A DNA stretch of 64,000 nt, from NCBI RefSeq assembly GCF_025961575.1, contig NZ_JAOQNX010000029.1, positions 1-64,000 of the forward strand, read 5' to 3'. The translations under genes were made by a program, and so were the position numbers. Every line of letters begins with the position of its first letter. Position 1 is the first letter of the stretch. Positions 1 to 64,000 of the stretch are shown here, one piece after another. The notes beneath the pieces are model-generated. The model was given only the letters and a program-made list of their open reading frames with translations, was not told where the DNA came from and ran no database searches. Source of the stretch: Rhodoblastus acidophilus. GTDB lineage: Bacteria; Pseudomonadota; Alphaproteobacteria; Rhizobiales; Beijerinckiaceae.

Positions 1-53
1 AACAGGTGAACCAAGGCACAAAACCCAGGTGAAACAGTAAGTTACACCACGAT

Positions 54-138
54 GGGAGAGTGTCCCGAGCGGCAAAGGGGGGGGACTGTAAATCCCCTGG
101 CTATGCCTTCGTAGGTTCGAGTCCTACCTCTCCCACCA
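54..138 (+). tRNA. tRNA-Tyr (GTA anticodon), CCA encoded
   Basis: The 7-bp acceptor stem pairs GGGAGAG (54-60) with CTCTCCC (128-134), followed by discriminator A and a genomically encoded CCA (136-138). The anticodon stem GGGGA/TCCCC encloses the loop CTGTAAA with anticodon GTA at 88-90. The T arm GTAGG-TTCGAGT-CCTAC (111-127) is perfect. The 13-nt variable region (98-110) is long, as expected for a class II tyrosine tRNA. It delivers tyrosine to UAC/UAU codons. The first 53 bases upstream hold nothing I can name. Confidence 0.97.
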
Positions 139-164
139 TTCCACCAAATATCTCCTGCGCGGCG

Positions 165-1943
165 TCAGTCTGGCCGCGCCATCAGGCGCACGATCGCGGC
201 GCGCAGCCGGCTGTTGGCCACGGGCTTGTGCAGCAAGGCGAGGCCGCTCGCCTTCGCCTCGGCGAGCCGGTCCTGCGCGGTGTCTCCGGTGATCAGCATT
301 GCCGGAATGGACTCGTTGAATTCCGAATGCAGCCGCGCCACCACGTCGATGCCCGTTTCGTCATTGCGCAGGCGATAATCGGAAATGATCAGGTCGGGCC
401 GCAGCGGACAGGTCGAGAATTGGGCGATGATCTCGTCGCCCGAGCCGCCGACGATCACGCTGTAGCCCCAGCTCGTAAGCAGCGCCCCCATTGCGTCGCG
501 GATGGAGGCCTCGTCGTCGATGACCGCGATCACGCCACGGCTTTTCGCAGGCGGTTCCTTGCCGGCCGGCTCCACCGGGACGGGGCCTCTGGCGAGCGGG
601 AGGACGACGGTGAAACAGGAGCCTCGGCCAAGGCTCGACCGGCAGGACACCGGGCAATCCAGCAGGCGCGACAGGCGCCGCACAATGGCCAGGCCGAGAC
701 CGAGGCCCTTCTGGCGGTCGCGTTCGGAATTGTCGACCTGAAAATATTCATCGAAAATCTTGTCCTGGTTCGCCGGCGCGATGCCGACGCCTGTGTCCCA
801 GATTTCGACGCGAACGCTGTCCTTGATCCGGCGGCAGCCGACGAGGATGCGGCCTTTCCGGGTGTGGCGCACCGCATTGGCGATGAAATTGCGCAGGATG
901 CGCTCCATCAGGATCGGATCGGTGCTGACGTTTGAGGAGGTCGGCGCCCGCCTGATCGCGATGGATTTCGCGCGCGCCTCCGCCTCCAGGTCGTCGCAGA
1001 TGCGGTCGAGCAGCGGTTGCAGCGCGACATTTTGCATGCGCGCCTCGACCACGCCCGCGTCGAGTTTGGAAATATCGAGCAGCGCGCCGAACAGCGCGTC
1101 GAGGGCTGCGACCGACGTTTCGATCTTTTCCGTCAGCCGCACGGCGTCGTCCGGCAAGCGTGTGGCGCGCAGCGCGCCGACCAGCATGCCGATCGCGTGA
1201 ACCGGCTGGCGCAGGTCGTGGCTCGCCGCGGCGAGGAAGCTCGATTTGGCGTGATTGGCCTGTTCGGCGATTTCGATCTGCGTTTGCAGATGAGCGGCGA
1301 GTTCCGCGGCCTTCAGCCGCAATTCCACGTGCTCCTTGAAAATCCTGGCGGTCTGCAGCCCGAGCGCCAGCAGGGTGATGATGTAGTTCGGCATGAGGAT
1401 CGCGGCTTGCGCGATCACCGGCTCCTTCGAACTCCAGGAGGCGATGGCGAAGGGGAGGCTGGCCGGGAGAAAAAAGGCGAGCGCGGCGGGCAGGTAGGAC
1501 CCGAACGCCGGCACGGCGGCGGTTGCGGTGACCAGCGTGACGCAGACCACCAACATATGCACGTCGGCGCGCTGGCTTTGTTCGACGGAGACCGAGGCCC
1601 AGCCCCAGGCGCAGCCCTCGACGAAGGCGACCAGCGTGAACGCCGTCGCCCATGGCCGCCATCGGCCGGGCGTTGGCCTGCGGCGATAGAGCAAGAGCAG
1701 GCCGAGATGCGCAAGCACGCATGCGGCGATCAGGACGAACCATGCGGCGCCGACGGTCGCGTCGAGCACGCCCAATTGGGACAGCGCAGCTTCAACCATG
1801 ATGCAGGCGAGGCCGGCGCCGATGACGCCCGGCGCCACATTCTTGAAAAGGGACTCGATCTGCTGGGCGCGCACACGGTCGATGGCGGCGCCGGACGTGC
1901 GGCTGGCGCCGTCTGACCCGAGCCCCCTCCCGTCGTCCTTCAC
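165..1943 (-). CDS. Membrane hybrid sensor histidine kinase with C-terminal receiver
   Basis: A 592-residue kinase. The N-terminal half (about residues 30-195) has several hydrophobic helices separated by short loops, consistent with a polytopic sensor of unknown ligand. A short coiled linker leads to the HisKA box with ASHDLRQP, phospho-acceptor His about 242. The HATPase has an N box (RNFIANAVRHT), a G1 box (DTGVGIAP) and a G2 box (GLGLGLAIV). A receiver domain (about 470-590) has acidic pair DD and phospho-Asp about 522 in IISDYRL. It lies 31 bp downstream of the response regulator gene on the same strand, so the two are probably one operon and cognate. The receiver may act as an internal sink or relay. 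The signal is not deducible. Confidence 0.93.
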   Translation of the reverse strand: MKDDGRGLGSDGASRTSGAAIDRVRAQQIESLFKNVAPGVIGAGLACIMVEAALSQLGVLDATVGAAWFVLIAACVLAHLGLLLLYRRRPTPGRWRPWATAFTLVAFVEGCAWGWASVSVEQSQRADVHMLVVCVTLVTATAAVPAFGSYLPAALAFFLPASLPFAIASWSSKEPVIAQAAILMPNYIITLLALGLQTARIFKEHVELRLKAAELAAHLQTQIEIAEQANHAKSSFLAAASHDLRQPVHAIGMLVGALRATRLPDDAVRLTEKIETSVAALDALFGALLDISKLDAGVVEARMQNVALQPLLDRICDDLEAEARAKSIAIRRAPTSSNVSTDPILMERILRNFIANAVRHTRKGRILVGCRRIKDSVRVEIWDTGVGIAPANQDKIFDEYFQVDNSERDRQKGLGLGLAIVRRLSRLLDCPVSCRSSLGRGSCFTVVLPLARGPVPVEPAGKEPPAKSRGVIAVIDDEASIRDAMGALLTSWGYSVIVGGSGDEIIAQFSTCPLRPDLIISDYRLRNDETGIDVVARLHSEFNESIPAMLITGDTAQDRLAEAKASGLALLHKPVANSRLRAAIVRLMARPD

Positions 1944-1974
1944 GGAACCGGCCTCCGCTTCGCTCGAAAATGCT

Positions 1975-2607
1975 CTAGATCAGGCCGGCCTCGCGTCCGG
2001 CTGTCGCGGCCTGGGTGCGGTTGACGACATTCAGCGCCCGGAACACCGCGGACACATGGATCTTGACGGTCTTTTCCGAAAGGTTCAGGCGCGCGGCTAT
2101 GGCCTTGTTGGATTGGCCCTGGCTGAGCAGCGCCAGAACCTCGATCTGGCGCTCGGTGAGCCGGGCCGCGTCCGGAACCGCCGGGCGCGCGGCTTGCGCG
2201 GAGGTCTCGATGGCGTCGACCATCAGCGGCGGCACGTAGAGTTCGCCTGAAAGCACGAGGCGGATGGCGGAAACGAGCGTTTTCCGGCTTGCCGATTTCG
2301 GCACATAGCCCAACGCTCCGGCGCCCAGGGCCTTCTGCACGTCCGAGGGCGCTTCCGAGGACGAAAGCACGAGCACCGGAAGCGCCGGACACTGGCGGCC
2401 GAACGCCTTGATGGCCGCCGGGCCGCTCAGGCCGGGCATGGTGAAGTCCAGCACGACGACATCCACATCGGCGTGGGTTTCGAGCAGAGCCAGGCCTTCG
2501 CTTGCGTCGCTGGCCACCAGCACCGACGCATCGGGGCACAGGGACTGCAGCAGCGCCGCAAGCCCCTCCCGAACGATGGCGTGATCGTCGACGACAAGTA
2601 ATTTCAT
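1975..2607 (-). CDS. NarL/FixJ-type response regulator (REC + LuxR HTH)
   Basis: A 210-residue DNA-binding response regulator. The receiver starts directly at the N terminus (MKLLVVDDHAIVREGL), with acidic pocket D7/D8 and phospho-Asp about D54 (VVVLDFTMPG). A LuxR-type helix-turn-helix lies at about 145-205 (LTERQIEVLALLSQGQSNKAIA... then SEKTVKIHV). I placed the start at the ATG at 2607, because the domain begins there; the reading frame extends a further 11 codons upstream (MRGRWSRHRYY) without domain content. It is transcribed away from the giant adhesin gene and toward its probable partner kinase. An inverted repeat about 60 bp upstream (2667-2688) is a plausible binding site. Confidence 0.93.
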   Translation of the reverse strand: MKLLVVDDHAIVREGLAALLQSLCPDASVLVASDASEGLALLETHADVDVVVLDFTMPGLSGPAAIKAFGRQCPALPVLVLSSSEAPSDVQKALGAGALGYVPKSASRKTLVSAIRLVLSGELYVPPLMVDAIETSAQAARPAVPDAARLTERQIEVLALLSQGQSNKAIAARLNLSEKTVKIHVSAVFRALNVVNRTQAATAGREAGLI

Positions 2608-2666
2608 GTAATACCTATGACGCGACCAGCGGCCGCGCACAAGTCCGCTGTCCTCACGATTGCGAG

Positions 2667-2688
2667 ACCTAGGCCTGAAGCCCTAGGT
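2667..2688. promoter_or_regulatory. Inverted repeat in the divergent region, candidate response-regulator site
   Basis: Perfect 7-bp arms ACCTAGG (2667-2673) and CCTAGGT (2682-2688) around an 8-nt spacer, with CCTAGG palindromic itself. It lies in the 381-bp divergent gap between the response regulator (start 2607) and the adhesin (start 2989). LuxR-type regulators bind such two-fold sites as dimers. Assignment to this regulator is inference. The rest of the gap shows no gene. Confidence 0.4.
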
Positions 2689-2988
2689 CATCTGGGCGAA
2701 TTTACTTGGAGATGGCGCCGCGGTTACATGGCGGAAACCTGAGAAAATTTCGTGACGCAACGTCCGCTGAAATCCTGCTCCCACCCGCGATGACGCGGAC
2801 GCGCCGGAGATCTCGAGGGTGGCGCGGTCTCGAGACAGGTTCGTTTTGGCTCCATTACTTCAATTGGACAGTCTTGCGTCAGAAAATGACGTGGCGCGTC
2901 AGATTTCTACGCAAAGTCTCGGCCTGCGCGCTCCGGGCGCGCGGGCGCGATGTCATGGCCCTGTTGGCCGGCTTTACGGAGGATCGTC

Positions 2989-5900
2989 ATGGTTGGCGTG
3001 AGCAATCCCTCGGCGTCCTGGAACGGCAATTCGGACAATTGGACCACGGCGGCCGACTGGTCGGACGGCGCCATTCCCGATCCCACCACCGCCGTGACGA
3101 TCAGCGCCGGCGATCCCCAGATCACCAGCAATGTCGGAACCATCTCGTCGCTGACCGTCTCTTCGGCGCTGTCGATCCTGGGCGGCGGCGTCTTGAACGT
3201 GACGGGCGCGACCCTGCTGTCGGGCGGCGGCGTGATCGACCTTCGCAACGGCGGGCGGCTGACCACTTCGGCGGGTCTCACCGTCAGTGGCGGCAACGGG
3301 CGGCTGAAGGTCGATTCCTACGGCGGGCCGGGCGGCAGCCAGGTCACGATCGGCGGCAATCTCGTCAACGCCTCCTCTGGCGTTTATTCGGACGGCGGCG
3401 TGTCCGTCGGCAATAACAGCATGGGGCAGGCCGACGCGCTCACGGTTCAGGGAACGCTCACCAACACCGGCGGCCTCGTGACGGTGACGGGCGGCAATGT
3501 GGCCGGGGCGACGGCGAAACTGACCGTGACCGGCGCGGCGGCCGCGACGCTGACCGGAACCTTCAATATCGTCGGCAATGCCGGGGGCGCGATTCTGCAA
3601 TATGGCTCGGGGGCCGTCACGCAGATCGGCGACGGCGCCAGCAATGGCGGCTGGCTCGCTCTCGATGGCGCCAACGCCTTTGCCGAGGTCGGCGCCAGCA
3701 ACAGCAACAGTCTGCTCGCCACGCTCGCGACCCTCGCCAACAATGGCGGGCTCGATCTGCGCGACGGCGCCAGCGTGACCACCACGACCGGGCTTGCGGT
3801 CAGCGGCGGTAATGCGCGGTTGAAGATCGACGCCTATGGCGGGTCCGGCGGCAGCCAGGTCACCATTGGCGGCAACCTCATCAACACGTCCTGGGGCTGG
3901 TATAACGACGGCGGCGTGTCCGTCGGCAATAACAGCATGAGCCATGCCGACTCTCTGACGGTGAAGGGAACGCTCACCAACACCGGCGCGCTCGTGACGC
4001 TGGCGGGCGGCAATGTCGCCGGGGCGACGGCGCAACTGACCGTGACCGGCGCGGCTGCGGCGACGCTGACGGGCCAGTACAATATCGTCGCCAACGCCGG
4101 CGGCGCGGTCCTGCAATATGGCTCGGGCGCGGTGACGCAGATCGGCGACGGCGCCAGCAACAGCGGCTGGCTCACTCTCGACGGCGCCAACGCCTATGCC
4201 GAGGTGGGCGCCAGCAACAGCAACAGTCTGCTCAATACGCTCGCGACCCTCGCCAACAATGGCGGGCTCGATCTGCGCAATGGCGCCGGCGTGACCACCA
4301 CGACCGGGCTGACAGTGAACGGCGGAACGGCGCGGCTGAAGATCGATTCCTATGGCGGGTCCGGCGGCAGCCAGGCGACGATCGGGGGCAATCTGGTCAA
4401 CACGTCGCTCGGTTATTATAGCGACGGCGGCGTGTCCGTCGGCAATAACAGCATGAGCCATGCCGACACGCTGACGGTGAAGGGAACGCTCACCAACACC
4501 GGCGCGCTCGTGACGCTGGCGGGCGGCAACGCCATCGGCGCGACGGCGCAACTGACCGTGACCGGCGCTGCGGCCGCGACGCTGACGGGGACTTACAATC
4601 TTGTCGCCAATGCCGGCGGCGCCGCCCTCCAATATGGCTCGGGGGCCGTGACCCAGATCGGCGACGGCGCCAGCAATGGCGGCTGGCTCTCTCTCGACGG
4701 CGCCAACGCCTATGCCGAGGTCGGCGCCACCAACAGCAACAGCCTGCTCGCCACGCTCGCGACCCTCGCCAACAATGGCGGGCTCGATCTGCGCAATGGC
4801 GCCGGCGTGACCACCACGACCGGGCTCACAGTGAACGGCGGAACGGCGCGGCTGAAGATCGATTCCTATGGCGGGTCCGGCGGCAGCCAGGTCACTGTTG
4901 GCGGCAATCTGGTCAACACGTCGATCGGTTATTATAGCGACGGCGGCGTGTCCCTCGGCAACAGCAGCATGACGCATGCCGACACGCTGACGGTGAAGGG
5001 CACGCTCACCAACACCGGCGCTCTCGTGACACTGACGGGCGGCAACGCCATCGGCGCGACGGCGCAAGCGACCGTGACCGGCGCGGCGGCCTCGAAACTG
5101 ACCGGGACCTACAACATCGTCGGCAACGCCGGCGGCGCGGTCCTGCAATATGGCTCCGGCGCCGTGACGCAACTCGGCGACGGCGCCGGCAACGGCGCCT
5201 GGCTCTTGCTCGACGGCGCCAATGCTTTTGCCGAAGTCGGCGCCACCAGCAGCAACAGCCTGTTCAATGCGCTGTCGAGCATCGACGCGAACAGCGGCCT
5301 CGATCTGCGCGACGGCGCCAGCGTGACCACCACGACCGGGCTGACGCTGAACGGCGGCAGCGCGCGGCTGAAGATCGACGCCTATGGCGGGTCCGGCGGC
5401 AGCCAGGTCATTGTTGGCGGCAATCTCGTCAACAGCTCGTTCGGCTCCTACAATGACGGCGGCGTGTCCGTCGGCAATAGCGGCATGAGCCATGCCGATT
5501 CGCTCACGGTGAAAGGGACGCTCACCAACACCGCCGCCCTTGTCACATTGACGGGCGGCGCAACCGGCGCGACAGCGCAACTGAGCGTGACCGGCGCGGC
5601 GGCCGCGAAGCTGACGGGCACATACAGCATTGTCGGCAATGCCGGCGGCGCGGTCCTGCAATATGGCTCCGGAGGCGTGACGCAACTCGGCGACGGCGCC
5701 GGCAATGGCGGCTGGCTCACCATCGACGGCGCCAACGCTTTTGCCGAGGTCGGCGCCACCAACAGCAACAGCCTGTTCAATGCGCTGTCCGGGATCGACG
5801 CGAACAGCGGCCTCGATCTGCGCGACGGCGCCAGCATCACAACCACGACCGGACTGACGCTGAACGGCGGCGCGGCGCGGCTGAAGGTCGACGCCTATGG

Positions 5901-8900
5901 CGGCGTTGGCGGAAGCCAGGTCACCATCGGCGGCAATCTGGTCAACAGTTCGTTCGGCTCCTATAACGACGGCGGCGTCTCCGTCGGCGGCAGCAACGTC
6001 AGCCAGGCGGATTCGCTGACCGTCAAGGGGAATGTCGTCAATTCCGGCGCGATCACGCTCAACAGCGGCGCGGGGCGGGCGTCGCTGACGGCGACCGGCG
6101 CCGTGGTGAACAGCGGCGCTCTCAACGCCTATTTCGACTCGCTGATCAGCGCCGGGTCTTACACCCAGACCAATGGCGGCGAACTCACGCTCGAACTGCA
6201 GGGAACCGACGCCGCCCATCACGCGGCCGTCGCGGCGACCGGCGGCGTGACCCTCAACGGCGGAACGCTCAACACGCCGGCGAACACGCTCACCTTCGCC
6301 GCGGGCCAGACCTTCAACCTTTTCACCTTCGCCTCCGGCCAGCTCAACGGCATTTTTAGCGCCCTCGGCGCCCAGGCGGACGGAACGACCTTCAATCTCG
6401 GCAACGGACTGCTGCTCGGCATCGAATATCAAAACAGCGCCGGCCTCATTCAGGAGAAGATCGTCGCAGCGCCCGCCTCGACGGCGGACAATTGGACCGC
6501 AGGTTCGGGCGACTGGGGGACGGCGGCGAGCTGGTCGAACGGCGCGCCGGATTTCTATTCCGCCGTCACGATCTCAACCGCGGCAAATGCGGCCGTGACG
6601 CTCTCGGCCGACGCGACCATCGATTCGCTGAACATCGGCGCGAAGGACGCCCTGACCACCGGCAGCGGAACGGACCTGTCGATCGGCGCCGGCCTCACGG
6701 TGGCGGGCGCGCTCACCGTCAACGGCAAATCCTTCATCGACGGCGCCGCCGTCAACACCGGGACCATCGCCGTCGGTCCGGGCGGGGCGCTGCTCGACAT
6801 TCGCGGCGCGATCACCGGCGCGGGCGGCTTCACCCTGGGCGCCGGCTCCACGCTGGAATTCGGTTCGTCCGACGCCGAAACCGTCACGTTCGCCGGCGCC
6901 AATGCGACGCTGAAGCTCGACAATCCCTCGGCCTTTACGGGAACGCTCGCCAATCTGGCGGTGGGCGACGCCATCGACCTCGCCGGCCTCACGGTGGTCT
7001 CGCCGACGGTGACCGGCGGCAACACGCTCAGCTTCAAGGATTCCAACAACATCGCCTACAGCTACGCGCTCACCGGTTTTCCCGGCGGCGCCGGATTTGC
7101 CGCGCAGAGCGACGGCAATGGCGGGACCCTGCTGGTCGTGACCCCGCCGACGACGACGGTCACGGTGAATGCGGTCGAAGGCAACAACATCATCAACAAG
7201 GCGCAGGCGCAGGCGGGCGTGCCGCTCGGCGGGAGCATCGCCGGGCTCGCGTCGGGCGCCACATTCTCGGTCAAGGTGGTCGACGGCGCCTTCAGCAAAA
7301 CCTACACGGCGACGGTCAATGCGGACGGCAAGACCTGGAGCGCGACCATTCCCGCCGCCGATGCGATCACGCTGCCGGATGGCTCCGCCTCGGTGACGGC
7401 GATCGCCAGCGCCTCGGCGCAGGCGTCGCAGAGCGTGGTCGTCCACCAGACCCTGCCGACCCTGGCGATTTCGCCGGTGGACGGCAACAATATCATCAAC
7501 GCCGCCAATGCGGCGGCGGGAGTGACGATTGCGGGGACCTCAACGGGTCTCGCCTCCGGCGCGACTTTTGGCGTCACGCTGACCGACGGGACGTTTTCCA
7601 AAGCTTATACGGCGACGGTGGGACCGGGCGGCGCCTGGACCACGACGGTTCCGGCCGCCGACGCCAAAACCCTTGCGGACGGAACGGCGACGCTGACCAC
7701 CTCGCAGCCGATCGACGCCTATGGCAATCCGGCCAAGGCGGCGACGGGCGGCGTCACGGTCCACGAGACCCTGCCGACCCTGACGATTTCTCCGGTCGAC
7801 GGCAACAATATCATCAACGCCGCCAATGCGGCGGCGGGGGTGACGATTGCGGGAACCTCCACCGGCCTCGCCTCCGGCGCGACCTTTTCCGTTACGGTCA
7901 CGGACAATGGCGTCGTCACCAATTACAGCGCCACGGTCGGGTCGGGGGGCGCCTGGAGCGCGACCATTCCACCGGCCAACGCCAAGGCCCTGGCCAATGG
8001 CAACGCCCAGATCAGCGCCCAGGCTTTTGACGGCTTCGGAAATCCGTCGAATATCGCCGCCGACACGGTTGCGGTTCAGGGACTCCTGCCGACCCTGACG
8101 ATTTCTCCGGTGGACGGCAACAATGTCATCAACGCCGCCAATGCGGCGGCGGGGGTGACGATTGCGGGAACGTCCAGCGGCCTCGCCTCCGGCGCCACCT
8201 TCACCGTCACCTTGACCGACGGGACTTTCTCCAAGGCCTATACCGCGACGGTGGGCGCCGGCGGCGCCTGGACCGCGACCGTTCCCGCCGCCGACGCCAA
8301 AACCCTTGCGGACGGAACGGCGACGCTGACCACCTCGCAGCCGACCGACGCCTATGGCAACCCCGCCAAGGCGGCGACCGACAGCGTCACCGTCCATGAG
8401 ACGCTGCCGACCCTGACGATTTCGCCGGTTGACGGCAACAATATCATCAACGCCGCCAATGCGGCGGCGGGGGTGACCATTGCCGGAACCTCGACCGGGC
8501 TCGCCTCCGGCTCCACCTTCACCGTCACCTTGACCGATGGGACCTTTTCCAAGGCCTATACCGCGACGGTGGGCGCCGGCGGCGCCTGGACGGCTTCGGT
8601 TCCGGCCGCCGACGCCAAAACACTTGCTGACGGAACGGCGACGCTGACCACCTCGCAGCCGACCGACGCTTACGGCAATCCGGCCAAGGCGGCGACGGGC
8701 AGCGTGACCGTCGACGAGACCCTGCCGACGCTGACGATTTCGCCGGTGGACGGCAACAACATCATCAACGCCGCCAATGCGGCGGCGGGAGTGACGATTG
8801 CGGGGACCTCCACAGGCCTCGCCTCGGGCGCCACCTTCACCGTCACCTTGACCGACGGGACTTTCTCCAAGGCCTATACCGCGACGGTGGGCGCCGGCGG

Positions 8901-11900
8901 CGCCTGGACGGCGACCGTTCCTGCCGCCGACGCTAAAACCCTTGCGGACGGAACGGCGACGCTGACCACCTCGCAGCCGACCGACGCTTACGGAAATCCC
9001 GCCAAGGCCGCGACCGACAGCGTCACGGTCCGCGAGACGCTTCCGACCCTGACGATTTCTCCGGTGGACGGCAACAATATCATCAACGCCGCCAATGCGG
9101 CGGCCGGCGTGACCATTGCCGGAACCTCGACCGGGCTCGCCTCCGGCGCCACCTTCACCGTCACCTTGACCGACGGGACTTTCTCCAAGGTCTACACCGC
9201 GACGGTGGGCGCCGGCGGCGCCTGGACGGCTTCGGTTCCGGCCGCCGACGCCAAAACCCTTGCTGACGGAACGGCGACGCTGACCACCTCGCAGCCGACC
9301 GACGCTTATGGCAACCCCGCCAAGGCCGCCACCGACAGCGTCACGGTCGCCCAGGCCCATGGCCAGCCTCCCACCGTTTCCGCCCAGGAAACGCTGTTCG
9401 GCCTCACCAATCTGACCAGCGACACGATCACCGAGACGGCGACCGCGGCGGCGGGACTGACCATCGCCGGCGTCGAGGTCTTCGATGGCAAGACGGATCT
9501 CGGCGCAGCGACTTTTGGCGCTGGCGTGTGGTCGTTCACCGCGCAGAACCTGAGCGATGGCGCTCATCACTTCACCACTGTGACCACCGACAGCGCCGGC
9601 AACGCCACGACTTCAGCCCTGGCGGAACTGGATGTCGCGACCCAGCCGCCCAAGGTGACGGCGTCCGAAAGCGTCTCCGGCCCGACCAACAAGACGAGTG
9701 TGACCATCACCGGGACCGCGACGGCGGAAGCCGTGCCGGGCGACAGCATTTTGCTGGTGGAAGTGTTGAACGGCGCGACGCCTCTGGGCCCGGCGACGCT
9801 CAATGCAGCGACCGGAGCCTGGTCCTATACCGCGTCGGGGCTCGCCGACGGCGTCTACACGTTCGACACGGTGACCACCGACGCGGCCGGCAATTTCACC
9901 ATCACGACGCTCGCCGAAGTCGACGTCGCCACCAAGGCGCCGACGGTGACGGCGTCGGAAAGCGTGTCGGGCCTCACCAACAAGACCATCGACACGATCA
10001 CCGCAACCGCGACCGCCGAGGCCGTGGGCGCCAACGCCATCAAATCGGTCGTGGTTTATGACGGCGGCAAGGCGCTGGGGACCGCCACCTTGGCCAGCGG
10101 CAAATGGACTTACACCACCGGCGTGCTCGCCGATGGCGCGCATCTCCTGAAGACGGTGACCACCGACCTCGCCGGCAATGTCACGACCACGGCCCTCGCC
10201 GAAGTCGACGTGGCCACCAAGGCGCCGACGGTCACCGCCACGCAGAGCCTCTCCGGCCTCACCAACAAGACCATCGACACGATCACCGCAACCGCGACAG
10301 CCGAGGCCGTGGGCGCCAATGCGGTAAAATCGGTCGTGGTCTATGACGGGAGCAAGGCTTTGGGGCCCGCGACCTTCGCCAGCGGCAAATGGACTTACAC
10401 CACGGGCGTGCTGGCCGATGGCGCGCATCTCCTGAAGACGGTGACCACCGACACGGTCGGCAATGTCACGACCACGGCGCTCGCCGAAGTCGACGTCGCC
10501 ACCAAGGCGCCGACGGTCACCGCTTCGGAAAGCGCCTCGGGCCTGACCCAGAACAGGAGCAACACCATCACCGAGACGGCTGTCGCCGAGGCGGTGGGCG
10601 CGAATGCGATCAAATCCGTCGAAGTCTTCGACCTGTTCAACGGCGTAAAGACCGACCTCGGCGCGGCGTCGCTCGCCCAGGGCGTCTGGACCTTCACGGC
10701 GAGCAACCTGGCCTTTGGCGTCCACACATTTTCAACGGTGACGACCGACGCCGCCGGCAACGCGACAACGACCACGCTCGCCGCGGACAATGTCGAGCCG
10801 CCGCCGCCAAAGGTCAGCATCGCCCTGCAAAAGGATTCCAGCAACGGCAAGGCGATCACCAACACGGATGCGCTGACCGGCGGCGGCGACGCCAACGCCA
10901 CCGTCTCCTTCACCATCGACGGCGTCGCGGCGACCCTGACCGCCGCCGCCGATGCGACGGGCGCCTGGAGCTTCACGCCGGCGGGCCTGTCGCAGGGCGC
11001 GCATACAATCGTCGCCAGCGAAACCAATGGCGGCGGAACGGGCAAGGCGTCGATCGCCTTCACCTATGACACGATCGCGCCGGCGGTGCGCATCGCCACG
11101 CCTTCGGGCGCGGTCGCCAACGCCACGCAGACCATAAACGGCGCCGGCGAGGCCGGAACTCTCGTCCAGCTCTACGACGGAACGACCAAGCTCGGCGCAA
11201 CCGTGACCGTGGGCGCGAACGGGCTGTGGAGAGAGACGGTGACCTTGTCGGGAACCGGCGCGCACGCCATCACGGCTAGGGATACCGATGTCGCCGCCAA
11301 TGTCGGCGTCAGCGCGGTGACGACCCTTACGCTGGACAACCAGATCATCGGCAAGGCGGGACAATTCGTGCTCACCGGCACGAGCGGCAATGACCATATC
11401 GTGGTCGGCGCCGGCAATATCGTGGTCTCCACCCTCGGGGGCGACGACACGGTGACGCTCACCAATGCGGCGGGCCAGTTCCACCTCATTGTCGGCGGCG
11501 GCGGCTCCGACACGCTCGACCTCTCACAGACCACGGGCGGCGCGACGGTCAATCTGGCGCAGAACAAGGCGACCGGCGCGCAGATCGGGACAAATTTCGT
11601 CTTCAATTTCGCCAATATCATTGGCGGCGGCGGGGATGAAACCCTGATCGGCGGCCAGGGCGGCGGCCTGATCCAGGCGGGCTCCGGCAATGACGCGCTC
11701 ACCGGCGGCGGCGGCGCCAATACATTCGCCTTCCTGTCGCCGTTCGGCAAGGATGTGATCACCAACTTCCAGGCTTCCGGACGCAACCATGGCGTGGTCG
11801 TGTTCGACCAGTCGCTGTTCGCCAACTGGTCCCTGGTGGACGCCGCGCTGACCGACACCGGGGCAGGCGCCCAGATCGCCTTGAACGCGAACGAGACGCT

Positions 11901-11967
11901 CACCTTCACCGGCGTCACAAAGGCGACGCTGGAAGCCAACGCCAGCGCCGATTTCAGGTTCGTGTGA
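2989..11967 (+). CDS. Giant RTX-type repetitive adhesin, probable type I secretion substrate
   Basis: A 2992-residue surface protein. I chose the ATG at 2989 because GGAGG at 2978-2982 sits 6 nt before it; an in-frame ATG at 2950 lacks a site. N-terminal 'DNWTTAADWS' beta module, then six tandem copies of a 172-residue beta-helix-like unit (nt about 3259-6060). A second 'DNWTAGSGDW' module follows (about 6487-7140). Next come seven Ig-like units of about 106 residues (7147-9357), five of about 96 residues (9367-10795) and two more divergent Ig-like units. The C terminus has glycine/aspartate RTX turns (GTSGNDHIV, GSGNDALTGGGG; nt 11370-11710), then KDVITNFQ and an ADFRFV end typical of serralysin-like type I substrates. 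There is no Sec signal peptide. No ABC/HlyD/TolC secretion genes lie nearby. Likely role: attachment or biofilm. Calcium binding by the RTX turns is family knowledge. Confidence 0.88.
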   Translation: MVGVSNPSASWNGNSDNWTTAADWSDGAIPDPTTAVTISAGDPQITSNVGTISSLTVSSALSILGGGVLNVTGATLLSGGGVIDLRNGGRLTTSAGLTVSGGNGRLKVDSYGGPGGSQVTIGGNLVNASSGVYSDGGVSVGNNSMGQADALTVQGTLTNTGGLVTVTGGNVAGATAKLTVTGAAAATLTGTFNIVGNAGGAILQYGSGAVTQIGDGASNGGWLALDGANAFAEVGASNSNSLLATLATLANNGGLDLRDGASVTTTTGLAVSGGNARLKIDAYGGSGGSQVTIGGNLINTSWGWYNDGGVSVGNNSMSHADSLTVKGTLTNTGALVTLAGGNVAGATAQLTVTGAAAATLTGQYNIVANAGGAVLQYGSGAVTQIGDGASNSGWLTLDGANAYAEVGASNSNSLLNTLATLANNGGLDLRNGAGVTTTTGLTVNGGTARLKIDSYGGSGGSQATIGGNLVNTSLGYYSDGGVSVGNNSMSHADTLTVKGTLTNTGALVTLAGGNAIGATAQLTVTGAAAATLTGTYNLVANAGGAALQYGSGAVTQIGDGASNGGWLSLDGANAYAEVGATNSNSLLATLATLANNGGLDLRNGAGVTTTTGLTVNGGTARLKIDSYGGSGGSQVTVGGNLVNTSIGYYSDGGVSLGNSSMTHADTLTVKGTLTNTGALVTLTGGNAIGATAQATVTGAAASKLTGTYNIVGNAGGAVLQYGSGAVTQLGDGAGNGAWLLLDGANAFAEVGATSSNSLFNALSSIDANSGLDLRDGASVTTTTGLTLNGGSARLKIDAYGGSGGSQVIVGGNLVNSSFGSYNDGGVSVGNSGMSHADSLTVKGTLTNTAALVTLTGGATGATAQLSVTGAAAAKLTGTYSIVGNAGGAVLQYGSGGVTQLGDGAGNGGWLTIDGANAFAEVGATNSNSLFNALSGIDANSGLDLRDGASITTTTGLTLNGGAARLKVDAYGGVGGSQVTIGGNLVNSSFGSYNDGGVSVGGSNVSQADSLTVKGNVVNSGAITLNSGAGRASLTATGAVVNSGALNAYFDSLISAGSYTQTNGGELTLELQGTDAAHHAAVAATGGVTLNGGTLNTPANTLTFAAGQTFNLFTFASGQLNGIFSALGAQADGTTFNLGNGLLLGIEYQNSAGLIQEKIVAAPASTADNWTAGSGDWGTAASWSNGAPDFYSAVTISTAANAAVTLSADATIDSLNIGAKDALTTGSGTDLSIGAGLTVAGALTVNGKSFIDGAAVNTGTIAVGPGGALLDIRGAITGAGGFTLGAGSTLEFGSSDAETVTFAGANATLKLDNPSAFTGTLANLAVGDAIDLAGLTVVSPTVTGGNTLSFKDSNNIAYSYALTGFPGGAGFAAQSDGNGGTLLVVTPPTTTVTVNAVEGNNIINKAQAQAGVPLGGSIAGLASGATFSVKVVDGAFSKTYTATVNADGKTWSATIPAADAITLPDGSASVTAIASASAQASQSVVVHQTLPTLAISPVDGNNIINAANAAAGVTIAGTSTGLASGATFGVTLTDGTFSKAYTATVGPGGAWTTTVPAADAKTLADGTATLTTSQPIDAYGNPAKAATGGVTVHETLPTLTISPVDGNNIINAANAAAGVTIAGTSTGLASGATFSVTVTDNGVVTNYSATVGSGGAWSATIPPANAKALANGNAQISAQAFDGFGNPSNIAADTVAVQGLLPTLTISPVDGNNVINAANAAAGVTIAGTSSGLASGATFTVTLTDGTFSKAYTATVGAGGAWTATVPAADAKTLADGTATLTTSQPTDAYGNPAKAATDSVTVHETLPTLTISPVDGNNIINAANAAAGVTIAGTSTGLASGSTFTVTLTDGTFSKAYTATVGAGGAWTASVPAADAKTLADGTATLTTSQPTDAYGNPAKAATGSVTVDETLPTLTISPVDGNNIINAANAAAGVTIAGTSTGLASGATFTVTLTDGTFSKAYTATVGAGGAWTATVPAADAKTLADGTATLTTSQPTDAYGNPAKAATDSVTVRETLPTLTISPVDGNNIINAANAAAGVTIAGTSTGLASGATFTVTLTDGTFSKVYTATVGAGGAWTASVPAADAKTLADGTATLTTSQPTDAYGNPAKAATDSVTVAQAHGQPPTVSAQETLFGLTNLTSDTITETATAAAGLTIAGVEVFDGKTDLGAATFGAGVWSFTAQNLSDGAHHFTTVTTDSAGNATTSALAELDVATQPPKVTASESVSGPTNKTSVTITGTATAEAVPGDSILLVEVLNGATPLGPATLNAATGAWSYTASGLADGVYTFDTVTTDAAGNFTITTLAEVDVATKAPTVTASESVSGLTNKTIDTITATATAEAVGANAIKSVVVYDGGKALGTATLASGKWTYTTGVLADGAHLLKTVTTDLAGNVTTTALAEVDVATKAPTVTATQSLSGLTNKTIDTITATATAEAVGANAVKSVVVYDGSKALGPATFASGKWTYTTGVLADGAHLLKTVTTDTVGNVTTTALAEVDVATKAPTVTASESASGLTQNRSNTITETAVAEAVGANAIKSVEVFDLFNGVKTDLGAASLAQGVWTFTASNLAFGVHTFSTVTTDAAGNATTTTLAADNVEPPPPKVSIALQKDSSNGKAITNTDALTGGGDANATVSFTIDGVAATLTAAADATGAWSFTPAGLSQGAHTIVASETNGGGTGKASIAFTYDTIAPAVRIATPSGAVANATQTINGAGEAGTLVQLYDGTTKLGATVTVGANGLWRETVTLSGTGAHAITARDTDVAANVGVSAVTTLTLDNQIIGKAGQFVLTGTSGNDHIVVGAGNIVVSTLGGDDTVTLTNAAGQFHLIVGGGGSDTLDLSQTTGGATVNLAQNKATGAQIGTNFVFNFANIIGGGGDETLIGGQGGGLIQAGSGNDALTGGGGANTFAFLSPFGKDVITNFQASGRNHGVVVFDQSLFANWSLVDAALTDTGAGAQIALNANETLTFTGVTKATLEANASADFRFV
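3259..6060 (+). repeat. Six tandem 516-bp coding repeats (172-aa units)
   Basis: The marker ggcagccagg recurs at about 3332, 3848, 4365, 4881, 5398 and 5911, with spacing 513-517 bp. Copies 2-5 share long identical stretches at the DNA level, for example the segments coding GLDLRNGAGVTTTTGL and AVLQYGSGAVTQ. This points to recent amplification or gene conversion within the adhesin gene. The last copy diverges at its 3' end. Confidence 0.9.
7147..9357 (+). repeat. Seven tandem ~318-bp coding repeats (Ig-like units)
   Basis: Unit starts at 7147 (degenerate), 7453, 7771, 8086, 8404, 8722 and 9040, with 315-318 bp periods for the last six. The signature is LPTLTISPVDGNNIINAANAAAGVTIAGTS, read in pieces. 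Units 4-7 are nearly identical in DNA; unit 3 carries a variant middle (TVTDNGVVTNYSATVG). Confidence 0.92.
9367..10795 (+). repeat. Five tandem ~285-bp coding repeats (second Ig-like class)
   Basis: The signature APTVTASESVSGLTNKT recurs at about 9367, 9649, 9940, 10225 and 10510, period 282-291 bp. Units 3 and 4 are close to identical over long DNA runs. This repeat family differs from the 318-bp one immediately upstream. Confidence 0.9.
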
Positions 11968-12061
11968 CCAGGGGCTTGGGCGATGCCATAGATCATCCGC
12001 GCCGCCCGCATGAAATTGGAACGGCTGCTGAGGCATTCGGACGTTCTCAAGGGCGGGTTTG

Positions 12062-12361
12062 TTAGAACGGGATAGTCTCGCTTGGGTCGCCAGGATAAAC
12101 CGGTTTTGGGTGAGGGCGATACGCGATGATATCCGTCCGCTCACCAAGGTGTACCCAATTACCACCTGGGTTCTTTCTCCCACCTATGCCCACCACACCC
12201 CTGTAGAGAATCAGGCGCCCCGAGCGCAGGCGAACATCAACTTCGCCGGTGGTGAATGGCGGGGCACCTCCATACCAGTCAATCCATCCATGGTTAGGTG
12301 CGCCCCTAAAAATCTCCCACCTGCCGGTGAACAAATCTTCGTCCCAAGTCCCACCTGCCAT
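12062..12361 (-). CDS. Small phage-like protein of unknown function
   Basis: A 99-residue protein starting MAGGTWDEDLFTGRWEIF. The core WIDWYGG, EVDVRLRSG, and the C-terminal DIIAYRP pattern resemble small prophage proteins that share the frame 'W-x-x-G-G-x-x-P ... V-R-L-R-x-G ... D-I-x-A-Y-R' (recognised from memory of the pattern, not a search). AGAGG 5 nt before the ATG at 12361 supports the start. Base composition is visibly less GC-rich than the flanks. It stands alone between the adhesin and the giant-protein operon, so it is probably a stray prophage remnant or a recently acquired gene. Function unknown. Confidence 0.6.
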   Translation of the reverse strand: MAGGTWDEDLFTGRWEIFRGAPNHGWIDWYGGAPPFTTGEVDVRLRSGRLILYRGVVGIGGRKNPGGNWVHLGERTDIIAYRPHPKPVYPGDPSETIPF

Positions 12362-12535
12362 CTCGCCTCTGCTCCGTGATTCATTGGAGGCAAACTCCCA
12401 TGCCCAGATGGTGACGAAATGGGGGGGATAGCAGGCGCTTTAACCGGTCTGCTTTCGCGCCCGTAGCCCCGTTTGGCCGTGAGCGAAAATCAGTGAGTTC
12501 GGTGATTATGCATCATCATGATGAATGTGCGAACG

Positions 12536-12548
12536 GGCGCTAAGCGCC
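12536..12548. terminator. Short hairpin after the giant-protein operon, weak terminator candidate
   Basis: GGCGC-TAA-GCGCC lies 4 nt beyond the stop codon of the leftward 1453-aa gene. Five GC pairs with a 3-nt loop, but no T-run follows on the minus strand, so an intrinsic terminator is only a possibility. The remaining bases 12362-12535 hold nothing I can name. Confidence 0.3.
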
Positions 12549-12551
12549 GCC

Positions 12552-15500
12552 TCAAGGACTCAGAAGCGCCCGATCCAACGCGATGATTTCGGCGTAGACC
12601 AGGCGGCCCGGTTGCTGGGCGACGCCATGTTCGGCTTCGCTGTAGTTGGCCGAGATGAATTCGTGTTCTTCGATCAGAAGACGGAATTCGCCGGCGCGGG
12701 GCGTGGTCACGAATTGCGCCACGCCAGCCCAGATCGACAGATTGGCGTCGGAGACGACGGGTCCGTCCTTTTCGGGGACAATCGTCGCCACATGGGAGGG
12801 GACCTCATTCCAGGCGAGATCGCTGTCGATCGCGGGATCATGCTGCTGCAAGCGCACGCGGATGCGCGTCGGACGCGCGCTGACCGCCTGGGGCATTGGT
12901 TCAGCCCGAATGACGGGAGCTGGTCCCTGCGGCGCTACGCCGCTGACGACCACGCGGATCGTGCGCGGATGGTGCGGATCGGCGGTGACCATCACGGACC
13001 GATCGGGCGTCAGCTGCGCGAAATCGGCCAGGACGACCCGGCTGACTTTTGCGTCGGCGAGGGCGTGCGGCTGATAGCGCACCAGAGCGAGACGCACAAA
13101 CGGCATGTAGGTGTTGCCGGGCAGATTGAATGTGAGGTCGGCGTACCAGAGCTGGCGTTCTTCGTCATATTGCGGCGCGAACCCCACGACGCAGATGCGC
13201 CCGGGGCGACCATCGTTCTGTCGCGCGGACGCTTCTGCGAGCGTCACGTCGCGGTCGGACTCGTCCGCGTCAGCGAAGTGATCGACGCCGGGCGCCTTGG
13301 CCAAGCCCTCGGTCCGCCAGATCGGATCCATTCCCCATTGCGTGAAATATGGCGCGAGCGCGACGCGCGCCTGCTGGTCAAGCGCGCCGTTCTTGTCGCT
13401 CCAGAGCGCCACGCCAAGCAGTTCGCCTGCGCCGGACGAGAACCAGGGCCGGTGCAGGTAAACGCGCAGTCCGCCGCCGAAGCGCACGCTCCGCTTCAGG
13501 TTCGTTTCGGTCTGACGCTCCCATCCGAAGGTTGGCAGGACATAGGCCACGTCGGGCGCCAGCGGCCGCGCCGAGGCCGGCACATCGACGACCACCGGCT
13601 CGCTCGTGCGGGTGAACGCCGACGCCTTCAGCTTGGAATCAAAATAGTCCCGGAAGCGCGACGAGGCCGTCGCGGTATAGGAGACGACATGGCGTTTCGT
13701 GTCGTTGAACACGTGGCGAGGCGCAGCATGTCGACAGCTGAAATCTTCCCAGGTTGTGTTGTCCCCGGCGCGCACGAAAAGGATCTGGTCGCGCTGGGGG
13801 TCGTAACGGCCGACGTAGCGCGGTTCGGGGTCTTGGGGGCCCGGCGCAGTCAGGTAATCGTCGCTCAGCGTCGGCAACGGCACTTCCTCGACGGGCGCCG
13901 AGTGATGCTTCATGGACCATTTCAGAGCGTCGTCCACAGGATCGTCCCATGTCGCCAGCAGGTCGACGCGCGCGGTGCTGGCGCCATGAATTTTCAGCGC
14001 GCCCAAGAGATAGGCTTCGTTGGAATTGGGCCTGCGCCACGCCGTGATGGCCGCAAGTTCGGTCGGATCGGCGCGGCCCCGTCCAGGAGCGGTTTGCAGC
14101 GGGACCGGATCGTGGCCCATCTCATGGTGGACTGCTGCGGCCGTGAATTCCGGCCGCCCGAGCGGTTGCTGAACGGCATGAACCAACACGAGCAGATGCG
14201 GCGGCGTGAGCATCCAATGGCCGCCCTCCACGGCCAGCTGGAGCACGTGGGCGATCCGGTCGATGCTGGAGCCCGGCCACAGTTGCGCCCGTTGCGGAGC
14301 ATCCTGGCTGAGCCGGGCGTCGATGTGCTGGCGCAGCCATTGCCAGACGCCCATGAGTTTCAGATCCTCCGGCGTCATATAGCTGGTGAGCGGAACCACA
14401 CGGGTCGTCCCCTTGGGCAACTTGACCGTGAGCGCGCGCGCCTGGGGATCCCAGTGGGGCGGCGCGTCGGTCTCGCCAGGCGACGGCTCGCCGAGCGCCA
14501 GTCGGAAACCGCGCGTCTGCTCCCAGTCGCCGCTATCGCCGAAGCTGATCATGGTCGCCGAACCCGGTCGCGGATTGGGATCGCTGAGCAAGGTGTAATG
14601 AACGGACCCCGGCGCGCCGGCGTCGGGAACGGCCTTGCCGATCGCCCCCGAGGGCGTCCCCGGCAGATTGCGCAAGGCCGCGCCGCGCGACAGCGGGTCG
14701 GGGAAAAACGGCAGCGGATCGACGCTGTCGCCGGGTTCGACGGGATATTCGTTGGACCCGTCGTCCGGAACGGGCTCGGGGCGCCCCTTGATGATGATCT
14801 TTTTTTTCTGGAGTTCGCCGCTGTCGCGCGCGGCGATCAGTTTCCATGTCTGGGGGTCGGACTTCAGCTTGCGGCTGGCGTCATCGAAAGCGCCGTGGCG
14901 TTCGCCCATCTCGATCGCGGCGCGCGGCGGCAGGATGTGACGCTCGCCATTGGCGAGCTCCGCGGCGATCGCGTCCTTGTCGATCGAATCGTTGAACGTG
15001 CGAATGACGATCCGATCGACGGCGGAGCCGGGCTCGGTCACCGCAGCTTCGTCGCGAATCACGATCAGGGGCGCGGGGACCGGCTCGAAGCGCAGATAGG
15101 CGAATCCTTCGGGGTCGCGCGGGAGCGCGAAATTCGCGCTGAGGAGGTCGGCGAGCTTGTCGTCGTGGCCGAGGCCGTTGCCGGCAAGATCGACGGCCCG
15201 GACGCGAAAGCGGTAGCGCGCGCCGAAGCGCAAGGCGGGCAGCGATTGTTTCGCGACCTGGTATTCGGCTTGGACGCGGAACGGCGTCTCCGGCTGGTTC
15301 TCGGCGAATGTGTCGCCCTCGCCGGGCCGGGGGATGGCGTCTTTCGCGTTCGCATACCGGCTCAGGTGCTGGCCCGGCCGAGGCGCGCTCAAGCTCCAAC
15401 CCGCCCAACGCGCGATGGCTTCGTGCAAGTAGAGATCCTTGTCGTCGGGTTTGGCGCCGGGCGCGGTCTGCGTCGCCGCGAGTTCGACAAAGCCTTCATC

Positions 15501-16913
15501 CACCCATTGGTCTTCGGGCTTTTCCGGCTTGAACGCGATATCTCCGACCGTGTAGCGGGCGTTGCGCAAATGCAGGGAGCGCCACGCCTGCGCGCGGGAC
15601 TCCCAGACATCGAGCCGATAGCCGCGCACGAGATCCTCGGCGTAGAACGGGCGAGGCTGGGTCTTGTTGGCCAAGGCGTCGTTGATGTCCCGCGCTTCCT
15701 TGATCGATTGCAGCAATTGCAGCGCGCGATCGTCCGCGAACAGAGAGAGGCCGCCGGATCGCAGCGACGGCAGCGTCGCTTCCGGATCGAAGGTCTCGGG
15801 GTATTGCGGCTCCTGCGGTCCCGCGGATGAATCGAGATTGTGATCGCCCGAAGGGTGGAGCGTTTCCGCGAGCATGATCGCCTTGTGCATCCCGCCGTCG
15901 ACGTCGACCTGCGCCAGACCGAAATGCGCGGGATCGAGAGTGAGCAGGCCGATCACCGTCGAGGGGTGGCCCGGCTCGACCATTGTGCGCGGGGCGGCCA
16001 GAAACAGTTCGTCCTTGCCAAGCGCGATCTTCATGTAAGCCGTCTCGAGCGGATGCGTCTTCGGCTTGATCGCCCAGGGCCAGCCGGGTTTAGCGTCGCG
16101 CACCGCGATGCGGCCGGGGGTGTTGATCGGCGTCGCCGCGACGAAATCGTCGGGCAGATCGAGGTCGAACACCAGACCAAGGGCGCGCAGCAGCGCGGGA
16201 TAGGCGTTCAGCGCGGTGAGCGCCTGATGGAAGTCGAGCAGCTTGTCTTTGTCCGGCAACACGACGCCGTCCTGGTAAGCGGGCGTCGGCATGTGGTGAA
16301 AGACGGAGAACGGAACGGCCACCGCGCCCAGCTTGCTCGGCGGCTCGATGAGCAGGCCCTCGGAATCCAGCGGGCCCGCCGCGCGCGCGTGGCGCTCCGG
16401 CCATAGATAGCGCGCGCGAACGCCCTCGCGCAGCCTGTCCGCTTCACGGCCGCTCCAGTGCACCTGCAATCCATTGACGAGAGACTCCAGCCCGCGCCGG
16501 TTCACATATCCGCGGTCCGGCAAGGCAAGGTCCACGCTCGCGTTCTGATAGACCGATTTCAATGCGCTCAAGGCGTCGCGCATCGAGAATGAAATCATCT
16601 TGCGATCGCTGTAGTCGTCGAAACTTCCATGCGAACGGACATAGGTCTCCCGATTGAAGAGTTGCTCCCAGAGCTCGGGTCGCAAGTCGTTCCGGTTGAT
16701 TGGAAACACCCGCGTATGCCCGCCGCAATGGAGTTCGAACGCGAGCCCTCTGTCGCGCAACTGACGCGTCCAGCGCACCCAGTCGGGAAAATCGCCCAGC
16801 TTGTCGCCGCCGTCGAGCCGCGGCGAGACAAAGATGGAAACCGGCTTGGCCGCCGTGTTGACGCTGATGGCGCGGGGCGTCACCGTGAAGAGAATGGTGT
16901 GTTCGATCGACAT
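12552..16913 (-). CDS. Giant uncharacterised protein (1453 aa), second gene of a two-gene operon
   Basis: I do not recognise a characterised family. The protein opens MSIEHTILFTVTPRAIS... and continues VSPRLDGGDKLGDFPDWVRW, with no signal peptide and no membrane helices. It looks mostly beta-structured. A fibronectin-III-like strand pair (YRFRVRAVDLAGNG) lies near the middle (about residue 575). Later motifs include GTTRVVPLTSYMTPEDL (about 850), GLRVYLHRPWFSSGAGE (about 1150) and a C-terminal stretch on antibody-like beta-strands ending EFRLLIEEHEFI. The start ATG at 16913 has GAGG overlapping the stop of the preceding gene, with a 9-nt gap, so translation of the pair is likely coupled. The two proteins probably act together. 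Codon use matches the chromosome, so it is not an obvious recent import. Confidence 0.85.
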   Translation of the reverse strand: MSIEHTILFTVTPRAISVNTAAKPVSIFVSPRLDGGDKLGDFPDWVRWTRQLRDRGLAFELHCGGHTRVFPINRNDLRPELWEQLFNRETYVRSHGSFDDYSDRKMISFSMRDALSALKSVYQNASVDLALPDRGYVNRRGLESLVNGLQVHWSGREADRLREGVRARYLWPERHARAAGPLDSEGLLIEPPSKLGAVAVPFSVFHHMPTPAYQDGVVLPDKDKLLDFHQALTALNAYPALLRALGLVFDLDLPDDFVAATPINTPGRIAVRDAKPGWPWAIKPKTHPLETAYMKIALGKDELFLAAPRTMVEPGHPSTVIGLLTLDPAHFGLAQVDVDGGMHKAIMLAETLHPSGDHNLDSSAGPQEPQYPETFDPEATLPSLRSGGLSLFADDRALQLLQSIKEARDINDALANKTQPRPFYAEDLVRGYRLDVWESRAQAWRSLHLRNARYTVGDIAFKPEKPEDQWVDEGFVELAATQTAPGAKPDDKDLYLHEAIARWAGWSLSAPRPGQHLSRYANAKDAIPRPGEGDTFAENQPETPFRVQAEYQVAKQSLPALRFGARYRFRVRAVDLAGNGLGHDDKLADLLSANFALPRDPEGFAYLRFEPVPAPLIVIRDEAAVTEPGSAVDRIVIRTFNDSIDKDAIAAELANGERHILPPRAAIEMGERHGAFDDASRKLKSDPQTWKLIAARDSGELQKKKIIIKGRPEPVPDDGSNEYPVEPGDSVDPLPFFPDPLSRGAALRNLPGTPSGAIGKAVPDAGAPGSVHYTLLSDPNPRPGSATMISFGDSGDWEQTRGFRLALGEPSPGETDAPPHWDPQARALTVKLPKGTTRVVPLTSYMTPEDLKLMGVWQWLRQHIDARLSQDAPQRAQLWPGSSIDRIAHVLQLAVEGGHWMLTPPHLLVLVHAVQQPLGRPEFTAAAVHHEMGHDPVPLQTAPGRGRADPTELAAITAWRRPNSNEAYLLGALKIHGASTARVDLLATWDDPVDDALKWSMKHHSAPVEEVPLPTLSDDYLTAPGPQDPEPRYVGRYDPQRDQILFVRAGDNTTWEDFSCRHAAPRHVFNDTKRHVVSYTATASSRFRDYFDSKLKASAFTRTSEPVVVDVPASARPLAPDVAYVLPTFGWERQTETNLKRSVRFGGGLRVYLHRPWFSSGAGELLGVALWSDKNGALDQQARVALAPYFTQWGMDPIWRTEGLAKAPGVDHFADADESDRDVTLAEASARQNDGRPGRICVVGFAPQYDEERQLWYADLTFNLPGNTYMPFVRLALVRYQPHALADAKVSRVVLADFAQLTPDRSVMVTADPHHPRTIRVVVSGVAPQGPAPVIRAEPMPQAVSARPTRIRVRLQQHDPAIDSDLAWNEVPSHVATIVPEKDGPVVSDANLSIWAGVAQFVTTPRAGEFRLLIEEHEFISANYSEAEHGVAQQPGRLVYAEIIALDRALLSP

Positions 16914-16922
16914 GAGACATCC

Positions 16923-19900
16923 TCACGCAAAGGCCAGCGCGTAGTCCTTCCAAGGGTCCGCATCGGGAAAGAAATCGATGAAATGCGGGTCGCCGCTGCC
17001 GCCGAAGGCGCGCTCGACCGTCAGCTCGACCGATACGCTGAAAAACAGGACGTGAACCGAAACCGTCAAGGTCGCGCGGCCATAGGCCTTGTGGCGCAAG
17101 CCGTCGTAGGTGAAGCTCAGGTTGAACTCCACGGAAATGCTGATGATGCACAGCACATCGAGCGATCCGCCCATGCGCAGATAGCCGGTGAGGATCGCGG
17201 CGAGATCGTTGGAGTTCTCCTTGCGCTGGAGCGAGAAATAAATACCCGCCATGATGTGGACTTCGCCGCTGGCGACGCCGATGTCGAGCGCCGCCGTCGC
17301 GCCGAATTCCAGCGCGACCTCCAGCGCCCGCATTCCAGCCGTATCGAGCTGGAGATGGAAGAAACCGCCGCCGCCGAAAATGGCGACGGCGAGCACGAAC
17401 GGATGCGCGCGCTCGGAAATGTTGAAGTCGAAAACGGGCTTTCCGTCGAGGAACGGCAGGGTCAAGGCGGCGCCGAGCTTGACATCCTTCAAGGTGAAGA
17501 CGCCGACCGTGAGCGGCGGCAAGGCAAAGGAAAACCCCGCTCGGATTCCCAGGGGGGAGGAGATGAGGTCCAGCGAGGGACCGTCGCCGAACAGACCCGG
17601 CGGAATGGCCTTGCGGATTTCCTCGATGAAGACCAGGTCGCCGCCGAACGCCAGCGGCTTCTCCGGATCGAGTTGCACCACGACTTCGGTCTTGGCGTTG
17701 CTCGTCTTCTTGAAGCTGAAGCTCGCGAACTTGATGAAGACCGAGGTGAGAACGCTGACGGTGAAGGCGTTCAGCGATCCGGAAAACTCCGATGTGGCGT
17801 CGTCGCCGGAGGGCGCGTCGAGGTTTTCGGGTTTGATGTGCTTCGTGATCCTTCCCTTGATGTCGAGGACGCTCACGCCGCCGGTGTTCTTTTCGATCGC
17901 TGCGATCTTGAGGTCGAGCTTGCCGCCGGGTTCGAGGAATTTGGGTTTCCAGTCGAGCTTGGTGATGCTGACTTTCTCGCCTCCGGGCGCATCCTCCACT
18001 TCCGTGCGCATCCTGGGCGCGTTCTCGCCCAGCGTCATGGCGACGGGCGTTGGCGTCGGCAGAAACAGCTCGAGCAGATCGAAGCTGCCGAACAGCATCG
18101 CCGAGCCCTTCGGAAAGAATTGGGTCGGATCGAAAACGTCTTTCACCGCATCCTGGGCTTTGCCCGCGAGCGGCCCGAGCGCGCGCGAGAGCGTGGTGAC
18201 CGCGAGGTTCGGCGTCGCCATTCCCCCGGCCTTCTCGGCGGCGATCTGGACGGGGAGGTTAGCCTTGGGTTCGTCGAGAGCGGGCTCTTCGTAAGCCTCG
18301 TCCACGATTTGCGCGAAAACCCCGGTCTTGTTGGCGGGATCGTCGAGGCCTTTGGCGACGTAGTCCGGGAACAGGCGCAGGTTGGTCTGCTGGTTGGCGC
18401 CGAGCAGCGCCTGCACTTGCGGCAATTTTACCGCCGCTTTCAGCAGCACCGGCTGGACGCGCGCGCGGTCCATGAAAAAGTGCAATGCGTCGGTGACCAG
18501 TTGCGTCGCATCGCTGGGCTTCGCAGGATTTCCGGGCTTCGCAGGAATTCTGGGCGCGAAGAACAGCTTCTGGCCCGGAATGGCGCAGACCCGTGCCGAC
18601 CGGAATTTCTGACGGTTGTAAGCGTCGACGACCGCCTTCTCTTTGGTCGCATTGCCGATGTTGCTGATCGAGACGAACATCAGCGGCATGGTGAAGTCGA
18701 TGGTTTCGCCTTCCACATCCGTCGCCACAGCGTGGAATTGGAAATAGTCCCGCGTCGTCGCGCCTGTCGCGACCTCCACCCAGAACGTGTTGCTGTTCGG
18801 AATCAGATAGCTCGGCTGCGCGATCTCCGGCGTCACCAATGTCGTCAGCCGCACGGACTTCAGCGGATTGCCGCGATCGGTCGCCGCGAATTCCATCACC
18901 GGCTTGCGCACGATGATGAACATCCGCTGAATCAAGTAAGCGCCGACGACGCCCGCGACCTGCTTGAACTTCCGTTCAGTAATTTTGATCAGCGCGGCCG
19001 GATGGCGGAACGGCCAGAGCTCGCCCTCGTAAACGATTTTGACGTAGTGGTCGCGGCCCTGTGTGGCGACGTGCGCCCATTGCGAAAGGTCGAGCTTCGG
19101 GCGCTCCAGTTTTGGAAACGTAAGCGACTCGTATGTGAGCGTCGCCGGTTGAGCGGCGGGCGCGCTCACCTTCACGTCCGCTCTCGGGAGCTTTTGGAGA
19201 ATGCTGACGTTCTTGAAAACCTGGCCGAAGTTGGGAGGCTTGGCGATGGCGGCTTGCGCGCCATGCGGCGGGCTCCAACTCCCGCGCGAATGCAGCCAGC
19301 CTCCCAGCGCCGAAAGCATCAGCCGTTCGGCATGAAAAGGCGTCGGCGCATAAGGGCGCGTCACGGTGATGTAGCGCGCCCCCCACAGATGCACGAGCCG
19401 ATCGACCTCGTAGCCCTGGAACGCCGACGTCAGGACGACGATTTGATGCCGGTCGTTGCAGTTCATCGCGGTCCGGCCCAATTGCGGATCGTCACGCACC
19501 GGCGGCAGCGTGCCGCTGGGGTCGTAATCCGGCGACCAGATCGCGCGAAGCGGCGCTTGCGCGGCCGATGAGAGTTCGCAGACGACGCCGCCGGTTTTCA
19601 GCGCCAGCCTTGTGTGCCAAAGCTCGGTGCGCCCCCGAGAGGTGAACGGCTGCGCGCGATGCAGCCACGCCACCTCGCGCGTGGGAGAAATCACCAGGTG
19701 GTAGGGCAGTTCGATCGCCGTCTCATGCGCGGCGGGCTCGTGGATGGCCGGCGCGCTTGCGATCGCCTCGGCGGTCGGATCGTCTCCGATCGCCGCGATG
19801 CCGGAGACGCTCAACTCAAGCTTTGACCACGCGAGCAAACCTTCAAGGGAAAACGGAATCCGGGCCTCGGGCGGCACGACGAAAACGAGCCGGCTGGAAT

Positions 19901-20255
19901 GACCAAGCTGTGCGACGCTGGGCGCCGTGGCCTTGCTCGAGGGCGTTCCGGGCGTCGGCAGCGGCTCGATCGCCGTGTTGAACTGATCGGGATCTTTCCG
20001 GCGCGGATCGTTCTCCGCCGGGATGGGCGTCGCGCCTCCCGGCGCCAGGGCCGCTTCGAAAAATGCGGATTCCGCGATGGTCTGTGGCGCGAAAGTGAAG
20101 CGGAGGAACGCGGCGCGATTGCGATCCTCCACGGCAAGGTACGGATGATGATCTTCGACAATGACGTGGACATTGTCGCCGTCCACCTGCAAATGAAGCA
20201 AGTCATCCGGGCGGAGCAATTCGGTTTTGAAACTTTGCTTGAACGAGATGGGCAT
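16923..20255 (-). CDS. Giant uncharacterised protein (1110 aa), first gene of a two-gene operon
   Basis: Unknown function. I start it at the ATG at 20255 (MPISFKQSFKTELLRPDDLL) because GGGAG lies 8 nt upstream; an ATG at 20297 has no ribosome site. There is no signal peptide. N-terminal third: beta-rich, with GRTELWHTRLAL (about residue 225) and a nearby IWSPDYDP. Middle: FWVEVATGATTRDYFQF and a linker rich in Lys/Pro. The last about 350 residues alternate hydrophobic and polar residues (GVFTLKDVKLGAALTLPF, then GGGGFFHLQL, MAGIYFSLQ, then HVLFFSVSVELTVERAFGG). This suggests a long amphipathic beta-sheet or groove rather than membrane helices. It shares an operon with the 1453-aa gene; no enzymatic motif is visible. 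Confidence 0.85.
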   Translation of the reverse strand: MPISFKQSFKTELLRPDDLLHLQVDGDNVHVIVEDHHPYLAVEDRNRAAFLRFTFAPQTIAESAFFEAALAPGGATPIPAENDPRRKDPDQFNTAIEPLPTPGTPSSKATAPSVAQLGHSSRLVFVVPPEARIPFSLEGLLAWSKLELSVSGIAAIGDDPTAEAIASAPAIHEPAAHETAIELPYHLVISPTREVAWLHRAQPFTSRGRTELWHTRLALKTGGVVCELSSAAQAPLRAIWSPDYDPSGTLPPVRDDPQLGRTAMNCNDRHQIVVLTSAFQGYEVDRLVHLWGARYITVTRPYAPTPFHAERLMLSALGGWLHSRGSWSPPHGAQAAIAKPPNFGQVFKNVSILQKLPRADVKVSAPAAQPATLTYESLTFPKLERPKLDLSQWAHVATQGRDHYVKIVYEGELWPFRHPAALIKITERKFKQVAGVVGAYLIQRMFIIVRKPVMEFAATDRGNPLKSVRLTTLVTPEIAQPSYLIPNSNTFWVEVATGATTRDYFQFHAVATDVEGETIDFTMPLMFVSISNIGNATKEKAVVDAYNRQKFRSARVCAIPGQKLFFAPRIPAKPGNPAKPSDATQLVTDALHFFMDRARVQPVLLKAAVKLPQVQALLGANQQTNLRLFPDYVAKGLDDPANKTGVFAQIVDEAYEEPALDEPKANLPVQIAAEKAGGMATPNLAVTTLSRALGPLAGKAQDAVKDVFDPTQFFPKGSAMLFGSFDLLELFLPTPTPVAMTLGENAPRMRTEVEDAPGGEKVSITKLDWKPKFLEPGGKLDLKIAAIEKNTGGVSVLDIKGRITKHIKPENLDAPSGDDATSEFSGSLNAFTVSVLTSVFIKFASFSFKKTSNAKTEVVVQLDPEKPLAFGGDLVFIEEIRKAIPPGLFGDGPSLDLISSPLGIRAGFSFALPPLTVGVFTLKDVKLGAALTLPFLDGKPVFDFNISERAHPFVLAVAIFGGGGFFHLQLDTAGMRALEVALEFGATAALDIGVASGEVHIMAGIYFSLQRKENSNDLAAILTGYLRMGGSLDVLCIISISVEFNLSFTYDGLRHKAYGRATLTVSVHVLFFSVSVELTVERAFGGSGDPHFIDFFPDADPWKDYALAFA

Positions 20256-20556
20256 TGCGGGGCTCCCGAGAACCGACGCGATTCCTAAAAATTTCAAATG
20301 AGTTCAAGTTGTGCGCAAAAATTTGTGGCGCACCTTACGTCATAACGTTATCTCCAGGGAAGAAAAAAGCAAGGTGTTCCCGGGGTCTTGCCGGCGACTT
20401 ATTTGTATCTAACGGAATTAGAATGATTTTTATCATTAGGGTCTTGTGCAGACCGGAAAGTCAGCCGGCGATCGACCGTTTTGCACCGCAGCACGGCTCC
20501 CACGTCTTCAAATAGCCGTGAGCGGACTTCGCCAAATGCGGCGTATTTCACCAGCC
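20256..20556. other. Intergenic region upstream of the giant-protein operon
   Basis: About 300 bases without a gene, more AT-rich than the flanks, between the RND pump stop and the start of the 1110-aa gene, both on the minus strand. It should hold the promoter of the pair. Apart from the palindrome at 20422-20437 I see no defined element. Confidence 0.5.
20422..20437. promoter_or_regulatory. AT-rich palindrome, candidate operator
   Basis: AATGAT-TTTT-ATCATT, a perfect 6-bp inverted repeat 167 bp upstream of the 1110-aa gene. The half-sites equal those of a Fur box core (AATGATxATCATT) but the spacer is 4 nt instead of 1, so a Fur-family reading is speculative. Confidence 0.25.
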
Positions 20557-23500
20557 TTACAGGCGCGCTTCGCTTTGCCGCGCCGACGAAGGTTTTCGCG
20601 CCCGGCATAGAACATAGAAGGCGGGCGTGAAAATCAGGCCGAACACGGTTACGCCCAGCATGCCGAAAAACACCGCAGTGCCCAGGGCCTGCCGCAGTTC
20701 GGCGCCGGCGCCCGTCGCCAGCATCAGCGGCAGCACGCCCAGAATGAAAGCGAGTGAGGTCATGACGATCGGGCGCATGCGCAATTGCGCCGCCTCCGCC
20801 GCCGCCTCGAAGCGCGACTTGCCCTGCGCTTCGAGTTGCGCGGCGAATTCGACGATGAGAATGGCGTTTTTCGCCGCCAGCCCGATCAGCACGACAAAAC
20901 CGACCTGGGTCAGAATATTGTTGTCCATGCCGCGAAAAATCACGCCGGAAATCGCCGCCACCAGGCTCATGGGCACGATCAGGATGACGGCGAGCGGCAG
21001 GGTCAGGCTTTCGAACTGGGCGGCGAGCACCAGGAAGACGAAGGCGACGCCGAGCAGGAAGGCGAAAATGGCGGCGTTGCCGGCGCGAACCTGCTGAAAC
21101 GCGAGTTCGGTCCATTCCGTGGAAAAGCCGGGCGGCAGCGTTTCGGCGGCCAGCTTCTGCATGATCTCCAGCGCCTGGCCTTGCGAAAAACCGGGCGCGG
21201 CGACGCCGTCGAGTTCGGCCGCCGGAAACAGATTGTAGCGCGGCACGCGCGAGGGGCCGGCGATGTCGCGCACATTGGTGAACGAGCCCAGCGGCACGGC
21301 CGCGCCCTCGGCGTTGCGCACCCGGATTTTGGGAATGTCGCTCCAGTCGTTGCGATATTGCGCATCGGCCTGGGCGGTGACGCGGAACGTGCGTCCGAGC
21401 AGGTTGAAATCGTTGACATAGGCCGAGCCCAGATAGGTTTGCAGCGCGGCGAACACGTCGGAAATGTTGACCCCGAGAATCTGCGCGCGGTCGCGGTCGA
21501 TGTCGAGATAGATTTGCGGCGTGGCGTTTTCGAACAGCGAGAACACCTGTTGCACGCCCGGCGTCTGCGCCGCCTTGGCCATCATCGCCGACACCGCCTG
21601 CTGCAGGGCCGCGGGACCCGAAGCGCCGCGATCCTGGATCATCATGCGAAACCCGCCGGCGCTGCCGATGCCGCGCACCGAGGGCGGCGGCACGACAAAA
21701 ACCTGACCGTCGCGGAGGGTCGAGAATTTCTTGATCAGCGTGGCGCGGATCGCATTGGCCGACAGGTTTTTGTCGCTCGCCCGCTCCTCGAACGGTTTTA
21801 GGGTGACGAAAACGGCGCCGGCATTGGGGGCGTTGGTGCGCGTCGCGCCGGAAAAGCCGACGAGATTCACCGCATGGGCGACGCCGGGGGTCTCCAGCGC
21901 CAGTTCGACCGCGCGGGCGTTGACCGCGCTGGTGCGCTCGAGCGAGGCGGCCGGCGGCAATTGCGTGACGGTGATGAGATAGCCGGCGTCGATCTGCGGA
22001 ATGAAGCCGGTGGGCGTGCGGCGGAATTCGTTGAGGCCGAAGGCGACAATGCCGAGATAGACCAGCGCCGTGATCAGGGCGGCGCGCACCACCCGCTTGA
22101 CCAAAGCGCCATAGCCCTGCGCAAGGCCGTTGAAACCCCAGTTGAAGGCGGCGAAGAATTTTTGGACGCCGCGCGAGATGAGGCCCTTGGCGGCCTGTTT
22201 GGGCCGCAGCAGCAGCGCGCACAGAGCGGGCGACAGGGTGAGCGAGACGATCAGCGAAATGAGCGTGGCGCCGGCGATGGTCAGCGCGAACTGCCGATAG
22301 AATTGGCCTGAGATGCCGGGGATGAATCCGGTGGGCACGAACACGGCTGACAGCACCAAAGCGATGGCCACCAGCGCGGCCCCGACCTCGTCCATGGTGC
22401 GCCGCGCCGCATCGCGCGGCGACAGGCCGTCGTGGATGTTGCGCTCGACATTTTCGACCACGACAATGGCGTCGTCGACGACAATGCCGATCGCCAGCAC
22501 CAGCCCGAACATGGACAGATTGTTCAGGGAAAAGCCGAACACGCTCATGATGAAGAATGTGCCGACCAGCGAAACGGGAATGGCGACGATCGGGATGATC
22601 GCCGCGCGCCAGCTTTGCAGGAACAGCACGACCACCAGCACCACCAGGACGATGGCCTCGAAAATCGTCTGGATCACCGCATCCTGGGACTGCTGGATGA
22701 ATTCGGTGGGATCGTAGATGATCCGATATTCCAGCCCCGGCGGAAAGTTTTTCGACAGCTCCGCCATCGACTGCCGCACGCGCGCGGCGGTCGCCAGCGC
22801 GTTGGAGCCGGGCAGCTGGAACACGCCGAGGCCGACCGCGGGCGTCTTGTCGAGATAGGAATTCACGCCATAGTCGAGCGCGGCGAGCTCCACCCGCGCC
22901 ACATCCTTCAGTTTCACCAGCGCCGGGCCGTTGTTCTTGATGACGATCTCGCCGAATTCCTGCGGCTGGATCAGCCGTCCGCGCGTCTGCACGGAAATCT
23001 GGAAGGCGCCGGGATGCGGCATCGGCGGCTGACCGAGCACGCCCGCCGCCACCTGCACGTTCTGGCGCTGCAAGGCCGCGACCACATCGCCGGAGGTGAG
23101 GTCGAGCGATTGCAGCCGCTCCGGATCGAGCCAGACGCGCATGGAATAATCGCGCCCGCCGAATACGGTGATCGAGCCGACGCCCTCGACGCGGCTGAGC
23201 ACGTCGACGACATTGATGCTGGCGTAATTGGAAATGAACAGGTCCGGATAGGATGTGTCCGGCGACAGCAGATGCACCACCATCATCAGGTCGGGCGAGG
23301 CCTTGGCGACGGTCACGCCGATGTTGCGCACGTCCTGGGGCAGGCGCGGCTGGGCGATGGAGACGCGGTTCTGCACCTGCACCTGCGCGGTGTCGAGATT
23401 CGTGCCGAGGTCGAAGGTGATGGCGATGGTGAAGCGGCCGTCGCTCGTCGAATTGGACGAGATGTAGAGCATGTGCTCGACGCCGTTGATCTGCTGCTCC

Positions 23501-23700
23501 AGCGGCGCCGCCACCGTCTCCGCCACCACTTGCGCGCTCGCGCCCGGATATTGCCCGGTGACGTTCACCACCGGCGGCGCGATTTCCGGATATTGCGCGA
23601 CCGGCAGCCGCGCATAGGACACCGCGCCGAAAATGACGATGACGATGGAGACGACGCAGGCGAAGATCGGCCGGTCGATGAAGAATTTCGAGAATTCCAT
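20557..23700 (-). CDS. RND multidrug efflux pump, inner-membrane subunit (AcrB/MexB type)
   Basis: A 1047-residue HAE-1 transporter, the usual length. It opens MEFSKFFIDRPIFACVVSIV, the standard first transmembrane helix. Typical pieces follow: GAVSYARLPVAQYPEIAPP, the porter loops, and GIVVDDAIVVVENVERN in TM4 with the paired acidic residues of the proton relay. The second half repeats the fold (GFIPQIDAGYLITVTQLP and GLAAKNAILIVEFA). It exports amphiphilic compounds from membrane and periplasm using the proton gradient, in complex with the adaptor encoded just upstream and an outer-membrane channel not encoded here. The start overlaps the adaptor stop by one base (TGATG). No regulator gene adjoins the pair. 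Confidence 0.96.
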   Translation of the reverse strand: MEFSKFFIDRPIFACVVSIVIVIFGAVSYARLPVAQYPEIAPPVVNVTGQYPGASAQVVAETVAAPLEQQINGVEHMLYISSNSTSDGRFTIAITFDLGTNLDTAQVQVQNRVSIAQPRLPQDVRNIGVTVAKASPDLMMVVHLLSPDTSYPDLFISNYASINVVDVLSRVEGVGSITVFGGRDYSMRVWLDPERLQSLDLTSGDVVAALQRQNVQVAAGVLGQPPMPHPGAFQISVQTRGRLIQPQEFGEIVIKNNGPALVKLKDVARVELAALDYGVNSYLDKTPAVGLGVFQLPGSNALATAARVRQSMAELSKNFPPGLEYRIIYDPTEFIQQSQDAVIQTIFEAIVLVVLVVVLFLQSWRAAIIPIVAIPVSLVGTFFIMSVFGFSLNNLSMFGLVLAIGIVVDDAIVVVENVERNIHDGLSPRDAARRTMDEVGAALVAIALVLSAVFVPTGFIPGISGQFYRQFALTIAGATLISLIVSLTLSPALCALLLRPKQAAKGLISRGVQKFFAAFNWGFNGLAQGYGALVKRVVRAALITALVYLGIVAFGLNEFRRTPTGFIPQIDAGYLITVTQLPPAASLERTSAVNARAVELALETPGVAHAVNLVGFSGATRTNAPNAGAVFVTLKPFEERASDKNLSANAIRATLIKKFSTLRDGQVFVVPPPSVRGIGSAGGFRMMIQDRGASGPAALQQAVSAMMAKAAQTPGVQQVFSLFENATPQIYLDIDRDRAQILGVNISDVFAALQTYLGSAYVNDFNLLGRTFRVTAQADAQYRNDWSDIPKIRVRNAEGAAVPLGSFTNVRDIAGPSRVPRYNLFPAAELDGVAAPGFSQGQALEIMQKLAAETLPPGFSTEWTELAFQQVRAGNAAIFAFLLGVAFVFLVLAAQFESLTLPLAVILIVPMSLVAAISGVIFRGMDNNILTQVGFVVLIGLAAKNAILIVEFAAQLEAQGKSRFEAAAEAAQLRMRPIVMTSLAFILGVLPLMLATGAGAELRQALGTAVFFGMLGVTVFGLIFTPAFYVLCRARKPSSARQSEARL

Positions 23701-24857
23701 CAGTTCGCCGCCGGGGCCGGCGTGTCGACGGACGCGACTTGCGGCGCGACTTTTGCCCCCGCCTTCACCCGCATGAGGCCGTCGGTGACGACGCGGTCGT
23801 CATCGGCGAGCCCGGATTCGATCACGCGCAGGCCGTCGACGATCTGTCCGAGCGTGACATATTTGATCCGCGCCACATCGTCCTTGTCGACGACATAGAC
23901 GAATTTGCGCGCCTGCTCCGTGCCCACGGCGGCGTCGGGGACGAGCAGTTTTTCCGTGGCCGGCGACGCCTGCACTTTGACACGCGCAAACATGCCCGGC
24001 GTGAGTTTGCCGTCGGGATTGTCGACCGTGGCGCGCATGCGGATCGTGCCGGTGTTGCGGTCGATGACATTGTCGACGAAATCGATCCGGCCCTCGTGCG
24101 AATAGCTGGTCTCGTCGAGCAATTTCAGCCTGACCGGCAGACGCAGTCCCCGTTCGGAGGCCGCGCCGGTGGCGTTGGACACCTGGAGATAGCGCAGATA
24201 GGCGCCTTCATCGACGGTGAACTCCAGCCGGATCGGATCGATGCTGGCGATGGTGGCGAGCAGGGTGGTCGCCCCGCCGGCGCCGCCGGTGACGAGATTG
24301 CCGACGGAGACGCGGCGGTCGCCGATCCGCCCCGAAATCGGCGCCCTGAGGTCGGTATAGTCGACGTCGAGCTCGGCCTGGCGCACCGCCGCCTCCTGGG
24401 CCGTGGTCGCGGCTTCGGCGGAGCGGTTGGTCTGCACGCGCTGGTCAAAGGTCTGCTGGGTAATGGTCGAGCCGCGCACAAGATCCTTGCCGCGCTCCAG
24501 ATCGGTCTTGGCGAAAGCCTGGCGGGCCTTGGCCTCGTTCAGCGCGCCCCGGGCCTGATCGACGGCGATCTGATAGGGGCGGGGGTCGATCTTGAACAGC
24601 GGATCGCCCTTGTTGACGATCTGGCCGTCCTTGAAATCGATCTCCTGGAGGTAGCCGGAGACGCGCGCGCGGATTTCGACGAAATCGACGGCGATGAACC
24701 GGCCGACGAATTCGTCATAGTCGGAGACGGGTTTTTTCACCGGCGCGCCGACCGACACCTGCGGCGCGGGCGGGGGCGGGGCAGGGGGCGAGGGCCGGTC
24801 GCACCCCGCCAGAGACAAGGCGGCCAACGACGCCGCCAACGAGGCCAATTTCAACAC
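23700..24857 (-). CDS. RND efflux periplasmic adaptor lipoprotein (AcrA/MexA type)
   Basis: A 385-residue membrane-fusion protein. The N terminus MLKLASLAASLAALSLAGCD has a lipobox (LAGC), so it should be a lipoprotein anchored in the inner membrane. A barrel-sandwich hybrid starts at about residue 60 (EIRARVSGYLQEIDFKDGQIV), followed by an alpha-helical hairpin (about 95-160), the lipoyl return half (DLRAPISGRIGDRRVSVGNLV) and the beta-barrel and membrane-proximal domains. The start is GTG, with GGAGG 5 nt upstream. It links the RND pump encoded immediately downstream to an outer-membrane factor located elsewhere. Confidence 0.95.
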   Translation of the reverse strand: MLKLASLAASLAALSLAGCDRPSPPAPPPPAPQVSVGAPVKKPVSDYDEFVGRFIAVDFVEIRARVSGYLQEIDFKDGQIVNKGDPLFKIDPRPYQIAVDQARGALNEAKARQAFAKTDLERGKDLVRGSTITQQTFDQRVQTNRSAEAATTAQEAAVRQAELDVDYTDLRAPISGRIGDRRVSVGNLVTGGAGGATTLLATIASIDPIRLEFTVDEGAYLRYLQVSNATGAASERGLRLPVRLKLLDETSYSHEGRIDFVDNVIDRNTGTIRMRATVDNPDGKLTPGMFARVKVQASPATEKLLVPDAAVGTEQARKFVYVVDKDDVARIKYVTLGQIVDGLRVIESGLADDDRVVTDGLMRVKAGAKVAPQVASVDTPAPAAN

Positions 24858-24959
24858 GCATTCCTCCGAGGCGGCAAAACCTCTGAGAAACGCGCGAGAT
24901 CAAAGCTGGCTCCCGTGCGGCTGGCGTTTGGTTCAGGTCAGCGGGGGCGCCGCCCGATC

Positions 24960-25313
24960 TTACTCGGCTGCGACGGCGCGCCGGAGCACGCCGAGCAGGT
25001 CGGGCGCCACCGCCTCGAGCCACTGGGCGTCGACCACCTGAACGTGGCAGCCTTGCCCGCGCAGGCGTAAAAGCTCGGACTCGTCGTCGGGCCGCAGGCC
25101 CTTGACGTAGAGGCCGCGGACGCATTTGCGCTCGTTATGTCCGCAGGTTTGGCAGGTCGGGCATTCCGCCAGCCTGTCGGCTTCGAGCCCGGCGGCGGTT
25201 TTCTGCGCGTTGGCGACATCCATCAACGCAAGCATAAGGTCGTGGGCGGACGACGCCTGAAGGTCCAGCTTCTGGCGGCGTTCCAATTGACTCGGCTCAA
25301 TTTCGCGCAGCAT
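24960..25313 (-). CDS. Hypothetical protein with Cys4 cluster
   Basis: A 117-residue protein if started at MLREIEPSQLERR (25313); an upstream ATG at 25328 adds five residues. Neither has a convincing ribosome site. An N-terminal helix carries SAHDLMLALMDVANAQK, then CPTCQTC with a further Cys seven residues on, resembling a zinc ribbon or knuckle. The C-terminal half is helical. It lies 100 bp upstream of the efflux operon on the same strand. Function unknown; whether it is expressed is uncertain. Confidence 0.45.
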   Translation of the reverse strand: MLREIEPSQLERRQKLDLQASSAHDLMLALMDVANAQKTAAGLEADRLAECPTCQTCGHNERKCVRGLYVKGLRPDDESELLRLRGQGCHVQVVDAQWLEAVAPDLLGVLRRAVAAE

Positions 25314-25740
25314 GGCGATACAAACCATTCATGCGGCGTCGTCGCGCCGCCATTGTGTTGATCAAAGTCCCATCATTCAAATCCACAGGTCTTATTACTC
25401 CTTTAGCGCGAACCCGACAATGAGAGCGATGTTCATTTTTGGGCCCTTGTCCTTGCGTTTTTGCCGCCGGTGACGTGAGGTACGCGTAGAAATGCCGAGG
25501 CATATCCTCGCATTGTCTCTGCTGGAGGGCTTCGTTAGGGTTCCGCTCGATCGTCGGGGAGGGCAGATAGGCCGCCGCGACGCCGGGGGAGAGAAAGATG
25601 CGGCCATCCGACGAACGGGCCGGCAATCGCCTGGGCCCGCCCTCGCTCAAGTTCGGGCCTCCGGGGTTCTGGCGCCCCGCCTGAGGCGGCGCGCCGGCTC
25701 GCCCAAAACTGTTCCAAATTCGCTCGCGTATGGATCGCCG
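25314..25740. other. Gene-poor stretch
   Basis: About 430 bases between the Cys4 protein and the DUF6894-like gene. Open frames here are short, arginine/proline-rich and lack initiation signals. I see no RNA gene or repeat in it. Confidence 0.4.
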
Positions 25741-25998
25741 ATGGCGTGCTATCAGTTCTTTTTGCGTAAACCCGACGGCTCCATCAACCACAGGAGCGCG
25801 CAGATCTGCGCCGACCTTTCCGCCGCCTGGGGCGTGATCGGCGACATGGCCCGCGACGCCGGCGAACACGCCTCCGGCAGCATTTTTGTCAAGAATGACC
25901 AGGGCGAGGTGGTGATCCTCGTCGGCGTCGCCTCGGCGCGCGTGCTGACCGGGCAGAAGGCGGCCCCGCCCGCGCGGCTGCGGCGCTGGACCGCTTGA
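25741..25998 (+). CDS. Small DUF6894-like protein
   Basis: An 85-residue protein beginning MACYQFFLRKPDGSINHRSA. The opening beta-strand (YQFFLR), the aromatic-rich start and the later IFVKNDQGEVVILVGVASAR strands match the layout of the small DUF6894 proteins frequent in Hyphomicrobiales (family recognised by pattern). The open frame continues 83 codons upstream, but that part is low-complexity and has no domain content, so I take the internal ATG. The ribosome site is weak. Function unknown; such proteins are often multicopy and stress-linked, which cannot be seen here. Confidence 0.6.
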   Translation: MACYQFFLRKPDGSINHRSAQICADLSAAWGVIGDMARDAGEHASGSIFVKNDQGEVVILVGVASARVLTGQKAAPPARLRRWTA

Positions 25999-26042
25999 AA
26001 CATCCCGCTCCAGCAAGGCTGTTGAAAAACCCGTGGCCCGCC

Positions 26043-26091
26043 CCCGCCCTTCGAGACGCCCGCCAAGGCGGGCTCCTCAGGGTGAGGGCTA
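26043..26091. repeat. Dispersed palindromic repeat, copy 1 of 3
   Basis: Contains cttcgagacg, a central palindrome cccgccaaggcggg, ctcctcag and ggtgagggct. Copies 2 (36783-36830) and 3 (44112-44161) share the outer segments and differ in the central hairpin. All three lie between genes, the usual position of REP-like elements in this order. Confidence 0.75.
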
Positions 26092-26127
26092 CTTAATTAT
26101 TGCGTATAAGGAAAACGGCCTTGCCGC

Positions 26128-26784
26128 CTATCCGTGCGCCGCGGCCAGACGCACGAGTTCGGCGAGGTTGCGCGCGCCGGTCTTGCGCATGATCGAGGCG
26201 CGATGCGACTCGACGGTCCGCTCGCTGATTTCGAGCTCCTGGCCGATGATGCGGTTGGACTTGCCGGCGAGAACGCCGTTCAAGACCTCCTGCTCCCGGC
26301 GGCTGAGCATGGCGAGATTGGGCGGCGGCGGATCGCCGTGGCTGCGCTCGGCCCGCTTGACGGCGGCGGCCACGGCGTCAATCAACCGCTCGGCCGAAAA
26401 CGGCTTTTCGATGAAGTCGATCGCGCCTTTCTTCATGGCGTGGACGGCGAGCGCGACGTCGCGGTGGCCGGAAACGACCACCACCGGCAGGCCGGCGCCG
26501 CTTTGCTGCAGCCGGGTCAGCACTTCGATGCCGCTCGCGTCGGGCATGCGCAGGTCGGTGACCACGCAGCCCTTGCCGCTTTCGCCGGAGTCGAAGAAGG
26601 CGTTCGCGGAACTGTAGCTGCGCGTCCTGAACCCCGCGCCTTCCAGCAGAAGCTCCATGGCGTGGCGGACATCGGCTTCATCGTCGATGATATGCACCGT
26701 GGTCTCGCCGGTCGATGGGGCCGCCTCGCTTCCAAGGCGCCAGGCCGGCCGGAACGTCGAGGTTTCCGTCGTGTCCGAAGTCAT
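26128..26784 (-). CDS. FixJ-family response regulator (REC + LuxR HTH)
   Basis: 218 residues from the ATG at 26784; a TTG at 26793 is an alternative. A 28-residue leader precedes the receiver (TVHIIDDEADVRHAMELLL). Phospho-Asp is about D77 in CVVTDLRMPD; the conserved Thr/Ser and Lys (VVVSGHRDV, FIEKPFS) are present. The C-terminal helix-turn-helix (LSRREQEVLNGVLAGKSNRIIG, then SERTVESHRASIMRK) is FixJ-like. No kinase adjoins it. It is divergent from the second FixJ regulator that starts the kai operon and shares its 362-bp intergenic region, so the two may cross-regulate. Confidence 0.92.
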   Translation of the reverse strand: MTSDTTETSTFRPAWRLGSEAAPSTGETTVHIIDDEADVRHAMELLLEGAGFRTRSYSSANAFFDSGESGKGCVVTDLRMPDASGIEVLTRLQQSGAGLPVVVVSGHRDVALAVHAMKKGAIDFIEKPFSAERLIDAVAAAVKRAERSHGDPPPPNLAMLSRREQEVLNGVLAGKSNRIIGQELEISERTVESHRASIMRKTGARNLAELVRLAAAHG

Positions 26785-26995
26785 GTCTTCCAACTCTTTC
26801 GTGAAATTGCGGCAAAGGCTGCGACGGTCAAACGCGTGGAGGGGGCAAAAGTTTCGCTCAAGGCGGGCTGCGGCTGTTACGGATGTTTCTTGCGCGACAT
26901 TGGGGTTCTCTGAAGGTTCAGTTTAGCAAACCTATCTCTAAAGCTTGGCTATAGCGTGTCAATGTTTGTTTTACATATTGATTCGTTGTCTCTCT

Positions 26996-27022
26996 TGCCT
27001 TAATGACGGAACAGATAAGGCA
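26996..27022. promoter_or_regulatory. Inverted repeat between divergent FixJ-type genes
   Basis: TGCCTTA (26996-27002) and TAAGGCA (27016-27022) form perfect 7-bp arms with a 13-nt spacer, inside the 362-bp gap between the two regulator genes. FixJ-type dimers bind two-fold sites, so an operator is plausible. The rest of the gap is comparatively AT-rich and contains no gene. Confidence 0.35.
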
Positions 27023-27146
27023 GAATCGAGGCGTCTGAACGCTTTTTCGCGCCAGGTCGATTATTGTCGGACGCCGCTTGGCGCATCGATCAAGATTATA
27101 AGCGCGAGGCTTTATTCTGAATGGGATGTGGTGGAGCTGTCGCTAT

Positions 27147-27806
27147 ATGATTGTCCATGTGATCGACGACGACGAGGTCATTCGCGAAACGCTCGGGATC
27201 CTGCTCCGCGGGGAGGGCTTCGAGCCACAGACATACGCCAGCGCGGCGGAGTTTCTCGCCCGCGTCGACGCCAATACGCAGGGATGTATCGTCACTGACG
27301 TGCAATTGCCGGGCGTGAGCGGCATCGATCTCATCGTCAGCTTGCGCCAGCGCGGCGTCACCCTGCCGGTCGTCGTCATCACCGGCCACGCCAATCTGAG
27401 CCTCGCCGTCGAGGCGATGAAGAGAGGCGCAGCCGACTTTATCGAAAAGCCCTGCTCGGCGGCCGCGCTGCTCGCCGCCATTCGCGGCGCCTGCGCGCAT
27501 GTGGAGCAGGCGGCCGAGCCGCCCGATCTCGCCGCGACGCGCGAAAACCTCGCCAAGCTCACCGCGCGCGAAAAGGAAGTCCTCATCAAACTGATCAGCG
27601 GCTTGCCCAACAAGCTCATCGCCTATGACATGGGCTTGAGCGTGCGCACCGTCGACAGTCACCGCGCCGCCGTGAAGAAGAAAATGGGTGGCGGCAGCCT
27701 CGCCGAACTCGTGCGCAAATGCCTCGCCATCGGTCTGCTCGGCGCCAAGGCGCCGGGCCGAAACGGCGAGGCGACCAATGGGGAAGAGACGCGCCCGCAT
27801 CATTAG
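27147..27806 (+). CDS. FixJ-family response regulator heading the kai operon
   Basis: 219 residues. The receiver begins at the N terminus (MIVHVIDDDEVIRETL), phospho-Asp D51 (CIVTDVQLPG), and KPCSAAALLAAI closes the fold. The HTH is LTAREKEVLIKLISGLPNKLIA followed by SVRTVDSHRAAVKKK. I use the ATG at 27147 because the receiver starts there, with GGAG 10 nt upstream; an ATG at 27126 is possible. The stop is 3 bp before kaiC, so it is the first gene of the unit kaiC-kaiB-kaiB-kinase. It is the likely output regulator of that module; the multi-PAS hybrid kinase at the end of the operon is the obvious candidate partner. Confidence 0.92.
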   Translation: MIVHVIDDDEVIRETLGILLRGEGFEPQTYASAAEFLARVDANTQGCIVTDVQLPGVSGIDLIVSLRQRGVTLPVVVITGHANLSLAVEAMKRGAADFIEKPCSAAALLAAIRGACAHVEQAAEPPDLAATRENLAKLTAREKEVLIKLISGLPNKLIAYDMGLSVRTVDSHRAAVKKKMGGGSLAELVRKCLAIGLLGAKAPGRNGEATNGEETRPHH

Positions 27807-27809
27807 GAC

Positions 27810-29327
27810 ATGATCGGGAAAACAAACCCCATCGACTTGAGGTCGGCGCCGATCCGGCCGGAAAGGGTTGCTTCCGTGGACGCTCAGGCGCAGGCGCTCG
27901 CCAAAATTCCCTCGCAGGCGCTCGCCAAGACGCCTTCCGGCGTCGAAGGTTTGGACGAAATCACCGGCGGCGGCCTGCCCCAGGGGCGCTGCTGTCTGGT
28001 CTGCGGCGGCGCCGGCAGCGGTAAAACCCTGTTCGGGATTACTTTTCTCGCGGAAGGCGCGCTGCGCTACGGGGAAACCGGCGTTTTCATTTGTTTCGAG
28101 GAGACCGAGCGCGAACTGTCGGTCAACGCCGCTTCGCTCGGCTACGATCTGGAAAAGCTCAAGGCCGAGAACAAGCTTGCGGTCGACCGCATTCGCGTCG
28201 AGCGCAGCGAGATCGCCGAAACCGGCGATTACGATCTCGAGGGCCTGTTCATCCGCATCGGCTACGCCATCAAGACGGTCGGCGCCAAGCGCGTCGTGCT
28301 CGACACGATCGAGACCCTGTTTTCCGGCTTTTCCAATACCGCGATTCTGCGCGCGGAATTGCGCCGGCTGTTCGCCTGGCTCAAGGAGCAGGGCGTGACC
28401 TCTGTCATCACCGGGGAGCGGGGCGAGGGCGCGCTGACCCGCCACGGCCTCGAGGAATATGTGTCGGATTGCGTCATCCTGCTCGACCATCGCGTCGTCG
28501 AACAGGTGGCGACCCGCCGGCTGCGCGTGGTCAAATATCGCGGCGCCGCGCATGGCGCCGACGAATATCCCTTCCTGATCGACGCGAGCGGCATTTCCGT
28601 CCTGCCCGTCACCTCGCTCGTACTGGCGCATGAGGCGCCAAACGAACGGACGCCCACCGGCGTCGCGGCGCTGGACGAGATGCTGGGCGGAAAGGGGTTT
28701 TGGCGCGGCTCCAGCATTCTGGTTTCGGGCGCGGCGGGGACGGGGAAATCCACGCTTGCCGCGCATTTCGTCGAGGCCGCCTGCGCGCGCGGCGAAAAGG
28801 CCATTCTGTTCGCCTTCGAGGAAAGCCCCCGCCAGATCGTGCGCAACATGGCCTCGGTCGGCATCGACCTTCAGCGCTGGATCGACGCCGGCCTGCTGCG
28901 GATCGCCTCGACGCGTCCGACCTTTTCAGGCGTCGAAACGCATCTCGCCCGCATGCATCGCGACATCGAGGATTTTGCCCCCGCCGTCGTGGCGATCGAT
29001 CCGATCTACACGCTCGGCTTCGTCGGCGGCCTCGCCCAGGAGCGCATCATGCTGCTGCGCCTGGTCGACTTCCTCAAGAGCCGCGGAATCACCGCGATGC
29101 TCACCGCCGCCGAAGCCGGCGTCTCCGGCGAGATCGACCAGGCCGGCGTCTCCTCGCTGATGGACGCCTGGATTCAGACGCGCGTCACCGAGCAAGACGG
29201 CGAACGCCGGCGCAGCCTGTTCATCCTCAAGGCGCGCGGCATCGCCCATTCCAGCGCCGTCCGCGGCTTCGCGCTGACCTCGCAAGGGCTGAAATTGCTC
29301 GATGCGCGCGCGGGAGCGGGGACATGA
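27810..29327 (+). CDS. kaiC: KaiC-like double ATPase
   Basis: 505 residues, close to the 519 of cyanobacterial KaiC. Two RecA-like domains. CI has Walker A GGAGSGKT (66-73) and catalytic Glu pair E97/E98 (CFEETE). CII has Walker A GAAGTGKS (307-314) and E337/E338 (AFEESP). The segment GVSSLMDAW aligns with the cyanobacterial autophosphorylation site; here the pair is S448/S449, where the classic protein has Ser-Thr. Cyanobacterial KaiC assembles as a hexamer and times by cyclic phosphorylation. In KaiA-less alphaproteobacteria such systems act as hourglass-like timers (family knowledge). The ATG at 27810 has AGGA very close; a GTG near 27876 could be the true start. Its stop overlaps the first kaiB start (ATGA). 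Confidence 0.93.
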   Translation: MIGKTNPIDLRSAPIRPERVASVDAQAQALAKIPSQALAKTPSGVEGLDEITGGGLPQGRCCLVCGGAGSGKTLFGITFLAEGALRYGETGVFICFEETERELSVNAASLGYDLEKLKAENKLAVDRIRVERSEIAETGDYDLEGLFIRIGYAIKTVGAKRVVLDTIETLFSGFSNTAILRAELRRLFAWLKEQGVTSVITGERGEGALTRHGLEEYVSDCVILLDHRVVEQVATRRLRVVKYRGAAHGADEYPFLIDASGISVLPVTSLVLAHEAPNERTPTGVAALDEMLGGKGFWRGSSILVSGAAGTGKSTLAAHFVEAACARGEKAILFAFEESPRQIVRNMASVGIDLQRWIDAGLLRIASTRPTFSGVETHLARMHRDIEDFAPAVVAIDPIYTLGFVGGLAQERIMLLRLVDFLKSRGITAMLTAAEAGVSGEIDQAGVSSLMDAWIQTRVTEQDGERRRSLFILKARGIAHSSAVRGFALTSQGLKLLDARAGAGT

Positions 29328-29620
29328 ACGACGAGATCGACGCCGAGCGCTGGCGCCTGCGGCTCTATATCGCCGGCGGCTCGCCGCGCTCGCTTGCCGC
29401 TTTGGCCAATCTGAAGCGGGTCTGCGAGGACTATCTCCCCGGCCGGTACGAACTCGAGGTGATCGATCTCACGGAAGAGCCGGAGCGGGCGCGCGCCGAC
29501 CAGATCGTCGCCATCCCGACGCTGGTGCGCCGGCTGCCGCCGCCGATCACCAAGATCATCGGCGATCTTTCCCTCAAGGAGAGGGTTGTTGTGGCGCTGG
29601 ACATCGAACCCATGGCCTGA
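29324..29620 (+). CDS. kaiB: KaiB-like protein, conserved copy
   Basis: 98 residues with the full KaiB signature: LRLYIAGGSPRSLAALANLK, EVIDLTEEPERARADQI, AIPTLVRRLPPP and KIIGDLS. KaiB is a thioredoxin-like protein that switches fold to bind phosphorylated KaiC. The start overlaps the kaiC stop as ATGA, so translation is coupled. Length equals that of typical KaiB. A second, divergent copy follows 12 bp downstream. Confidence 0.94.
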   Translation: MNDEIDAERWRLRLYIAGGSPRSLAALANLKRVCEDYLPGRYELEVIDLTEEPERARADQIVAIPTLVRRLPPPITKIIGDLSLKERVVVALDIEPMA

Positions 29621-29632
29621 CAGGAGGTTTTC

Positions 29633-29929
29633 GTGCAGGCGGCGGAACCGGAAGGCAAGCGCTATGAGTTGCTGCTGTTTGTCAGCGGGGCCTCGCCGCG
29701 ATCGCTGCGCGCCGTCGCCGCCGTGCGAACGCTGTGCGAGCAGGCTTTGTCCCCCGGGTGCTATGCGCTCGATGTGATTGACGCCTTCCGCGATCCGGAT
29801 TTCGCCCGGCAATGCCAGATCGTCGCCTTGCCGACCCTGGTGCGGCTGAAGCCGGCGCCCAGGCTGTTGCTGGTCGGCGACATGAGCGCTGCGCGGCCGC
29901 TCGCCGTCGGGCTGGGGCTGGGGCCATGA
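29633..29929 (+). CDS. KaiB-like protein, divergent second copy
   Basis: 98 residues from a GTG start with AGGAGG 6 nt upstream. It keeps the KaiB frame (LLLFVSGASPRSLRAV, DVIDAFRDPDFARQCQIVALPTLVRL) but has lost the PPP and IIGDLS motifs, reading KPAPRLLLVGDMS instead. It may be a specialised paralogue, for example binding the downstream kinase rather than KaiC, or a KaiB/SasA-sensor-like adaptor. Its stop overlaps the kinase start (ATGA), which supports joint expression. The role is inference. Confidence 0.88.
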   Translation: MQAAEPEGKRYELLLFVSGASPRSLRAVAAVRTLCEQALSPGCYALDVIDAFRDPDFARQCQIVALPTLVRLKPAPRLLLVGDMSAARPLAVGLGLGP

Positions 29930-32900
29930 ACGAAAAGCGCATCGCCTCGTCCCGTCCAGACGGCGCGCTCCCCGCCACCGCCGCGGAAGCGGTGGAGACG
30001 CTGGAGGCGCTGGTGATGGGCGAGGCCGACGCCCTGGTGGTGGAGACGGCGCAGGGGCCGCGCGTCTACACCCTGCGCGACGCCAGCGAACCCTACCGCC
30101 AGCTGATCGAGCGCATGTCGCAGGCGGCCGTGATTCTCGGCGACGGGATCGTGCTCTATTGCAACGGCGCGTTGTCGCGGGCGCTGGGCGGCGAGTCCCT
30201 GATCGGCGCGCGCCTGGCCGAACGGGTTTCGGGGGAGGACAGGAGGCGGTTCGAAGTCTTCTTGCGCGCCGCCGCAGCGGGGCCGCAAGCCTGCGAGGCG
30301 GCGCTGGTCAAGGCCGGTGGCGAGCTGCTGCCGACGTCCATGACCGGGGCGCCGCTGTCCTTCGACGGACTGGAGGGCGTCGCCCTGGTGGTCACGCCGC
30401 TCGACGACATCGAATCCTGGCGCGCGGCGCGGGCGGCGCGCGTCGAAAGCGAGCGGCGCCTCACTTTTGCGCTCGACAATTCCCCGGTGGTGATGTTCGA
30501 GCAGGATCTGAACCTGCATTATACCCGCATCTTCAATCCCAAGCTCGGCTATCACGTCGAAGACGTGCTCGGGCGCACGGATGCGGACCTGATGGAGCCG
30601 GCCTGCGCGGCGCGGCTCGAACAGATCAAGCGCGGCGTCATGGCCTCCGGTCGTCCCGTCCGCGCCGAAGTCCAGACCGCCGCGCCCGGCGGTCCCCTCG
30701 AAACCTACGACCTCTATGTGGAGCCGCGCCGTGACGCGGCCGGCGCCATTGTCGGCGTCGCTTGCGTCGCCACCGACATTACCCAGCGCAAACAGGCGGA
30801 AGAGGCGCTGCGCGAGAGCGAGGCGCGGTTCCGCGCCCTCACCGAAGCCTCGGCCAGCATCATCTACCGGATGAGCGCGGACTGGCGCGAGATGCGCTAC
30901 ATGAAGGGTGAGGGCGTCTTCGCCCATGCCGAGACCTCGGACGAGTCCTGGCGCGACGCCTTCGTTCCCGCTGACGAACGGCCGCGGGTCAATGCGGCGA
31001 TCGCCGACGCCATCAGGCGCAAGAGCCTCTACGAGCTGGAGCATCGCGTGCTGCGCGCCGACGGCGGCGTCGGCTGGGTGTTGTCGCGCGCGACGCCGCT
31101 GTTCGATGAACGCGGCGAAATCCGGGAATGGTTCGGCGCCGCGACCGACGTCACCGCGCGCAAGGAGGCGGAAGAGGTGTTGCGCGAGAGCGAGGCGCGC
31201 AAGGAATTCCTGCTGGCGCTCGCCGACGCCTTCAAGACGCTGGACCATCCCGACGACATCATCGCGCTGGCCGCCCAACAGATCGGCCGCCGGCTGAACG
31301 CCGATCAGGTGATCTTCGCCGAAGTCGACGCCTCCGAGACGGTGACGGTCACGCGCGCATGGAACGGCGCCGCCACGCCCGCCGCTGTCTGCGCGCATCG
31401 GCTCGCCGATTTCGGCCCGGTGGTCGAGGACCTGCGCTCCGACCGGAGCGTCATCGTCCATGACGTCGCCACCGACCCGCGCCTGGAGGCGAAGACGGTC
31501 CAGGCGCATTACCGGGCGCTGGCGATCGGCGCCTTCATCAGCGTTCCCATGGTCAGCAACGCCCGGCTCGCCTGGGTGTTGTGCGTGCATGGCCGCGCGG
31601 CGCGGCGCTGGAGCGCGTCCGAGATCGCGCTGGTCGAGGAGGCGGCGGAGCGCGCCTGGGTCTGGACGGAGCGCGCGCGCGCCGAACAGGCGCTGCGGGA
31701 GGGCGAGCATCGCATCGCGCAGGCGCAGGCCCGCGCCGGGATCGGCACGTTCTGGTGGGAGCTGAGCAGCGGCCGCACCACGTTCAACCCCACCTATTAC
31801 GCGATTTACGGCGTTGCCCCGGTTCCGCACAGTTATGAGGAATTTCTCGCGCTCGTTCATCCCGAGGATCGCGGCGTCGTCCACGCCGCGATCCAGGCGG
31901 CGATTTCCGGCGGCCGGCTCTACGAGGTGGAGTTCCGCCTGCGCCGCCCGAGCGACGGCGACGAGATCTGGATCTTCACCCGGGGCGAGGCGAGTTTCGA
32001 CGAGTCCGGGCGGCCGCTGGTGTTGAGCGGCATCGTCCAGGACATCACCGCCCGCAAGCGCGCCGAGCTGGCTTTGCGCGACAGCGAGGAACGTTATCGC
32101 ATGCTGCATGAAGGCCTGCGCGACGGCTATTGCAGGGTGACGATGGACGGTCTGTTGACCGAGTTCAACGCGGTCTTTGCCGAAATGCTCGGCTATGCCC
32201 CGGACGAACTCCGCAAACTCACCTATCTGGACATCACCCCGGCGCGCTGGCGCGTCTATGAGGACGAGATCGTCCGCACCCAGATCATCGGGCGCGGCTT
32301 TTCCGAGGTCTATGAAAAGGAATATATCCGCAAGGACGGTTCGGTGTTCCCGGTGGAGCTGCGCACCATTCTGATGCGCGACGCGCGTGGCGAGCCCTGC
32401 GCCATGTGGGCGATCGTGCGCGACATTTCGATTCGAAAACAATTCGAGAGCGCGCTGGCCGCCGCCAAGGCCGAAGCCGAGCGCGCCAATCTCGACAAGT
32501 CGCGGTTCCTCGCCGCCGCCAGCCACGACCTGCGCCAGCCCGTGCAATCCTTGATGCTGCTGATGCCGCTGGTCGAGCGCCAGGTTCAGCCGACCGCCAG
32601 GGCCGCGCAGGTTCTGAGCCTGATGAGCAAGGCGCTCGGCGGCCTCAACGTGCTGCTCACCGCGGTGCTCGACGTGTCGCGGCTCGACGCCGGCGGCATC
32701 GAGCCCTCGCCCGAGATCGTCTCGCTGCGCGGTCTGTGCGAGCGCCTGGCGGCGGAATATGCGCCCAAGGCCGAAGCGCTCGGCCTGGAGCTCCGCGTGC
32801 GCGCGCGCGACTCTTTCGCGCGCACTGACCCCGCTTTGCTGGAGCGCGTGCTGCGAAACCTGCTCGAGAACGCTTTGCGCTACACGAAAGCGGGCGGCGC

Positions 32901-33585
32901 GCTGCTGGCCATGCGGCGCCGGGGCGATGCGGTCCGCATCGACGTGATCGACACCGGCGTCGGCATTCCCGCGGACAAGCGGCAGGATATTTTCAAGGAA
33001 TTCACCCAGCTCGACAATCCCGGCCGCGATCTTTCGCGCGGCCTGGGTCTGGGCCTGGCGATCGTCGCCCGCATCTCGAATCTGCTCGACCTGAATGTCA
33101 CCCTGGCGTCGCGTCCGGGACGCGGTTCGCGCTTCTCCATCACCCTTCCCGTGGTGGCGCCGGAGGCGCAACAGCCCGCGATCGCCGATGCGGCGGAGCA
33201 GCGCAGCGGCGCGGTGCTGGTGATCGAGGACAATCAGATCCTGCGTCTCGCCATCGAGACGATCTTGCGCGAGAGCGGCTATCAAACCTTCGCCGCCGCC
33301 AGCGGCGAGGAGGCGATCGATCTTGCGCAGCGGAGGCAAGTGGACGCCATCGTCACCGATTACCGGCTCGGCGCCGGCCTCAATGGCGTGGAGGCGGCGC
33401 GCGAGATCGAGCGCCGCCTCGGGCGCGCCACGCCCAAATTGCTGCTCACCGGCGAAATCGGCAATCAGAGGCTGAATGAGACCGACCTCACCGATTTCGA
33501 GTTTCTCTACAAGCCGATCAGCGTCGACAAGCTGCAGGCGAAGCTCGCGCGGATGCTGGAGCGCGCCGGTTCGCCCTTAGCCTAG
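29926..33585 (+). CDS. Multi-PAS/GAF hybrid histidine kinase linked to KaiBC
   Basis: 1219 residues from the ATG at 29926, which overlaps the second kaiB stop. Order by eye: degenerate PAS (about 35-140), PAS (about 185-290), PAS with PAC (about 300-415), GAF (about 425-575), PAS (about 590-715), PAS (about 720-840), then HisKA with ASHDLRQP (His about 867), HATPase (DTGVGIP, GLGLGLAIV) and a receiver (about 1090-1215) with Asp about 1145 in IVTDYRL. No membrane helices are evident, so it is probably cytoplasmic. The GAF and PAS domains could sense redox, light or ligands; cofactor residues cannot be assigned. By position it is the input or output kinase of the Kai module and may signal to the FixJ regulator at the operon head. 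Confidence 0.93.
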   Translation: MNEKRIASSRPDGALPATAAEAVETLEALVMGEADALVVETAQGPRVYTLRDASEPYRQLIERMSQAAVILGDGIVLYCNGALSRALGGESLIGARLAERVSGEDRRRFEVFLRAAAAGPQACEAALVKAGGELLPTSMTGAPLSFDGLEGVALVVTPLDDIESWRAARAARVESERRLTFALDNSPVVMFEQDLNLHYTRIFNPKLGYHVEDVLGRTDADLMEPACAARLEQIKRGVMASGRPVRAEVQTAAPGGPLETYDLYVEPRRDAAGAIVGVACVATDITQRKQAEEALRESEARFRALTEASASIIYRMSADWREMRYMKGEGVFAHAETSDESWRDAFVPADERPRVNAAIADAIRRKSLYELEHRVLRADGGVGWVLSRATPLFDERGEIREWFGAATDVTARKEAEEVLRESEARKEFLLALADAFKTLDHPDDIIALAAQQIGRRLNADQVIFAEVDASETVTVTRAWNGAATPAAVCAHRLADFGPVVEDLRSDRSVIVHDVATDPRLEAKTVQAHYRALAIGAFISVPMVSNARLAWVLCVHGRAARRWSASEIALVEEAAERAWVWTERARAEQALREGEHRIAQAQARAGIGTFWWELSSGRTTFNPTYYAIYGVAPVPHSYEEFLALVHPEDRGVVHAAIQAAISGGRLYEVEFRLRRPSDGDEIWIFTRGEASFDESGRPLVLSGIVQDITARKRAELALRDSEERYRMLHEGLRDGYCRVTMDGLLTEFNAVFAEMLGYAPDELRKLTYLDITPARWRVYEDEIVRTQIIGRGFSEVYEKEYIRKDGSVFPVELRTILMRDARGEPCAMWAIVRDISIRKQFESALAAAKAEAERANLDKSRFLAAASHDLRQPVQSLMLLMPLVERQVQPTARAAQVLSLMSKALGGLNVLLTAVLDVSRLDAGGIEPSPEIVSLRGLCERLAAEYAPKAEALGLELRVRARDSFARTDPALLERVLRNLLENALRYTKAGGALLAMRRRGDAVRIDVIDTGVGIPADKRQDIFKEFTQLDNPGRDLSRGLGLGLAIVARISNLLDLNVTLASRPGRGSRFSITLPVVAPEAQQPAIADAAEQRSGAVLVIEDNQILRLAIETILRESGYQTFAAASGEEAIDLAQRRQVDAIVTDYRLGAGLNGVEAAREIERRLGRATPKLLLTGEIGNQRLNETDLTDFEFLYKPISVDKLQAKLARMLERAGSPLA

Positions 33586-33629
33586 GCGAAGCGGCGACAT
33601 AACGGAATCTTGCACGTCCCTATGGACGA

Positions 33630-33688
33630 ACCCCTCATCCGGCGCGCTTTTGCGCGCCACCTTCTCCCGCAAGGGGAGAAGGGAGGCG
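33630..33688. repeat. Double-hairpin intergenic repeat
   Basis: Two adjacent hairpins: GGCGCGCTTTTGCGCGCC (33641-33658) and CTTCTCCC-gcaa-GGGGAGAAG (33661-33681), preceded by cccctcatcc. This composite is a well-known dispersed element of alphaproteobacterial genomes. It lies between the converging hybrid kinase and DUF4405 genes and may also stop transcription from both sides. Confidence 0.7.
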
Positions 33689-33728
33689 CGCCGGAAAGTC
33701 ATGATATTCCCCAGCGCGAGGCGTCGGC

Positions 33729-34220
33729 TCAGTCGCGCTTGAACAGCAGCGCCAAGACCTTGCCCTGCGCCGCGCGGTCGGGGGCGACGCTGGCGAGATT
33801 GGCCTCGGGTCCCGACACGGCGAAGCCGGCGCCGTTCAACTGCGCCACCAGCGTCTCGACGGGCCGTCCGGTGAGCGGCGCCACGGCCGACAGCGGCGCC
33901 TCGAGCACCGCGTTCATGGCGAGCATCGGCGGCTTGCCGCCGGACTTGCCGCCGAGCGGCGCGAAAGAGGCGACGAGCGCCACGGCGAACAGGGCGATCA
34001 TGGCGCGGCCGGGGCGGCTCGAGAGGAAATAGCGCTTGAACGCGCCCCAGTTGACGACGGCGTGCAGGGCGACGCCGCCGACAAAAATCCAGCCGAGCCA
34101 TTCATGGGCGAGCTTGTTGAGGCCGCTGTCGGCATGGAAGAACAACAGCACGCCGGTGACGGCCATCAGGCCGAAACCGCCGATGGTCACGGACGTCGCC
34201 CAGTCGCGGGAAATCTTCAT
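33729..34220 (-). CDS. DUF4405-type membrane protein, possible haem-b binding
   Basis: 163 residues from the ATG at 34220, with GGAG 8 nt upstream. Three hydrophobic helices lie in the first 95 residues (TSVTIGGFGLMAVTGVLLFF, WLGWIFVGGVALHAVV, MIALFAVALVASFAPL), with His in HEWLGW and LHAVVNW placed to ligate haem as in cytochrome-b561-like DUF4405 proteins. The C-terminal about 65 residues form a soluble domain (PLTGRPVETLVAQLNGAGF). A role in electron transfer at the membrane is suggested by the fold only. Confidence 0.75.
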   Translation of the reverse strand: MKISRDWATSVTIGGFGLMAVTGVLLFFHADSGLNKLAHEWLGWIFVGGVALHAVVNWGAFKRYFLSSRPGRAMIALFAVALVASFAPLGGKSGGKPPMLAMNAVLEAPLSAVAPLTGRPVETLVAQLNGAGFAVSGPEANLASVAPDRAAQGKVLALLFKRD

Positions 34221-34318
34221 CACACACACTCCAGTTTCAATGCGGCGGGTTTAGGCCGGCAAACTGACGGGCCGCTGAACGGGAGGGGCGCGAGTCCCGT
34301 TTTTCAGGAGTCCCGTTT

Positions 34319-35091
34319 TCAGGTTTCCAATTTTTCATGGGCCCCGGCTTGGCCGCGCACCCAATAGCCGGACGCCTTGAGCCAGGCTTTGGGATGGCCC
34401 CGGTCTTCGAGCATGTAATCGCGCAGGCGCCGCGCCACCCCGGCCTCGGCGGCGATCCAGACGTAAGCGTCGCCCTGCGGCGTCGCCCAGGCGGCGAGCG
34501 CCCGCCGCAACAAAGTGGCGTCGTCGGCATGGGCGCCGCGGCGAAACACCCAGATCGGCGTCCAGTCCGCTTTGGTGTCGAAGGTTTGGACATGCTCGGG
34601 CCCGTCCACCACCACCAAAGTGGTGACGGGAACACTTGCGCGGGAGAAAAATTCGAGGCGCCGGCCGATGGCGGGCAAAGCGGTTTCGTCGCCCACCAGC
34701 AGATAGGCGTCGAAATCGTCGGCGACCACCAGCGAGCCGCGCGGGCCGCCGATGGCGAGCCTGTCGCCGGGCTGGGCGGCGAGCGCCCAGGCCGTCGCCG
34801 GCCCCGCGTCATGAAGCGCGAAGTCGAGGGTCAAAATCTTGCCGCTTCGTCAAAGGCGCGCGGGGTGTAGTCGCGCATCACCTCGCCCGGCCCATGCGGG
34901 TCGGGCAGGAACAGTTTGACATGGTCGTCCGGCGCGCGGCTGCGGAAATCCGCGAGATCGGGCGAGGTGAAGGTGAACCGCAGCATGGACGGGGTCAGCT
35001 GCGCGCGCGTGGCGACGGTGAGCAGCCGCCGCTTCGGCTCGTAGCGCACCCTTTCGATCGCGTGGCGGGCTGGGCGAAACAGCATGGTCAC
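34319..35091 (-). pseudogene. Siderophore-interacting / ferric-chelate reductase gene with a frameshift
   Basis: Two abutting frames together make one SIP-family flavoprotein of about 258 residues. The 5' part (34831-35091) ends after the FAD motif RDYTPRAFDEAARF. The 3' part (34319-34834) resumes with LTLDFALHDAGPATAWA and carries GDRLAIGGPRGS, LVGDETALPAIGRRLE and the NAD(P)H-binding end. Adding one base in the run near 34838-34845 restores ...DEAAKILTLDFALHD, so a single-base deletion, or a sequencing error, is the simplest explanation. SIP proteins reduce ferric siderophores using FAD and NAD(P)H. The 5' start overlaps the upstream padR stop (ATGA), as in yqjI/yqjH-like pairs. Confidence 0.8.
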
Positions 35092-35720
35092 AGCCGCTCG
35101 ATTTTGCGCGCGGCCTCGTCGATGATTTCGGCGACGTCGAGCAATTGCGTCTTGTTTCCGGCGTCGAGCGCCTTCTGCTGCAACACGGTTTTGAGGTTGG
35201 TCATGGCGCGGAAGATCGGGCCCATGTCCATGGCCTCGCCGCGTTTGCGCAGCATTTCCAGCCGCGCCAGCGCCGCTTCCGCCTCGGCGCGGTTCTTGTC
35301 CAGCTCCGCCTTGCCGTCTTCCGTGATGGCATAGAGCTTTTTCGCGCCGCTGGCCTGGGCGGCGACCAGCCCGGTTTCCTCCAGCAGGGTGAGCGTGGGA
35401 TAGATCACGCCGGCGCTCGGGGCATAGGCGCCGCCGGTGCGGGCTTCGAGCTCGCGGATGATGTCATAGCCGTGGCGCGGCTCCTGCTCGATCAGCAGCA
35501 GCATGACGTTTCGCAACTCGCCGCCCTCGAACATTCTTTTGCCGCGGCCGCCGCCGTGGCCATGGCGGCCGCCGCCGGGTCCGCCGCGTCCGAACGGACC
35601 GCGTCCGCCGTGAAAGCCGTCGCCGCCGCGCATGGCGTGCAGGAGGCCGAAGCGCTCCATCCAGCCGCCGCGGCCCTCGCCGCCACAATTTTCCCCGTGA
35701 TGTCTGAACATTCGCATCAT
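35088..35720 (-). CDS. PadR-family transcriptional repressor, YqjI-like
   Basis: 210 residues from the ATG at 35720, with AGGAG 5 nt upstream. A glycine/histidine-rich N-terminal tail (about residues 8-62, HHGENCGGE... GRHGHGGG) resembles the metal-binding extension of YqjI/NfeR regulators. A PadR winged helix follows (LRNVMLLLIEQEPRHGYDIIREL, then GVIYPTLTLLEETGLV), with a C-terminal helical dimerisation part. In E. coli the homologous regulator represses the ferric reductase gene yqjH and responds to nickel/iron. Here the reductase gene is directly downstream in one transcript. A palindrome lies 24 bp upstream. Confidence 0.92.
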   Translation of the reverse strand: MMRMFRHHGENCGGEGRGGWMERFGLLHAMRGGDGFHGGRGPFGRGGPGGGRHGHGGGRGKRMFEGGELRNVMLLLIEQEPRHGYDIIRELEARTGGAYAPSAGVIYPTLTLLEETGLVAAQASGAKKLYAITEDGKAELDKNRAEAEAALARLEMLRKRGEAMDMGPIFRAMTNLKTVLQQKALDAGNKTQLLDVAEIIDEAARKIERL

Positions 35721-35743
35721 GTTTCTCCTATCTGCGATGTCGC

Positions 35744-35757
35744 TAAGATATATCTTA
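35744..35757. promoter_or_regulatory. Palindromic operator candidate upstream of padR
   Basis: TAAGATATATCTTA, a perfect 14-bp palindrome in otherwise GC-rich DNA, 23 bp before the padR start and overlapping where a promoter would lie. PadR/YqjI regulators bind AT-rich palindromes of this kind and often autoregulate. Direct binding is inference. Confidence 0.6.
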
Positions 35758-35840
35758 AACGCGTCGTGTCAATATCCCTCGTTGAGATTTTCAGGCCTTC
35801 GAAAAGCTGTTAGGGCTGGCGGCGAAAAAAGAGGTTTGGA

Positions 35841-36722
35841 TTGCCGCCCCTTCTCGATCTCGTTCAGGTCAGCGCGCCGGTGTTCATCGTCACGGCGGTC
35901 GGCTATCTGTGGCGGCGGCGCGCGCTGCCGTTCAGCCAGAGTTTTGTCACCCAGTTCGTGTCGCTGGTCGGCGCGCCGGCTCTGGTGTTCGTCACGCTGC
36001 TCAACAGCCATTTCGCCTTGCCCGATATCGCGCGCATGGGCGGGGCGACGCTGCTGTGCCTGCTGCTGTTCACGGCTTTCGCCGTGTCCGCGCTGAAAAT
36101 TTTGGGCTATGAGCAGCGGGTCTATCTGCCCTCGCTGATCTTTCCCAATATCGGCAATATGGGCCTGCCGATCTGCCTCTACGCCTTCGGCGAACGCGGG
36201 CTGGCGCTGGCGATGATCTATTTCGCCATCACCTCGATCGGCCAGTTCACTTTTGGACCGGCCATCGCGCGCGGACATATCACGCTCGGCTCGGTTTTTC
36301 GCGCGCCTTTTCTGTACGCGGCGGTGGCGGCGGTCGCCTGCTCGCAGGCGGAAGTTCCCTTTCCCGACTGGATTTTGAAAACCCTGAAACTGCTCGGCGA
36401 CGTCACCATTCCGCTGATGCTGCTGGGTCTCGGTTGCGCCTTGGCTGAATTCGGCGCCCGCGCCTGGCCGCGCCAGACGGCGTTTTCGCTGGCGCGCATT
36501 GGCCTGGGCTTTTGCGGCGGCCTCGCTGTGGCGGCTCTGTTCGGTTTTTCCGGCGCGGAGCGCGGCGTGCTGATTATCGAAAGCGCCATGCCGGTGGCTG
36601 TGTTCAATTATTTCTTCGCGCGCGAATATGGCGCCCATGAAGAGGAGGTGGCCGGAATGGTCTTGATTTCGACCGTGCTGAGCTATGTTCTGTTGCCGGG
36701 AATCTTGATGATTGCGCTTTGA
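35841..36722 (+). CDS. AEC-family permease (auxin efflux carrier-like)
   Basis: 293 residues with about ten hydrophobic helices and the two-half layout of membrane transport proteins of the AEC family. Conserved landmarks are PSLIFPNIGNMGLPICLYAFGE (helix 4 break) and IPLMLLGLGCAL in the second half. Substrate is unknown; bacterial members move organic acids such as malate or malonate. The start is TTG at 35841, with AGAGG 6 nt upstream and the first helix beginning at once (LLDLVQVSAPVFIVTAVGYL). It lies 120 bp divergently from the padR gene. The glc operon two genes downstream makes an organic-acid substrate plausible but unproven. Confidence 0.88.
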   Translation: MPPLLDLVQVSAPVFIVTAVGYLWRRRALPFSQSFVTQFVSLVGAPALVFVTLLNSHFALPDIARMGGATLLCLLLFTAFAVSALKILGYEQRVYLPSLIFPNIGNMGLPICLYAFGERGLALAMIYFAITSIGQFTFGPAIARGHITLGSVFRAPFLYAAVAAVACSQAEVPFPDWILKTLKLLGDVTIPLMLLGLGCALAEFGARAWPRQTAFSLARIGLGFCGGLAVAALFGFSGAERGVLIIESAMPVAVFNYFFAREYGAHEEEVAGMVLISTVLSYVLLPGILMIAL

Positions 36723-36782
36723 GACCTGAAAGTGGTCCTGAGGAGCTGTCCACGAGCGCGCGCGATCGACCGCGCTTGGCCC

Positions 36783-36830
36783 GCCCTCGTGCTTCGAGAC
36801 GGCCCTTCGGGCCTCCTCAGCATGAGGGCT
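36783..36830. repeat. Dispersed palindromic repeat, copy 2 of 3
   Basis: gccctcgtgcttcgagacg, central hairpin ggcccttcgggcc, ctcctcagcatgagggct. Lies between the AEC permease and the GlcG-like gene; a few bases later the ribosome site aggagg of the next gene begins. Confidence 0.75.
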
Positions 36831-36854
36831 AATGAATTGAAGGAGGAAACAAAG

Positions 36855-37271
36855 ATGCTGACCCTCGATGTCGCGCAAAGGATCGTCGCCGCCGCGCTCG
36901 GGTTCGCCCGCGAAAAAAATTTCAAGCCCATGGCCTTTGTCGTGCTGGACGCGCGCGGCGCCTTGCGCGCGGCGGCAAGCGAGGACGGGACCAGCATCGC
37001 CCGCTGGAAGGTCGCCTATGGCAAGGCCCACGGCGCCGTCAGCATGGGGGTTTCCTCGCGCGCGCTCAACGCCATGGCGCTCGAACGGCCTTATTTTGTT
37101 GGCGCGCTGCCCTCCATCCTGCCCGAAGGGGTCATTCCGGTTCCTGGCGGCGTGCTGATCAAGGACGCAACCGGCGCGGTGATCGGCGCGGCCGGCGCCT
37201 CCGGCGACACCTCGGACAATGACGAGGCTGCTTTGTTCGCCGCGCTCGAGGCCGTCGGCTTGAGCGCCTGA
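36855..37271 (+). CDS. GlcG/HbpS-family protein
   Basis: 138 residues from the ATG at 36855, with AGGAGG 8 nt upstream. Family landmarks: MAFVVLDARGALRAAASEDG, ARWKVAYGKAHGAVSMGV, and VPGGVLIKDATGAVIGAAGASGD near the C terminus. HbpS/GlcG proteins are small alpha/beta oligomers; some bind haem or cobalamin. In E. coli glcG sits inside the glycolate operon. Here the gene directly precedes glcD with a 139-bp gap that has its own palindrome. The function in glycolate metabolism is unknown. Confidence 0.87.
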   Translation: MLTLDVAQRIVAAALGFAREKNFKPMAFVVLDARGALRAAASEDGTSIARWKVAYGKAHGAVSMGVSSRALNAMALERPYFVGALPSILPEGVIPVPGGVLIKDATGAVIGAAGASGDTSDNDEAALFAALEAVGLSA

Positions 37272-37342
37272 CTTCGGTCCACGGAAATCATCTGAAACGA
37301 CCAAGCTCAGGCGGAACAAATCCCCCCGCAAGACGCTTATCG

Positions 37343-37360
37343 TAACCGGAAAATCGGTTA
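37343..37360. promoter_or_regulatory. Inverted repeat upstream of glcD
   Basis: TAACCG-GAAAAT-CGGTTA, perfect 6-bp arms with a 6-nt spacer, 50 bp before the glcD start. It is a candidate operator for the glc genes. No GntR (GlcC-type) or LysR regulator gene lies next to the operon, so the binder is unknown. Confidence 0.4.
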
Positions 37361-37410
37361 TGATGCCGCAAACAGCCGCGACAACAAAACAGCGGCGGCG
37401 GGGGGAATAC

Positions 37411-38901
37411 ATGCTGGTGATGCCCGAACCAGACCGGGTGGTGCTCGACCGTCGCGCGGAAATCGTCGCGGCGCTTCAAGAAATTGTGCCCGGCGAAGGC
37501 GTGATCGACACGGAGCGCGAGCGCCGCGCCTATGAATGCGACGCGCTCACCGCCTACCGGCAGACGCCCATGGTCGTGGTCTTGCCGGAGGACACGCGCC
37601 AGGTCGTCGCCGTGCTGCGCTATTGCAAGGAGAACGGAATCAAAGTTGTTCCGCGCGGGGCGGGGACGTCGCTGTCCGGCGGCGCGCTGCCACTTGAGGA
37701 CGGCGTGCTGCTGGGCATGGGCAAGTTCAAGCGCATCCTCGACATCGACGCGCCAAACCGCTGTGTCGTGGCGCAGCCCGGCGTCACCAATCTGGCGATT
37801 TCGCACGCCGTGCAGGGGCAGGGGCTTTATTATGCGCCGGACCCGTCGAGCCAGATCGCCTGCACCATCGGCGGCAATGTCGCCGAAAATTCCGGCGGCG
37901 TGCATTGCCTGAAATACGGGCTCACCACCAACAATGTCATCGGCGTCGAATTCGTCACCATGGACGGCGAGGTGATCCGCCTCGGAGGCAAGTTTTTCGA
38001 TGCCGGCGGCTATGATTTGCTTGGGGTTTTGGTGGGCTCCGAAGGGCTTTTGGGGGTGGTCACCGAAGTTACCGTGCGCGTGCTGCCGACCCCGCCCGGC
38101 GCCCGCGCGCTGCTGATCGGCTTTCCCTCCGTCCAGGGCGCCGGCGATTGCGTCGCCGCCGTGATTGGCGCTGGGATCATTCCCGGCGGCATGGAGATCA
38201 TGGACAGGCTCGCCATCGAGGCGGCGGAAGCTTTTGTCCATGCCGGCTATCCGCTCGACGCCGAAGCGCTGCTTATTGTCGAACTCGACGGTTGCGGCGC
38301 CGAGGTCGACCATCTCATCGCGGCGGTGGAAAAGATCGCCGCCGCGCATGGCGCGACCACGGTGCGCGCCAGCCAGAGCGAGGAGGAGCGGCTGCTGTTC
38401 TGGGCGGGGCGCAAGGCGGCCTTTCCCGCCGTGGGCCGCATCTCGCCCGACTATCTGTGCATGGACGGCACCATTCCGCGCAAGGAAATCGGCGCGGTGC
38501 TGCTGCGCATGAAACAGTTGGAGGCAAAGTACGGGTTGCGCGTCGCCAATGTTTTTCATGCCGGCGACGGCAATCTGCATCCGCTGATCCTTTATGACGC
38601 CAACAAGCCGGGCGAGCTTTTGCGCGCGGAAGAGTTTGGTCGAGACATTCTGCTTCTGTGCGTGGAGGTCGGCGGTGTGCTCACCGGTGAGCATGGCGTG
38701 GGCGTGGAAAAGCGCGACTTGATGAACGCCATGTTCGACGCGGTCGATCTGGAGCAGCAGCAGCGGCTGAAATGCGCGTTTGACGAGCAGAGCCTGCTCA
38801 ATCCCGGCAAAGTGTTTCCGCAATTGTGTCGTTGCGCCGAACTCGGCCGCATGCATGTGCGTGGCGGAAAACTGCCGTTCCCCGATCTCCCGCGCTTTTG
38901 A
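37411..38901 (+). CDS. glcD: Glycolate oxidase FAD subunit GlcD
   Basis: 496 residues from the ATG at 37411, with GGGGGAA 5 nt upstream; an ATG at 37360 is possible but adds an extension without domain content. The PCMH FAD-binding domain shows VVPRGAGTSLSGGALP, QPGVTNLAISHAV, GGNVAENSGGVHCLKYG and GLLGVVTEVTVRVLP. The C-terminal cap has NVFHAGDGNLHPLI and VLTGEHGVGVEKRDLM, typical of GlcD. It oxidises glycolate to glyoxylate at the membrane with GlcE and GlcF, passing electrons to the quinone pool. It is the first of four closely spaced genes glcDEF-glcB. Confidence 0.96.
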   Translation: MLVMPEPDRVVLDRRAEIVAALQEIVPGEGVIDTERERRAYECDALTAYRQTPMVVVLPEDTRQVVAVLRYCKENGIKVVPRGAGTSLSGGALPLEDGVLLGMGKFKRILDIDAPNRCVVAQPGVTNLAISHAVQGQGLYYAPDPSSQIACTIGGNVAENSGGVHCLKYGLTTNNVIGVEFVTMDGEVIRLGGKFFDAGGYDLLGVLVGSEGLLGVVTEVTVRVLPTPPGARALLIGFPSVQGAGDCVAAVIGAGIIPGGMEIMDRLAIEAAEAFVHAGYPLDAEALLIVELDGCGAEVDHLIAAVEKIAAAHGATTVRASQSEEERLLFWAGRKAAFPAVGRISPDYLCMDGTIPRKEIGAVLLRMKQLEAKYGLRVANVFHAGDGNLHPLILYDANKPGELLRAEEFGRDILLLCVEVGGVLTGEHGVGVEKRDLMNAMFDAVDLEQQQRLKCAFDEQSLLNPGKVFPQLCRCAELGRMHVRGGKLPFPDLPRF

Positions 38902-38911
38902 GGGTGAGCCG

Positions 38912-40108
38912 ATGACTTTTCGTCCATCGAGCGCCCGGGAGGTCGCGGAGATTGTTGCGGCGGGAGCCGCCGACAAACGCGCGCTCGAAATTGTTGCCGG
39001 CGGCAGCAAGCGCGGTTTTGGCCGGCCGGTGCGCGCCGACGCGACGCTCGACCTGTCGCAACTCGCCGGGATTGTGAATTACGAGGCGCCGGAGCTGGTG
39101 TTGACCGCGCGGCCTTCGACGCCGCTGGCCGAGCTTGAAGACGTGTTGCGCGAGAAGGGGCAGATGCTCGCTTTTGCGCCGCCGAAATGGCGCGAGCTGC
39201 TTGGGAGCCATGGGACGCCGACCGGTGTTCCGACTCTTGGCGGCGCGCTGGCTTGCAATCTTTCGGGGCCGCGCCGCGTGCGCGCCGGCGCCGCGCGCGA
39301 TTTCATTCTCGGTTTTTCCGCCGTTAACGGGCGCGGCGAGATTTTCAAGGCCGGCGGCAAGGTGGTGAAAAACGTCACCGGTTTTGATCTGAGCAAACTG
39401 ATGGTCGGTTCGTTCGGCACTCTGGCGATTCTGACTGAAGTCACTTTAAAGGTGATGCCGCGCCCCGAGACCGAATGCACATTGCTGCTGCACGGCCTCA
39501 GCGACGCCAAGGCGGTGGACGTGATGGCGCGCGCGCTCAACACGCCGCACGACGTTTTTGGCGCCGCGCATTTGCCGGAGGCCGCCGCGCGCCGCTCTCG
39601 TGTTGGCGATGGTCCGGTGACGGCGCTGAGGCTCGAGGGGCCGGCGCCATCGGTCGCGTTTCGCGTCGGCGAGATTGAAAAATTGTTCGGCGCCGGCGAC
39701 CGGCTCGATGCGGAAGCTTCAGCGCGTTTTTGGGACGAGGTCGCGGAGGTGCGCGCCTTGCTGCCGGAGGGCGTGGTTTGGCGTCTGTGTCCGACGCCGA
39801 GTTTTTCGCCGCGCCTTGTCGAAACCATCCAGCAAATCCTTCCTGGCGCTGAGGCGTTTTATGATTGGGGCGGCGGCCTCGTCTGGCTGAGTCTTCCCGA
39901 AGCGGGCGCGGACGCCGGCGCCGGCTTTGTCCGCGCCGCCCTGCAGGACGGCCACGCCACGCTGATGGTTGCGCCGGAATTTTTGCGCGAAACTGTGGAC
40001 GTGTTCCAGCCCGTTCCGCGCGCGCTCGCCGCGCTGGAGGCGCGGGTGAAACAAAACTTCGATCCGCTTGGACTGTTCAACCCGGGGCGCATGCGAAAGG
40101 GCGTGTGA
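38912..40108 (+). CDS. glcE: Glycolate oxidase FAD-binding subunit GlcE
   Basis: 398 residues from the ATG at 38912, with GAGGGTGA upstream. It is a short relative of GlcD: LEIVAGGSKRGFGRPV, TPTGVPTLGGALACNLSGPRR, GKVVKNVTGFDLSKLMVGSFGTLAILTEVTLKV, and the C-terminal FDPLGLFNPGRM motif. It forms the GlcDEF complex. It starts 10 bp after the glcD stop. Confidence 0.95.
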   Translation: MTFRPSSAREVAEIVAAGAADKRALEIVAGGSKRGFGRPVRADATLDLSQLAGIVNYEAPELVLTARPSTPLAELEDVLREKGQMLAFAPPKWRELLGSHGTPTGVPTLGGALACNLSGPRRVRAGAARDFILGFSAVNGRGEIFKAGGKVVKNVTGFDLSKLMVGSFGTLAILTEVTLKVMPRPETECTLLLHGLSDAKAVDVMARALNTPHDVFGAAHLPEAAARRSRVGDGPVTALRLEGPAPSVAFRVGEIEKLFGAGDRLDAEASARFWDEVAEVRALLPEGVVWRLCPTPSFSPRLVETIQQILPGAEAFYDWGGGLVWLSLPEAGADAGAGFVRAALQDGHATLMVAPEFLRETVDVFQPVPRALAALEARVKQNFDPLGLFNPGRMRKGV

Positions 40109-40109
40109 C

Positions 40110-41405
40110 ATGCAGACCAGCTTTTCGTTGACGCAACTCGCCGACCCCGGCATCGCCACGGCGGATCAGATCCTGCGCGCCTGCGTCCATTGCGGCTTTT
40201 GCACCGCGACCTGTCCGACCTATGTCCTGCTCGGCGACGAGCTGGATAGTCCGCGCGGGCGCATCTATCTCATCAAGGACATGCTGGAGAACGACCGCCC
40301 CGCCGACAAGCAGGTGGTCAAGCACATCGACCGTTGCCTGTCGTGCCTGTCGTGCATGACGACCTGCCCGTCGGGCGTCAACTACATGCATCTGGTCGAT
40401 CACGCCCGTCATCATATTGAGAAGACATATCAGCGCCCCTGGTTTGACCGGCTGTTTCGCTGGATGCTTGGGCTCACGCTGCCGCGCCCTGCGTTGTTTC
40501 GTTTGGCGCTCAGGGGCGCCGCGATTGGGAAAAAATTCCCGCGTCTCGTGCCGGGAAAGTTGAGCCACGTTCTTGCGATGGCGCCGCAGCCGAGTTCCGA
40601 TTTTTCCAGCGACCGCCCCGGCGTGATCACGCCGCCTGTGCCAAAAATTCGGCGCGTGGCGCTGCTCACCGGCTGCGCGCAAAAAGTGCTGTCGCCGGAG
40701 ATCAACGCCGCCACGCTGCGGCTGCTGACGCGGCATGGCTGCGAGGTCGTTATCCCGGAAAGCGCGGGCTGCTGCGGCGCGCTCAACCATCATCTCGGTC
40801 AGGACGCCGGCTATTCCTTTGCACGGAAAAACATCCTGGCTTGGAGCCGCGAGATTGAGGGCGCCGGGCTCGACGCGATCATCATCAACGCCTCGGGGTG
40901 CGGCACGACGGTGAAGGATTACGGTTTTATGTTCCGCGACGACCCCGAGCTGCGCGACAAGGCGAATGCGGTGTCGGCGCTCGCGCGCGACATTACCGAA
41001 TTCGTCGCCGAGATCGGCCTGAAAAATGTCACGCCGAGCGGAACGCGGGTCGCCTATCACAGCGCCTGTTCGCTGCAACACGGGCAGAGAATCACGCGCC
41101 TGCCGAGGGATTTGCTGAAGCAATCCGGGTTTGTCGTGCTCGATCCGGCGGAGGGCCATCTCTGCTGCGGCTCGGCCGGAACTTATAATTTGTTGCAGCC
41201 GGAGATCGCCGAAAAACTGCGGGACCGAAAGGCGAGAAACCTTGAGGTTTTGGCGCCGGATGTGATCGCCGCCGGCAATATCGGCTGCATCACCCAGATC
41301 GCCTCCGGGACAAAACTTCCGGTCGTGCACACGGTCGAACTGCTGGATTGGGCGACGGGCGGCCCGAGGCCGGCCGCTCTGGTCGAGCCGGCGCAGGCTT
41401 GCTAA
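40110..41405 (+). CDS. glcF: Glycolate oxidase iron-sulfur subunit GlcF
   Basis: 431 residues. Two 4Fe-4S motifs: C25-x2-C28-x2-C31-x3-C35-P and C76-x2-C79-x2-C82-x3-C86-P. Two CCG domains follow ([14 protein letters not shown] and [17 protein letters not shown]). It moves electrons from the FAD subunits to the respiratory chain. It starts 1 bp after the glcE stop, so expression should be tightly coupled. Confidence 0.95.
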
Positions 41406-41434
41406 ACGACATTTTCGCAATGAGCGGGGAAAAC

Positions 41435-43576
41435 ATGACAGAGGTTTTGGTCGCGCCGGTCTTCAAACGTTTTGTCGAAGACGAAGTGTTGTTGGGAACC
41501 GGCCTCTCGCCCCAAGAATTTTGGAGCGCGTTCGAAGAACTGCTCACCCGCTTCGCGCCCGAAAATCGCCGCTTGCTCGAAAAACGCGACGCGCTCCAGG
41601 CGCAGATCGACCAATGGCATGCGCAGCGGCGCGGCAAGGATTTGGATGCCGCCGCCTACAAGGCGTTTTTGCACGAGATCGGCTATCTCGTGCCGGAAGG
41701 CCCGGCTTTCCAGGTCGGGACCGCCAACGTCGATCCCGAAATTTCTGGCGTCGCGGGGCCGCAATTGGTCGTGCCCATCAGCAACGCGCGCTATGCGTTG
41801 AACGCGGCCAATGCGCGCTGGGGCAGCCTTTATGACGCGCTCTACGGCACCGATGCGATCAGCCCGCTCGACCCGAACGCCAAAGGCTACGACCCGGCGC
41901 GCGGCGCGGCCGTGGTGCATTGGGCGCGCGACTTTTTGGACGTGATCGCGCCGCTGCAAGGCGACGCCTGGAAAGACGCGCGCGGTTTTGCTGTCGAAAA
42001 CGGTTTTTTGCGCGTCAATGTGAGGGATGGCGTGACCACGCTTGCCGACGCCAACCGTTTCGCCGGTTATGTCGGCGATCCGCAAAATCCGTCGCGCATT
42101 CTTTTGGTGCATAACGGCCTGCATGCGGAAATCGTCATCGACCGCAGCACTTTGGTCGGCCGCGACGATCCCGCTGGGATTAGCGATGTCATTCTCGAAG
42201 CGGCGCTCACCACCATCCAGGATTGCGAGGATTCCGTCGCCGCCGTCGATCCCGACGACAAGGTTTTGGTTTATCGCAACTGGCTCGGCCTGATGAAGGG
42301 CGAGCTGTCTGCGACCTTTGAAAAACGCGGCGGGACTGAGACGCGCACCTTGCATCCCGACCGCGAATATTTTGCGCCTGACGGCCAGAAATTTACGCTG
42401 CCGGGGCGCGCGCTGCTGTTGATCCGCAATGTCGGTCATTTGATGACCACAGACCTCGCGACCCTCGACGGCCACGAGGCGCCCGAGGGATTGATCGATG
42501 CGCTGGTGACTTCGACCATTGCGCTGCACGACCTTCGCGGGACTGGCGCATTGCGCAACAGTCGCGCCGGCTCGATTTATATCGTCAAGCCGAAGATGCA
42601 TGGGCCGGAGGAGGTGGCGTTCGCGAACAGCGTGTTCGCCTTTGTCGAGGAAAAGCTCGGGCTCGCGGCCAACACGATCAAAATGGGCATTATGGACGAG
42701 GAGCGCCGCACCTCGACCAATCTCAAAGAGGCCATTCGCGCCGCGAAGGATCGCGTCTTCTTCATCAACACCGGTTTTCTCGATCGCACCGGCGACGAGA
42801 TGCACACCTCCATGGTCGCCGGCCCCTTCATTCGCAAGAACGACATGAAGGGAACGAAGTGGATCGCGGCTTACGAGAACAACAATGTTGACGTCGGTTT
42901 GCGCGCCGGTTTTCGCGGCAAGGCGCAGGTCGGAAAAGGCATGTGGGCCATGCCCGACCTGATGGCCGACATGCTGAAAACCAAGATCGGCCATCCCAAT
43001 GCCGGCGCCAACACCGCCTGGGTGCCGTCGCCCACGGCGGCCACCCTGCACGCCACGCATTATCACCGCGTCAATGTCGCCGCACGCCAGGAAGAAATTT
43101 CGGCGAGAGAACCGGCGAAGCTGGACGACCTGCTCACCATTCCGCTCGCCGACCGGCCCAACTGGTCGGGCGAGGAAATTCAGCAGGAGTTGGACAATAA
43201 TGCCCAGGGGATTCTGGGCTATGTCGTGCGCTGGATCGACCAGGGGGTGGGCTGTTCGAAGGTGCCGGACATTCATGATGTCGGCCTGATGGAGGACCGC
43301 GCGACCCTGCGCATTTCCTCGCAACATATGGCCAACTGGCTGATGCATGGGGTGTGCGACAGCGATCAGGTTCTGGCGACGTTTCAGCGCATGGCCAAGG
43401 TGGTGGACGAGCAGAACAAGGGCGATCCGAATTATCGGCCGATGGCGCCGGATTTTGGCGCCTCCGTCGCGTTTCAAACCGCCTGCGCTCTGGTGCTTGA
43501 GGGAGCGAAACAGCCCAACGGCTATACCGAACCGCTGCTGCACGCGGGACGGCGGCGGTTGAAGGCGATGGGGTAA
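41435..43576 (+). CDS. glcB: Malate synthase G
   Basis: 713 residues from the ATG at 41435, with GGGGA 5 nt upstream; an in-frame ATG lies at 41420. The length matches isoform G (about 720). Landmarks: [63 protein letters not shown] and [13 protein letters not shown]. It condenses glyoxylate with acetyl-CoA to malate. Placed 29 bp after glcF, it consumes the glyoxylate made by GlcDEF, so the cluster turns glycolate into a TCA intermediate. Confidence 0.97.
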
Positions 43577-43637
43577 GAGCGGCCATTTGTCGGCAAGCGT
43601 GCTGGCTTTGTTTTGGCGCCGTCCTTGGGGGGCTTGA

Positions 43638-43696
43638 GAGCGGATTTTCCGGAAATTTCGACCTTGGGTTGAAATCTATCCGCGCAAAATCCGCTC
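43638..43696. terminator. Large nested hairpin after glcB
   Basis: Outer arms GAGCGGATTTT (43638-43648) and AAAATCCGCTC (43686-43696) are perfect 11-bp complements. Inside, ATTTCGACC (43655-43663) pairs with GGTTGAAAT (43667-43675) with one G-T wobble and a 3-nt loop. It starts 62 nt after the malate synthase stop. It could end glc transcription or be a structured RNA or mobile palindrome; A/T-rich arms are unusual in this DNA. Confidence 0.45.
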
Positions 43697-43854
43697 AAAA
43701 CGCGCGAAAATGCGAAAAAACATGCGATTTTTTGCAGAAAACGCGCGAATTTCGTGGGGACAACCTTTTGGTTGTGCTTGGCGTCGGTGGGGAGGCGTTT
43801 GAGGCTGCCTGAAAAAATTCATTTTAAAACAGTTACATAGCTGTGATTCCCTGC

Positions 43855-43868
43855 GTTTCACGTGAAAC
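43855..43868. promoter_or_regulatory. parS-like ParB-binding site
   Basis: GTTTCACGTGAAAC, a perfect 14-bp palindrome. With its flanks (c...a) it matches 15 of 16 positions of the consensus TGTTnCACGTGAAACA. ParB loads here and spreads to organise origin segregation. It lies in the 590-bp gap between glcB and the radical SAM gene, where no protein gene is credible; the rest of the gap is unusually A/T-rich with CGCG-AAA runs, plus the hairpin above and repeat copy 3. Confidence 0.8.
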
Positions 43869-44111
43869 AAAAAGTGAACATTATTTTGCCTGATTTCAAG
43901 TTTTTGCGTTTTGGGCCATTTTCACTTTTCACAAAATGGCTTTTTGGGCATTCGCGAGGGTCAGGCGACGCTTGCTTGATCCCTGGATTGCTTCGCTTCG
44001 CTCGCAATGACGGCAGGGCGTTGGGCTTGGCGCTCGTCACTGCTCGTCACCTGGTCCCGCGGGTCGGCGTGGATGGTCGGGACAAGCTCGGTCCTGACGC
44101 ATCCGTCGACC

Positions 44112-44161
44112 GCCCTCGTGCTTCGAGACGCGGCCTTCGGCCGCTCCTCAGCATGAGGGCT
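44112..44161. repeat. Dispersed palindromic repeat, copy 3 of 3
   Basis: gccctcgtgcttcgagacg, central hairpin cggccttcggccg, ctcctcagcatgagggct, ending just before the stop of the leftward radical SAM gene. Outer segments are identical to copy 2. Confidence 0.75.
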
Positions 44162-44166
44162 ACGGG

Positions 44167-45588
44167 TTACTCCGCCGACTGGCGCAGCGGCTCGGGCAAA
44201 CCCTCCAGCACGGCGTCGCGCCATTCGCGCTTCAGCGGCAGGATCGGTGGATTCGGCGCGCATTCGGGTTCCGGCGTCATCGGCGCCGGGTCCAGGTTTT
44301 CGGCGCGGGCCGCCTTGCGCATGAACAGATTGTAGACAAGCCATTGCGCGCGGCTGCGCTTGCCCGTGAACGGAAACCGGCGCGCAATCGAATTCGCGGA
44401 ATAGAATTGCTTGTAGGACTCGTCGACCCCGGCGCGCAATTGGTCCGGCCGCATCTGCGCCGGCGAAAACACCACATGGCCCTGGTCGTACATGGTCCAG
44501 TCGTAGGAAAAAATCCGGTTCGCCTTTCTCATCTCGTACCAGGTGAGCGTGCCGGGGTAGGGGGTCAGCGCCGAAAATGCGCAGGCGTCGAAACCGGCGC
44601 CGATGTTAAAACCGGTCGTCGCGCCGAACACCTGGGGATCGTCGCCGTCGAAGCCGAACATGAACAGGCCGAACACCGAAATGCCGTAGCTCTGGATTTT
44701 CTTGACCAGCGCCGCGAAATGGTCGGGCTGGTTGACGAGCTTGTGCACGCTTTTCAGCGTGTCGCGCGAGATCGACTCAAAGCCGATGCTGAGCATGGTG
44801 CAGCCGCTTTCCGCCGCCAGCTCCAGCATGCGCTCATCCTCGGCGAGTTTCGAGGTGACGCCGGCCTGCCATTTGATCCCGCGCCCGCGCAAGGCGCGCA
44901 TCACTTCCTTGGGGCGTTCCGGCGTGCCGAAGAAATCGGCGTCGTTGATGGAAATGTTTTTGGAGCCGCAGGCCTCGATTTCGGCGATCACCTCGTTCAC
45001 GGGCCGGTAGCGGAATTTCAGCCCATTCATCAGCGGTTCCGCGCAGAACGTGCAGCCGGTGTGGCAGCCGCGCGAGGTCTGCACAAAGGTCTTGTTCACA
45101 TAGCGATGTTTTTTGAGGAGGTCGTAGCGCGGCATGGCCATGCCGACCATGGAATGCAGTTTTTGTGCGCGATAGAGGCCGCGCAGGCGTCCGGCGCGCA
45201 AATCGTCGAGCAGCCGGTCCATCACCAGCTCCGCCTCGCCCACCACCACGGCGTCGCAGTGTTGAAGCGCCTCCTGCGCCATGAAACTCGGATGAACGCC
45301 GCCCATCACTACCGGCACGCCCTTGGCGCGGAAGGCGTCGGCGATTTCGTAGCCGCGGTTGACGTAGGAGGTCATGGCGGAAATCCCAACCATGTCCGCC
45401 TTCAGATCAAAATCCACGGTCTCGATGTTTTCGTCGGTGAGCACGACTTCATATTGGTCGCGCGGGATGCAGGCGGCGACGGCAAGTAGGCCGGCGAGCG
45501 GCGAATAAAGCGCCCGGTTGAAATAGATCGGCCGCGTCGTCAGCGAGTCGGTTTTCGGATTGATGAGATGAATGACGCGCGTGGGCAT
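44167..45588 (-). CDS. B12-binding-domain radical SAM protein
   Basis: 473 residues. A cobalamin-binding-like Rossmann domain (about 1-140: YSPLAGLLAVAACIP, DMVGISAMTSYV, VMGGVHPSFM) precedes the radical SAM core with C175-x3-C179-x2-C182 (GCHTGCTFC), which binds the 4Fe-4S cluster and SAM. The core ends with GLFMFGFDGDDP and TPYPGTLTW, followed by a DUF4070-like tail. The family includes BchE-like cyclases and methylases such as the hopanoid C-2 and C-3 methylases; this copy cannot be assigned among them. No biosynthetic partner adjoins it; the KAI2-like hydrolase upstream on the same strand is 71 bp away. Confidence 0.88.
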   Translation of the reverse strand: MPTRVIHLINPKTDSLTTRPIYFNRALYSPLAGLLAVAACIPRDQYEVVLTDENIETVDFDLKADMVGISAMTSYVNRGYEIADAFRAKGVPVVMGGVHPSFMAQEALQHCDAVVVGEAELVMDRLLDDLRAGRLRGLYRAQKLHSMVGMAMPRYDLLKKHRYVNKTFVQTSRGCHTGCTFCAEPLMNGLKFRYRPVNEVIAEIEACGSKNISINDADFFGTPERPKEVMRALRGRGIKWQAGVTSKLAEDERMLELAAESGCTMLSIGFESISRDTLKSVHKLVNQPDHFAALVKKIQSYGISVFGLFMFGFDGDDPQVFGATTGFNIGAGFDACAFSALTPYPGTLTWYEMRKANRIFSYDWTMYDQGHVVFSPAQMRPDQLRAGVDESYKQFYSANSIARRFPFTGKRSRAQWLVYNLFMRKAARAENLDPAPMTPEPECAPNPPILPLKREWRDAVLEGLPEPLRQSAE

Positions 45589-45659
45589 GCCGGGCCTCGC
45601 AATGCAGGAAACGGCTGAACCGCGCGCGACGAGGGCGGTTCCAAACGCGACCTGAAAAA

Positions 45660-46460
45660 CTAGAGCACGCGCGCCAGCACCGCCGCGACTTTTTCGGGCG
45701 CCGTGACATGGGGGAGGTGGCCTGCGCTGTCGATCACCACCAGTTCGGCTTGCGGCCAGCGCGCCGCCAAAAATTCGCCGATGGCCACGGGCACGACCGG
45801 ATCGGCGCTCGGCTGGATGATGGTGGTCGGGGTCGTATAGCTGTCAAGCTCGGGGCGCAGGTCCATCGAAAACAGGAGTTGGGCCATGGTCAGGGCGATA
45901 TCCGGACGCAACGCCCGCAATTCCTCGCGAAAATCGTCGATGGCGGCGGAATGCGAGGGACCGACGGCGATCGGCGCGAAGGCGGCGGTCCAGGCGAGAT
46001 AGTCGTCGCTGATCGACTCGAACAGCGCGTCGATTTCTTCTTGTGTAAAGCCGGCGTCGTAGTTGGCGTCGCGAATGAAACAGGGCGCTGGGGCGATCAT
46101 CACGACGTGTCTGAACAGCTCCGGCTCGCGCTTGGCGGCGAGCATGCCGATCATCGAACTCATGGAATGGCCGATCAGCGCGCACGGTCCCTTCGCGCCG
46201 ATCCGCACCACGGCGAGCAGGTCCTCGACATAGCCGTCGAGCGTGGAATAGCGGGCCGTGTCATAATGCTTGGCGTCCACCGCCCAGTCGAAACGCACGA
46301 CGCGATGGCGGGCTTCGAGCAGCGGCAGCAGCGGCGCCCAGCAATCCTGCCTGGTGCCAAAACCATTGCCGAGCACGATCGCGCTGGGGCCGGCGCCGGT
46401 GACGGTCAAAGCATGCTTTTCGCTAAAACCGCGACTTTTTTGTAAGAACAGCGAGGGCAT
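45660..46460 (-). CDS. KAI2/RsbQ-like alpha/beta hydrolase
   Basis: 266 residues from the ATG at 46460; an ATG at 46523 adds 21 residues lacking domain content, and neither has a strong ribosome site. The catalytic triad is Ser99 (GHSMS), Asp220 and His248, at almost the same spacing as plant KAI2 and RsbQ. Diagnostic strings: VLGNGFGTRQDCW, RYSTLDGYVEDLL and MIGMLAAKREPELF. RsbQ works with the PAS phosphatase RsbP in sigma-B control in Bacillus; no such partner is here. It probably hydrolyses a small lactone-like or unknown ligand. Confidence 0.88.
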   Translation of the reverse strand: MPSLFLQKSRGFSEKHALTVTGAGPSAIVLGNGFGTRQDCWAPLLPLLEARHRVVRFDWAVDAKHYDTARYSTLDGYVEDLLAVVRIGAKGPCALIGHSMSSMIGMLAAKREPELFRHVVMIAPAPCFIRDANYDAGFTQEEIDALFESISDDYLAWTAAFAPIAVGPSHSAAIDDFREELRALRPDIALTMAQLLFSMDLRPELDSYTTPTTIIQPSADPVVPVAIGEFLAARWPQAELVVIDSAGHLPHVTAPEKVAAVLARVL

Positions 46461-46654
46461 GGCAATCCACAAATTCAGATGAACGCATAAGATTCGCAAC
46501 GTGGTGAAAAGTTCCACGCACACCTTTTTTTGATCACATTTACCTTTTATTCACCACGCGCCAGCAGCAGCCCCCGTTTTGCCGAAGCTCCCGCCTGGCG
46601 CCGGACTCCCCTTTCTCTCTGCCCTGTCTCTCAGCGCCAAAGGCTCCCTGCCGC

Positions 46655-46999
46655 ATGAAGTCTGTCTCCTTCGCTCTCGCCGTCCTCTTGTCCTCGCCCG
46701 CCCTCGCCGGCGGCGCCTATGACGGCAAATGGGCCGTCCAGCTCGTCACGGAAAAGGGCGATTGCGACCGTTCGCTGTCCTGGGATGTCGGCGTCGCCGC
46801 CGACCGGATCGCGGATGGCGGCATGTTCGTGCAGACCTCGGGGGCGGTGGACCCGCAAGGTCGCGTCAGACTCACGGTTACGCAGGGCGTCCATCGCGTC
46901 TCCGCGAGCGGCAAGCTGACGGGCGCGGCAGGGTCCGGCGCCTGGACCTCGCCGACGCGCGCCTGTTCCGGCCATTGGCGCGCCAGCAAACGCGCCTAG
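46655..46999 (+). CDS. Small secreted protein of unknown function
   Basis: 114 residues. Sec signal peptide MKSVSFALAVLLSSPALA, predicted cleavage ALA/GGA, leaving a periplasmic mature chain of about 96 residues. It begins AYDGKWAVQLVTEKGDCDRSLSW and has two Cys (C37 and C104) that could pair. The alternating beta pattern (RVRLTVTQGVHRVSASGKLTG) suggests a small beta-barrel. It matches a type common in Hyphomicrobiales with no known role. It is followed 118 bp later by the efflux operon on the same strand, probably a separate transcript. Confidence 0.75.
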   Translation: MKSVSFALAVLLSSPALAGGAYDGKWAVQLVTEKGDCDRSLSWDVGVAADRIADGGMFVQTSGAVDPQGRVRLTVTQGVHRVSASGKLTGAAGSGAWTSPTRACSGHWRASKRA

Positions 47000-47117
47000 G
47001 CTTTAAAGCGCTCAAGTTGAACTGGACGTGCGCGCCGCGCGGCCCCATCTCACGACCACCAAACGATGATTCGTGAGAATTGCCGCGCAGGCCGCGCGTC
47101 GAGAATGGGAATGCCTT

Positions 47118-48350
47118 ATGCTCAAGGACCAGGATTTCGCCGAGGACAAAGGCGCAGGTTTGCAAGCGCCGGGTCCGAACGCCTTGACGGAAAAAGCTGA
47201 AGCGCCCGGCCCGTCGCTCGCCCCTGCGGCGCCAGCCTCCCCGCCGCCGAAGGGCGAAAAACCCCAGGACACGCGCGGCCTGATCCGCCGGCGCCCGATC
47301 CTCTCCGCTCTGGCCGGATTGGCGCTCGCCGCCGCCTTCGGGGCGGGCGGGCTCTGGTGGGACCAATCCGCGCATTTCGAATCGACGGACGACGCCTTCA
47401 TCGCCTCGCGCGCCATTCCGCTGGCGCCCAAGGTCGGGGGCTATGTCGCCGAAGTTCCCGTCACCGACAATCAGAAGGTGGCCAAAGGCGCGTTGATCGC
47501 GCGCATCGACGACCGCGATTATCGCGCCGCCCTCGACCAGGCCAAGGCGCAAGTGGGGGTGGCCCAGGCCAATATCGGCAATATCGACGCCCAGATCGAC
47601 GTGCAGCAGGCGCAAATCGCCGCCAGCGTGGCGCAGGTGGAGCAGGCGCAGGCCGCGCTCGCCTTCGCGCAGCAGCAGTCGAAGCGCTATGCCGAGCTCG
47701 CCAAGCGCGGCGCCGGCACCGTGCAGAACGAGCAGCAATATGTCTCGCAATCCGCGCAGAGCGAGGCGGCGGTGAAGACCGCGCAGGCCGGCGTCGAGGT
47801 CGCGCGCCGCCAGGTGGATGCGCTCAAGGCGCAGCGCCAGAGCGCCCAGGCCAGTCTCGCGCAGGCCCAGGCGCAAGAGGATCAGGCGCGGCTCAATCTC
47901 GATTACACCCGCGTCACCGCCGCCGAACCGGGGCGCATTGTCAATCTCACCGCGCTTCCCGGCGAATTCGCCGCCGCCGGAACCAATCTCACCATGTTCG
48001 TGCCCGATGAAATCTGGGTCACCGCCAATTTCAAGGAAAACCAGCTCGATTCCATGCGTCCCGGCCAAAAGGTCATGCTCAGCGTCGACGCCTATCCGGA
48101 CCGGGAATTCACCGGCCATGTCGCCAGCATCCAGCCGGGTTCCGGCACGGCCTTTTCGCTGCTGCCGGCGCAGAACGCCACCGGCAATTACGTGAAGATC
48201 GTGCAGCGCGTGCCGGTGAAGATCGTGCTGGACGATCCGCCCGAAGACATCGTGCTCGGCCCCGGCATGTCGGTCGTGCCCAGCGTGCGCGTCGATCCCG
48301 CGCCCTCGCTTTACGAGCGCTTGCGCGGAAGGGGACCGCATTCGTCATGA
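47118..48350 (+). CDS. emrA: EmrA-type membrane-fusion protein (HlyD family)
   Basis: 410 residues from the ATG at 47118. A cytoplasmic N-terminal tail (about 55 residues, Pro/Ala-rich) precedes one transmembrane helix (ILSALAGLALAAAFGAGGLW). The HlyD fold follows: ESTDDAFIASRAIPLAPKVGGYVAEVPV, a long coiled-coil hairpin rich in Gln/Ala (about 135-235), and the return lipoyl part RVTAAEPGRIVNLTALPGEF. It links the MFS pump to the outer membrane. The stop overlaps the emrB start (ATGA). Confidence 0.92.
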   Translation: MLKDQDFAEDKGAGLQAPGPNALTEKAEAPGPSLAPAAPASPPPKGEKPQDTRGLIRRRPILSALAGLALAAAFGAGGLWWDQSAHFESTDDAFIASRAIPLAPKVGGYVAEVPVTDNQKVAKGALIARIDDRDYRAALDQAKAQVGVAQANIGNIDAQIDVQQAQIAASVAQVEQAQAALAFAQQQSKRYAELAKRGAGTVQNEQQYVSQSAQSEAAVKTAQAGVEVARRQVDALKAQRQSAQASLAQAQAQEDQARLNLDYTRVTAAEPGRIVNLTALPGEFAAAGTNLTMFVPDEIWVTANFKENQLDSMRPGQKVMLSVDAYPDREFTGHVASIQPGSGTAFSLLPAQNATGNYVKIVQRVPVKIVLDDPPEDIVLGPGMSVVPSVRVDPAPSLYERLRGRGPHSS

Positions 48351-49909
48351 GCGAGCGCGCCAATGCGCCGGTGCTCGCGGAAGGGGTGAATCCGTGGCTG
48401 ATCGCCATTGTCGTGGCGCTCGCGGCCTTCATGGAAGTGCTCGACACCACCATCGCCAATGTCGCCTTGCGCTATATCGCCGGCAGCCTCGGCGTCAGCG
48501 CCGATGAATCCTCCTGGGTGGTCACCACTTATCTCGTCTCCAACGCCATCATCGTCACCGCCACCAGCTTTTTCGCGCAGAGATTCGGCCGCAAGAGCTT
48601 TTTTCTGTTCTGCCTCGGCCTGTTCACGGTCAGCTCGGTGCTGTGCGGCTTCGCCTGGAATCTGCAATCTTTGTTGCTGTTCCGGCTGATGCAGGGGTTT
48701 GCCGGCGGCGGCATGGTGCCCGTCGCGCAATCCATCCTCGCCGACAGCTTTCCGCCGCAAAAGCGCGGCCAAGCCTTCGCCTTGTTCGGCGTCGCAGTCG
48801 TCGTGGCGCCGGTGGTCGGGCCGACGCTTGGCGGCTGGCTCTCCGACAATCTGTCCTGGCACTGGTGCTTTCTCATCAACGGACCCGTCGGTTTGCTGTC
48901 CATGGGGCTGATCTACGCGCTGATCCGCGAGACGCCGCCGGTGACAAAAATCCGTTTCGATTGGGTCGGCTTCGTGCTGGTCGCCTGTTTCCTGGGCTCG
49001 CTCGAAGTCATCCTCGATCGCGGCCAGATCGAGGACTGGTTCGCCTCGCGTTTCATCGTGACCTTCACGGCGCTCTCGGCGCTCGCCTTCATCGCGCTGA
49101 TCCCTTGGGAGCTCAAGCAGAAAGACCCGCTGATCGACCTGCGCATGCTGGCGAGCCGCCAATTCGGCTCCTGTTTCGTGGTCATGATGGCGACCGGCGC
49201 CATCCTGCTGGCGACGACGCAGTTCATGCCGCAAATGGTGCAGGAGGATTTCGGCTATACCGCCACCTGGGCCGGCCTCGCTCTGTCGCCGGGCGGCGTG
49301 GTCGCCATGGGCATGATGTTCATGGTCGGGCAATTGTCGCGGCGCGTTCAACCCAAATATCTGATCGCGACGGGGGCGGCGGTTTGCGCCTTGTCGATGT
49401 ACGGGCTGTCGGGCCTGACCGGCGATGTGGATTTCTGGTTCTTCGCCGATTGGCGCATGGTGATCAGCATCGGCCTGCCGCTCATTTTCATCCCGATCAC
49501 CGCCGCCTCCTATGACGGCGTGCCCGCGGGCAAGACCGACATGGCCTCGGCTTTGCTCAATGCGGCGCGCAACACCGGCGGCTCCATCGGCGTGTCGCTG
49601 GCGTCGAACGTGCTGGCGCATCGCCAGCAATTTCATCTCAGCCGGCTGTCGGAACAGACCATTCCCTCCGACATCGGCTATCAGCAGACGGTGCAGGAGG
49701 CGACGCATTATTTCGCCACCCATGCCGGCGCGGCGGACGCGAAGGCGCGCGCCTTCGCCTATATCGCCGACCAGGCGCAACAGCAGGCGTCGCTGCTCGC
49801 CTATATCGATGTGTTCTGGACGCTGATGCTGATCTCGCTCTCCGCCATTCCGCTCGCCCTGCTGCTGCGAAAGGTGAAGCTCGGCGCCGCTGCTCCGGCC
49901 GGGCATTGA
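48347..49909 (+). CDS. emrB: EmrB/QacA-type MFS multidrug exporter (DHA2)
   Basis: 520 residues with 14 hydrophobic helices expected of DHA2. Motif C-like and motif D1 pieces: VLDTTIANVALRYIAGSLG, SSWVVTTYLVSNAI, RFGRKSFFLFCLGLF, and RLMQGFAGGGMVPVAQSIL, then GPTLGGWLSDNLSWHWCFLINGPVGL. It exports hydrophobic drugs or metabolites through an EmrA/TolC-type tripartite path; the outer-membrane protein is not encoded here. The P450 gene follows 202 bp later on the same strand, so a shared substrate is possible but not shown. Confidence 0.94.
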   Translation: MSERANAPVLAEGVNPWLIAIVVALAAFMEVLDTTIANVALRYIAGSLGVSADESSWVVTTYLVSNAIIVTATSFFAQRFGRKSFFLFCLGLFTVSSVLCGFAWNLQSLLLFRLMQGFAGGGMVPVAQSILADSFPPQKRGQAFALFGVAVVVAPVVGPTLGGWLSDNLSWHWCFLINGPVGLLSMGLIYALIRETPPVTKIRFDWVGFVLVACFLGSLEVILDRGQIEDWFASRFIVTFTALSALAFIALIPWELKQKDPLIDLRMLASRQFGSCFVVMMATGAILLATTQFMPQMVQEDFGYTATWAGLALSPGGVVAMGMMFMVGQLSRRVQPKYLIATGAAVCALSMYGLSGLTGDVDFWFFADWRMVISIGLPLIFIPITAASYDGVPAGKTDMASALLNAARNTGGSIGVSLASNVLAHRQQFHLSRLSEQTIPSDIGYQQTVQEATHYFATHAGAADAKARAFAYIADQAQQQASLLAYIDVFWTLMLISLSAIPLALLLRKVKLGAAAPAGH

Positions 49910-50111
49910 CCGGCGCAAGAAGATTTGAACGACGTAGCCGCGGGTCTGCGGAGCAAAAAAGAAAATTTTCGTCAGCGCCTTAGGAAAATGAGAGGCGAAT
50001 CCGTCGGCGCGAGCGTTCGCCGTTGATGGCGCCTCTTGCGCCTCGAACATGTTATCTCATCGGGGGCCTGTCAGTCCTTTCGATCACGGTCGCCCTCGAC
50101 GGAGGTGAGCC

Positions 50112-51833
50112 ATGGACATTGCGTCGTTCAAGCGGATTGCAAGCGTTGGCGATCTCGAGGGACCGGGCCCGTTCGCCCTGTCGGCGGAGGGGGTCGACCT
50201 TGCGGTGGTTCGCACCGCCAACGGGTGGCGCGCCTTTGATGGCCGCTGCCCGCACCTTGGCGCTCTCCTCGGCGAAGGCGAACTGGAAGGCGATCATCTC
50301 GTCTGCCGTAATCACCGCTGGCGCTTCGAACTCGCGTCGGGCCATCGGGTGGGCGGACCGGAATGCCTGTCGTCCTGTCCGGTCGTCGAACGGCGCGGCG
50401 ACATTTATGCTGACATTTCGAGCCTCAGGAAAGACGTCAAGAACAAGCCGGCGCTGCGCAAGGTGAGCGCCTTGCCGGGTCCCAGGCCCCTGCCTTTCCT
50501 TGGCAACATTCATCAACTCGATCCCACCTCGGCGCATCTTATTCTCGAGCGCTGGGCGGCCCGCTATGGGTCCGTGTATACGTACAGAATGGGGGGCGCC
50601 CGCGCCGTCGCGATCAGCGATCCCGGCCTCATCCACGAGGCGCTGCGCCAGCGCCCCGAGACGTTTCGGCGTTACAGCAAGATGGACCGCGTCCTGGCCG
50701 AGACCGGCTTGCGCTTCGTGTTCAACGCCGAAGGCGACGCCTGGCGCCTTCACAGGAAACTGACGGTCGCGGCGCTCTCCCAACGCCAGGTGCGGCAAGT
50801 CTATCCGCATATCAAAATCGTCGCCGAGCGCCTCATTCGGCGCTGGCGACGCCTCGCCTCGGACGGCGGCGACCTCGACATTCTCGACGAACTCAAGCGC
50901 TTCACCGTCGACGTGGCCGCGCTGATTGTCTTCGGCCATGACGCCAACACGGTCGAGCAGGACGACGACCCCATCAACAAGCGTCTGGCGGTGATTTTTC
51001 CCACGTGGTCGCGGCGGATTCTGACGTTTTTCCCGACCTGGCGCTTTGTGAAGCTGCCGCGCGACCGCCACTTCGACCGCTGCATGGCGGAAACCCTTGA
51101 ATGGCTGTCCCAATCGCTCGCCGCCGCGCGGGAACGCGCCGCAAAGGGCGCGGCGGCGTCGACCTTCCTGGATGCGATGGTCAATGCGACCGACGAGAAC
51201 GGCGCCGGCTTTTCCGACGAGGTGATCATCTGGAACCTGTTCGGCCTGGTCCTGGCTGGCGAGGACACGACGGCCAATTCCGCCGCCTGGGCGATTCACC
51301 TGTTGGCGGATCACCCGGAATGGGCGCGCCGCCTCAGGGACGAGGCCGACAGCCTGCTCGGCGGGGCGCCCACGCCCGGCGACCTCGATGCCGCCAATGG
51401 CTTGACGGTCGCCGGCGCCGTCGCCAATGAGGCGATGCGGCTCCGACCCGTGGCGCCCGTTTCCGTCATCGAAGCGAATGTCGACACCAGCCTCGGCGAT
51501 ATCGAAATTCCGCGCGGAACCCTGGTGACCGTTCTTTCCCGGCCGGCTGCCGTCTCCGACGCGCATTTCACTGACGCCGGCGCCTTCATGCCGCAGCGCT
51601 GGCTGGAGCCGCCAGCCGGGGCGCATGATCTCAGCGCGCTCATCCCGTTCGGCTCGGGACCGCGCATGTGTCCCGGACGATCGCTGGCGTTGATCGAGAT
51701 GAACACGATTCTCGCCTTGCTCTACAAGAATTTCGAGGTCGAGCGTCGCGGGCGTCCGGAGGATGTCAAGGAAGTCTACGGCTTCGTCATGTCGCCGGGG
51801 GGCATGAAGGTGCGGCTGCGCCCCCGCGCCTGA
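50112..51833 (+). CDS. Rieske ferredoxin - cytochrome P450 fusion
   Basis: 573 residues encoding two redox domains. Residues 1-105 form a Rieske [2Fe-2S] domain with C46-P-H48, a 16-residue gap and C65-R-N-H68, followed by RWRFELASG. A linker with LPGPRPLPFLGNI (121-133) leads into a complete P450: C-helix WRLHR (211-215), I-helix AGEDTT (382-387), E440-x-x-R443 and heme loop FGSGPRMCPG with proximal C520. All P450 hallmark residues are intact. The natural reading is a self-contained electron path in which the Rieske centre feeds the heme, still needing a reductase that is not encoded nearby. GGAGG lies 6 nt before the ATG. The substrate is unknown. Confidence 0.92.
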   Translation: MDIASFKRIASVGDLEGPGPFALSAEGVDLAVVRTANGWRAFDGRCPHLGALLGEGELEGDHLVCRNHRWRFELASGHRVGGPECLSSCPVVERRGDIYADISSLRKDVKNKPALRKVSALPGPRPLPFLGNIHQLDPTSAHLILERWAARYGSVYTYRMGGARAVAISDPGLIHEALRQRPETFRRYSKMDRVLAETGLRFVFNAEGDAWRLHRKLTVAALSQRQVRQVYPHIKIVAERLIRRWRRLASDGGDLDILDELKRFTVDVAALIVFGHDANTVEQDDDPINKRLAVIFPTWSRRILTFFPTWRFVKLPRDRHFDRCMAETLEWLSQSLAAARERAAKGAAASTFLDAMVNATDENGAGFSDEVIIWNLFGLVLAGEDTTANSAAWAIHLLADHPEWARRLRDEADSLLGGAPTPGDLDAANGLTVAGAVANEAMRLRPVAPVSVIEANVDTSLGDIEIPRGTLVTVLSRPAAVSDAHFTDAGAFMPQRWLEPPAGAHDLSALIPFGSGPRMCPGRSLALIEMNTILALLYKNFEVERRGRPEDVKEVYGFVMSPGGMKVRLRPRA

Positions 51834-51855
51834 GCTTTTTCGCTCGAAAAGGCTC
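51832..51855. terminator. Hairpin between convergent genes
   Basis: GAGCTTTTTCG (51832-51842) pairs with CGAAAAGGCTC (51845-51855) with one G-T wobble. It lies at the stop of the P450 gene and 19 bp before the end of the opposing 142-aa gene, so it could terminate both transcripts. Confidence 0.45.
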
Positions 51856-51873
51856 TCGGGGGCGCAGCGCGCA

Positions 51874-52302
51874 TCACGACATCAGATGCGCCGGCGGCTG
51901 CGGATTGTTGGCCGGGTTGGAGTCGTATTTGTTGATTTTGGCGACCAGCGGTCCGCCCACCAGCGGTTTCAAATCGGCTTCGAGCGCCTCCGCGGCGTCC
52001 TTCGCGTAAACCTCGTCGCCGTTCACATAGAAAGTGACGATCTTCTTGTGCTTGGCCACCTTGACCGGGTCCTCGATGGTGACCTTGGTCCATTTGTACA
52101 GCGGGCTCTGCGTCTCGCCGGCGGCCTCGGCCTCCGCGACGAACTCGGCGAAGGCCTCGTACTGGTTGCGGATCTGCGCGTTATGCCGTTCGGCGACGGA
52201 GACGAGCGGCTCGAGTTCGGGCGCGGCGCCGCCTTCGCAAATCAATTCGGCCGCGCGGTCCGTCAGGGTGGCGCGGATTTGAAACTGCCATTCCTCGCTC
52301 AT
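51874..52302 (-). CDS. Hypothetical protein, conserved-looking
   Basis: 142 residues, soluble and acidic, from the ATG at 52302 with GGAG 6 nt upstream. The N-terminal half is helical (LTDRAAELICEGG, RNQYEAFAEFVAEAEAAG), the second half has strands (KWTKVTIEDP, KIVTFYVNGDEVYA). No motif I know. It lies 59 bp downstream of the GH15 gene on the same strand and may be co-transcribed. No function can be proposed. Confidence 0.7.
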   Translation of the reverse strand: MSEEWQFQIRATLTDRAAELICEGGAAPELEPLVSVAERHNAQIRNQYEAFAEFVAEAEAAGETQSPLYKWTKVTIEDPVKVAKHKKIVTFYVNGDEVYAKDAAEALEADLKPLVGGPLVAKINKYDSNPANNPQPPAHLMS

Positions 52303-52361
52303 CGTTTTCTCCAGTTCGAGCTGACCTATATAAAGTCATTGGCGCGCCAAGGGGCAAGGTC

Positions 52362-54182
52362 TTATGCCCGCCCATGCGGCGGCGGCCGCGCGCCATGCGG
52401 CCGTGGGCGCGACTGGCTGAGCAGGTTGTGCGCCGTATTGACCAGCGCGATATGGGAAAAGGCCTGGGGAAAATTCCCCAGAAAACGCTTGGCCCCGGGG
52501 TCGTATTCCTCGGAGAGCAGGCCAAGATCGTTGCGCAGCGCCAGCAGTCGCTCGAACAGTTTTTTCGCCTCGGCGCGCCGGCCGGTCAGCACATAGGCGT
52601 CGGCGAGCCAAAAGCTGCAGGCGAGAAAAGCGCCTTCGCCCGGCGGCAGGCCGTCATCGGTTTCGTGCGTGTGGTAGCGCATGACAAAACCGTCGCGCAT
52701 CAGCCGCCGCTCGATGGCGGCGATTGTGCCGGTCACCCGGGGATCGTCCGGCGGCAAAAAGCCGACGGCCGGGATGAGCAGGGCGCTGGCGTCGAGATTT
52801 TTCGAGCCATAGGTCTGGACGAAGGCGCCGATTTCGGGATCAAAACCCTTTTCGCAGACTTGGCGGTGCATATGCTGGCGCAGCGCCCGCCATTGGTCGA
52901 GCGGGCCGTCCAAGCCGAAATTTTCGGCGCTGCGGATGGCGCGGTCGATCGCCACCCAGGCCATCACCTTGGAATGGGTGAAATTTTGTCGCCCGCCGCG
53001 CACCTCCCAAATGCCTTCGTCCGGGCTCTCCCAGATTTTGCTCAAATGCTCCACCAGCGCGCATTGAAAATCCCAGCCTTCCCCGGGATTGCGCAAGGAG
53101 CCGATGCGCGCCTGGTGCAGCGCGTCCATCACCTCGCCATAGACGTCGATCTGCAATTGTTCCGAGGCGGCATTGCCGATGCGCACCGGTTTGGAGCCTT
53201 CGTAGCCGCTCAGCCAGGGAATCTCCCATTCGGTGAGCCGTTTTTCTCCGGCGAGCCCATACATGATCTGCATCTGGCTGGGACTGCCGGCCGCCGCGCG
53301 CAAAAGCCATTTGCGCCATTCGCGCGCCTCCTCGTAATAGCCGGCGTTCATGAAGGCGAGCAGGGCCAGCGTGGCGTCGCGCAGCCAGCAGATGCGATAG
53401 TCCCAGTTGCGCGGGCCGCCGATTTTTTCCGGCAGGGAGGTGGTCGGCGCCGCGACAATGCCGCCGGTCGGCGCGTAGATCAGCGCCTTGAGCGTGATCA
53501 GCGACCGGGCGAGCGCGTCGCGCCAGGCGTCGGGATGGCCATGCTTGTGGTGGGCGGAGGCCCAGTCGCGCCAGAACGCTTCGGTGTCCCGCAAGGCCTG
53601 GAACGCGTCGACCGGGTCGGGAACGGGCAGGTGCGAGGGCGCGTAGCTCAGGACGAAGGGCGCGGTGTGGCCTGCGTGAACCGTGAATTCCGCAACCGTC
53701 GTCATGCCCTCGCCGCGCAGCGCCACCGCTGTGTGCAGCGCCACCTGATCGGGTCCGGACACGGCCAGCCAGGCGCCGTCGGCGGTGCGGCGCACCCAGG
53801 GAATTGCGGCGCCGTGATCGAAGCGCAGGGTGAGGTCGCAGCGCATGCGCACGGCGCCGCGCTCGCCCCGGACCAGCCGCACCAGCGAGGACGCGCCGGC
53901 GCGCAGCGGAAAGAAGTCGATCAGGGTGGCCTCGCCCTCTTGGGTGACGAAAGTGGTTTCGAGGATCAGCGTGTCCGGCCGGTAGCGTCGTGTGACCGTC
54001 GGCTTGGGATCGGCGGGGGCGAGGCGCCAGCGGCCGTTGTCGGCGTCGCCGAGCAAAGCGGCGAAACAGGCGCCGGAATCGAAGCGCGGCCAGCACAGCC
54101 AGTCGATGGAGCCGTCCTTCGCCACCAGCGCCGCGGTCTCGCAATCGCCGATCAATCCGTAATCTTCAATGGCCGAGGGCAT
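52362..54182 (-). CDS. GH15 glycoside hydrolase (glucoamylase/trehalase-like)
   Basis: 606 residues from the ATG at 54182, with GGAG 5 nt upstream; the frame extends 18 codons further without signals. The N-terminal beta-domain opens AIEDYGLIGDCETAALVAKDGSIDWLCWPRFDS, the standard start of this family. The (alpha/alpha)6 barrel has GGPRNWDYRICWLRDA and the C-terminal SEEYDPGAKRFLGNFPQAFSHIAL, where the second catalytic Glu lies. No signal peptide, so cytoplasmic. Members hydrolyse alpha-glucans or trehalose to glucose. It is divergent from the pentose phosphate operon (92-bp gap), which would use the product after phosphorylation. Confidence 0.93.
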   Translation of the reverse strand: MPSAIEDYGLIGDCETAALVAKDGSIDWLCWPRFDSGACFAALLGDADNGRWRLAPADPKPTVTRRYRPDTLILETTFVTQEGEATLIDFFPLRAGASSLVRLVRGERGAVRMRCDLTLRFDHGAAIPWVRRTADGAWLAVSGPDQVALHTAVALRGEGMTTVAEFTVHAGHTAPFVLSYAPSHLPVPDPVDAFQALRDTEAFWRDWASAHHKHGHPDAWRDALARSLITLKALIYAPTGGIVAAPTTSLPEKIGGPRNWDYRICWLRDATLALLAFMNAGYYEEAREWRKWLLRAAAGSPSQMQIMYGLAGEKRLTEWEIPWLSGYEGSKPVRIGNAASEQLQIDVYGEVMDALHQARIGSLRNPGEGWDFQCALVEHLSKIWESPDEGIWEVRGGRQNFTHSKVMAWVAIDRAIRSAENFGLDGPLDQWRALRQHMHRQVCEKGFDPEIGAFVQTYGSKNLDASALLIPAVGFLPPDDPRVTGTIAAIERRLMRDGFVMRYHTHETDDGLPPGEGAFLACSFWLADAYVLTGRRAEAKKLFERLLALRNDLGLLSEEYDPGAKRFLGNFPQAFSHIALVNTAHNLLSQSRPRPHGARPPPHGRA

Positions 54183-54274
54183 GGAAACTCCGGGATGAAA
54201 AAGCCGCGCGATCAGCGAAACCGCCGGCGCCGGCAAAGCGTTGCGCAGCCGGGGGCGAAAACGCGGAGATCCTC

Positions 54275-56413
54275 ATGCCCAATCGCAAACACGCGCCCAG
54301 CGCGACGCCGCAAGCCCCGTCCGCCCGCGCCGGGCCGACGGCTTCGCGCCGCGCGCAGGCGAGAACCGCGCCCAATCTCGACCAGCTCTGCATCGACACG
54401 ATCCGCACGCTGTCGATGGATGCGGTGGAGCGGGCGAAATCAGGCCATCCGGGAACGCCGATGGCGCTGGCGCCGGTCATTTACGCGCTGTGGCGCAACG
54501 CGCTGCGCTTCGATCCCGAAGACGCCGCCTGGCCGAACCGCGACAGGTTCGTGCTTTCGGCCGGCCACGCCTCCATGCTGCTCTATGCGACGCTGCATCT
54601 CGCCGGCGTGAAAAAGCACGGCGCCGACGAACCCGCCGTCTCGCTCGACGACATCAAGAATTTTCGCCAGCTCGACAGCCTCTGTCCGGGCCATCCCGAG
54701 CACCACATCACCACCGGCGTCGAGGCGACCACCGGGCCGCTGGGCCAGGGCTGCGGCATGTCGGTGGGCATGGCGATGGGCGAGCGCTGGCTGGCGCAGA
54801 GTTTCAATCGGCCGGGCTTAAACCTGTTCGATTACGACATTTACGCCCTGTGCAGCGACGGCGACATGATGGAGGGGGTGAGCAATGAGGCGGCCTCGCT
54901 TGCCGGCCATCTGCGCCTGAGCAATCTGTGCTGGATCTACGACGACAACCAGGTGACCATCGAGGGCCACACCGAACTCGCCTTCGGCGACGACGTGGCC
55001 ATGCGTTTTCGCAGTCTGGGCTGGAACGTCGAGCGCGTCGCCGACGCCAACGATTTTCATGCCGTCGCCGCCGCGCTCACGCGGTTTCGCGCGGCGCAGG
55101 ACGCGCCCACGCTGATCCAGGTGAAGAGCCATATCGGCTACGGCGCCCCCCACAAGCAGGACACCAGCGCCGCCCATGGCGAACCTTTGGGCGAAGAGGA
55201 AGTGCGGCTCGCCAAGCGCGCCTATGGCTGGCCGGAGGACGAAAGATTTTTTGTTCCCGACGGCGTTCGCGCGCATTTCGCCAAAGGGATGCGCGGCGGC
55301 GCCCTGCGCCAGGAGTGGCTCGCGCGCATGGACTCCTATCGCAACAAGCACCCTGATCTCGCGGCCCGGCTCGACCGGATGTTGTCCGGCGCATTGCCCG
55401 AGGGGTGGGACAGCGATTTGCCCGCGTTTGCCTCCGATGCGAAGGGCCTCGCCACGCGCGAATCCTCCGGCAAGGTTCTGAACGCGATTGCCGGCAAAAT
55501 CCCCTGGCTGGTCGGCGGCGCGGCGGATCTCGCGCCGTCCACAAAAAGCAATCTGAGCTTTGACGGCGCCGGCGATTTTGAACCCGGCTCCTATGGCGGC
55601 CGCAACCTGCATTTCGGCATTCGCGAACACGCCATGGGCGCGGCGCTCAATGGACTCGCGCTGTCAAAACTGCGGGTTTACGGCTCGACCTTCTTGATCT
55701 TCTCCGACTATGCAAAGCCGGCGATCCGGCTGAGCGCGCTGATGGGCCTGCCGGTGATCTACATTTTTTCGCACGATTCCATCGGACTCGGCGAGGACGG
55801 ACCGACCCACCAGCCCATCGAGCAATTGGCCGGGTTGCGCGCCATCCCCGGATTGATCACGCTTCGCCCGGCCGACGCCAACGAGGTCTTGGCGGCCTGG
55901 CGGGTGGCGCTGCGCCAGACCCAGCCGACGTGCCTGATCCTGAGCCGGCAAAAAATCTCGACGCTCGACCGCACACGCTACGCCTCCGCCGAGGGCGTCG
56001 CGCGCGGCGCCTATGTGCTGGCGGAAACAGGCGCGACGCCGGAGGTGATCCTGATCGGCACAGGCGGCGAGGTCCATCTTTGCCTCCAAGCTTTTGACGA
56101 CCTGTCCCGCGAGAACATCGCCGCCCGCGTCGTCAGCATGCCCTCGTGGGAGCTGTTCGAGCAGCAGGACCGCGCCTATCGCGACGAGGTCTTGCCGCCG
56201 GAAGTGACTGCGCGGGTCTGCGTCGAGGCCGCTTCGCCGCTCGGTTGGGACCGCTATGTCGGGGCGACCGGCGCCAAAATCACGATGTGCGATTTCGGCG
56301 CCTCTGCGCCCGCCGCCGATCTCATGCTAAGGTTCGGATTTACACGCGAGGCGGTTGCGGAGGCCGCGCGGCGCCAGATGCAAGCCGCTAAAAAGCAGGA
56401 GAAAGCGCGATGA
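54275..56413 (+). CDS. tkt: Transketolase
   Basis: 712 residues; about 35 residues of Ala/Arg-rich tail precede the fold. Thiamine-diphosphate landmarks: RAKSGHPGTPMALAPVIYALW, GPLGQGCGMSVGMAMGER, CSDGDMMEGVSNEAASLAGH, and HDSIGLGEDGPTHQPIEQL in the Pyr domain. It transfers two-carbon units between ketoses and aldoses in the non-oxidative pentose phosphate pathway. It opens a five-gene unit, with the next start overlapping its stop (ATGA). A promoter should lie in the 92-bp divergent gap. Confidence 0.97.
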   Translation: MPNRKHAPSATPQAPSARAGPTASRRAQARTAPNLDQLCIDTIRTLSMDAVERAKSGHPGTPMALAPVIYALWRNALRFDPEDAAWPNRDRFVLSAGHASMLLYATLHLAGVKKHGADEPAVSLDDIKNFRQLDSLCPGHPEHHITTGVEATTGPLGQGCGMSVGMAMGERWLAQSFNRPGLNLFDYDIYALCSDGDMMEGVSNEAASLAGHLRLSNLCWIYDDNQVTIEGHTELAFGDDVAMRFRSLGWNVERVADANDFHAVAAALTRFRAAQDAPTLIQVKSHIGYGAPHKQDTSAAHGEPLGEEEVRLAKRAYGWPEDERFFVPDGVRAHFAKGMRGGALRQEWLARMDSYRNKHPDLAARLDRMLSGALPEGWDSDLPAFASDAKGLATRESSGKVLNAIAGKIPWLVGGAADLAPSTKSNLSFDGAGDFEPGSYGGRNLHFGIREHAMGAALNGLALSKLRVYGSTFLIFSDYAKPAIRLSALMGLPVIYIFSHDSIGLGEDGPTHQPIEQLAGLRAIPGLITLRPADANEVLAAWRVALRQTQPTCLILSRQKISTLDRTRYASAEGVARGAYVLAETGATPEVILIGTGGEVHLCLQAFDDLSRENIAARVVSMPSWELFEQQDRAYRDEVLPPEVTARVCVEAASPLGWDRYVGATGAKITMCDFGASAPAADLMLRFGFTREAVAEAARRQMQAAKKQEKAR

Positions 56414-57564
56414 ATCCCTTGAACCCATCGCAGCCGCGGCGCGTGAACCCGCTGCAGGAATTGCAGGGGTGCGGGCAGGCGCCCTGGCTCGATTATCTCA
56501 AGCGCAGTTTTGTCGCGCGCGGCGATCTTGCGGAAATGGTCGCGCGGGATGGCGTGAAGGGCGTGACCTCCAACCCTTCCATTTTCGAAAAAGCCATCGG
56601 GCAATCCGACGAATATGACGACGCCATAAAGGAATTCCTGCGCGGCGGCGATCGCGAGGCCGGCGACATCTACGAGCATCTCGCATTCGCCGACATCCGC
56701 GCCGCCGCCGATGTGCTCGCGCCCGTCTACAGCGACACCGGCGGGCGCGACGGCTATGTCAGCCTGGAATGCTCGCCCCATCTCGCCAATGACACCGAGG
56801 CGACGGTTGCGGAGGCGCAGCGGCTGTGGAAGGCGGTCGACCGTCCCAATCTGATGGTCAAGGTTCCGGCGACGCCTGCCGGCCTGCCGGCGATCCGGCG
56901 CCTGATCGCGGCGGGCGTGAACGTCAATGTCACCTTGCTGTTTTCGGTGGATGTCTACGAGCAGGTGGCGCGCGCCTATATCGCCGGGCTCGAGGATTTG
57001 CGCGAAAGCGGCGGCGATGTCTCGCGCGTCGCCAGCGTCGCCAGCTTTTTCGTCAGCCGCATCGACACGGCCGTGGACAAGAAGCTCGACGCGCTTGCCG
57101 ACAAAACCTTGGCCGGAAGCCTGCGCGGCAACGCGGCGATCGTCAACGCCCGCATGGCTTACCGGCGTTTCCTCGACATTTTCGAGGGGCGGCGCTGGCA
57201 TGCGCTGGCCCGCGCGGGGGCGCAGACGCAGCGCCTGCTCTGGGCCTCCACGGGCGTGAAAAATCCTGATTACAAGGACACGCTCTATGTCGACGCCTTG
57301 ATCGGCCCGGATACGGTCAACACCATGCCGCCCGCAACCCTGGACGCCTTTCGCGACCACGGCGAAGTCGTTTGCAACGCCATCCAGCAGGAGTTTTCGG
57401 GGGTCAGGCGGGAAAGGGCCGTGCTCATGGAGCTGCGCGACCGCGGCATTTCTCTTGAGGACATCACGCGCGACTTGCTCGACGATGGCGTGAAGCAATT
57501 TGTCGACGCCTTCGACAAGCTGTTCGCCGCCCTGGAAAAGCAGCGCGCCGCGCACGCGGGCTGA
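56410..57564 (+). CDS. tal: Transaldolase
   Basis: 384 residues, the longer bacterial type. Landmarks: [55 protein letters not shown] (Schiff-base Lys in MVKVPAT) and [17 protein letters not shown]. It interconverts sedoheptulose 7-phosphate plus glyceraldehyde 3-phosphate with erythrose 4-phosphate plus fructose 6-phosphate. Start overlaps tkt as ATGA. Confidence 0.96.
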
Positions 57565-57605
57565 ACCGCATGGCGTCCTCCGGCGTTTGCCGTCCGGAGG
57601 TTTTC

Positions 57606-58628
57606 ATGCGGATCGGAATGGTTGGACTGGGGCGGATGGGCGGCGCCATGGCCCGCCGCCTGATGAAGGCGGGCCACGCATGCGTCGTCTATGACCGCGA
57701 CGCTTCCGCCCGGGCCGCGCTGGTCGGGCAGGGCGCCACCGACGCCGAGTCCCTCGCGCAACTGGCGCAAAAGCTGGCGCCGCCGCGCGCCATCTGGCTG
57801 ATGCTGCCCGCCGGCCCGGTGACCCAGCAAGCGGTCGATGGTCTCGCCGCGCTGCTCGCGCCCGGCGACATCCTCGTCGACGGCGGCAACAGTTTTTACA
57901 AGGACGACATTTCGCGGGCAAAAACGCTCGCCGAAAAAGGCGTCGCCTATGTGGATTGCGGCACATCCGGCGGCGTCTGGGGCTTTGAGCGCGGCTATTG
58001 CCTGATGATCGGCGGCCCGGAGGCGGCGGTCAAACATTTGGACCCGATCTTTTCCGCGCTGGCCCCGGGCCCCGGAACCATCTTGCGCACGCCCGGTCGC
58101 GAAAGCGGCGACCCCCGCGCCGAGCGCGGCTACATTCACGCGGGCCCCTCGGGCGCCGGCCATTTCGTCAAAATGGTCCATAACGGCATCGAATACGGGT
58201 TGATGCAGGCCTATGCCGAAGGTTTTGACATTCTGCGCAACCGCAACGCGGAAGGCCTGCCGGAGCACGAGCGTTTCGATCTCGACCTCGCCGATATCGC
58301 CGAGGTCTGGCGGCGCGGCAGCGTGATCTCCTCCTGGCTGCTCGACCTCGGGGCGGCGGCGCTCGCCAAGGACCCGCATCTCGAAAATTTTTCCGGCGTG
58401 GTCGAGGATTCCGGCGAAGGGCGCTGGACGGTTGAGGCCGCCATCGAGGAGGCCGTCCCCGCAAATGTCCTCTCCGCCGCGCTCTATGCGCGGTTCCGCT
58501 CGCGGCGCGCGCATGGGTTTGGCGAAAAGCTTTTGTCGGCGTTGCGCTTCGGCTTCGGACGCCATGTCGAAGGCGGGCGCGAGGCGGTCGAGGCCGTGGC
58601 CGATGTCGCATCCGGCAAGGAGAGGTGA
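57606..58628 (+). CDS. gnd: 6-phosphogluconate dehydrogenase (decarboxylating), short type
   Basis: 340 residues from the ATG at 57606, with GGAGG 5 nt upstream; an ATG at 57570 adds 12 non-conserved residues. Rossmann fold [16 protein letters not shown], then [29 protein letters not shown] and [21 protein letters not shown] with the catalytic Lys and His-Asn. The family's classic NADP form has about 470 residues; this 340-residue version belongs to the short class, often NAD-preferring (family knowledge). It makes ribulose 5-phosphate. The next gene, zwf, follows at once. Confidence 0.95.
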
Positions 58629-60164
58629 ATGGATCGGACCTGCAGGGCGCGCATGGTCGCCGCGCCGCCGCGCCGCGCGCCGAGGCCCGCCGACCCCTGC
58701 GCGCTGGTCCTGTTCGGCGCCACCGGCGACCTCACGCACCGGCTGGTGATCCCGGCGCTCTACAATCTTTCGCGCACCAACGCGCTGCCTGAGTCCTTTG
58801 CCCTGATCGGCGTCGCGCGCGGGCGCACGACGACGCAGGCGTGGCGCGACGACCTGCGCGGCTCCTTGGAGAAATATATCGGCGGCGCCATCGACGAGAC
58901 CGCCTGGCGCCGCCTCGCCGACAGAATGCGTTTTTTTCCCGGCGACCTCTCCGATCCCGGCTTTTACGAGGCGTTGCGCGGCCAGCTCGACGCTATGCCG
59001 GAAACGCGGGGCAACGCGATCTTCTATCTCGCCGTGGCCGCGCAGCTCTTTTGCACGGTGACGCAAAATCTCAGCGCCGCGCATCTCCTCGACCAGCCCC
59101 TGGACGAAGAGGGCGTTCAAAAACACTGGCGTCGCATCGTCATCGAAAAGCCGTTCGGCCACGACCTCGCCTCGGCCCGCGACCTCAACGCGCGCCTGCA
59201 AAAAATCGTCAGCGAGGATCAGATTTTTCGCATCGATCATTTCCTCGGTAAGGACACGGTGCGCAGCATTATGGCGTTTCGCTTCGGCAATGGTCTGTTC
59301 GAGCCGATCTGGAATCGCGACCGCATCGATCACGTGCAAATCACCGCCGCCGAAACCGTCGGGGTCGAAACCCGTGGGAAATTCTATGAGCAGACCGGCG
59401 CGCTGCGCGACATGCTGCCCAATCATTTGCTGACCCTGATGTCGATGGTGGCGATGGAGGCGCCGGTGCGTTTTGACGCGCCCAACATCCTGGCGAAAAA
59501 GGCCGAGGTTCTCGCCGCCATCCCCGAGGTCGCGCCGGATTGCGCCGTGCGTGGCCAATATGGCCCCGGCGAAGTTTTGGGGCGCGCCAAGCAGCGCTAC
59601 CGCGACGAGCCCAATGTCGCCCAAGACTCCGGCGTCGAAACCTATGTCGCCATGCGGCTTGAAATCGACAATTGGCGCTGGGCGGGCGTCCCCTTCTATT
59701 TGCGTACGGGAAAACACCTGGCGAAGCGGCTGACCGAAATCGCCATCCGCTTCAAGCCGGCGCCGTCCACCCCGTTTCGCGATTGCGTGGATGAGATGCG
59801 ACCGAACTGGCTGCATCTGCGCATCGCGCCGGACGAAGGCATTTCGCTGCGCTTCGAGATCAAGCGGCCGGGACCGGCGATGGACCTCGCCTCGGTGCGC
59901 ATGGAGTTTCGCTACGATGACTGGTTCCCGAAGGAGCCGAACATCGGCTACGAAACCCTGATCCACGACGTGATGACTGGCGACCAGACCCTGTTCATGC
60001 GGGGCGACATGGTGGAGCAGACTTGGCGCATCGTGCAACCCGTGCTCGACGCCTGGGCGGAGGATGCGGATGTGCCCGCCTATGCCTCGGGCGGCGCCGG
60101 CCCGGAGCAAGCCGACGCGCTGCTGGCGCGCGAGGGACGGCGCTGGCTGCCCATCGAGGCATGA
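58629..60164 (+). CDS. zwf: Glucose-6-phosphate 1-dehydrogenase
   Basis: 511 residues, standard length. NADP-binding FGATGDLTHRLVIPALYNL, active-site RIDHFLGKDTVRSIMAFRFGN and TAAETVGVETRGKFYEQTGALRDMLPNH. It oxidises glucose 6-phosphate to 6-phosphogluconolactone with NADP+. The ATG directly abuts the gnd stop, with AGAGG overlapping the gnd end. Genes for phosphoglucose isomerase and Entner-Doudoroff enzymes are not in the window. Confidence 0.97.
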   Translation: MDRTCRARMVAAPPRRAPRPADPCALVLFGATGDLTHRLVIPALYNLSRTNALPESFALIGVARGRTTTQAWRDDLRGSLEKYIGGAIDETAWRRLADRMRFFPGDLSDPGFYEALRGQLDAMPETRGNAIFYLAVAAQLFCTVTQNLSAAHLLDQPLDEEGVQKHWRRIVIEKPFGHDLASARDLNARLQKIVSEDQIFRIDHFLGKDTVRSIMAFRFGNGLFEPIWNRDRIDHVQITAAETVGVETRGKFYEQTGALRDMLPNHLLTLMSMVAMEAPVRFDAPNILAKKAEVLAAIPEVAPDCAVRGQYGPGEVLGRAKQRYRDEPNVAQDSGVETYVAMRLEIDNWRWAGVPFYLRTGKHLAKRLTEIAIRFKPAPSTPFRDCVDEMRPNWLHLRIAPDEGISLRFEIKRPGPAMDLASVRMEFRYDDWFPKEPNIGYETLIHDVMTGDQTLFMRGDMVEQTWRIVQPVLDAWAEDADVPAYASGGAGPEQADALLAREGRRWLPIEA

Positions 60165-60166
60165 CC

Positions 60167-60907
60167 ATGTCTGAAGGGGTCGAGCCGGGATACACGCTCG
60201 AAGTGCTGGGCGACCCCAAAACCGTGGCGACGCGGGCGGCGCAATGGCTGCTTTCCCTGGCCTTGGAGACGGAGGGCGCGTTCGCCCTCGCCCTCGCGGG
60301 CGGCGCCACGCCCCGCGCGCTTTACGAGCGCTTCGCGGCGCCGCCGTTTCGCGATCAATTTCCCTGGCCCCGCGCGCATATGTTTTGGGGGGACGAACGT
60401 TTTGTTGCGCCCGACGATCCGCGCAGCAATTTCCGCATGGCGCGCGACACTTTTTTGGCGCGCGCGCCCATCCCCGCCCAAAACATCCATCCCGTCGACA
60501 CGCGCGCGCAAAGCGCGGAAGCCGCTGCGCTTGCCTACCAGCACGATCTCATGGCCTTCCACGGCGCCGCGCATCTCACCCTCGCGCGGCCGTTGTTCGA
60601 CGTCACGCTGCTCGGGCTCGGCGTGGACGGCCACATCGCCTCGTTGTTTCCCGGCGACGCCGCGCTTGGCGAGCGCCATGGCTGGACGGCGGCGACCAAG
60701 GACGCCAGCGGACTTGCGCGGATCACGCTGACCTATCCGGCGATCGAGAGCAGCCGCCGCGTCGCCTTTCTCATCACCGGCGCCGAAAAGAGCGCGGTTC
60801 TCGCGCGCCTCCTTCAGGGCGACCGCGCCCTGCCGGCGGCGCATTTGCGTCCGGTCGGCGAACTTTTTTTGTTCGTCGACGCGGACGCCGCGCAGGCGCT
60901 GGACTGA
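60167..60907 (+). CDS. pgl: 6-phosphogluconolactonase
   Basis: 246 residues from the ATG at 60167 with GAGG 7 nt upstream; an ATG at 60161 overlaps the zwf stop as ATGA and is an alternative. Landmarks: LALAGGATPRALYERFA, HMFWGDERFVAPDDPRSNFRMA and LLGLGVDGHIASLFPGDAAL. It hydrolyses the lactone made by Zwf. This is the last gene of the tkt-tal-gnd-zwf-pgl unit and converges with an RND gene without a gap. Confidence 0.95.
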   Translation: MSEGVEPGYTLEVLGDPKTVATRAAQWLLSLALETEGAFALALAGGATPRALYERFAAPPFRDQFPWPRAHMFWGDERFVAPDDPRSNFRMARDTFLARAPIPAQNIHPVDTRAQSAEAAALAYQHDLMAFHGAAHLTLARPLFDVTLLGLGVDGHIASLFPGDAALGERHGWTAATKDASGLARITLTYPAIESSRRVAFLITGAEKSAVLARLLQGDRALPAAHLRPVGELFLFVDADAAQALD

Positions 60908-63900
60908 TCAGGTCGCGTCGTATTTTTCGCCGCCGCGCAGCACCACATAGATCGCCGGGATGACCAGCACGGTCAGCGCCGTGGAGGAGGCGAGACCGAA
61001 CAGCAGCGAGATCGCCAGGCCCTGGAAAATCGGGTCCGACAAAATGGTCACCGCGCCGATCATCGCCGCCAAAGCGGTGAGCAGGATCGGCTTGAAGCGG
61101 ATCGCGCCAGCCTCCAGCAGCAGGTGTTTCAGCCCTTGCGAAGAATCGCCGTGGCGGACGAAATCCACCAATAGGATGGAATTGCGCACGATAATGCCGG
61201 CGAGCGCGATGAAGCCGATCATCGAGGTCGCGGTGAAGGCGGCGTGGAACAGCCAGTGGCCCAGCATGATGCCGATGAAGGTCAGCGGCACCGGGGTCAG
61301 GATCACCAGCGGCAGCTTGAAACTGCGGAACTGCGCCACCACAAGGATATAAATTCCGACCAGCGCCGCCAAAAAGGCGCCGCCCATATCTCGAAAAGTG
61401 ACCCAGGTGACTTCCCACTCGCCGTCCCACAGCAGCTTCGGCTTGCTCTCGTCGAGCGGCTGGCCGTGCAGGATGATTTCGGGCTTCGGCGTCCCTTCCG
61501 ACCACTGCATCTTGTCCAGCGCCGCCGAGACCGCGAGCTGGCCGTAGAGCGGCGCTTCATAAGCGCCGGCCAGCTCCGCCATCACCATTTCCGCCGCGCG
61601 GCCGTTGTGGCGGAAGATGGGGAAGGACGACAGCTCCGTGGTCACGCGGGTGACGTCGCCGAGTTCGACGATCGAGCGGCTGCCCGGCAGGCTGTTGGCG
61701 GGAACAGGCGTTGTCAGCGCCAGTTCGTTCAGCTCGCGATGGTTTTTCGCCAGCGCCAGCCGGATCGGCAGCGGCTGGCGGCCGCCGCGATGCGAATAGC
61801 CGACGACATCGCCGCCATAGAGCCGGCGCAGCGTGTCGAACACGTCGCTCTGTTGCACGCCAAAGAACTCGAGCGAATCCTGGTCGATCTCCACCCGCTG
61901 GCGCGGCGCGCGCACGCCAAAGGAGTCGTCGACATCGACGATGAAGTCGGAGGACTCAAAAGCTTTGCGAATCTGCGCCGCCACCGCGCGGCGCGTCTCG
62001 GCATCGGGACCATAGACTTCCGCGAGCAGGGTGGAGAGCACCGGCGGGCCCGGCGGCGGTTCGACCACTTTGAGCGAACCGCGCGGCGGCAGGGCGATGC
62101 CCTTCAGCTTTTCGCGGACTTCCAGCGCAATCTCGTGGCTGGGACGCTTGCGCTTGTCCTTGGGCGACAGGTTGATCTGCACGTCGCCGGTCTGAGGCAG
62201 GGTGCGAATGTAATAGTGGCGCACCAAGCCGTTGAAGTTGAACGGCGCCGCCGTTCCCGCATAGGTCTCGAACGACTGGATTTCCGGCACATCCTTCAGC
62301 CGCTGTACGGCGTCGGCCAGGATGCGGTTGGTCTCCTCGACCGATGTTCCCGCCGGCAGGTCGGCGACGATGGCCAGCTCCGGCTTATTGTCGAACGGCA
62401 GCAGCTTTACGGTGACCAGCTTGAAATAGAACATGCTGAGCGAGGCCAGCGTCGCGATTCCAACGGCGGTCAGAAATTTTTTCGACGATTTGCGACTGCG
62501 CAGCACCGGCGCGGCGACGCGCCGGTAGAACGCGCCCATACGCCCTCCGCCGGCGGCCTCGCCATGATGCAGCGGCGCCTTGCCGGCGATTTTCAGCATC
62601 AGCCACGGGGTGATGATCACGGCGGCGAAGAAGGAGAAAATCATCGCGGCGGAGGCGTTGGACGGGATCGGGCTCATGTACGGGCCCATCAACCCCGACA
62701 CGAACAGCATCGGCAGCAGCGCCGCGACCACGGTGAGGGTCGCCACGATGGTCGGGTTTCCAACCTCGCTGACGCCGTCTATGGCCGCCTGCATCCGCGT
62801 GCGTCCGTCGCGCATCGCCCAGTGCCGGGCGATATTCTCGATGACGACGATGGCGTCGTCGACCAGAATGCCGATCGAGAAGATCAGCGCGAACAGGCTG
62901 ACGCGGTTGAGCGTGTAGCCCATGATCCAGGCCGCAAAAAGCGTCAGCAGGATGGTGGTGGGGATCACGACCGCGACGACGATGGCCTCGCGCCAGCCGA
63001 TGGCGACGGCGACCAGCAGCACGATGGACACGGTGGCGAGGCCGAGATGGAACAGCAGCTCGTTGGCCTTTTCATTGGCCGTCTCGCCGTAATTGCGCGT
63101 GACCTTCACCTCGATATCGGCGGGGACCGTGGAGCCCTTCAGATGTTCGAGCTGTTCGACGATGCGCTCGGAAATCACCACGGCATTGGCGCCGGCGCGC
63201 TTGGCCAGCGCGATGGTCACAGCCGGTGTTGTGCGCAGCTCGTCCTCGGTGCGGGCGACATGAGTCACGCGCGTTTCGTTTGGCGCGTCGACGAACGACA
63301 CTTTGGCGACGTCGCGCAGATAGACCGGGCGGCCGTCGCGTGTGGTGATCAGCAAATTGCCGATTTCGGGCAGGGTTTGCAGCGTGCGCCCGGCCAGCGT
63401 CTCCACCTGCATGCCGGCTTCGCGCACCAGGCCGAGCTGCATGGCGCTGTTGGCGCCCTGGGCCTTGGCGGCGAGCTGTTGCAGCGTCACGCCAAAGCGC
63501 GCGAGCCCTGCCGGGTCGGGCTCGATGCGGATTTCCTGCTGCTGGTCGCCGACCAGGTAGCTGAGGCCCACATCCTCCAGCTTCGCCAGTTCGGTGCGCA
63601 ATTCGCGCGCGACATCGGTGAGCGCGCCCGCCGTCCAGCGGTCCGCCGCTTCAGGTTTCGGCGTCAGCGTCAGCGTGACGATGGCGACATCGTCGATGCC
63701 GCGCCCGACGATCAGCGGCTCCGGCACGCCCGCGGGAATCTTGTCCATATTGGCGCGGATTTTTTCATGAACGCGCAAGATGGCGGCGTCGGTCGAAGTG
63801 CCCACCAAAAAACGGGCCGTGATCATCGCCTTGTCGTCATAGGTCTTGGAATAGACGTGCTCGACGGCGTTGATGCCTTTGACGATGGTTTCCAGCGGCT

Positions 63901-64000
63901 CGGTGACCAGCTTGACCGCATCTTCGGCGCGCAAGCCGTTGGCCTGCACCATGATATCGACCATGGGCACGGAGATTTGCGGCTCTTCCTCGCGCGGCAG
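60908..64000 (-). CDS. RND-type efflux transporter (partial, runs off right edge)
   Basis: At least 1030 residues; the frame is open to the window end (reading LPREEEPQISVPMVDIMVQ), so only the short N-terminal helix region is missing. TM4 pair ILVDDAIVVIENIARH has the proton-relay Asp pair. Both porter halves and the second set of helices (GIIVRNSILLVDFVRHG) are present. The combination AVEHVYSKTYDDKAMITARFLVGT resembles the AcrB-like group often annotated as hydrophobe/amphiphile or solvent pumps. The adaptor gene should lie just beyond the right edge. Its stop touches the pgl stop (60907/60908), with no space for a terminator. Confidence 0.93.
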   Translation of the reverse strand: MPREEEPQISVPMVDIMVQANGLRAEDAVKLVTEPLETIVKGINAVEHVYSKTYDDKAMITARFLVGTSTDAAILRVHEKIRANMDKIPAGVPEPLIVGRGIDDVAIVTLTLTPKPEAADRWTAGALTDVARELRTELAKLEDVGLSYLVGDQQQEIRIEPDPAGLARFGVTLQQLAAKAQGANSAMQLGLVREAGMQVETLAGRTLQTLPEIGNLLITTRDGRPVYLRDVAKVSFVDAPNETRVTHVARTEDELRTTPAVTIALAKRAGANAVVISERIVEQLEHLKGSTVPADIEVKVTRNYGETANEKANELLFHLGLATVSIVLLVAVAIGWREAIVVAVVIPTTILLTLFAAWIMGYTLNRVSLFALIFSIGILVDDAIVVIENIARHWAMRDGRTRMQAAIDGVSEVGNPTIVATLTVVAALLPMLFVSGLMGPYMSPIPSNASAAMIFSFFAAVIITPWLMLKIAGKAPLHHGEAAGGGRMGAFYRRVAAPVLRSRKSSKKFLTAVGIATLASLSMFYFKLVTVKLLPFDNKPELAIVADLPAGTSVEETNRILADAVQRLKDVPEIQSFETYAGTAAPFNFNGLVRHYYIRTLPQTGDVQINLSPKDKRKRPSHEIALEVREKLKGIALPPRGSLKVVEPPPGPPVLSTLLAEVYGPDAETRRAVAAQIRKAFESSDFIVDVDDSFGVRAPRQRVEIDQDSLEFFGVQQSDVFDTLRRLYGGDVVGYSHRGGRQPLPIRLALAKNHRELNELALTTPVPANSLPGSRSIVELGDVTRVTTELSSFPIFRHNGRAAEMVMAELAGAYEAPLYGQLAVSAALDKMQWSEGTPKPEIILHGQPLDESKPKLLWDGEWEVTWVTFRDMGGAFLAALVGIYILVVAQFRSFKLPLVILTPVPLTFIGIMLGHWLFHAAFTATSMIGFIALAGIIVRNSILLVDFVRHGDSSQGLKHLLLEAGAIRFKPILLTALAAMIGAVTILSDPIFQGLAISLLFGLASSTALTVLVIPAIYVVLRGGEKYDAT

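Follow-up and report, generated by a model that had tools for sequence, protein, structure and literature searches.

Does this locus encode a natural cytochrome P450 that carries a Rieske-type ferredoxin in its own polypeptide chain, and, if so, how would such a chain receive its electrons and how did it arise? The usual reductants of P450s are flavoproteins or cysteine-ligated ferredoxins. The window (i.e., the whole stretch of 64,000 nucleotides that was analysed) includes a single frame with zero internal stops, specifying a protein of 573 amino acids, in which Pfam recognises both a Rieske domain (PF00355; E 3.9e-13; 49.6 bits against a cut-off of 20.3) and a p450 domain (PF00067; E 1.1e-76, well over the cut-off), the two profiles being covered over nearly their whole length. 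The features are listed in Table 1. The preliminary description had claimed an intact Rieske motif in frame with a P450 that retains its motifs, joined without a frameshift. Both statements hold: all cluster ligands, ExxR, the I-helix motif and the haem cysteine are present in one uninterrupted frame, and the fused frame is kept in relatives. The gene is a true, conserved single-chain Rieske-P450, and it is the sole PF00067 match in the 4.9 Mb genome.

Table 1. Features of the Rieske-P450 fusion gene, its upstream neighbours in the window and the gene clusters shared by three related fusions.
Feature	Position	Strand	Basis
Rieske-cytochrome P450 fusion gene	50112..51833	+	ORF and translation, 573 aa
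Shine-Dalgarno-like GGAGGTGA ahead of start codon	50101..50108	+	position read by eye
Rieske [2Fe-2S] domain, residues 9-85	50136..50366	+	PF00355; phmmer to T4moC 1sjg
Cluster-binding motif C46-x-H48 ... C65-x-x-H68	50247..50315	+	motif reading; invariant, 7 full-length sequences
Interdomain linker, about residues 102-120	50415..50471	+	T4moC alignment; stand-alone P450s with LPGP motif near start
Cytochrome P450 domain, residues 122-567	50475..51812	+	PF00067
I-helix oxygen-activation motif AGEDTT, 382-387	51255..51272	+	motif reading
K-helix ExxR, E440-A-M-R443	51429..51440	+	motif reading
Haem-binding loop FGSGPRMCPG, ligand Cys520	51648..51677	+	motif reading
EmrA-type adaptor	47073-48350	+	upstream of fusion
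EmrB/DHA2 pump	48347-49909	+	upstream of fusion
Shared polyketide-type cluster, AM1 megaplasmid	L042:48-13827		
Shared polyketide-type cluster, second genome	L067:168-12624		
Shared polyketide-type cluster, third genome	L049:8498-19499		

The ATG of the fusion gene is preceded by GGAGG, six bases away. Residues 1-160 of the protein include no further Met, so that a free P450 has no ATG start ahead of its N-terminal motif; an ATG for a free P450 is likewise absent from the three complete proteins of the group called clade A below. The proline-rich linker described earlier turned out to be something else. The stretch in question, LPGPRPLP (residues 121-128), has its counterpart in an LPGPxxLPxxGN-like stretch near the start of stand-alone P450 relatives and therefore belongs to the P450, while the true linker in front of it is 19 amino acids long and includes one proline.

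The ligand set inside the Rieske domain, CxH-16-CxxH, is that of T4moC/BphF-type ferredoxins; those are separate small proteins, whereas the Rieske moiety here is a domain of a 573-amino-acid chain. The near full-length profile, the haem loop FxxGxRxCxG, ExxR and the I-helix motif place the second domain in the P450 superfamily, and an iron-sulphur ferredoxin and a P450 in one chain make the protein a P450-ferredoxin fusion. Two other assignments were considered. A fully self-sufficient P450 (CYP102 and CYP116B types) is ruled out, as Pfam finds Rieske and p450 domains only, without an FMN, FAD or NAD(P)H domain. A Rieske non-haem iron oxygenase is also ruled out: the catalytic domain of those enzymes, a mononuclear iron domain, is missing from the Pfam matches, and a P450 follows the Rieske domain in its place.

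A homologue search in which both domains had to occur in one chain, the check proposed in the preliminary description, returned six more full-length fusions and two partial ones. Two of the full-length fusions come from the same genus (72% and 67% identity; the 72% relative is on a Rhodoblastus MAG contig), and three further ones, including one on the megaplasmid of Methylorubrum extorquens AM1, are approximately 35-37% identical. The sixth is encoded on a plasmid of the bacteroidote Persicobacter sp. JZB09: its 576-amino-acid frame is 27% identical and carries CPHQEANLCEGSHEGEHIFCPKH and FGGGPRFCPG.

Full-length fusions occur in 3 of 11 same-genus genomes, the strain under study included. In a draw of 199 genomes from the family, a match at E<=1e-30 occurs in 85, almost without exception P450-only and 26-34% identical, and the full-length fusions are those of the own genome, G008 and G150. 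In the same draw, the match in G211 (contig L020) is divided over two frames by an NN gap, G060 harbours a P450-only relative at 51% identity, and the Rieske domain in G191 (63%) runs off the contig end. Further out, the matches amount to two in 397 genomes of the order at E<=1e-90 (the own fusion and that of G274), eight in 385 of the class at E<=1e-60 (the own fusion and seven P450-only) and four in 398 of the phylum (the own fusion and three P450-only). At most three candidates per genome were scored in the order, class and phylum draws, and at most six in the family draw, so that fusions may be missed in them. Within the genus of G150, one of ten genomes, G150 itself, has the fusion.

The plasmid search gave 544 matching records; nine of the 20 listed (H1-H9) were inspected and two of these are fusions, the other 11 listed, outside the inspected set, being 25-31% identical. 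A genome scan with exact peptide patterns found three relatives, two of them fusions. Queries with the Rieske domain returned no protein annotated as a P450 among five matches, nor among the 60 listed of 194 (the AM1 record is unannotated). L033 and L039, two weak P450 matches with an alignment extending into the Rieske region, include no Rieske motif; viral contigs yielded no fusion and one P450-only relative, phages no fusion and three weak P450 matches. The sampled draws and plasmids together imply that the fusion is rare and patchy where sampled, yet it occurs in two phyla. We also noted another type of frame, often of 540-590 codons, with an N-terminal CLHRG...H Rieske domain in many Hyphomicrobiales genomes (L107, L109-L123, L125-L130); two similar plasmid matches are annotated as glutamate synthase-related.

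In a P450 tree of 31 rows, the fusions appear at three places among P450-only relatives. Clade A consists of the window sequence, L019, L022 and L020, with the P450-only L048 as its sister; clade B consists of AM1, G150 and G274; and the Persicobacter fusion groups with P450-only bacteroidote relatives. A single fusion clade is rejected on this tree (p-AU 8.0e-5 for all eight, 2.7e-5 without Persicobacter), and at least three changes are needed. We tentatively suggest, at somewhat less than even odds, that members of one P450 family acquired a Rieske ferredoxin at their front end at least three separate times (the Rhodoblastus type, the Methylorubrum type with its polyketide cluster, and Persicobacter), which would make these proteins a recurrent, unnoticed redox class served by a separate flavin reductase.

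The competing account of the origin, which leaves the mechanism untouched, has one ancient fusion followed by repeated loss of the Rieske domain, and we regard its chances as just short of even. Given that the P450 tree rejects one clade, a single origin requires several losses. The Rieske tree (62 rows), in which clades A and B are each recovered and Persicobacter stands apart, is compatible with one common clade of fusions (p-AU 0.32 with nine rows, 0.39 without Persicobacter), on 109 columns and with long branches. Two Rieske searches also speak for one origin: the AM1 fusion is the best of five plasmid matches to the window's Rieske domain (E 9e-7), and the G150 fusion outranks every non-fusion match among the matches listed. 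With the Rieske domain of G274 as query, however, a non-fusion protein scores level with that of the window (57.5 versus 56.8 bits), and the Persicobacter Rieske domain is near T4moC in the best Rieske tree, albeit on an especially long branch.

The preliminary description had named non-conserved Rieske cysteines or histidines in homologues as one possible refutation, and this attempt at refutation failed: the Rieske ligands, with identical spacing, ExxR and the haem cysteine do not vary in any of the seven full-length fusions, counting that of the window, down to 27% identity to the window protein, and the Rieske ligands are present in both partial fusions. The I-helix motif reads AGEDTT in six of the seven and AGEETS in Persicobacter. 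The linker has the same length in the two same-genus relatives, and measures 34-36 amino acids in clade B and 13 in Persicobacter. Three same-genus pairs are under purifying selection: their Nei-Gojobori dN/dS is 0.11-0.19 in the Rieske domain and 0.20-0.29 in the P450. For one pair from clade B, the ratios are 0.61 and 0.14, respectively (the other two pairs, with dS >= 2, are given no ratio); the Rieske domain of clade B evolves faster than its P450.

What would the Rieske domain do? Most probably, it feeds the haem of a monooxygenase-type P450 that thus has its own proximal donor, with the reductase separate, and the best reading of the comparisons is that it may substitute for the separate ferredoxin. 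A separate NADH-dependent flavin reductase would deliver single electrons to the cluster predicted to assemble in the T4moC-like N-terminal domain, from which they would cross the short linker to the haem, where O2 would be activated on a candidate substrate, perhaps lipid- or polyketide-like. Such an enzyme would be half self-sufficient, with the ferredoxin built into the P450 chain and the reductase as a second protein. Among solved structures, the T4moC entries (1sjg, 1vm9, 4p1b/4p1c; phmmer to 1sjg, E 4.5e-13 over residues 5-101) come closest to the Rieske domain. T4moC, from toluene 4-monooxygenase, is a stand-alone electron-donor ferredoxin for a diiron hydroxylase, its cluster lying approximately 12 Å from the diiron centre in the complex, as stated in the relevant passages of PMC4200526, whereas the Rieske domain of the window is joined to a haem enzyme. 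A Rieske-type protein as a P450 donor has a precedent in trans: the pertinent part of PMC12979805 gives the stand-alone Rieske-type ferredoxin SpFdx4, which has Cys2His2 ligation of its [2Fe-2S] cluster and a separate reductase, as the natural donor of the P450 DoxA. There, ferredoxin and P450 are separate proteins; in the window, they are one chain.

Pfam detects neither a flavin nor an NAD(P)H domain in the fusion, which accordingly depends on a reductase in another protein. One candidate in the own genome is its one protein with Pyr_redox_2 and Reductase_C domains (BphA4/PdR-type; L142:1301-2575; 424 amino acids). One full-length reductase of this type occurs in each of the four clade-A hosts tested (the own genome, G008, G009 and G211, the last with an additional short partial match). 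Neither a Rieske motif nor a credible ferredoxin was found in the 10-12 kb around each of these reductases (for the own genome, one flank extends over 1.3 kb only), where the own genome has one cysteine-motif match in a frame that looks chance-like by eye. The own-genome reductase adjoins a two-component system, for which reason it may be a general gene. PF14759 has no match in G274, which has a fusion, and a partial match only in G150; clade B, therefore, probably uses another reductase. In the window, the fusion has no reductase gene beside it, and the relatives show no consistent partner either. A frame with MOSC/YiiM and FAD_binding_6 similarity (L050:521-1726, minus strand), possibly a reductase, lies approximately 2.3 kb from a Rieske-P450 fragment on the other strand, and a flavodoxin-like frame occurs downstream of the fusion in L049.

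It is unlikely, in our estimation, that the Rieske domain binds its cluster without being the direct donor, and instead senses redox state or oxygen, plays a structural role or provides a docking site, the haem being reduced by a different ferredoxin. P450-only relatives, at 34-51% identity, do speak for this, and the one at 51%, which does without a Rieske domain, counts against the proposed path. Their flanks contain no credible Rieske gene within approximately 8-10 kb per side at L021, L043-L046, L048 and L051-L053 (at the other loci, no more than approximately 1.5 kb on one or both sides), the two frames with a Rieske-motif match in the flanks of L046 being 34 and 60 codons long; seven matches to cysteine-ligated ferredoxin motifs near P450 genes are all chance-like translations by eye. 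The faster evolution of the clade-B Rieske domain points the same way. Against it stand the nearest solved relative, T4moC, which is a dedicated electron-transfer ferredoxin, the invariance of the Rieske ligands over three P450 branches, and the transfer from a Rieske protein to a P450 in trans described in that part of PMC12979805. Electron donation to the haem remains our preferred function.

The genes around the fusions bear on substrate and export. In clade A, there is no common neighbour among those scanned: the window fusion is preceded by EmrAB and followed by a GH15-family enzyme, L019 has ATP-grasp/citrate-binding and CoA-ligase-like genes and a VWD protein, L022 an ABC exporter and a Usg-like gene, and L020 phosphofructokinase and Asp/Glu racemase-family genes. 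In the three genomes of clade B, the fusion is the last gene of a same-strand, polyketide-type run. The seven genes in AM1 are, in order, an aminotransferase-flavin monooxygenase, a ketosynthase, an acyltransferase, an AMP-binding acyl-ligase-like gene, a 298-amino-acid frame (no NCBIfam match; thioesterase-like by sequence and gene order only), DUF3047 and the fusion, and the core order is common to the two other genomes. The family search describes the G150 cluster as ketosynthase, acyltransferase, ligase-like, thioesterase, DUF3047 and fusion; the order in G274 is the same, with a flavin-monooxygenase-like frame first and without the aminotransferase part, as judged by eye from sequence and order. 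A flavin monooxygenase is, thus, part of two of the three clusters. In AM1, a class-III aminotransferase and the flavin monooxygenase appear to be joined in one 873-amino-acid frame (L042:48-2669). We found no paper on a polyketide-type cluster with a Rieske-P450 in the open-access PMC literature.

The Persicobacter fusion is preceded (L068:3501-7623) by a serine-palmitoyltransferase-like gene, below the model cut-off, and an SDR gene split in two frames, the first piece of which is similar to many SDR families, 3-ketodihydrosphingosine reductase being one of them. From these neighbours, it is a fair guess that the fusions of clade B and Persicobacter act on lipid-like or polyketide substrates. 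P. psychrovividus (L046) harbours a P450 without a Rieske domain in a different context. Elsewhere in the window, a B12-binding radical SAM protein is encoded at 44167-45588 on the minus strand (best NCBIfam match HpnJ, 83.7 bits against a cut-off of 577.6; below all models listed), and a plus-strand frame of 3005 amino acids (2950-11967), which has bacterial Ig-like domains and weakly matches an RTX-type repeat, probably specifies a large surface or secreted protein.

That the upstream EmrAB exports the product of the P450, the three genes forming one functional unit, had also been proposed in the preliminary description; we consider it improbable as a specific arrangement. The fusion starts 202 bases downstream of the EmrB stop on the same strand, and the lack of a sigma-70-like promoter match in 49700-52400 is a weak sign in favour. 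In G008, however, the closest EmrB (88%) is approximately 68 kb from the fusion on the same contig, EmrB relatives at 72-73% occur in G003, G006 and G007, where the genus scan found no fusion, and a scan of the genes next to the L019, L022 and L020 fusions turned up no EmrAB. Exporters from different families do lie beside the L022 fusion (ABC) and beside the P450-only gene of L048 (a NodT-type outer-membrane factor and HlyD), so that a looser link with export may exist.

An assembly or frameshift artefact joining two neighbouring genes, as the L020 relative split over two frames might suggest, is refuted by the relatives to the point of being negligible, since that split is an NN assembly gap and the frame is intact in six records besides the window, the AM1 megaplasmid among them.

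As a kind, a ferredoxin fused to a P450 is already known, as is the pairing of a Rieske protein with a P450 in trans. Rieske non-haem iron oxygenases likewise have an N-terminal Rieske domain ahead of the oxygenase in one chain; catalysis in them belongs to a mononuclear non-haem iron domain, whereas the catalytic domain of the window protein is a P450. CYP116B/P450-RhF enzymes are self-sufficient, with the reductase fused C-terminally. The haem domains of P450BM3 are among the solved P450 matches of the window protein; in CYP102 (P450BM3), too, a redox module is fused to the P450, but it is a C-terminal reductase according to the section of PMC9519919 that concerns it, whereas the window protein has no such flavin or NAD(P)H modules. 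The CYP51-ferredoxin of Methylococcus capsulatus comes closest in plan, P450 and iron-sulphur ferredoxin sharing one chain with a 20-amino-acid linker; in the account of it in PMC9519919, the ferredoxin is C-terminal, with three conserved cysteines and a Glu at the fourth position, where the window protein has an N-terminal Rieske domain with two cysteines and two histidines. On a neighbouring but different question, the passages of a review of Rieske oxygenases that address self-sufficiency (PMC12445004) state that no self-sufficient one has been identified yet. We found no paper on a natural Rieske-P450 single chain in the open-access PMC literature, a scope that leaves aside most subscription papers, preprints and domain databases.

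A conserved Rieske-P450 architecture would surprise a P450 specialist, and it comes with an electron path that is directly testable: in a natural chain of this kind, Rieske-to-haem transfer can be followed at a fixed 1:1 stoichiometry. The fusion may also offer a compact donor module for engineering. As AM1 is a laboratory organism, the member on its megaplasmid, at the end of the seven-gene cluster, provides a starting point for genetics and product finding. For the P450 family itself, the fusions would mean that a redox partner has been repeatedly gained or lost inside one family.
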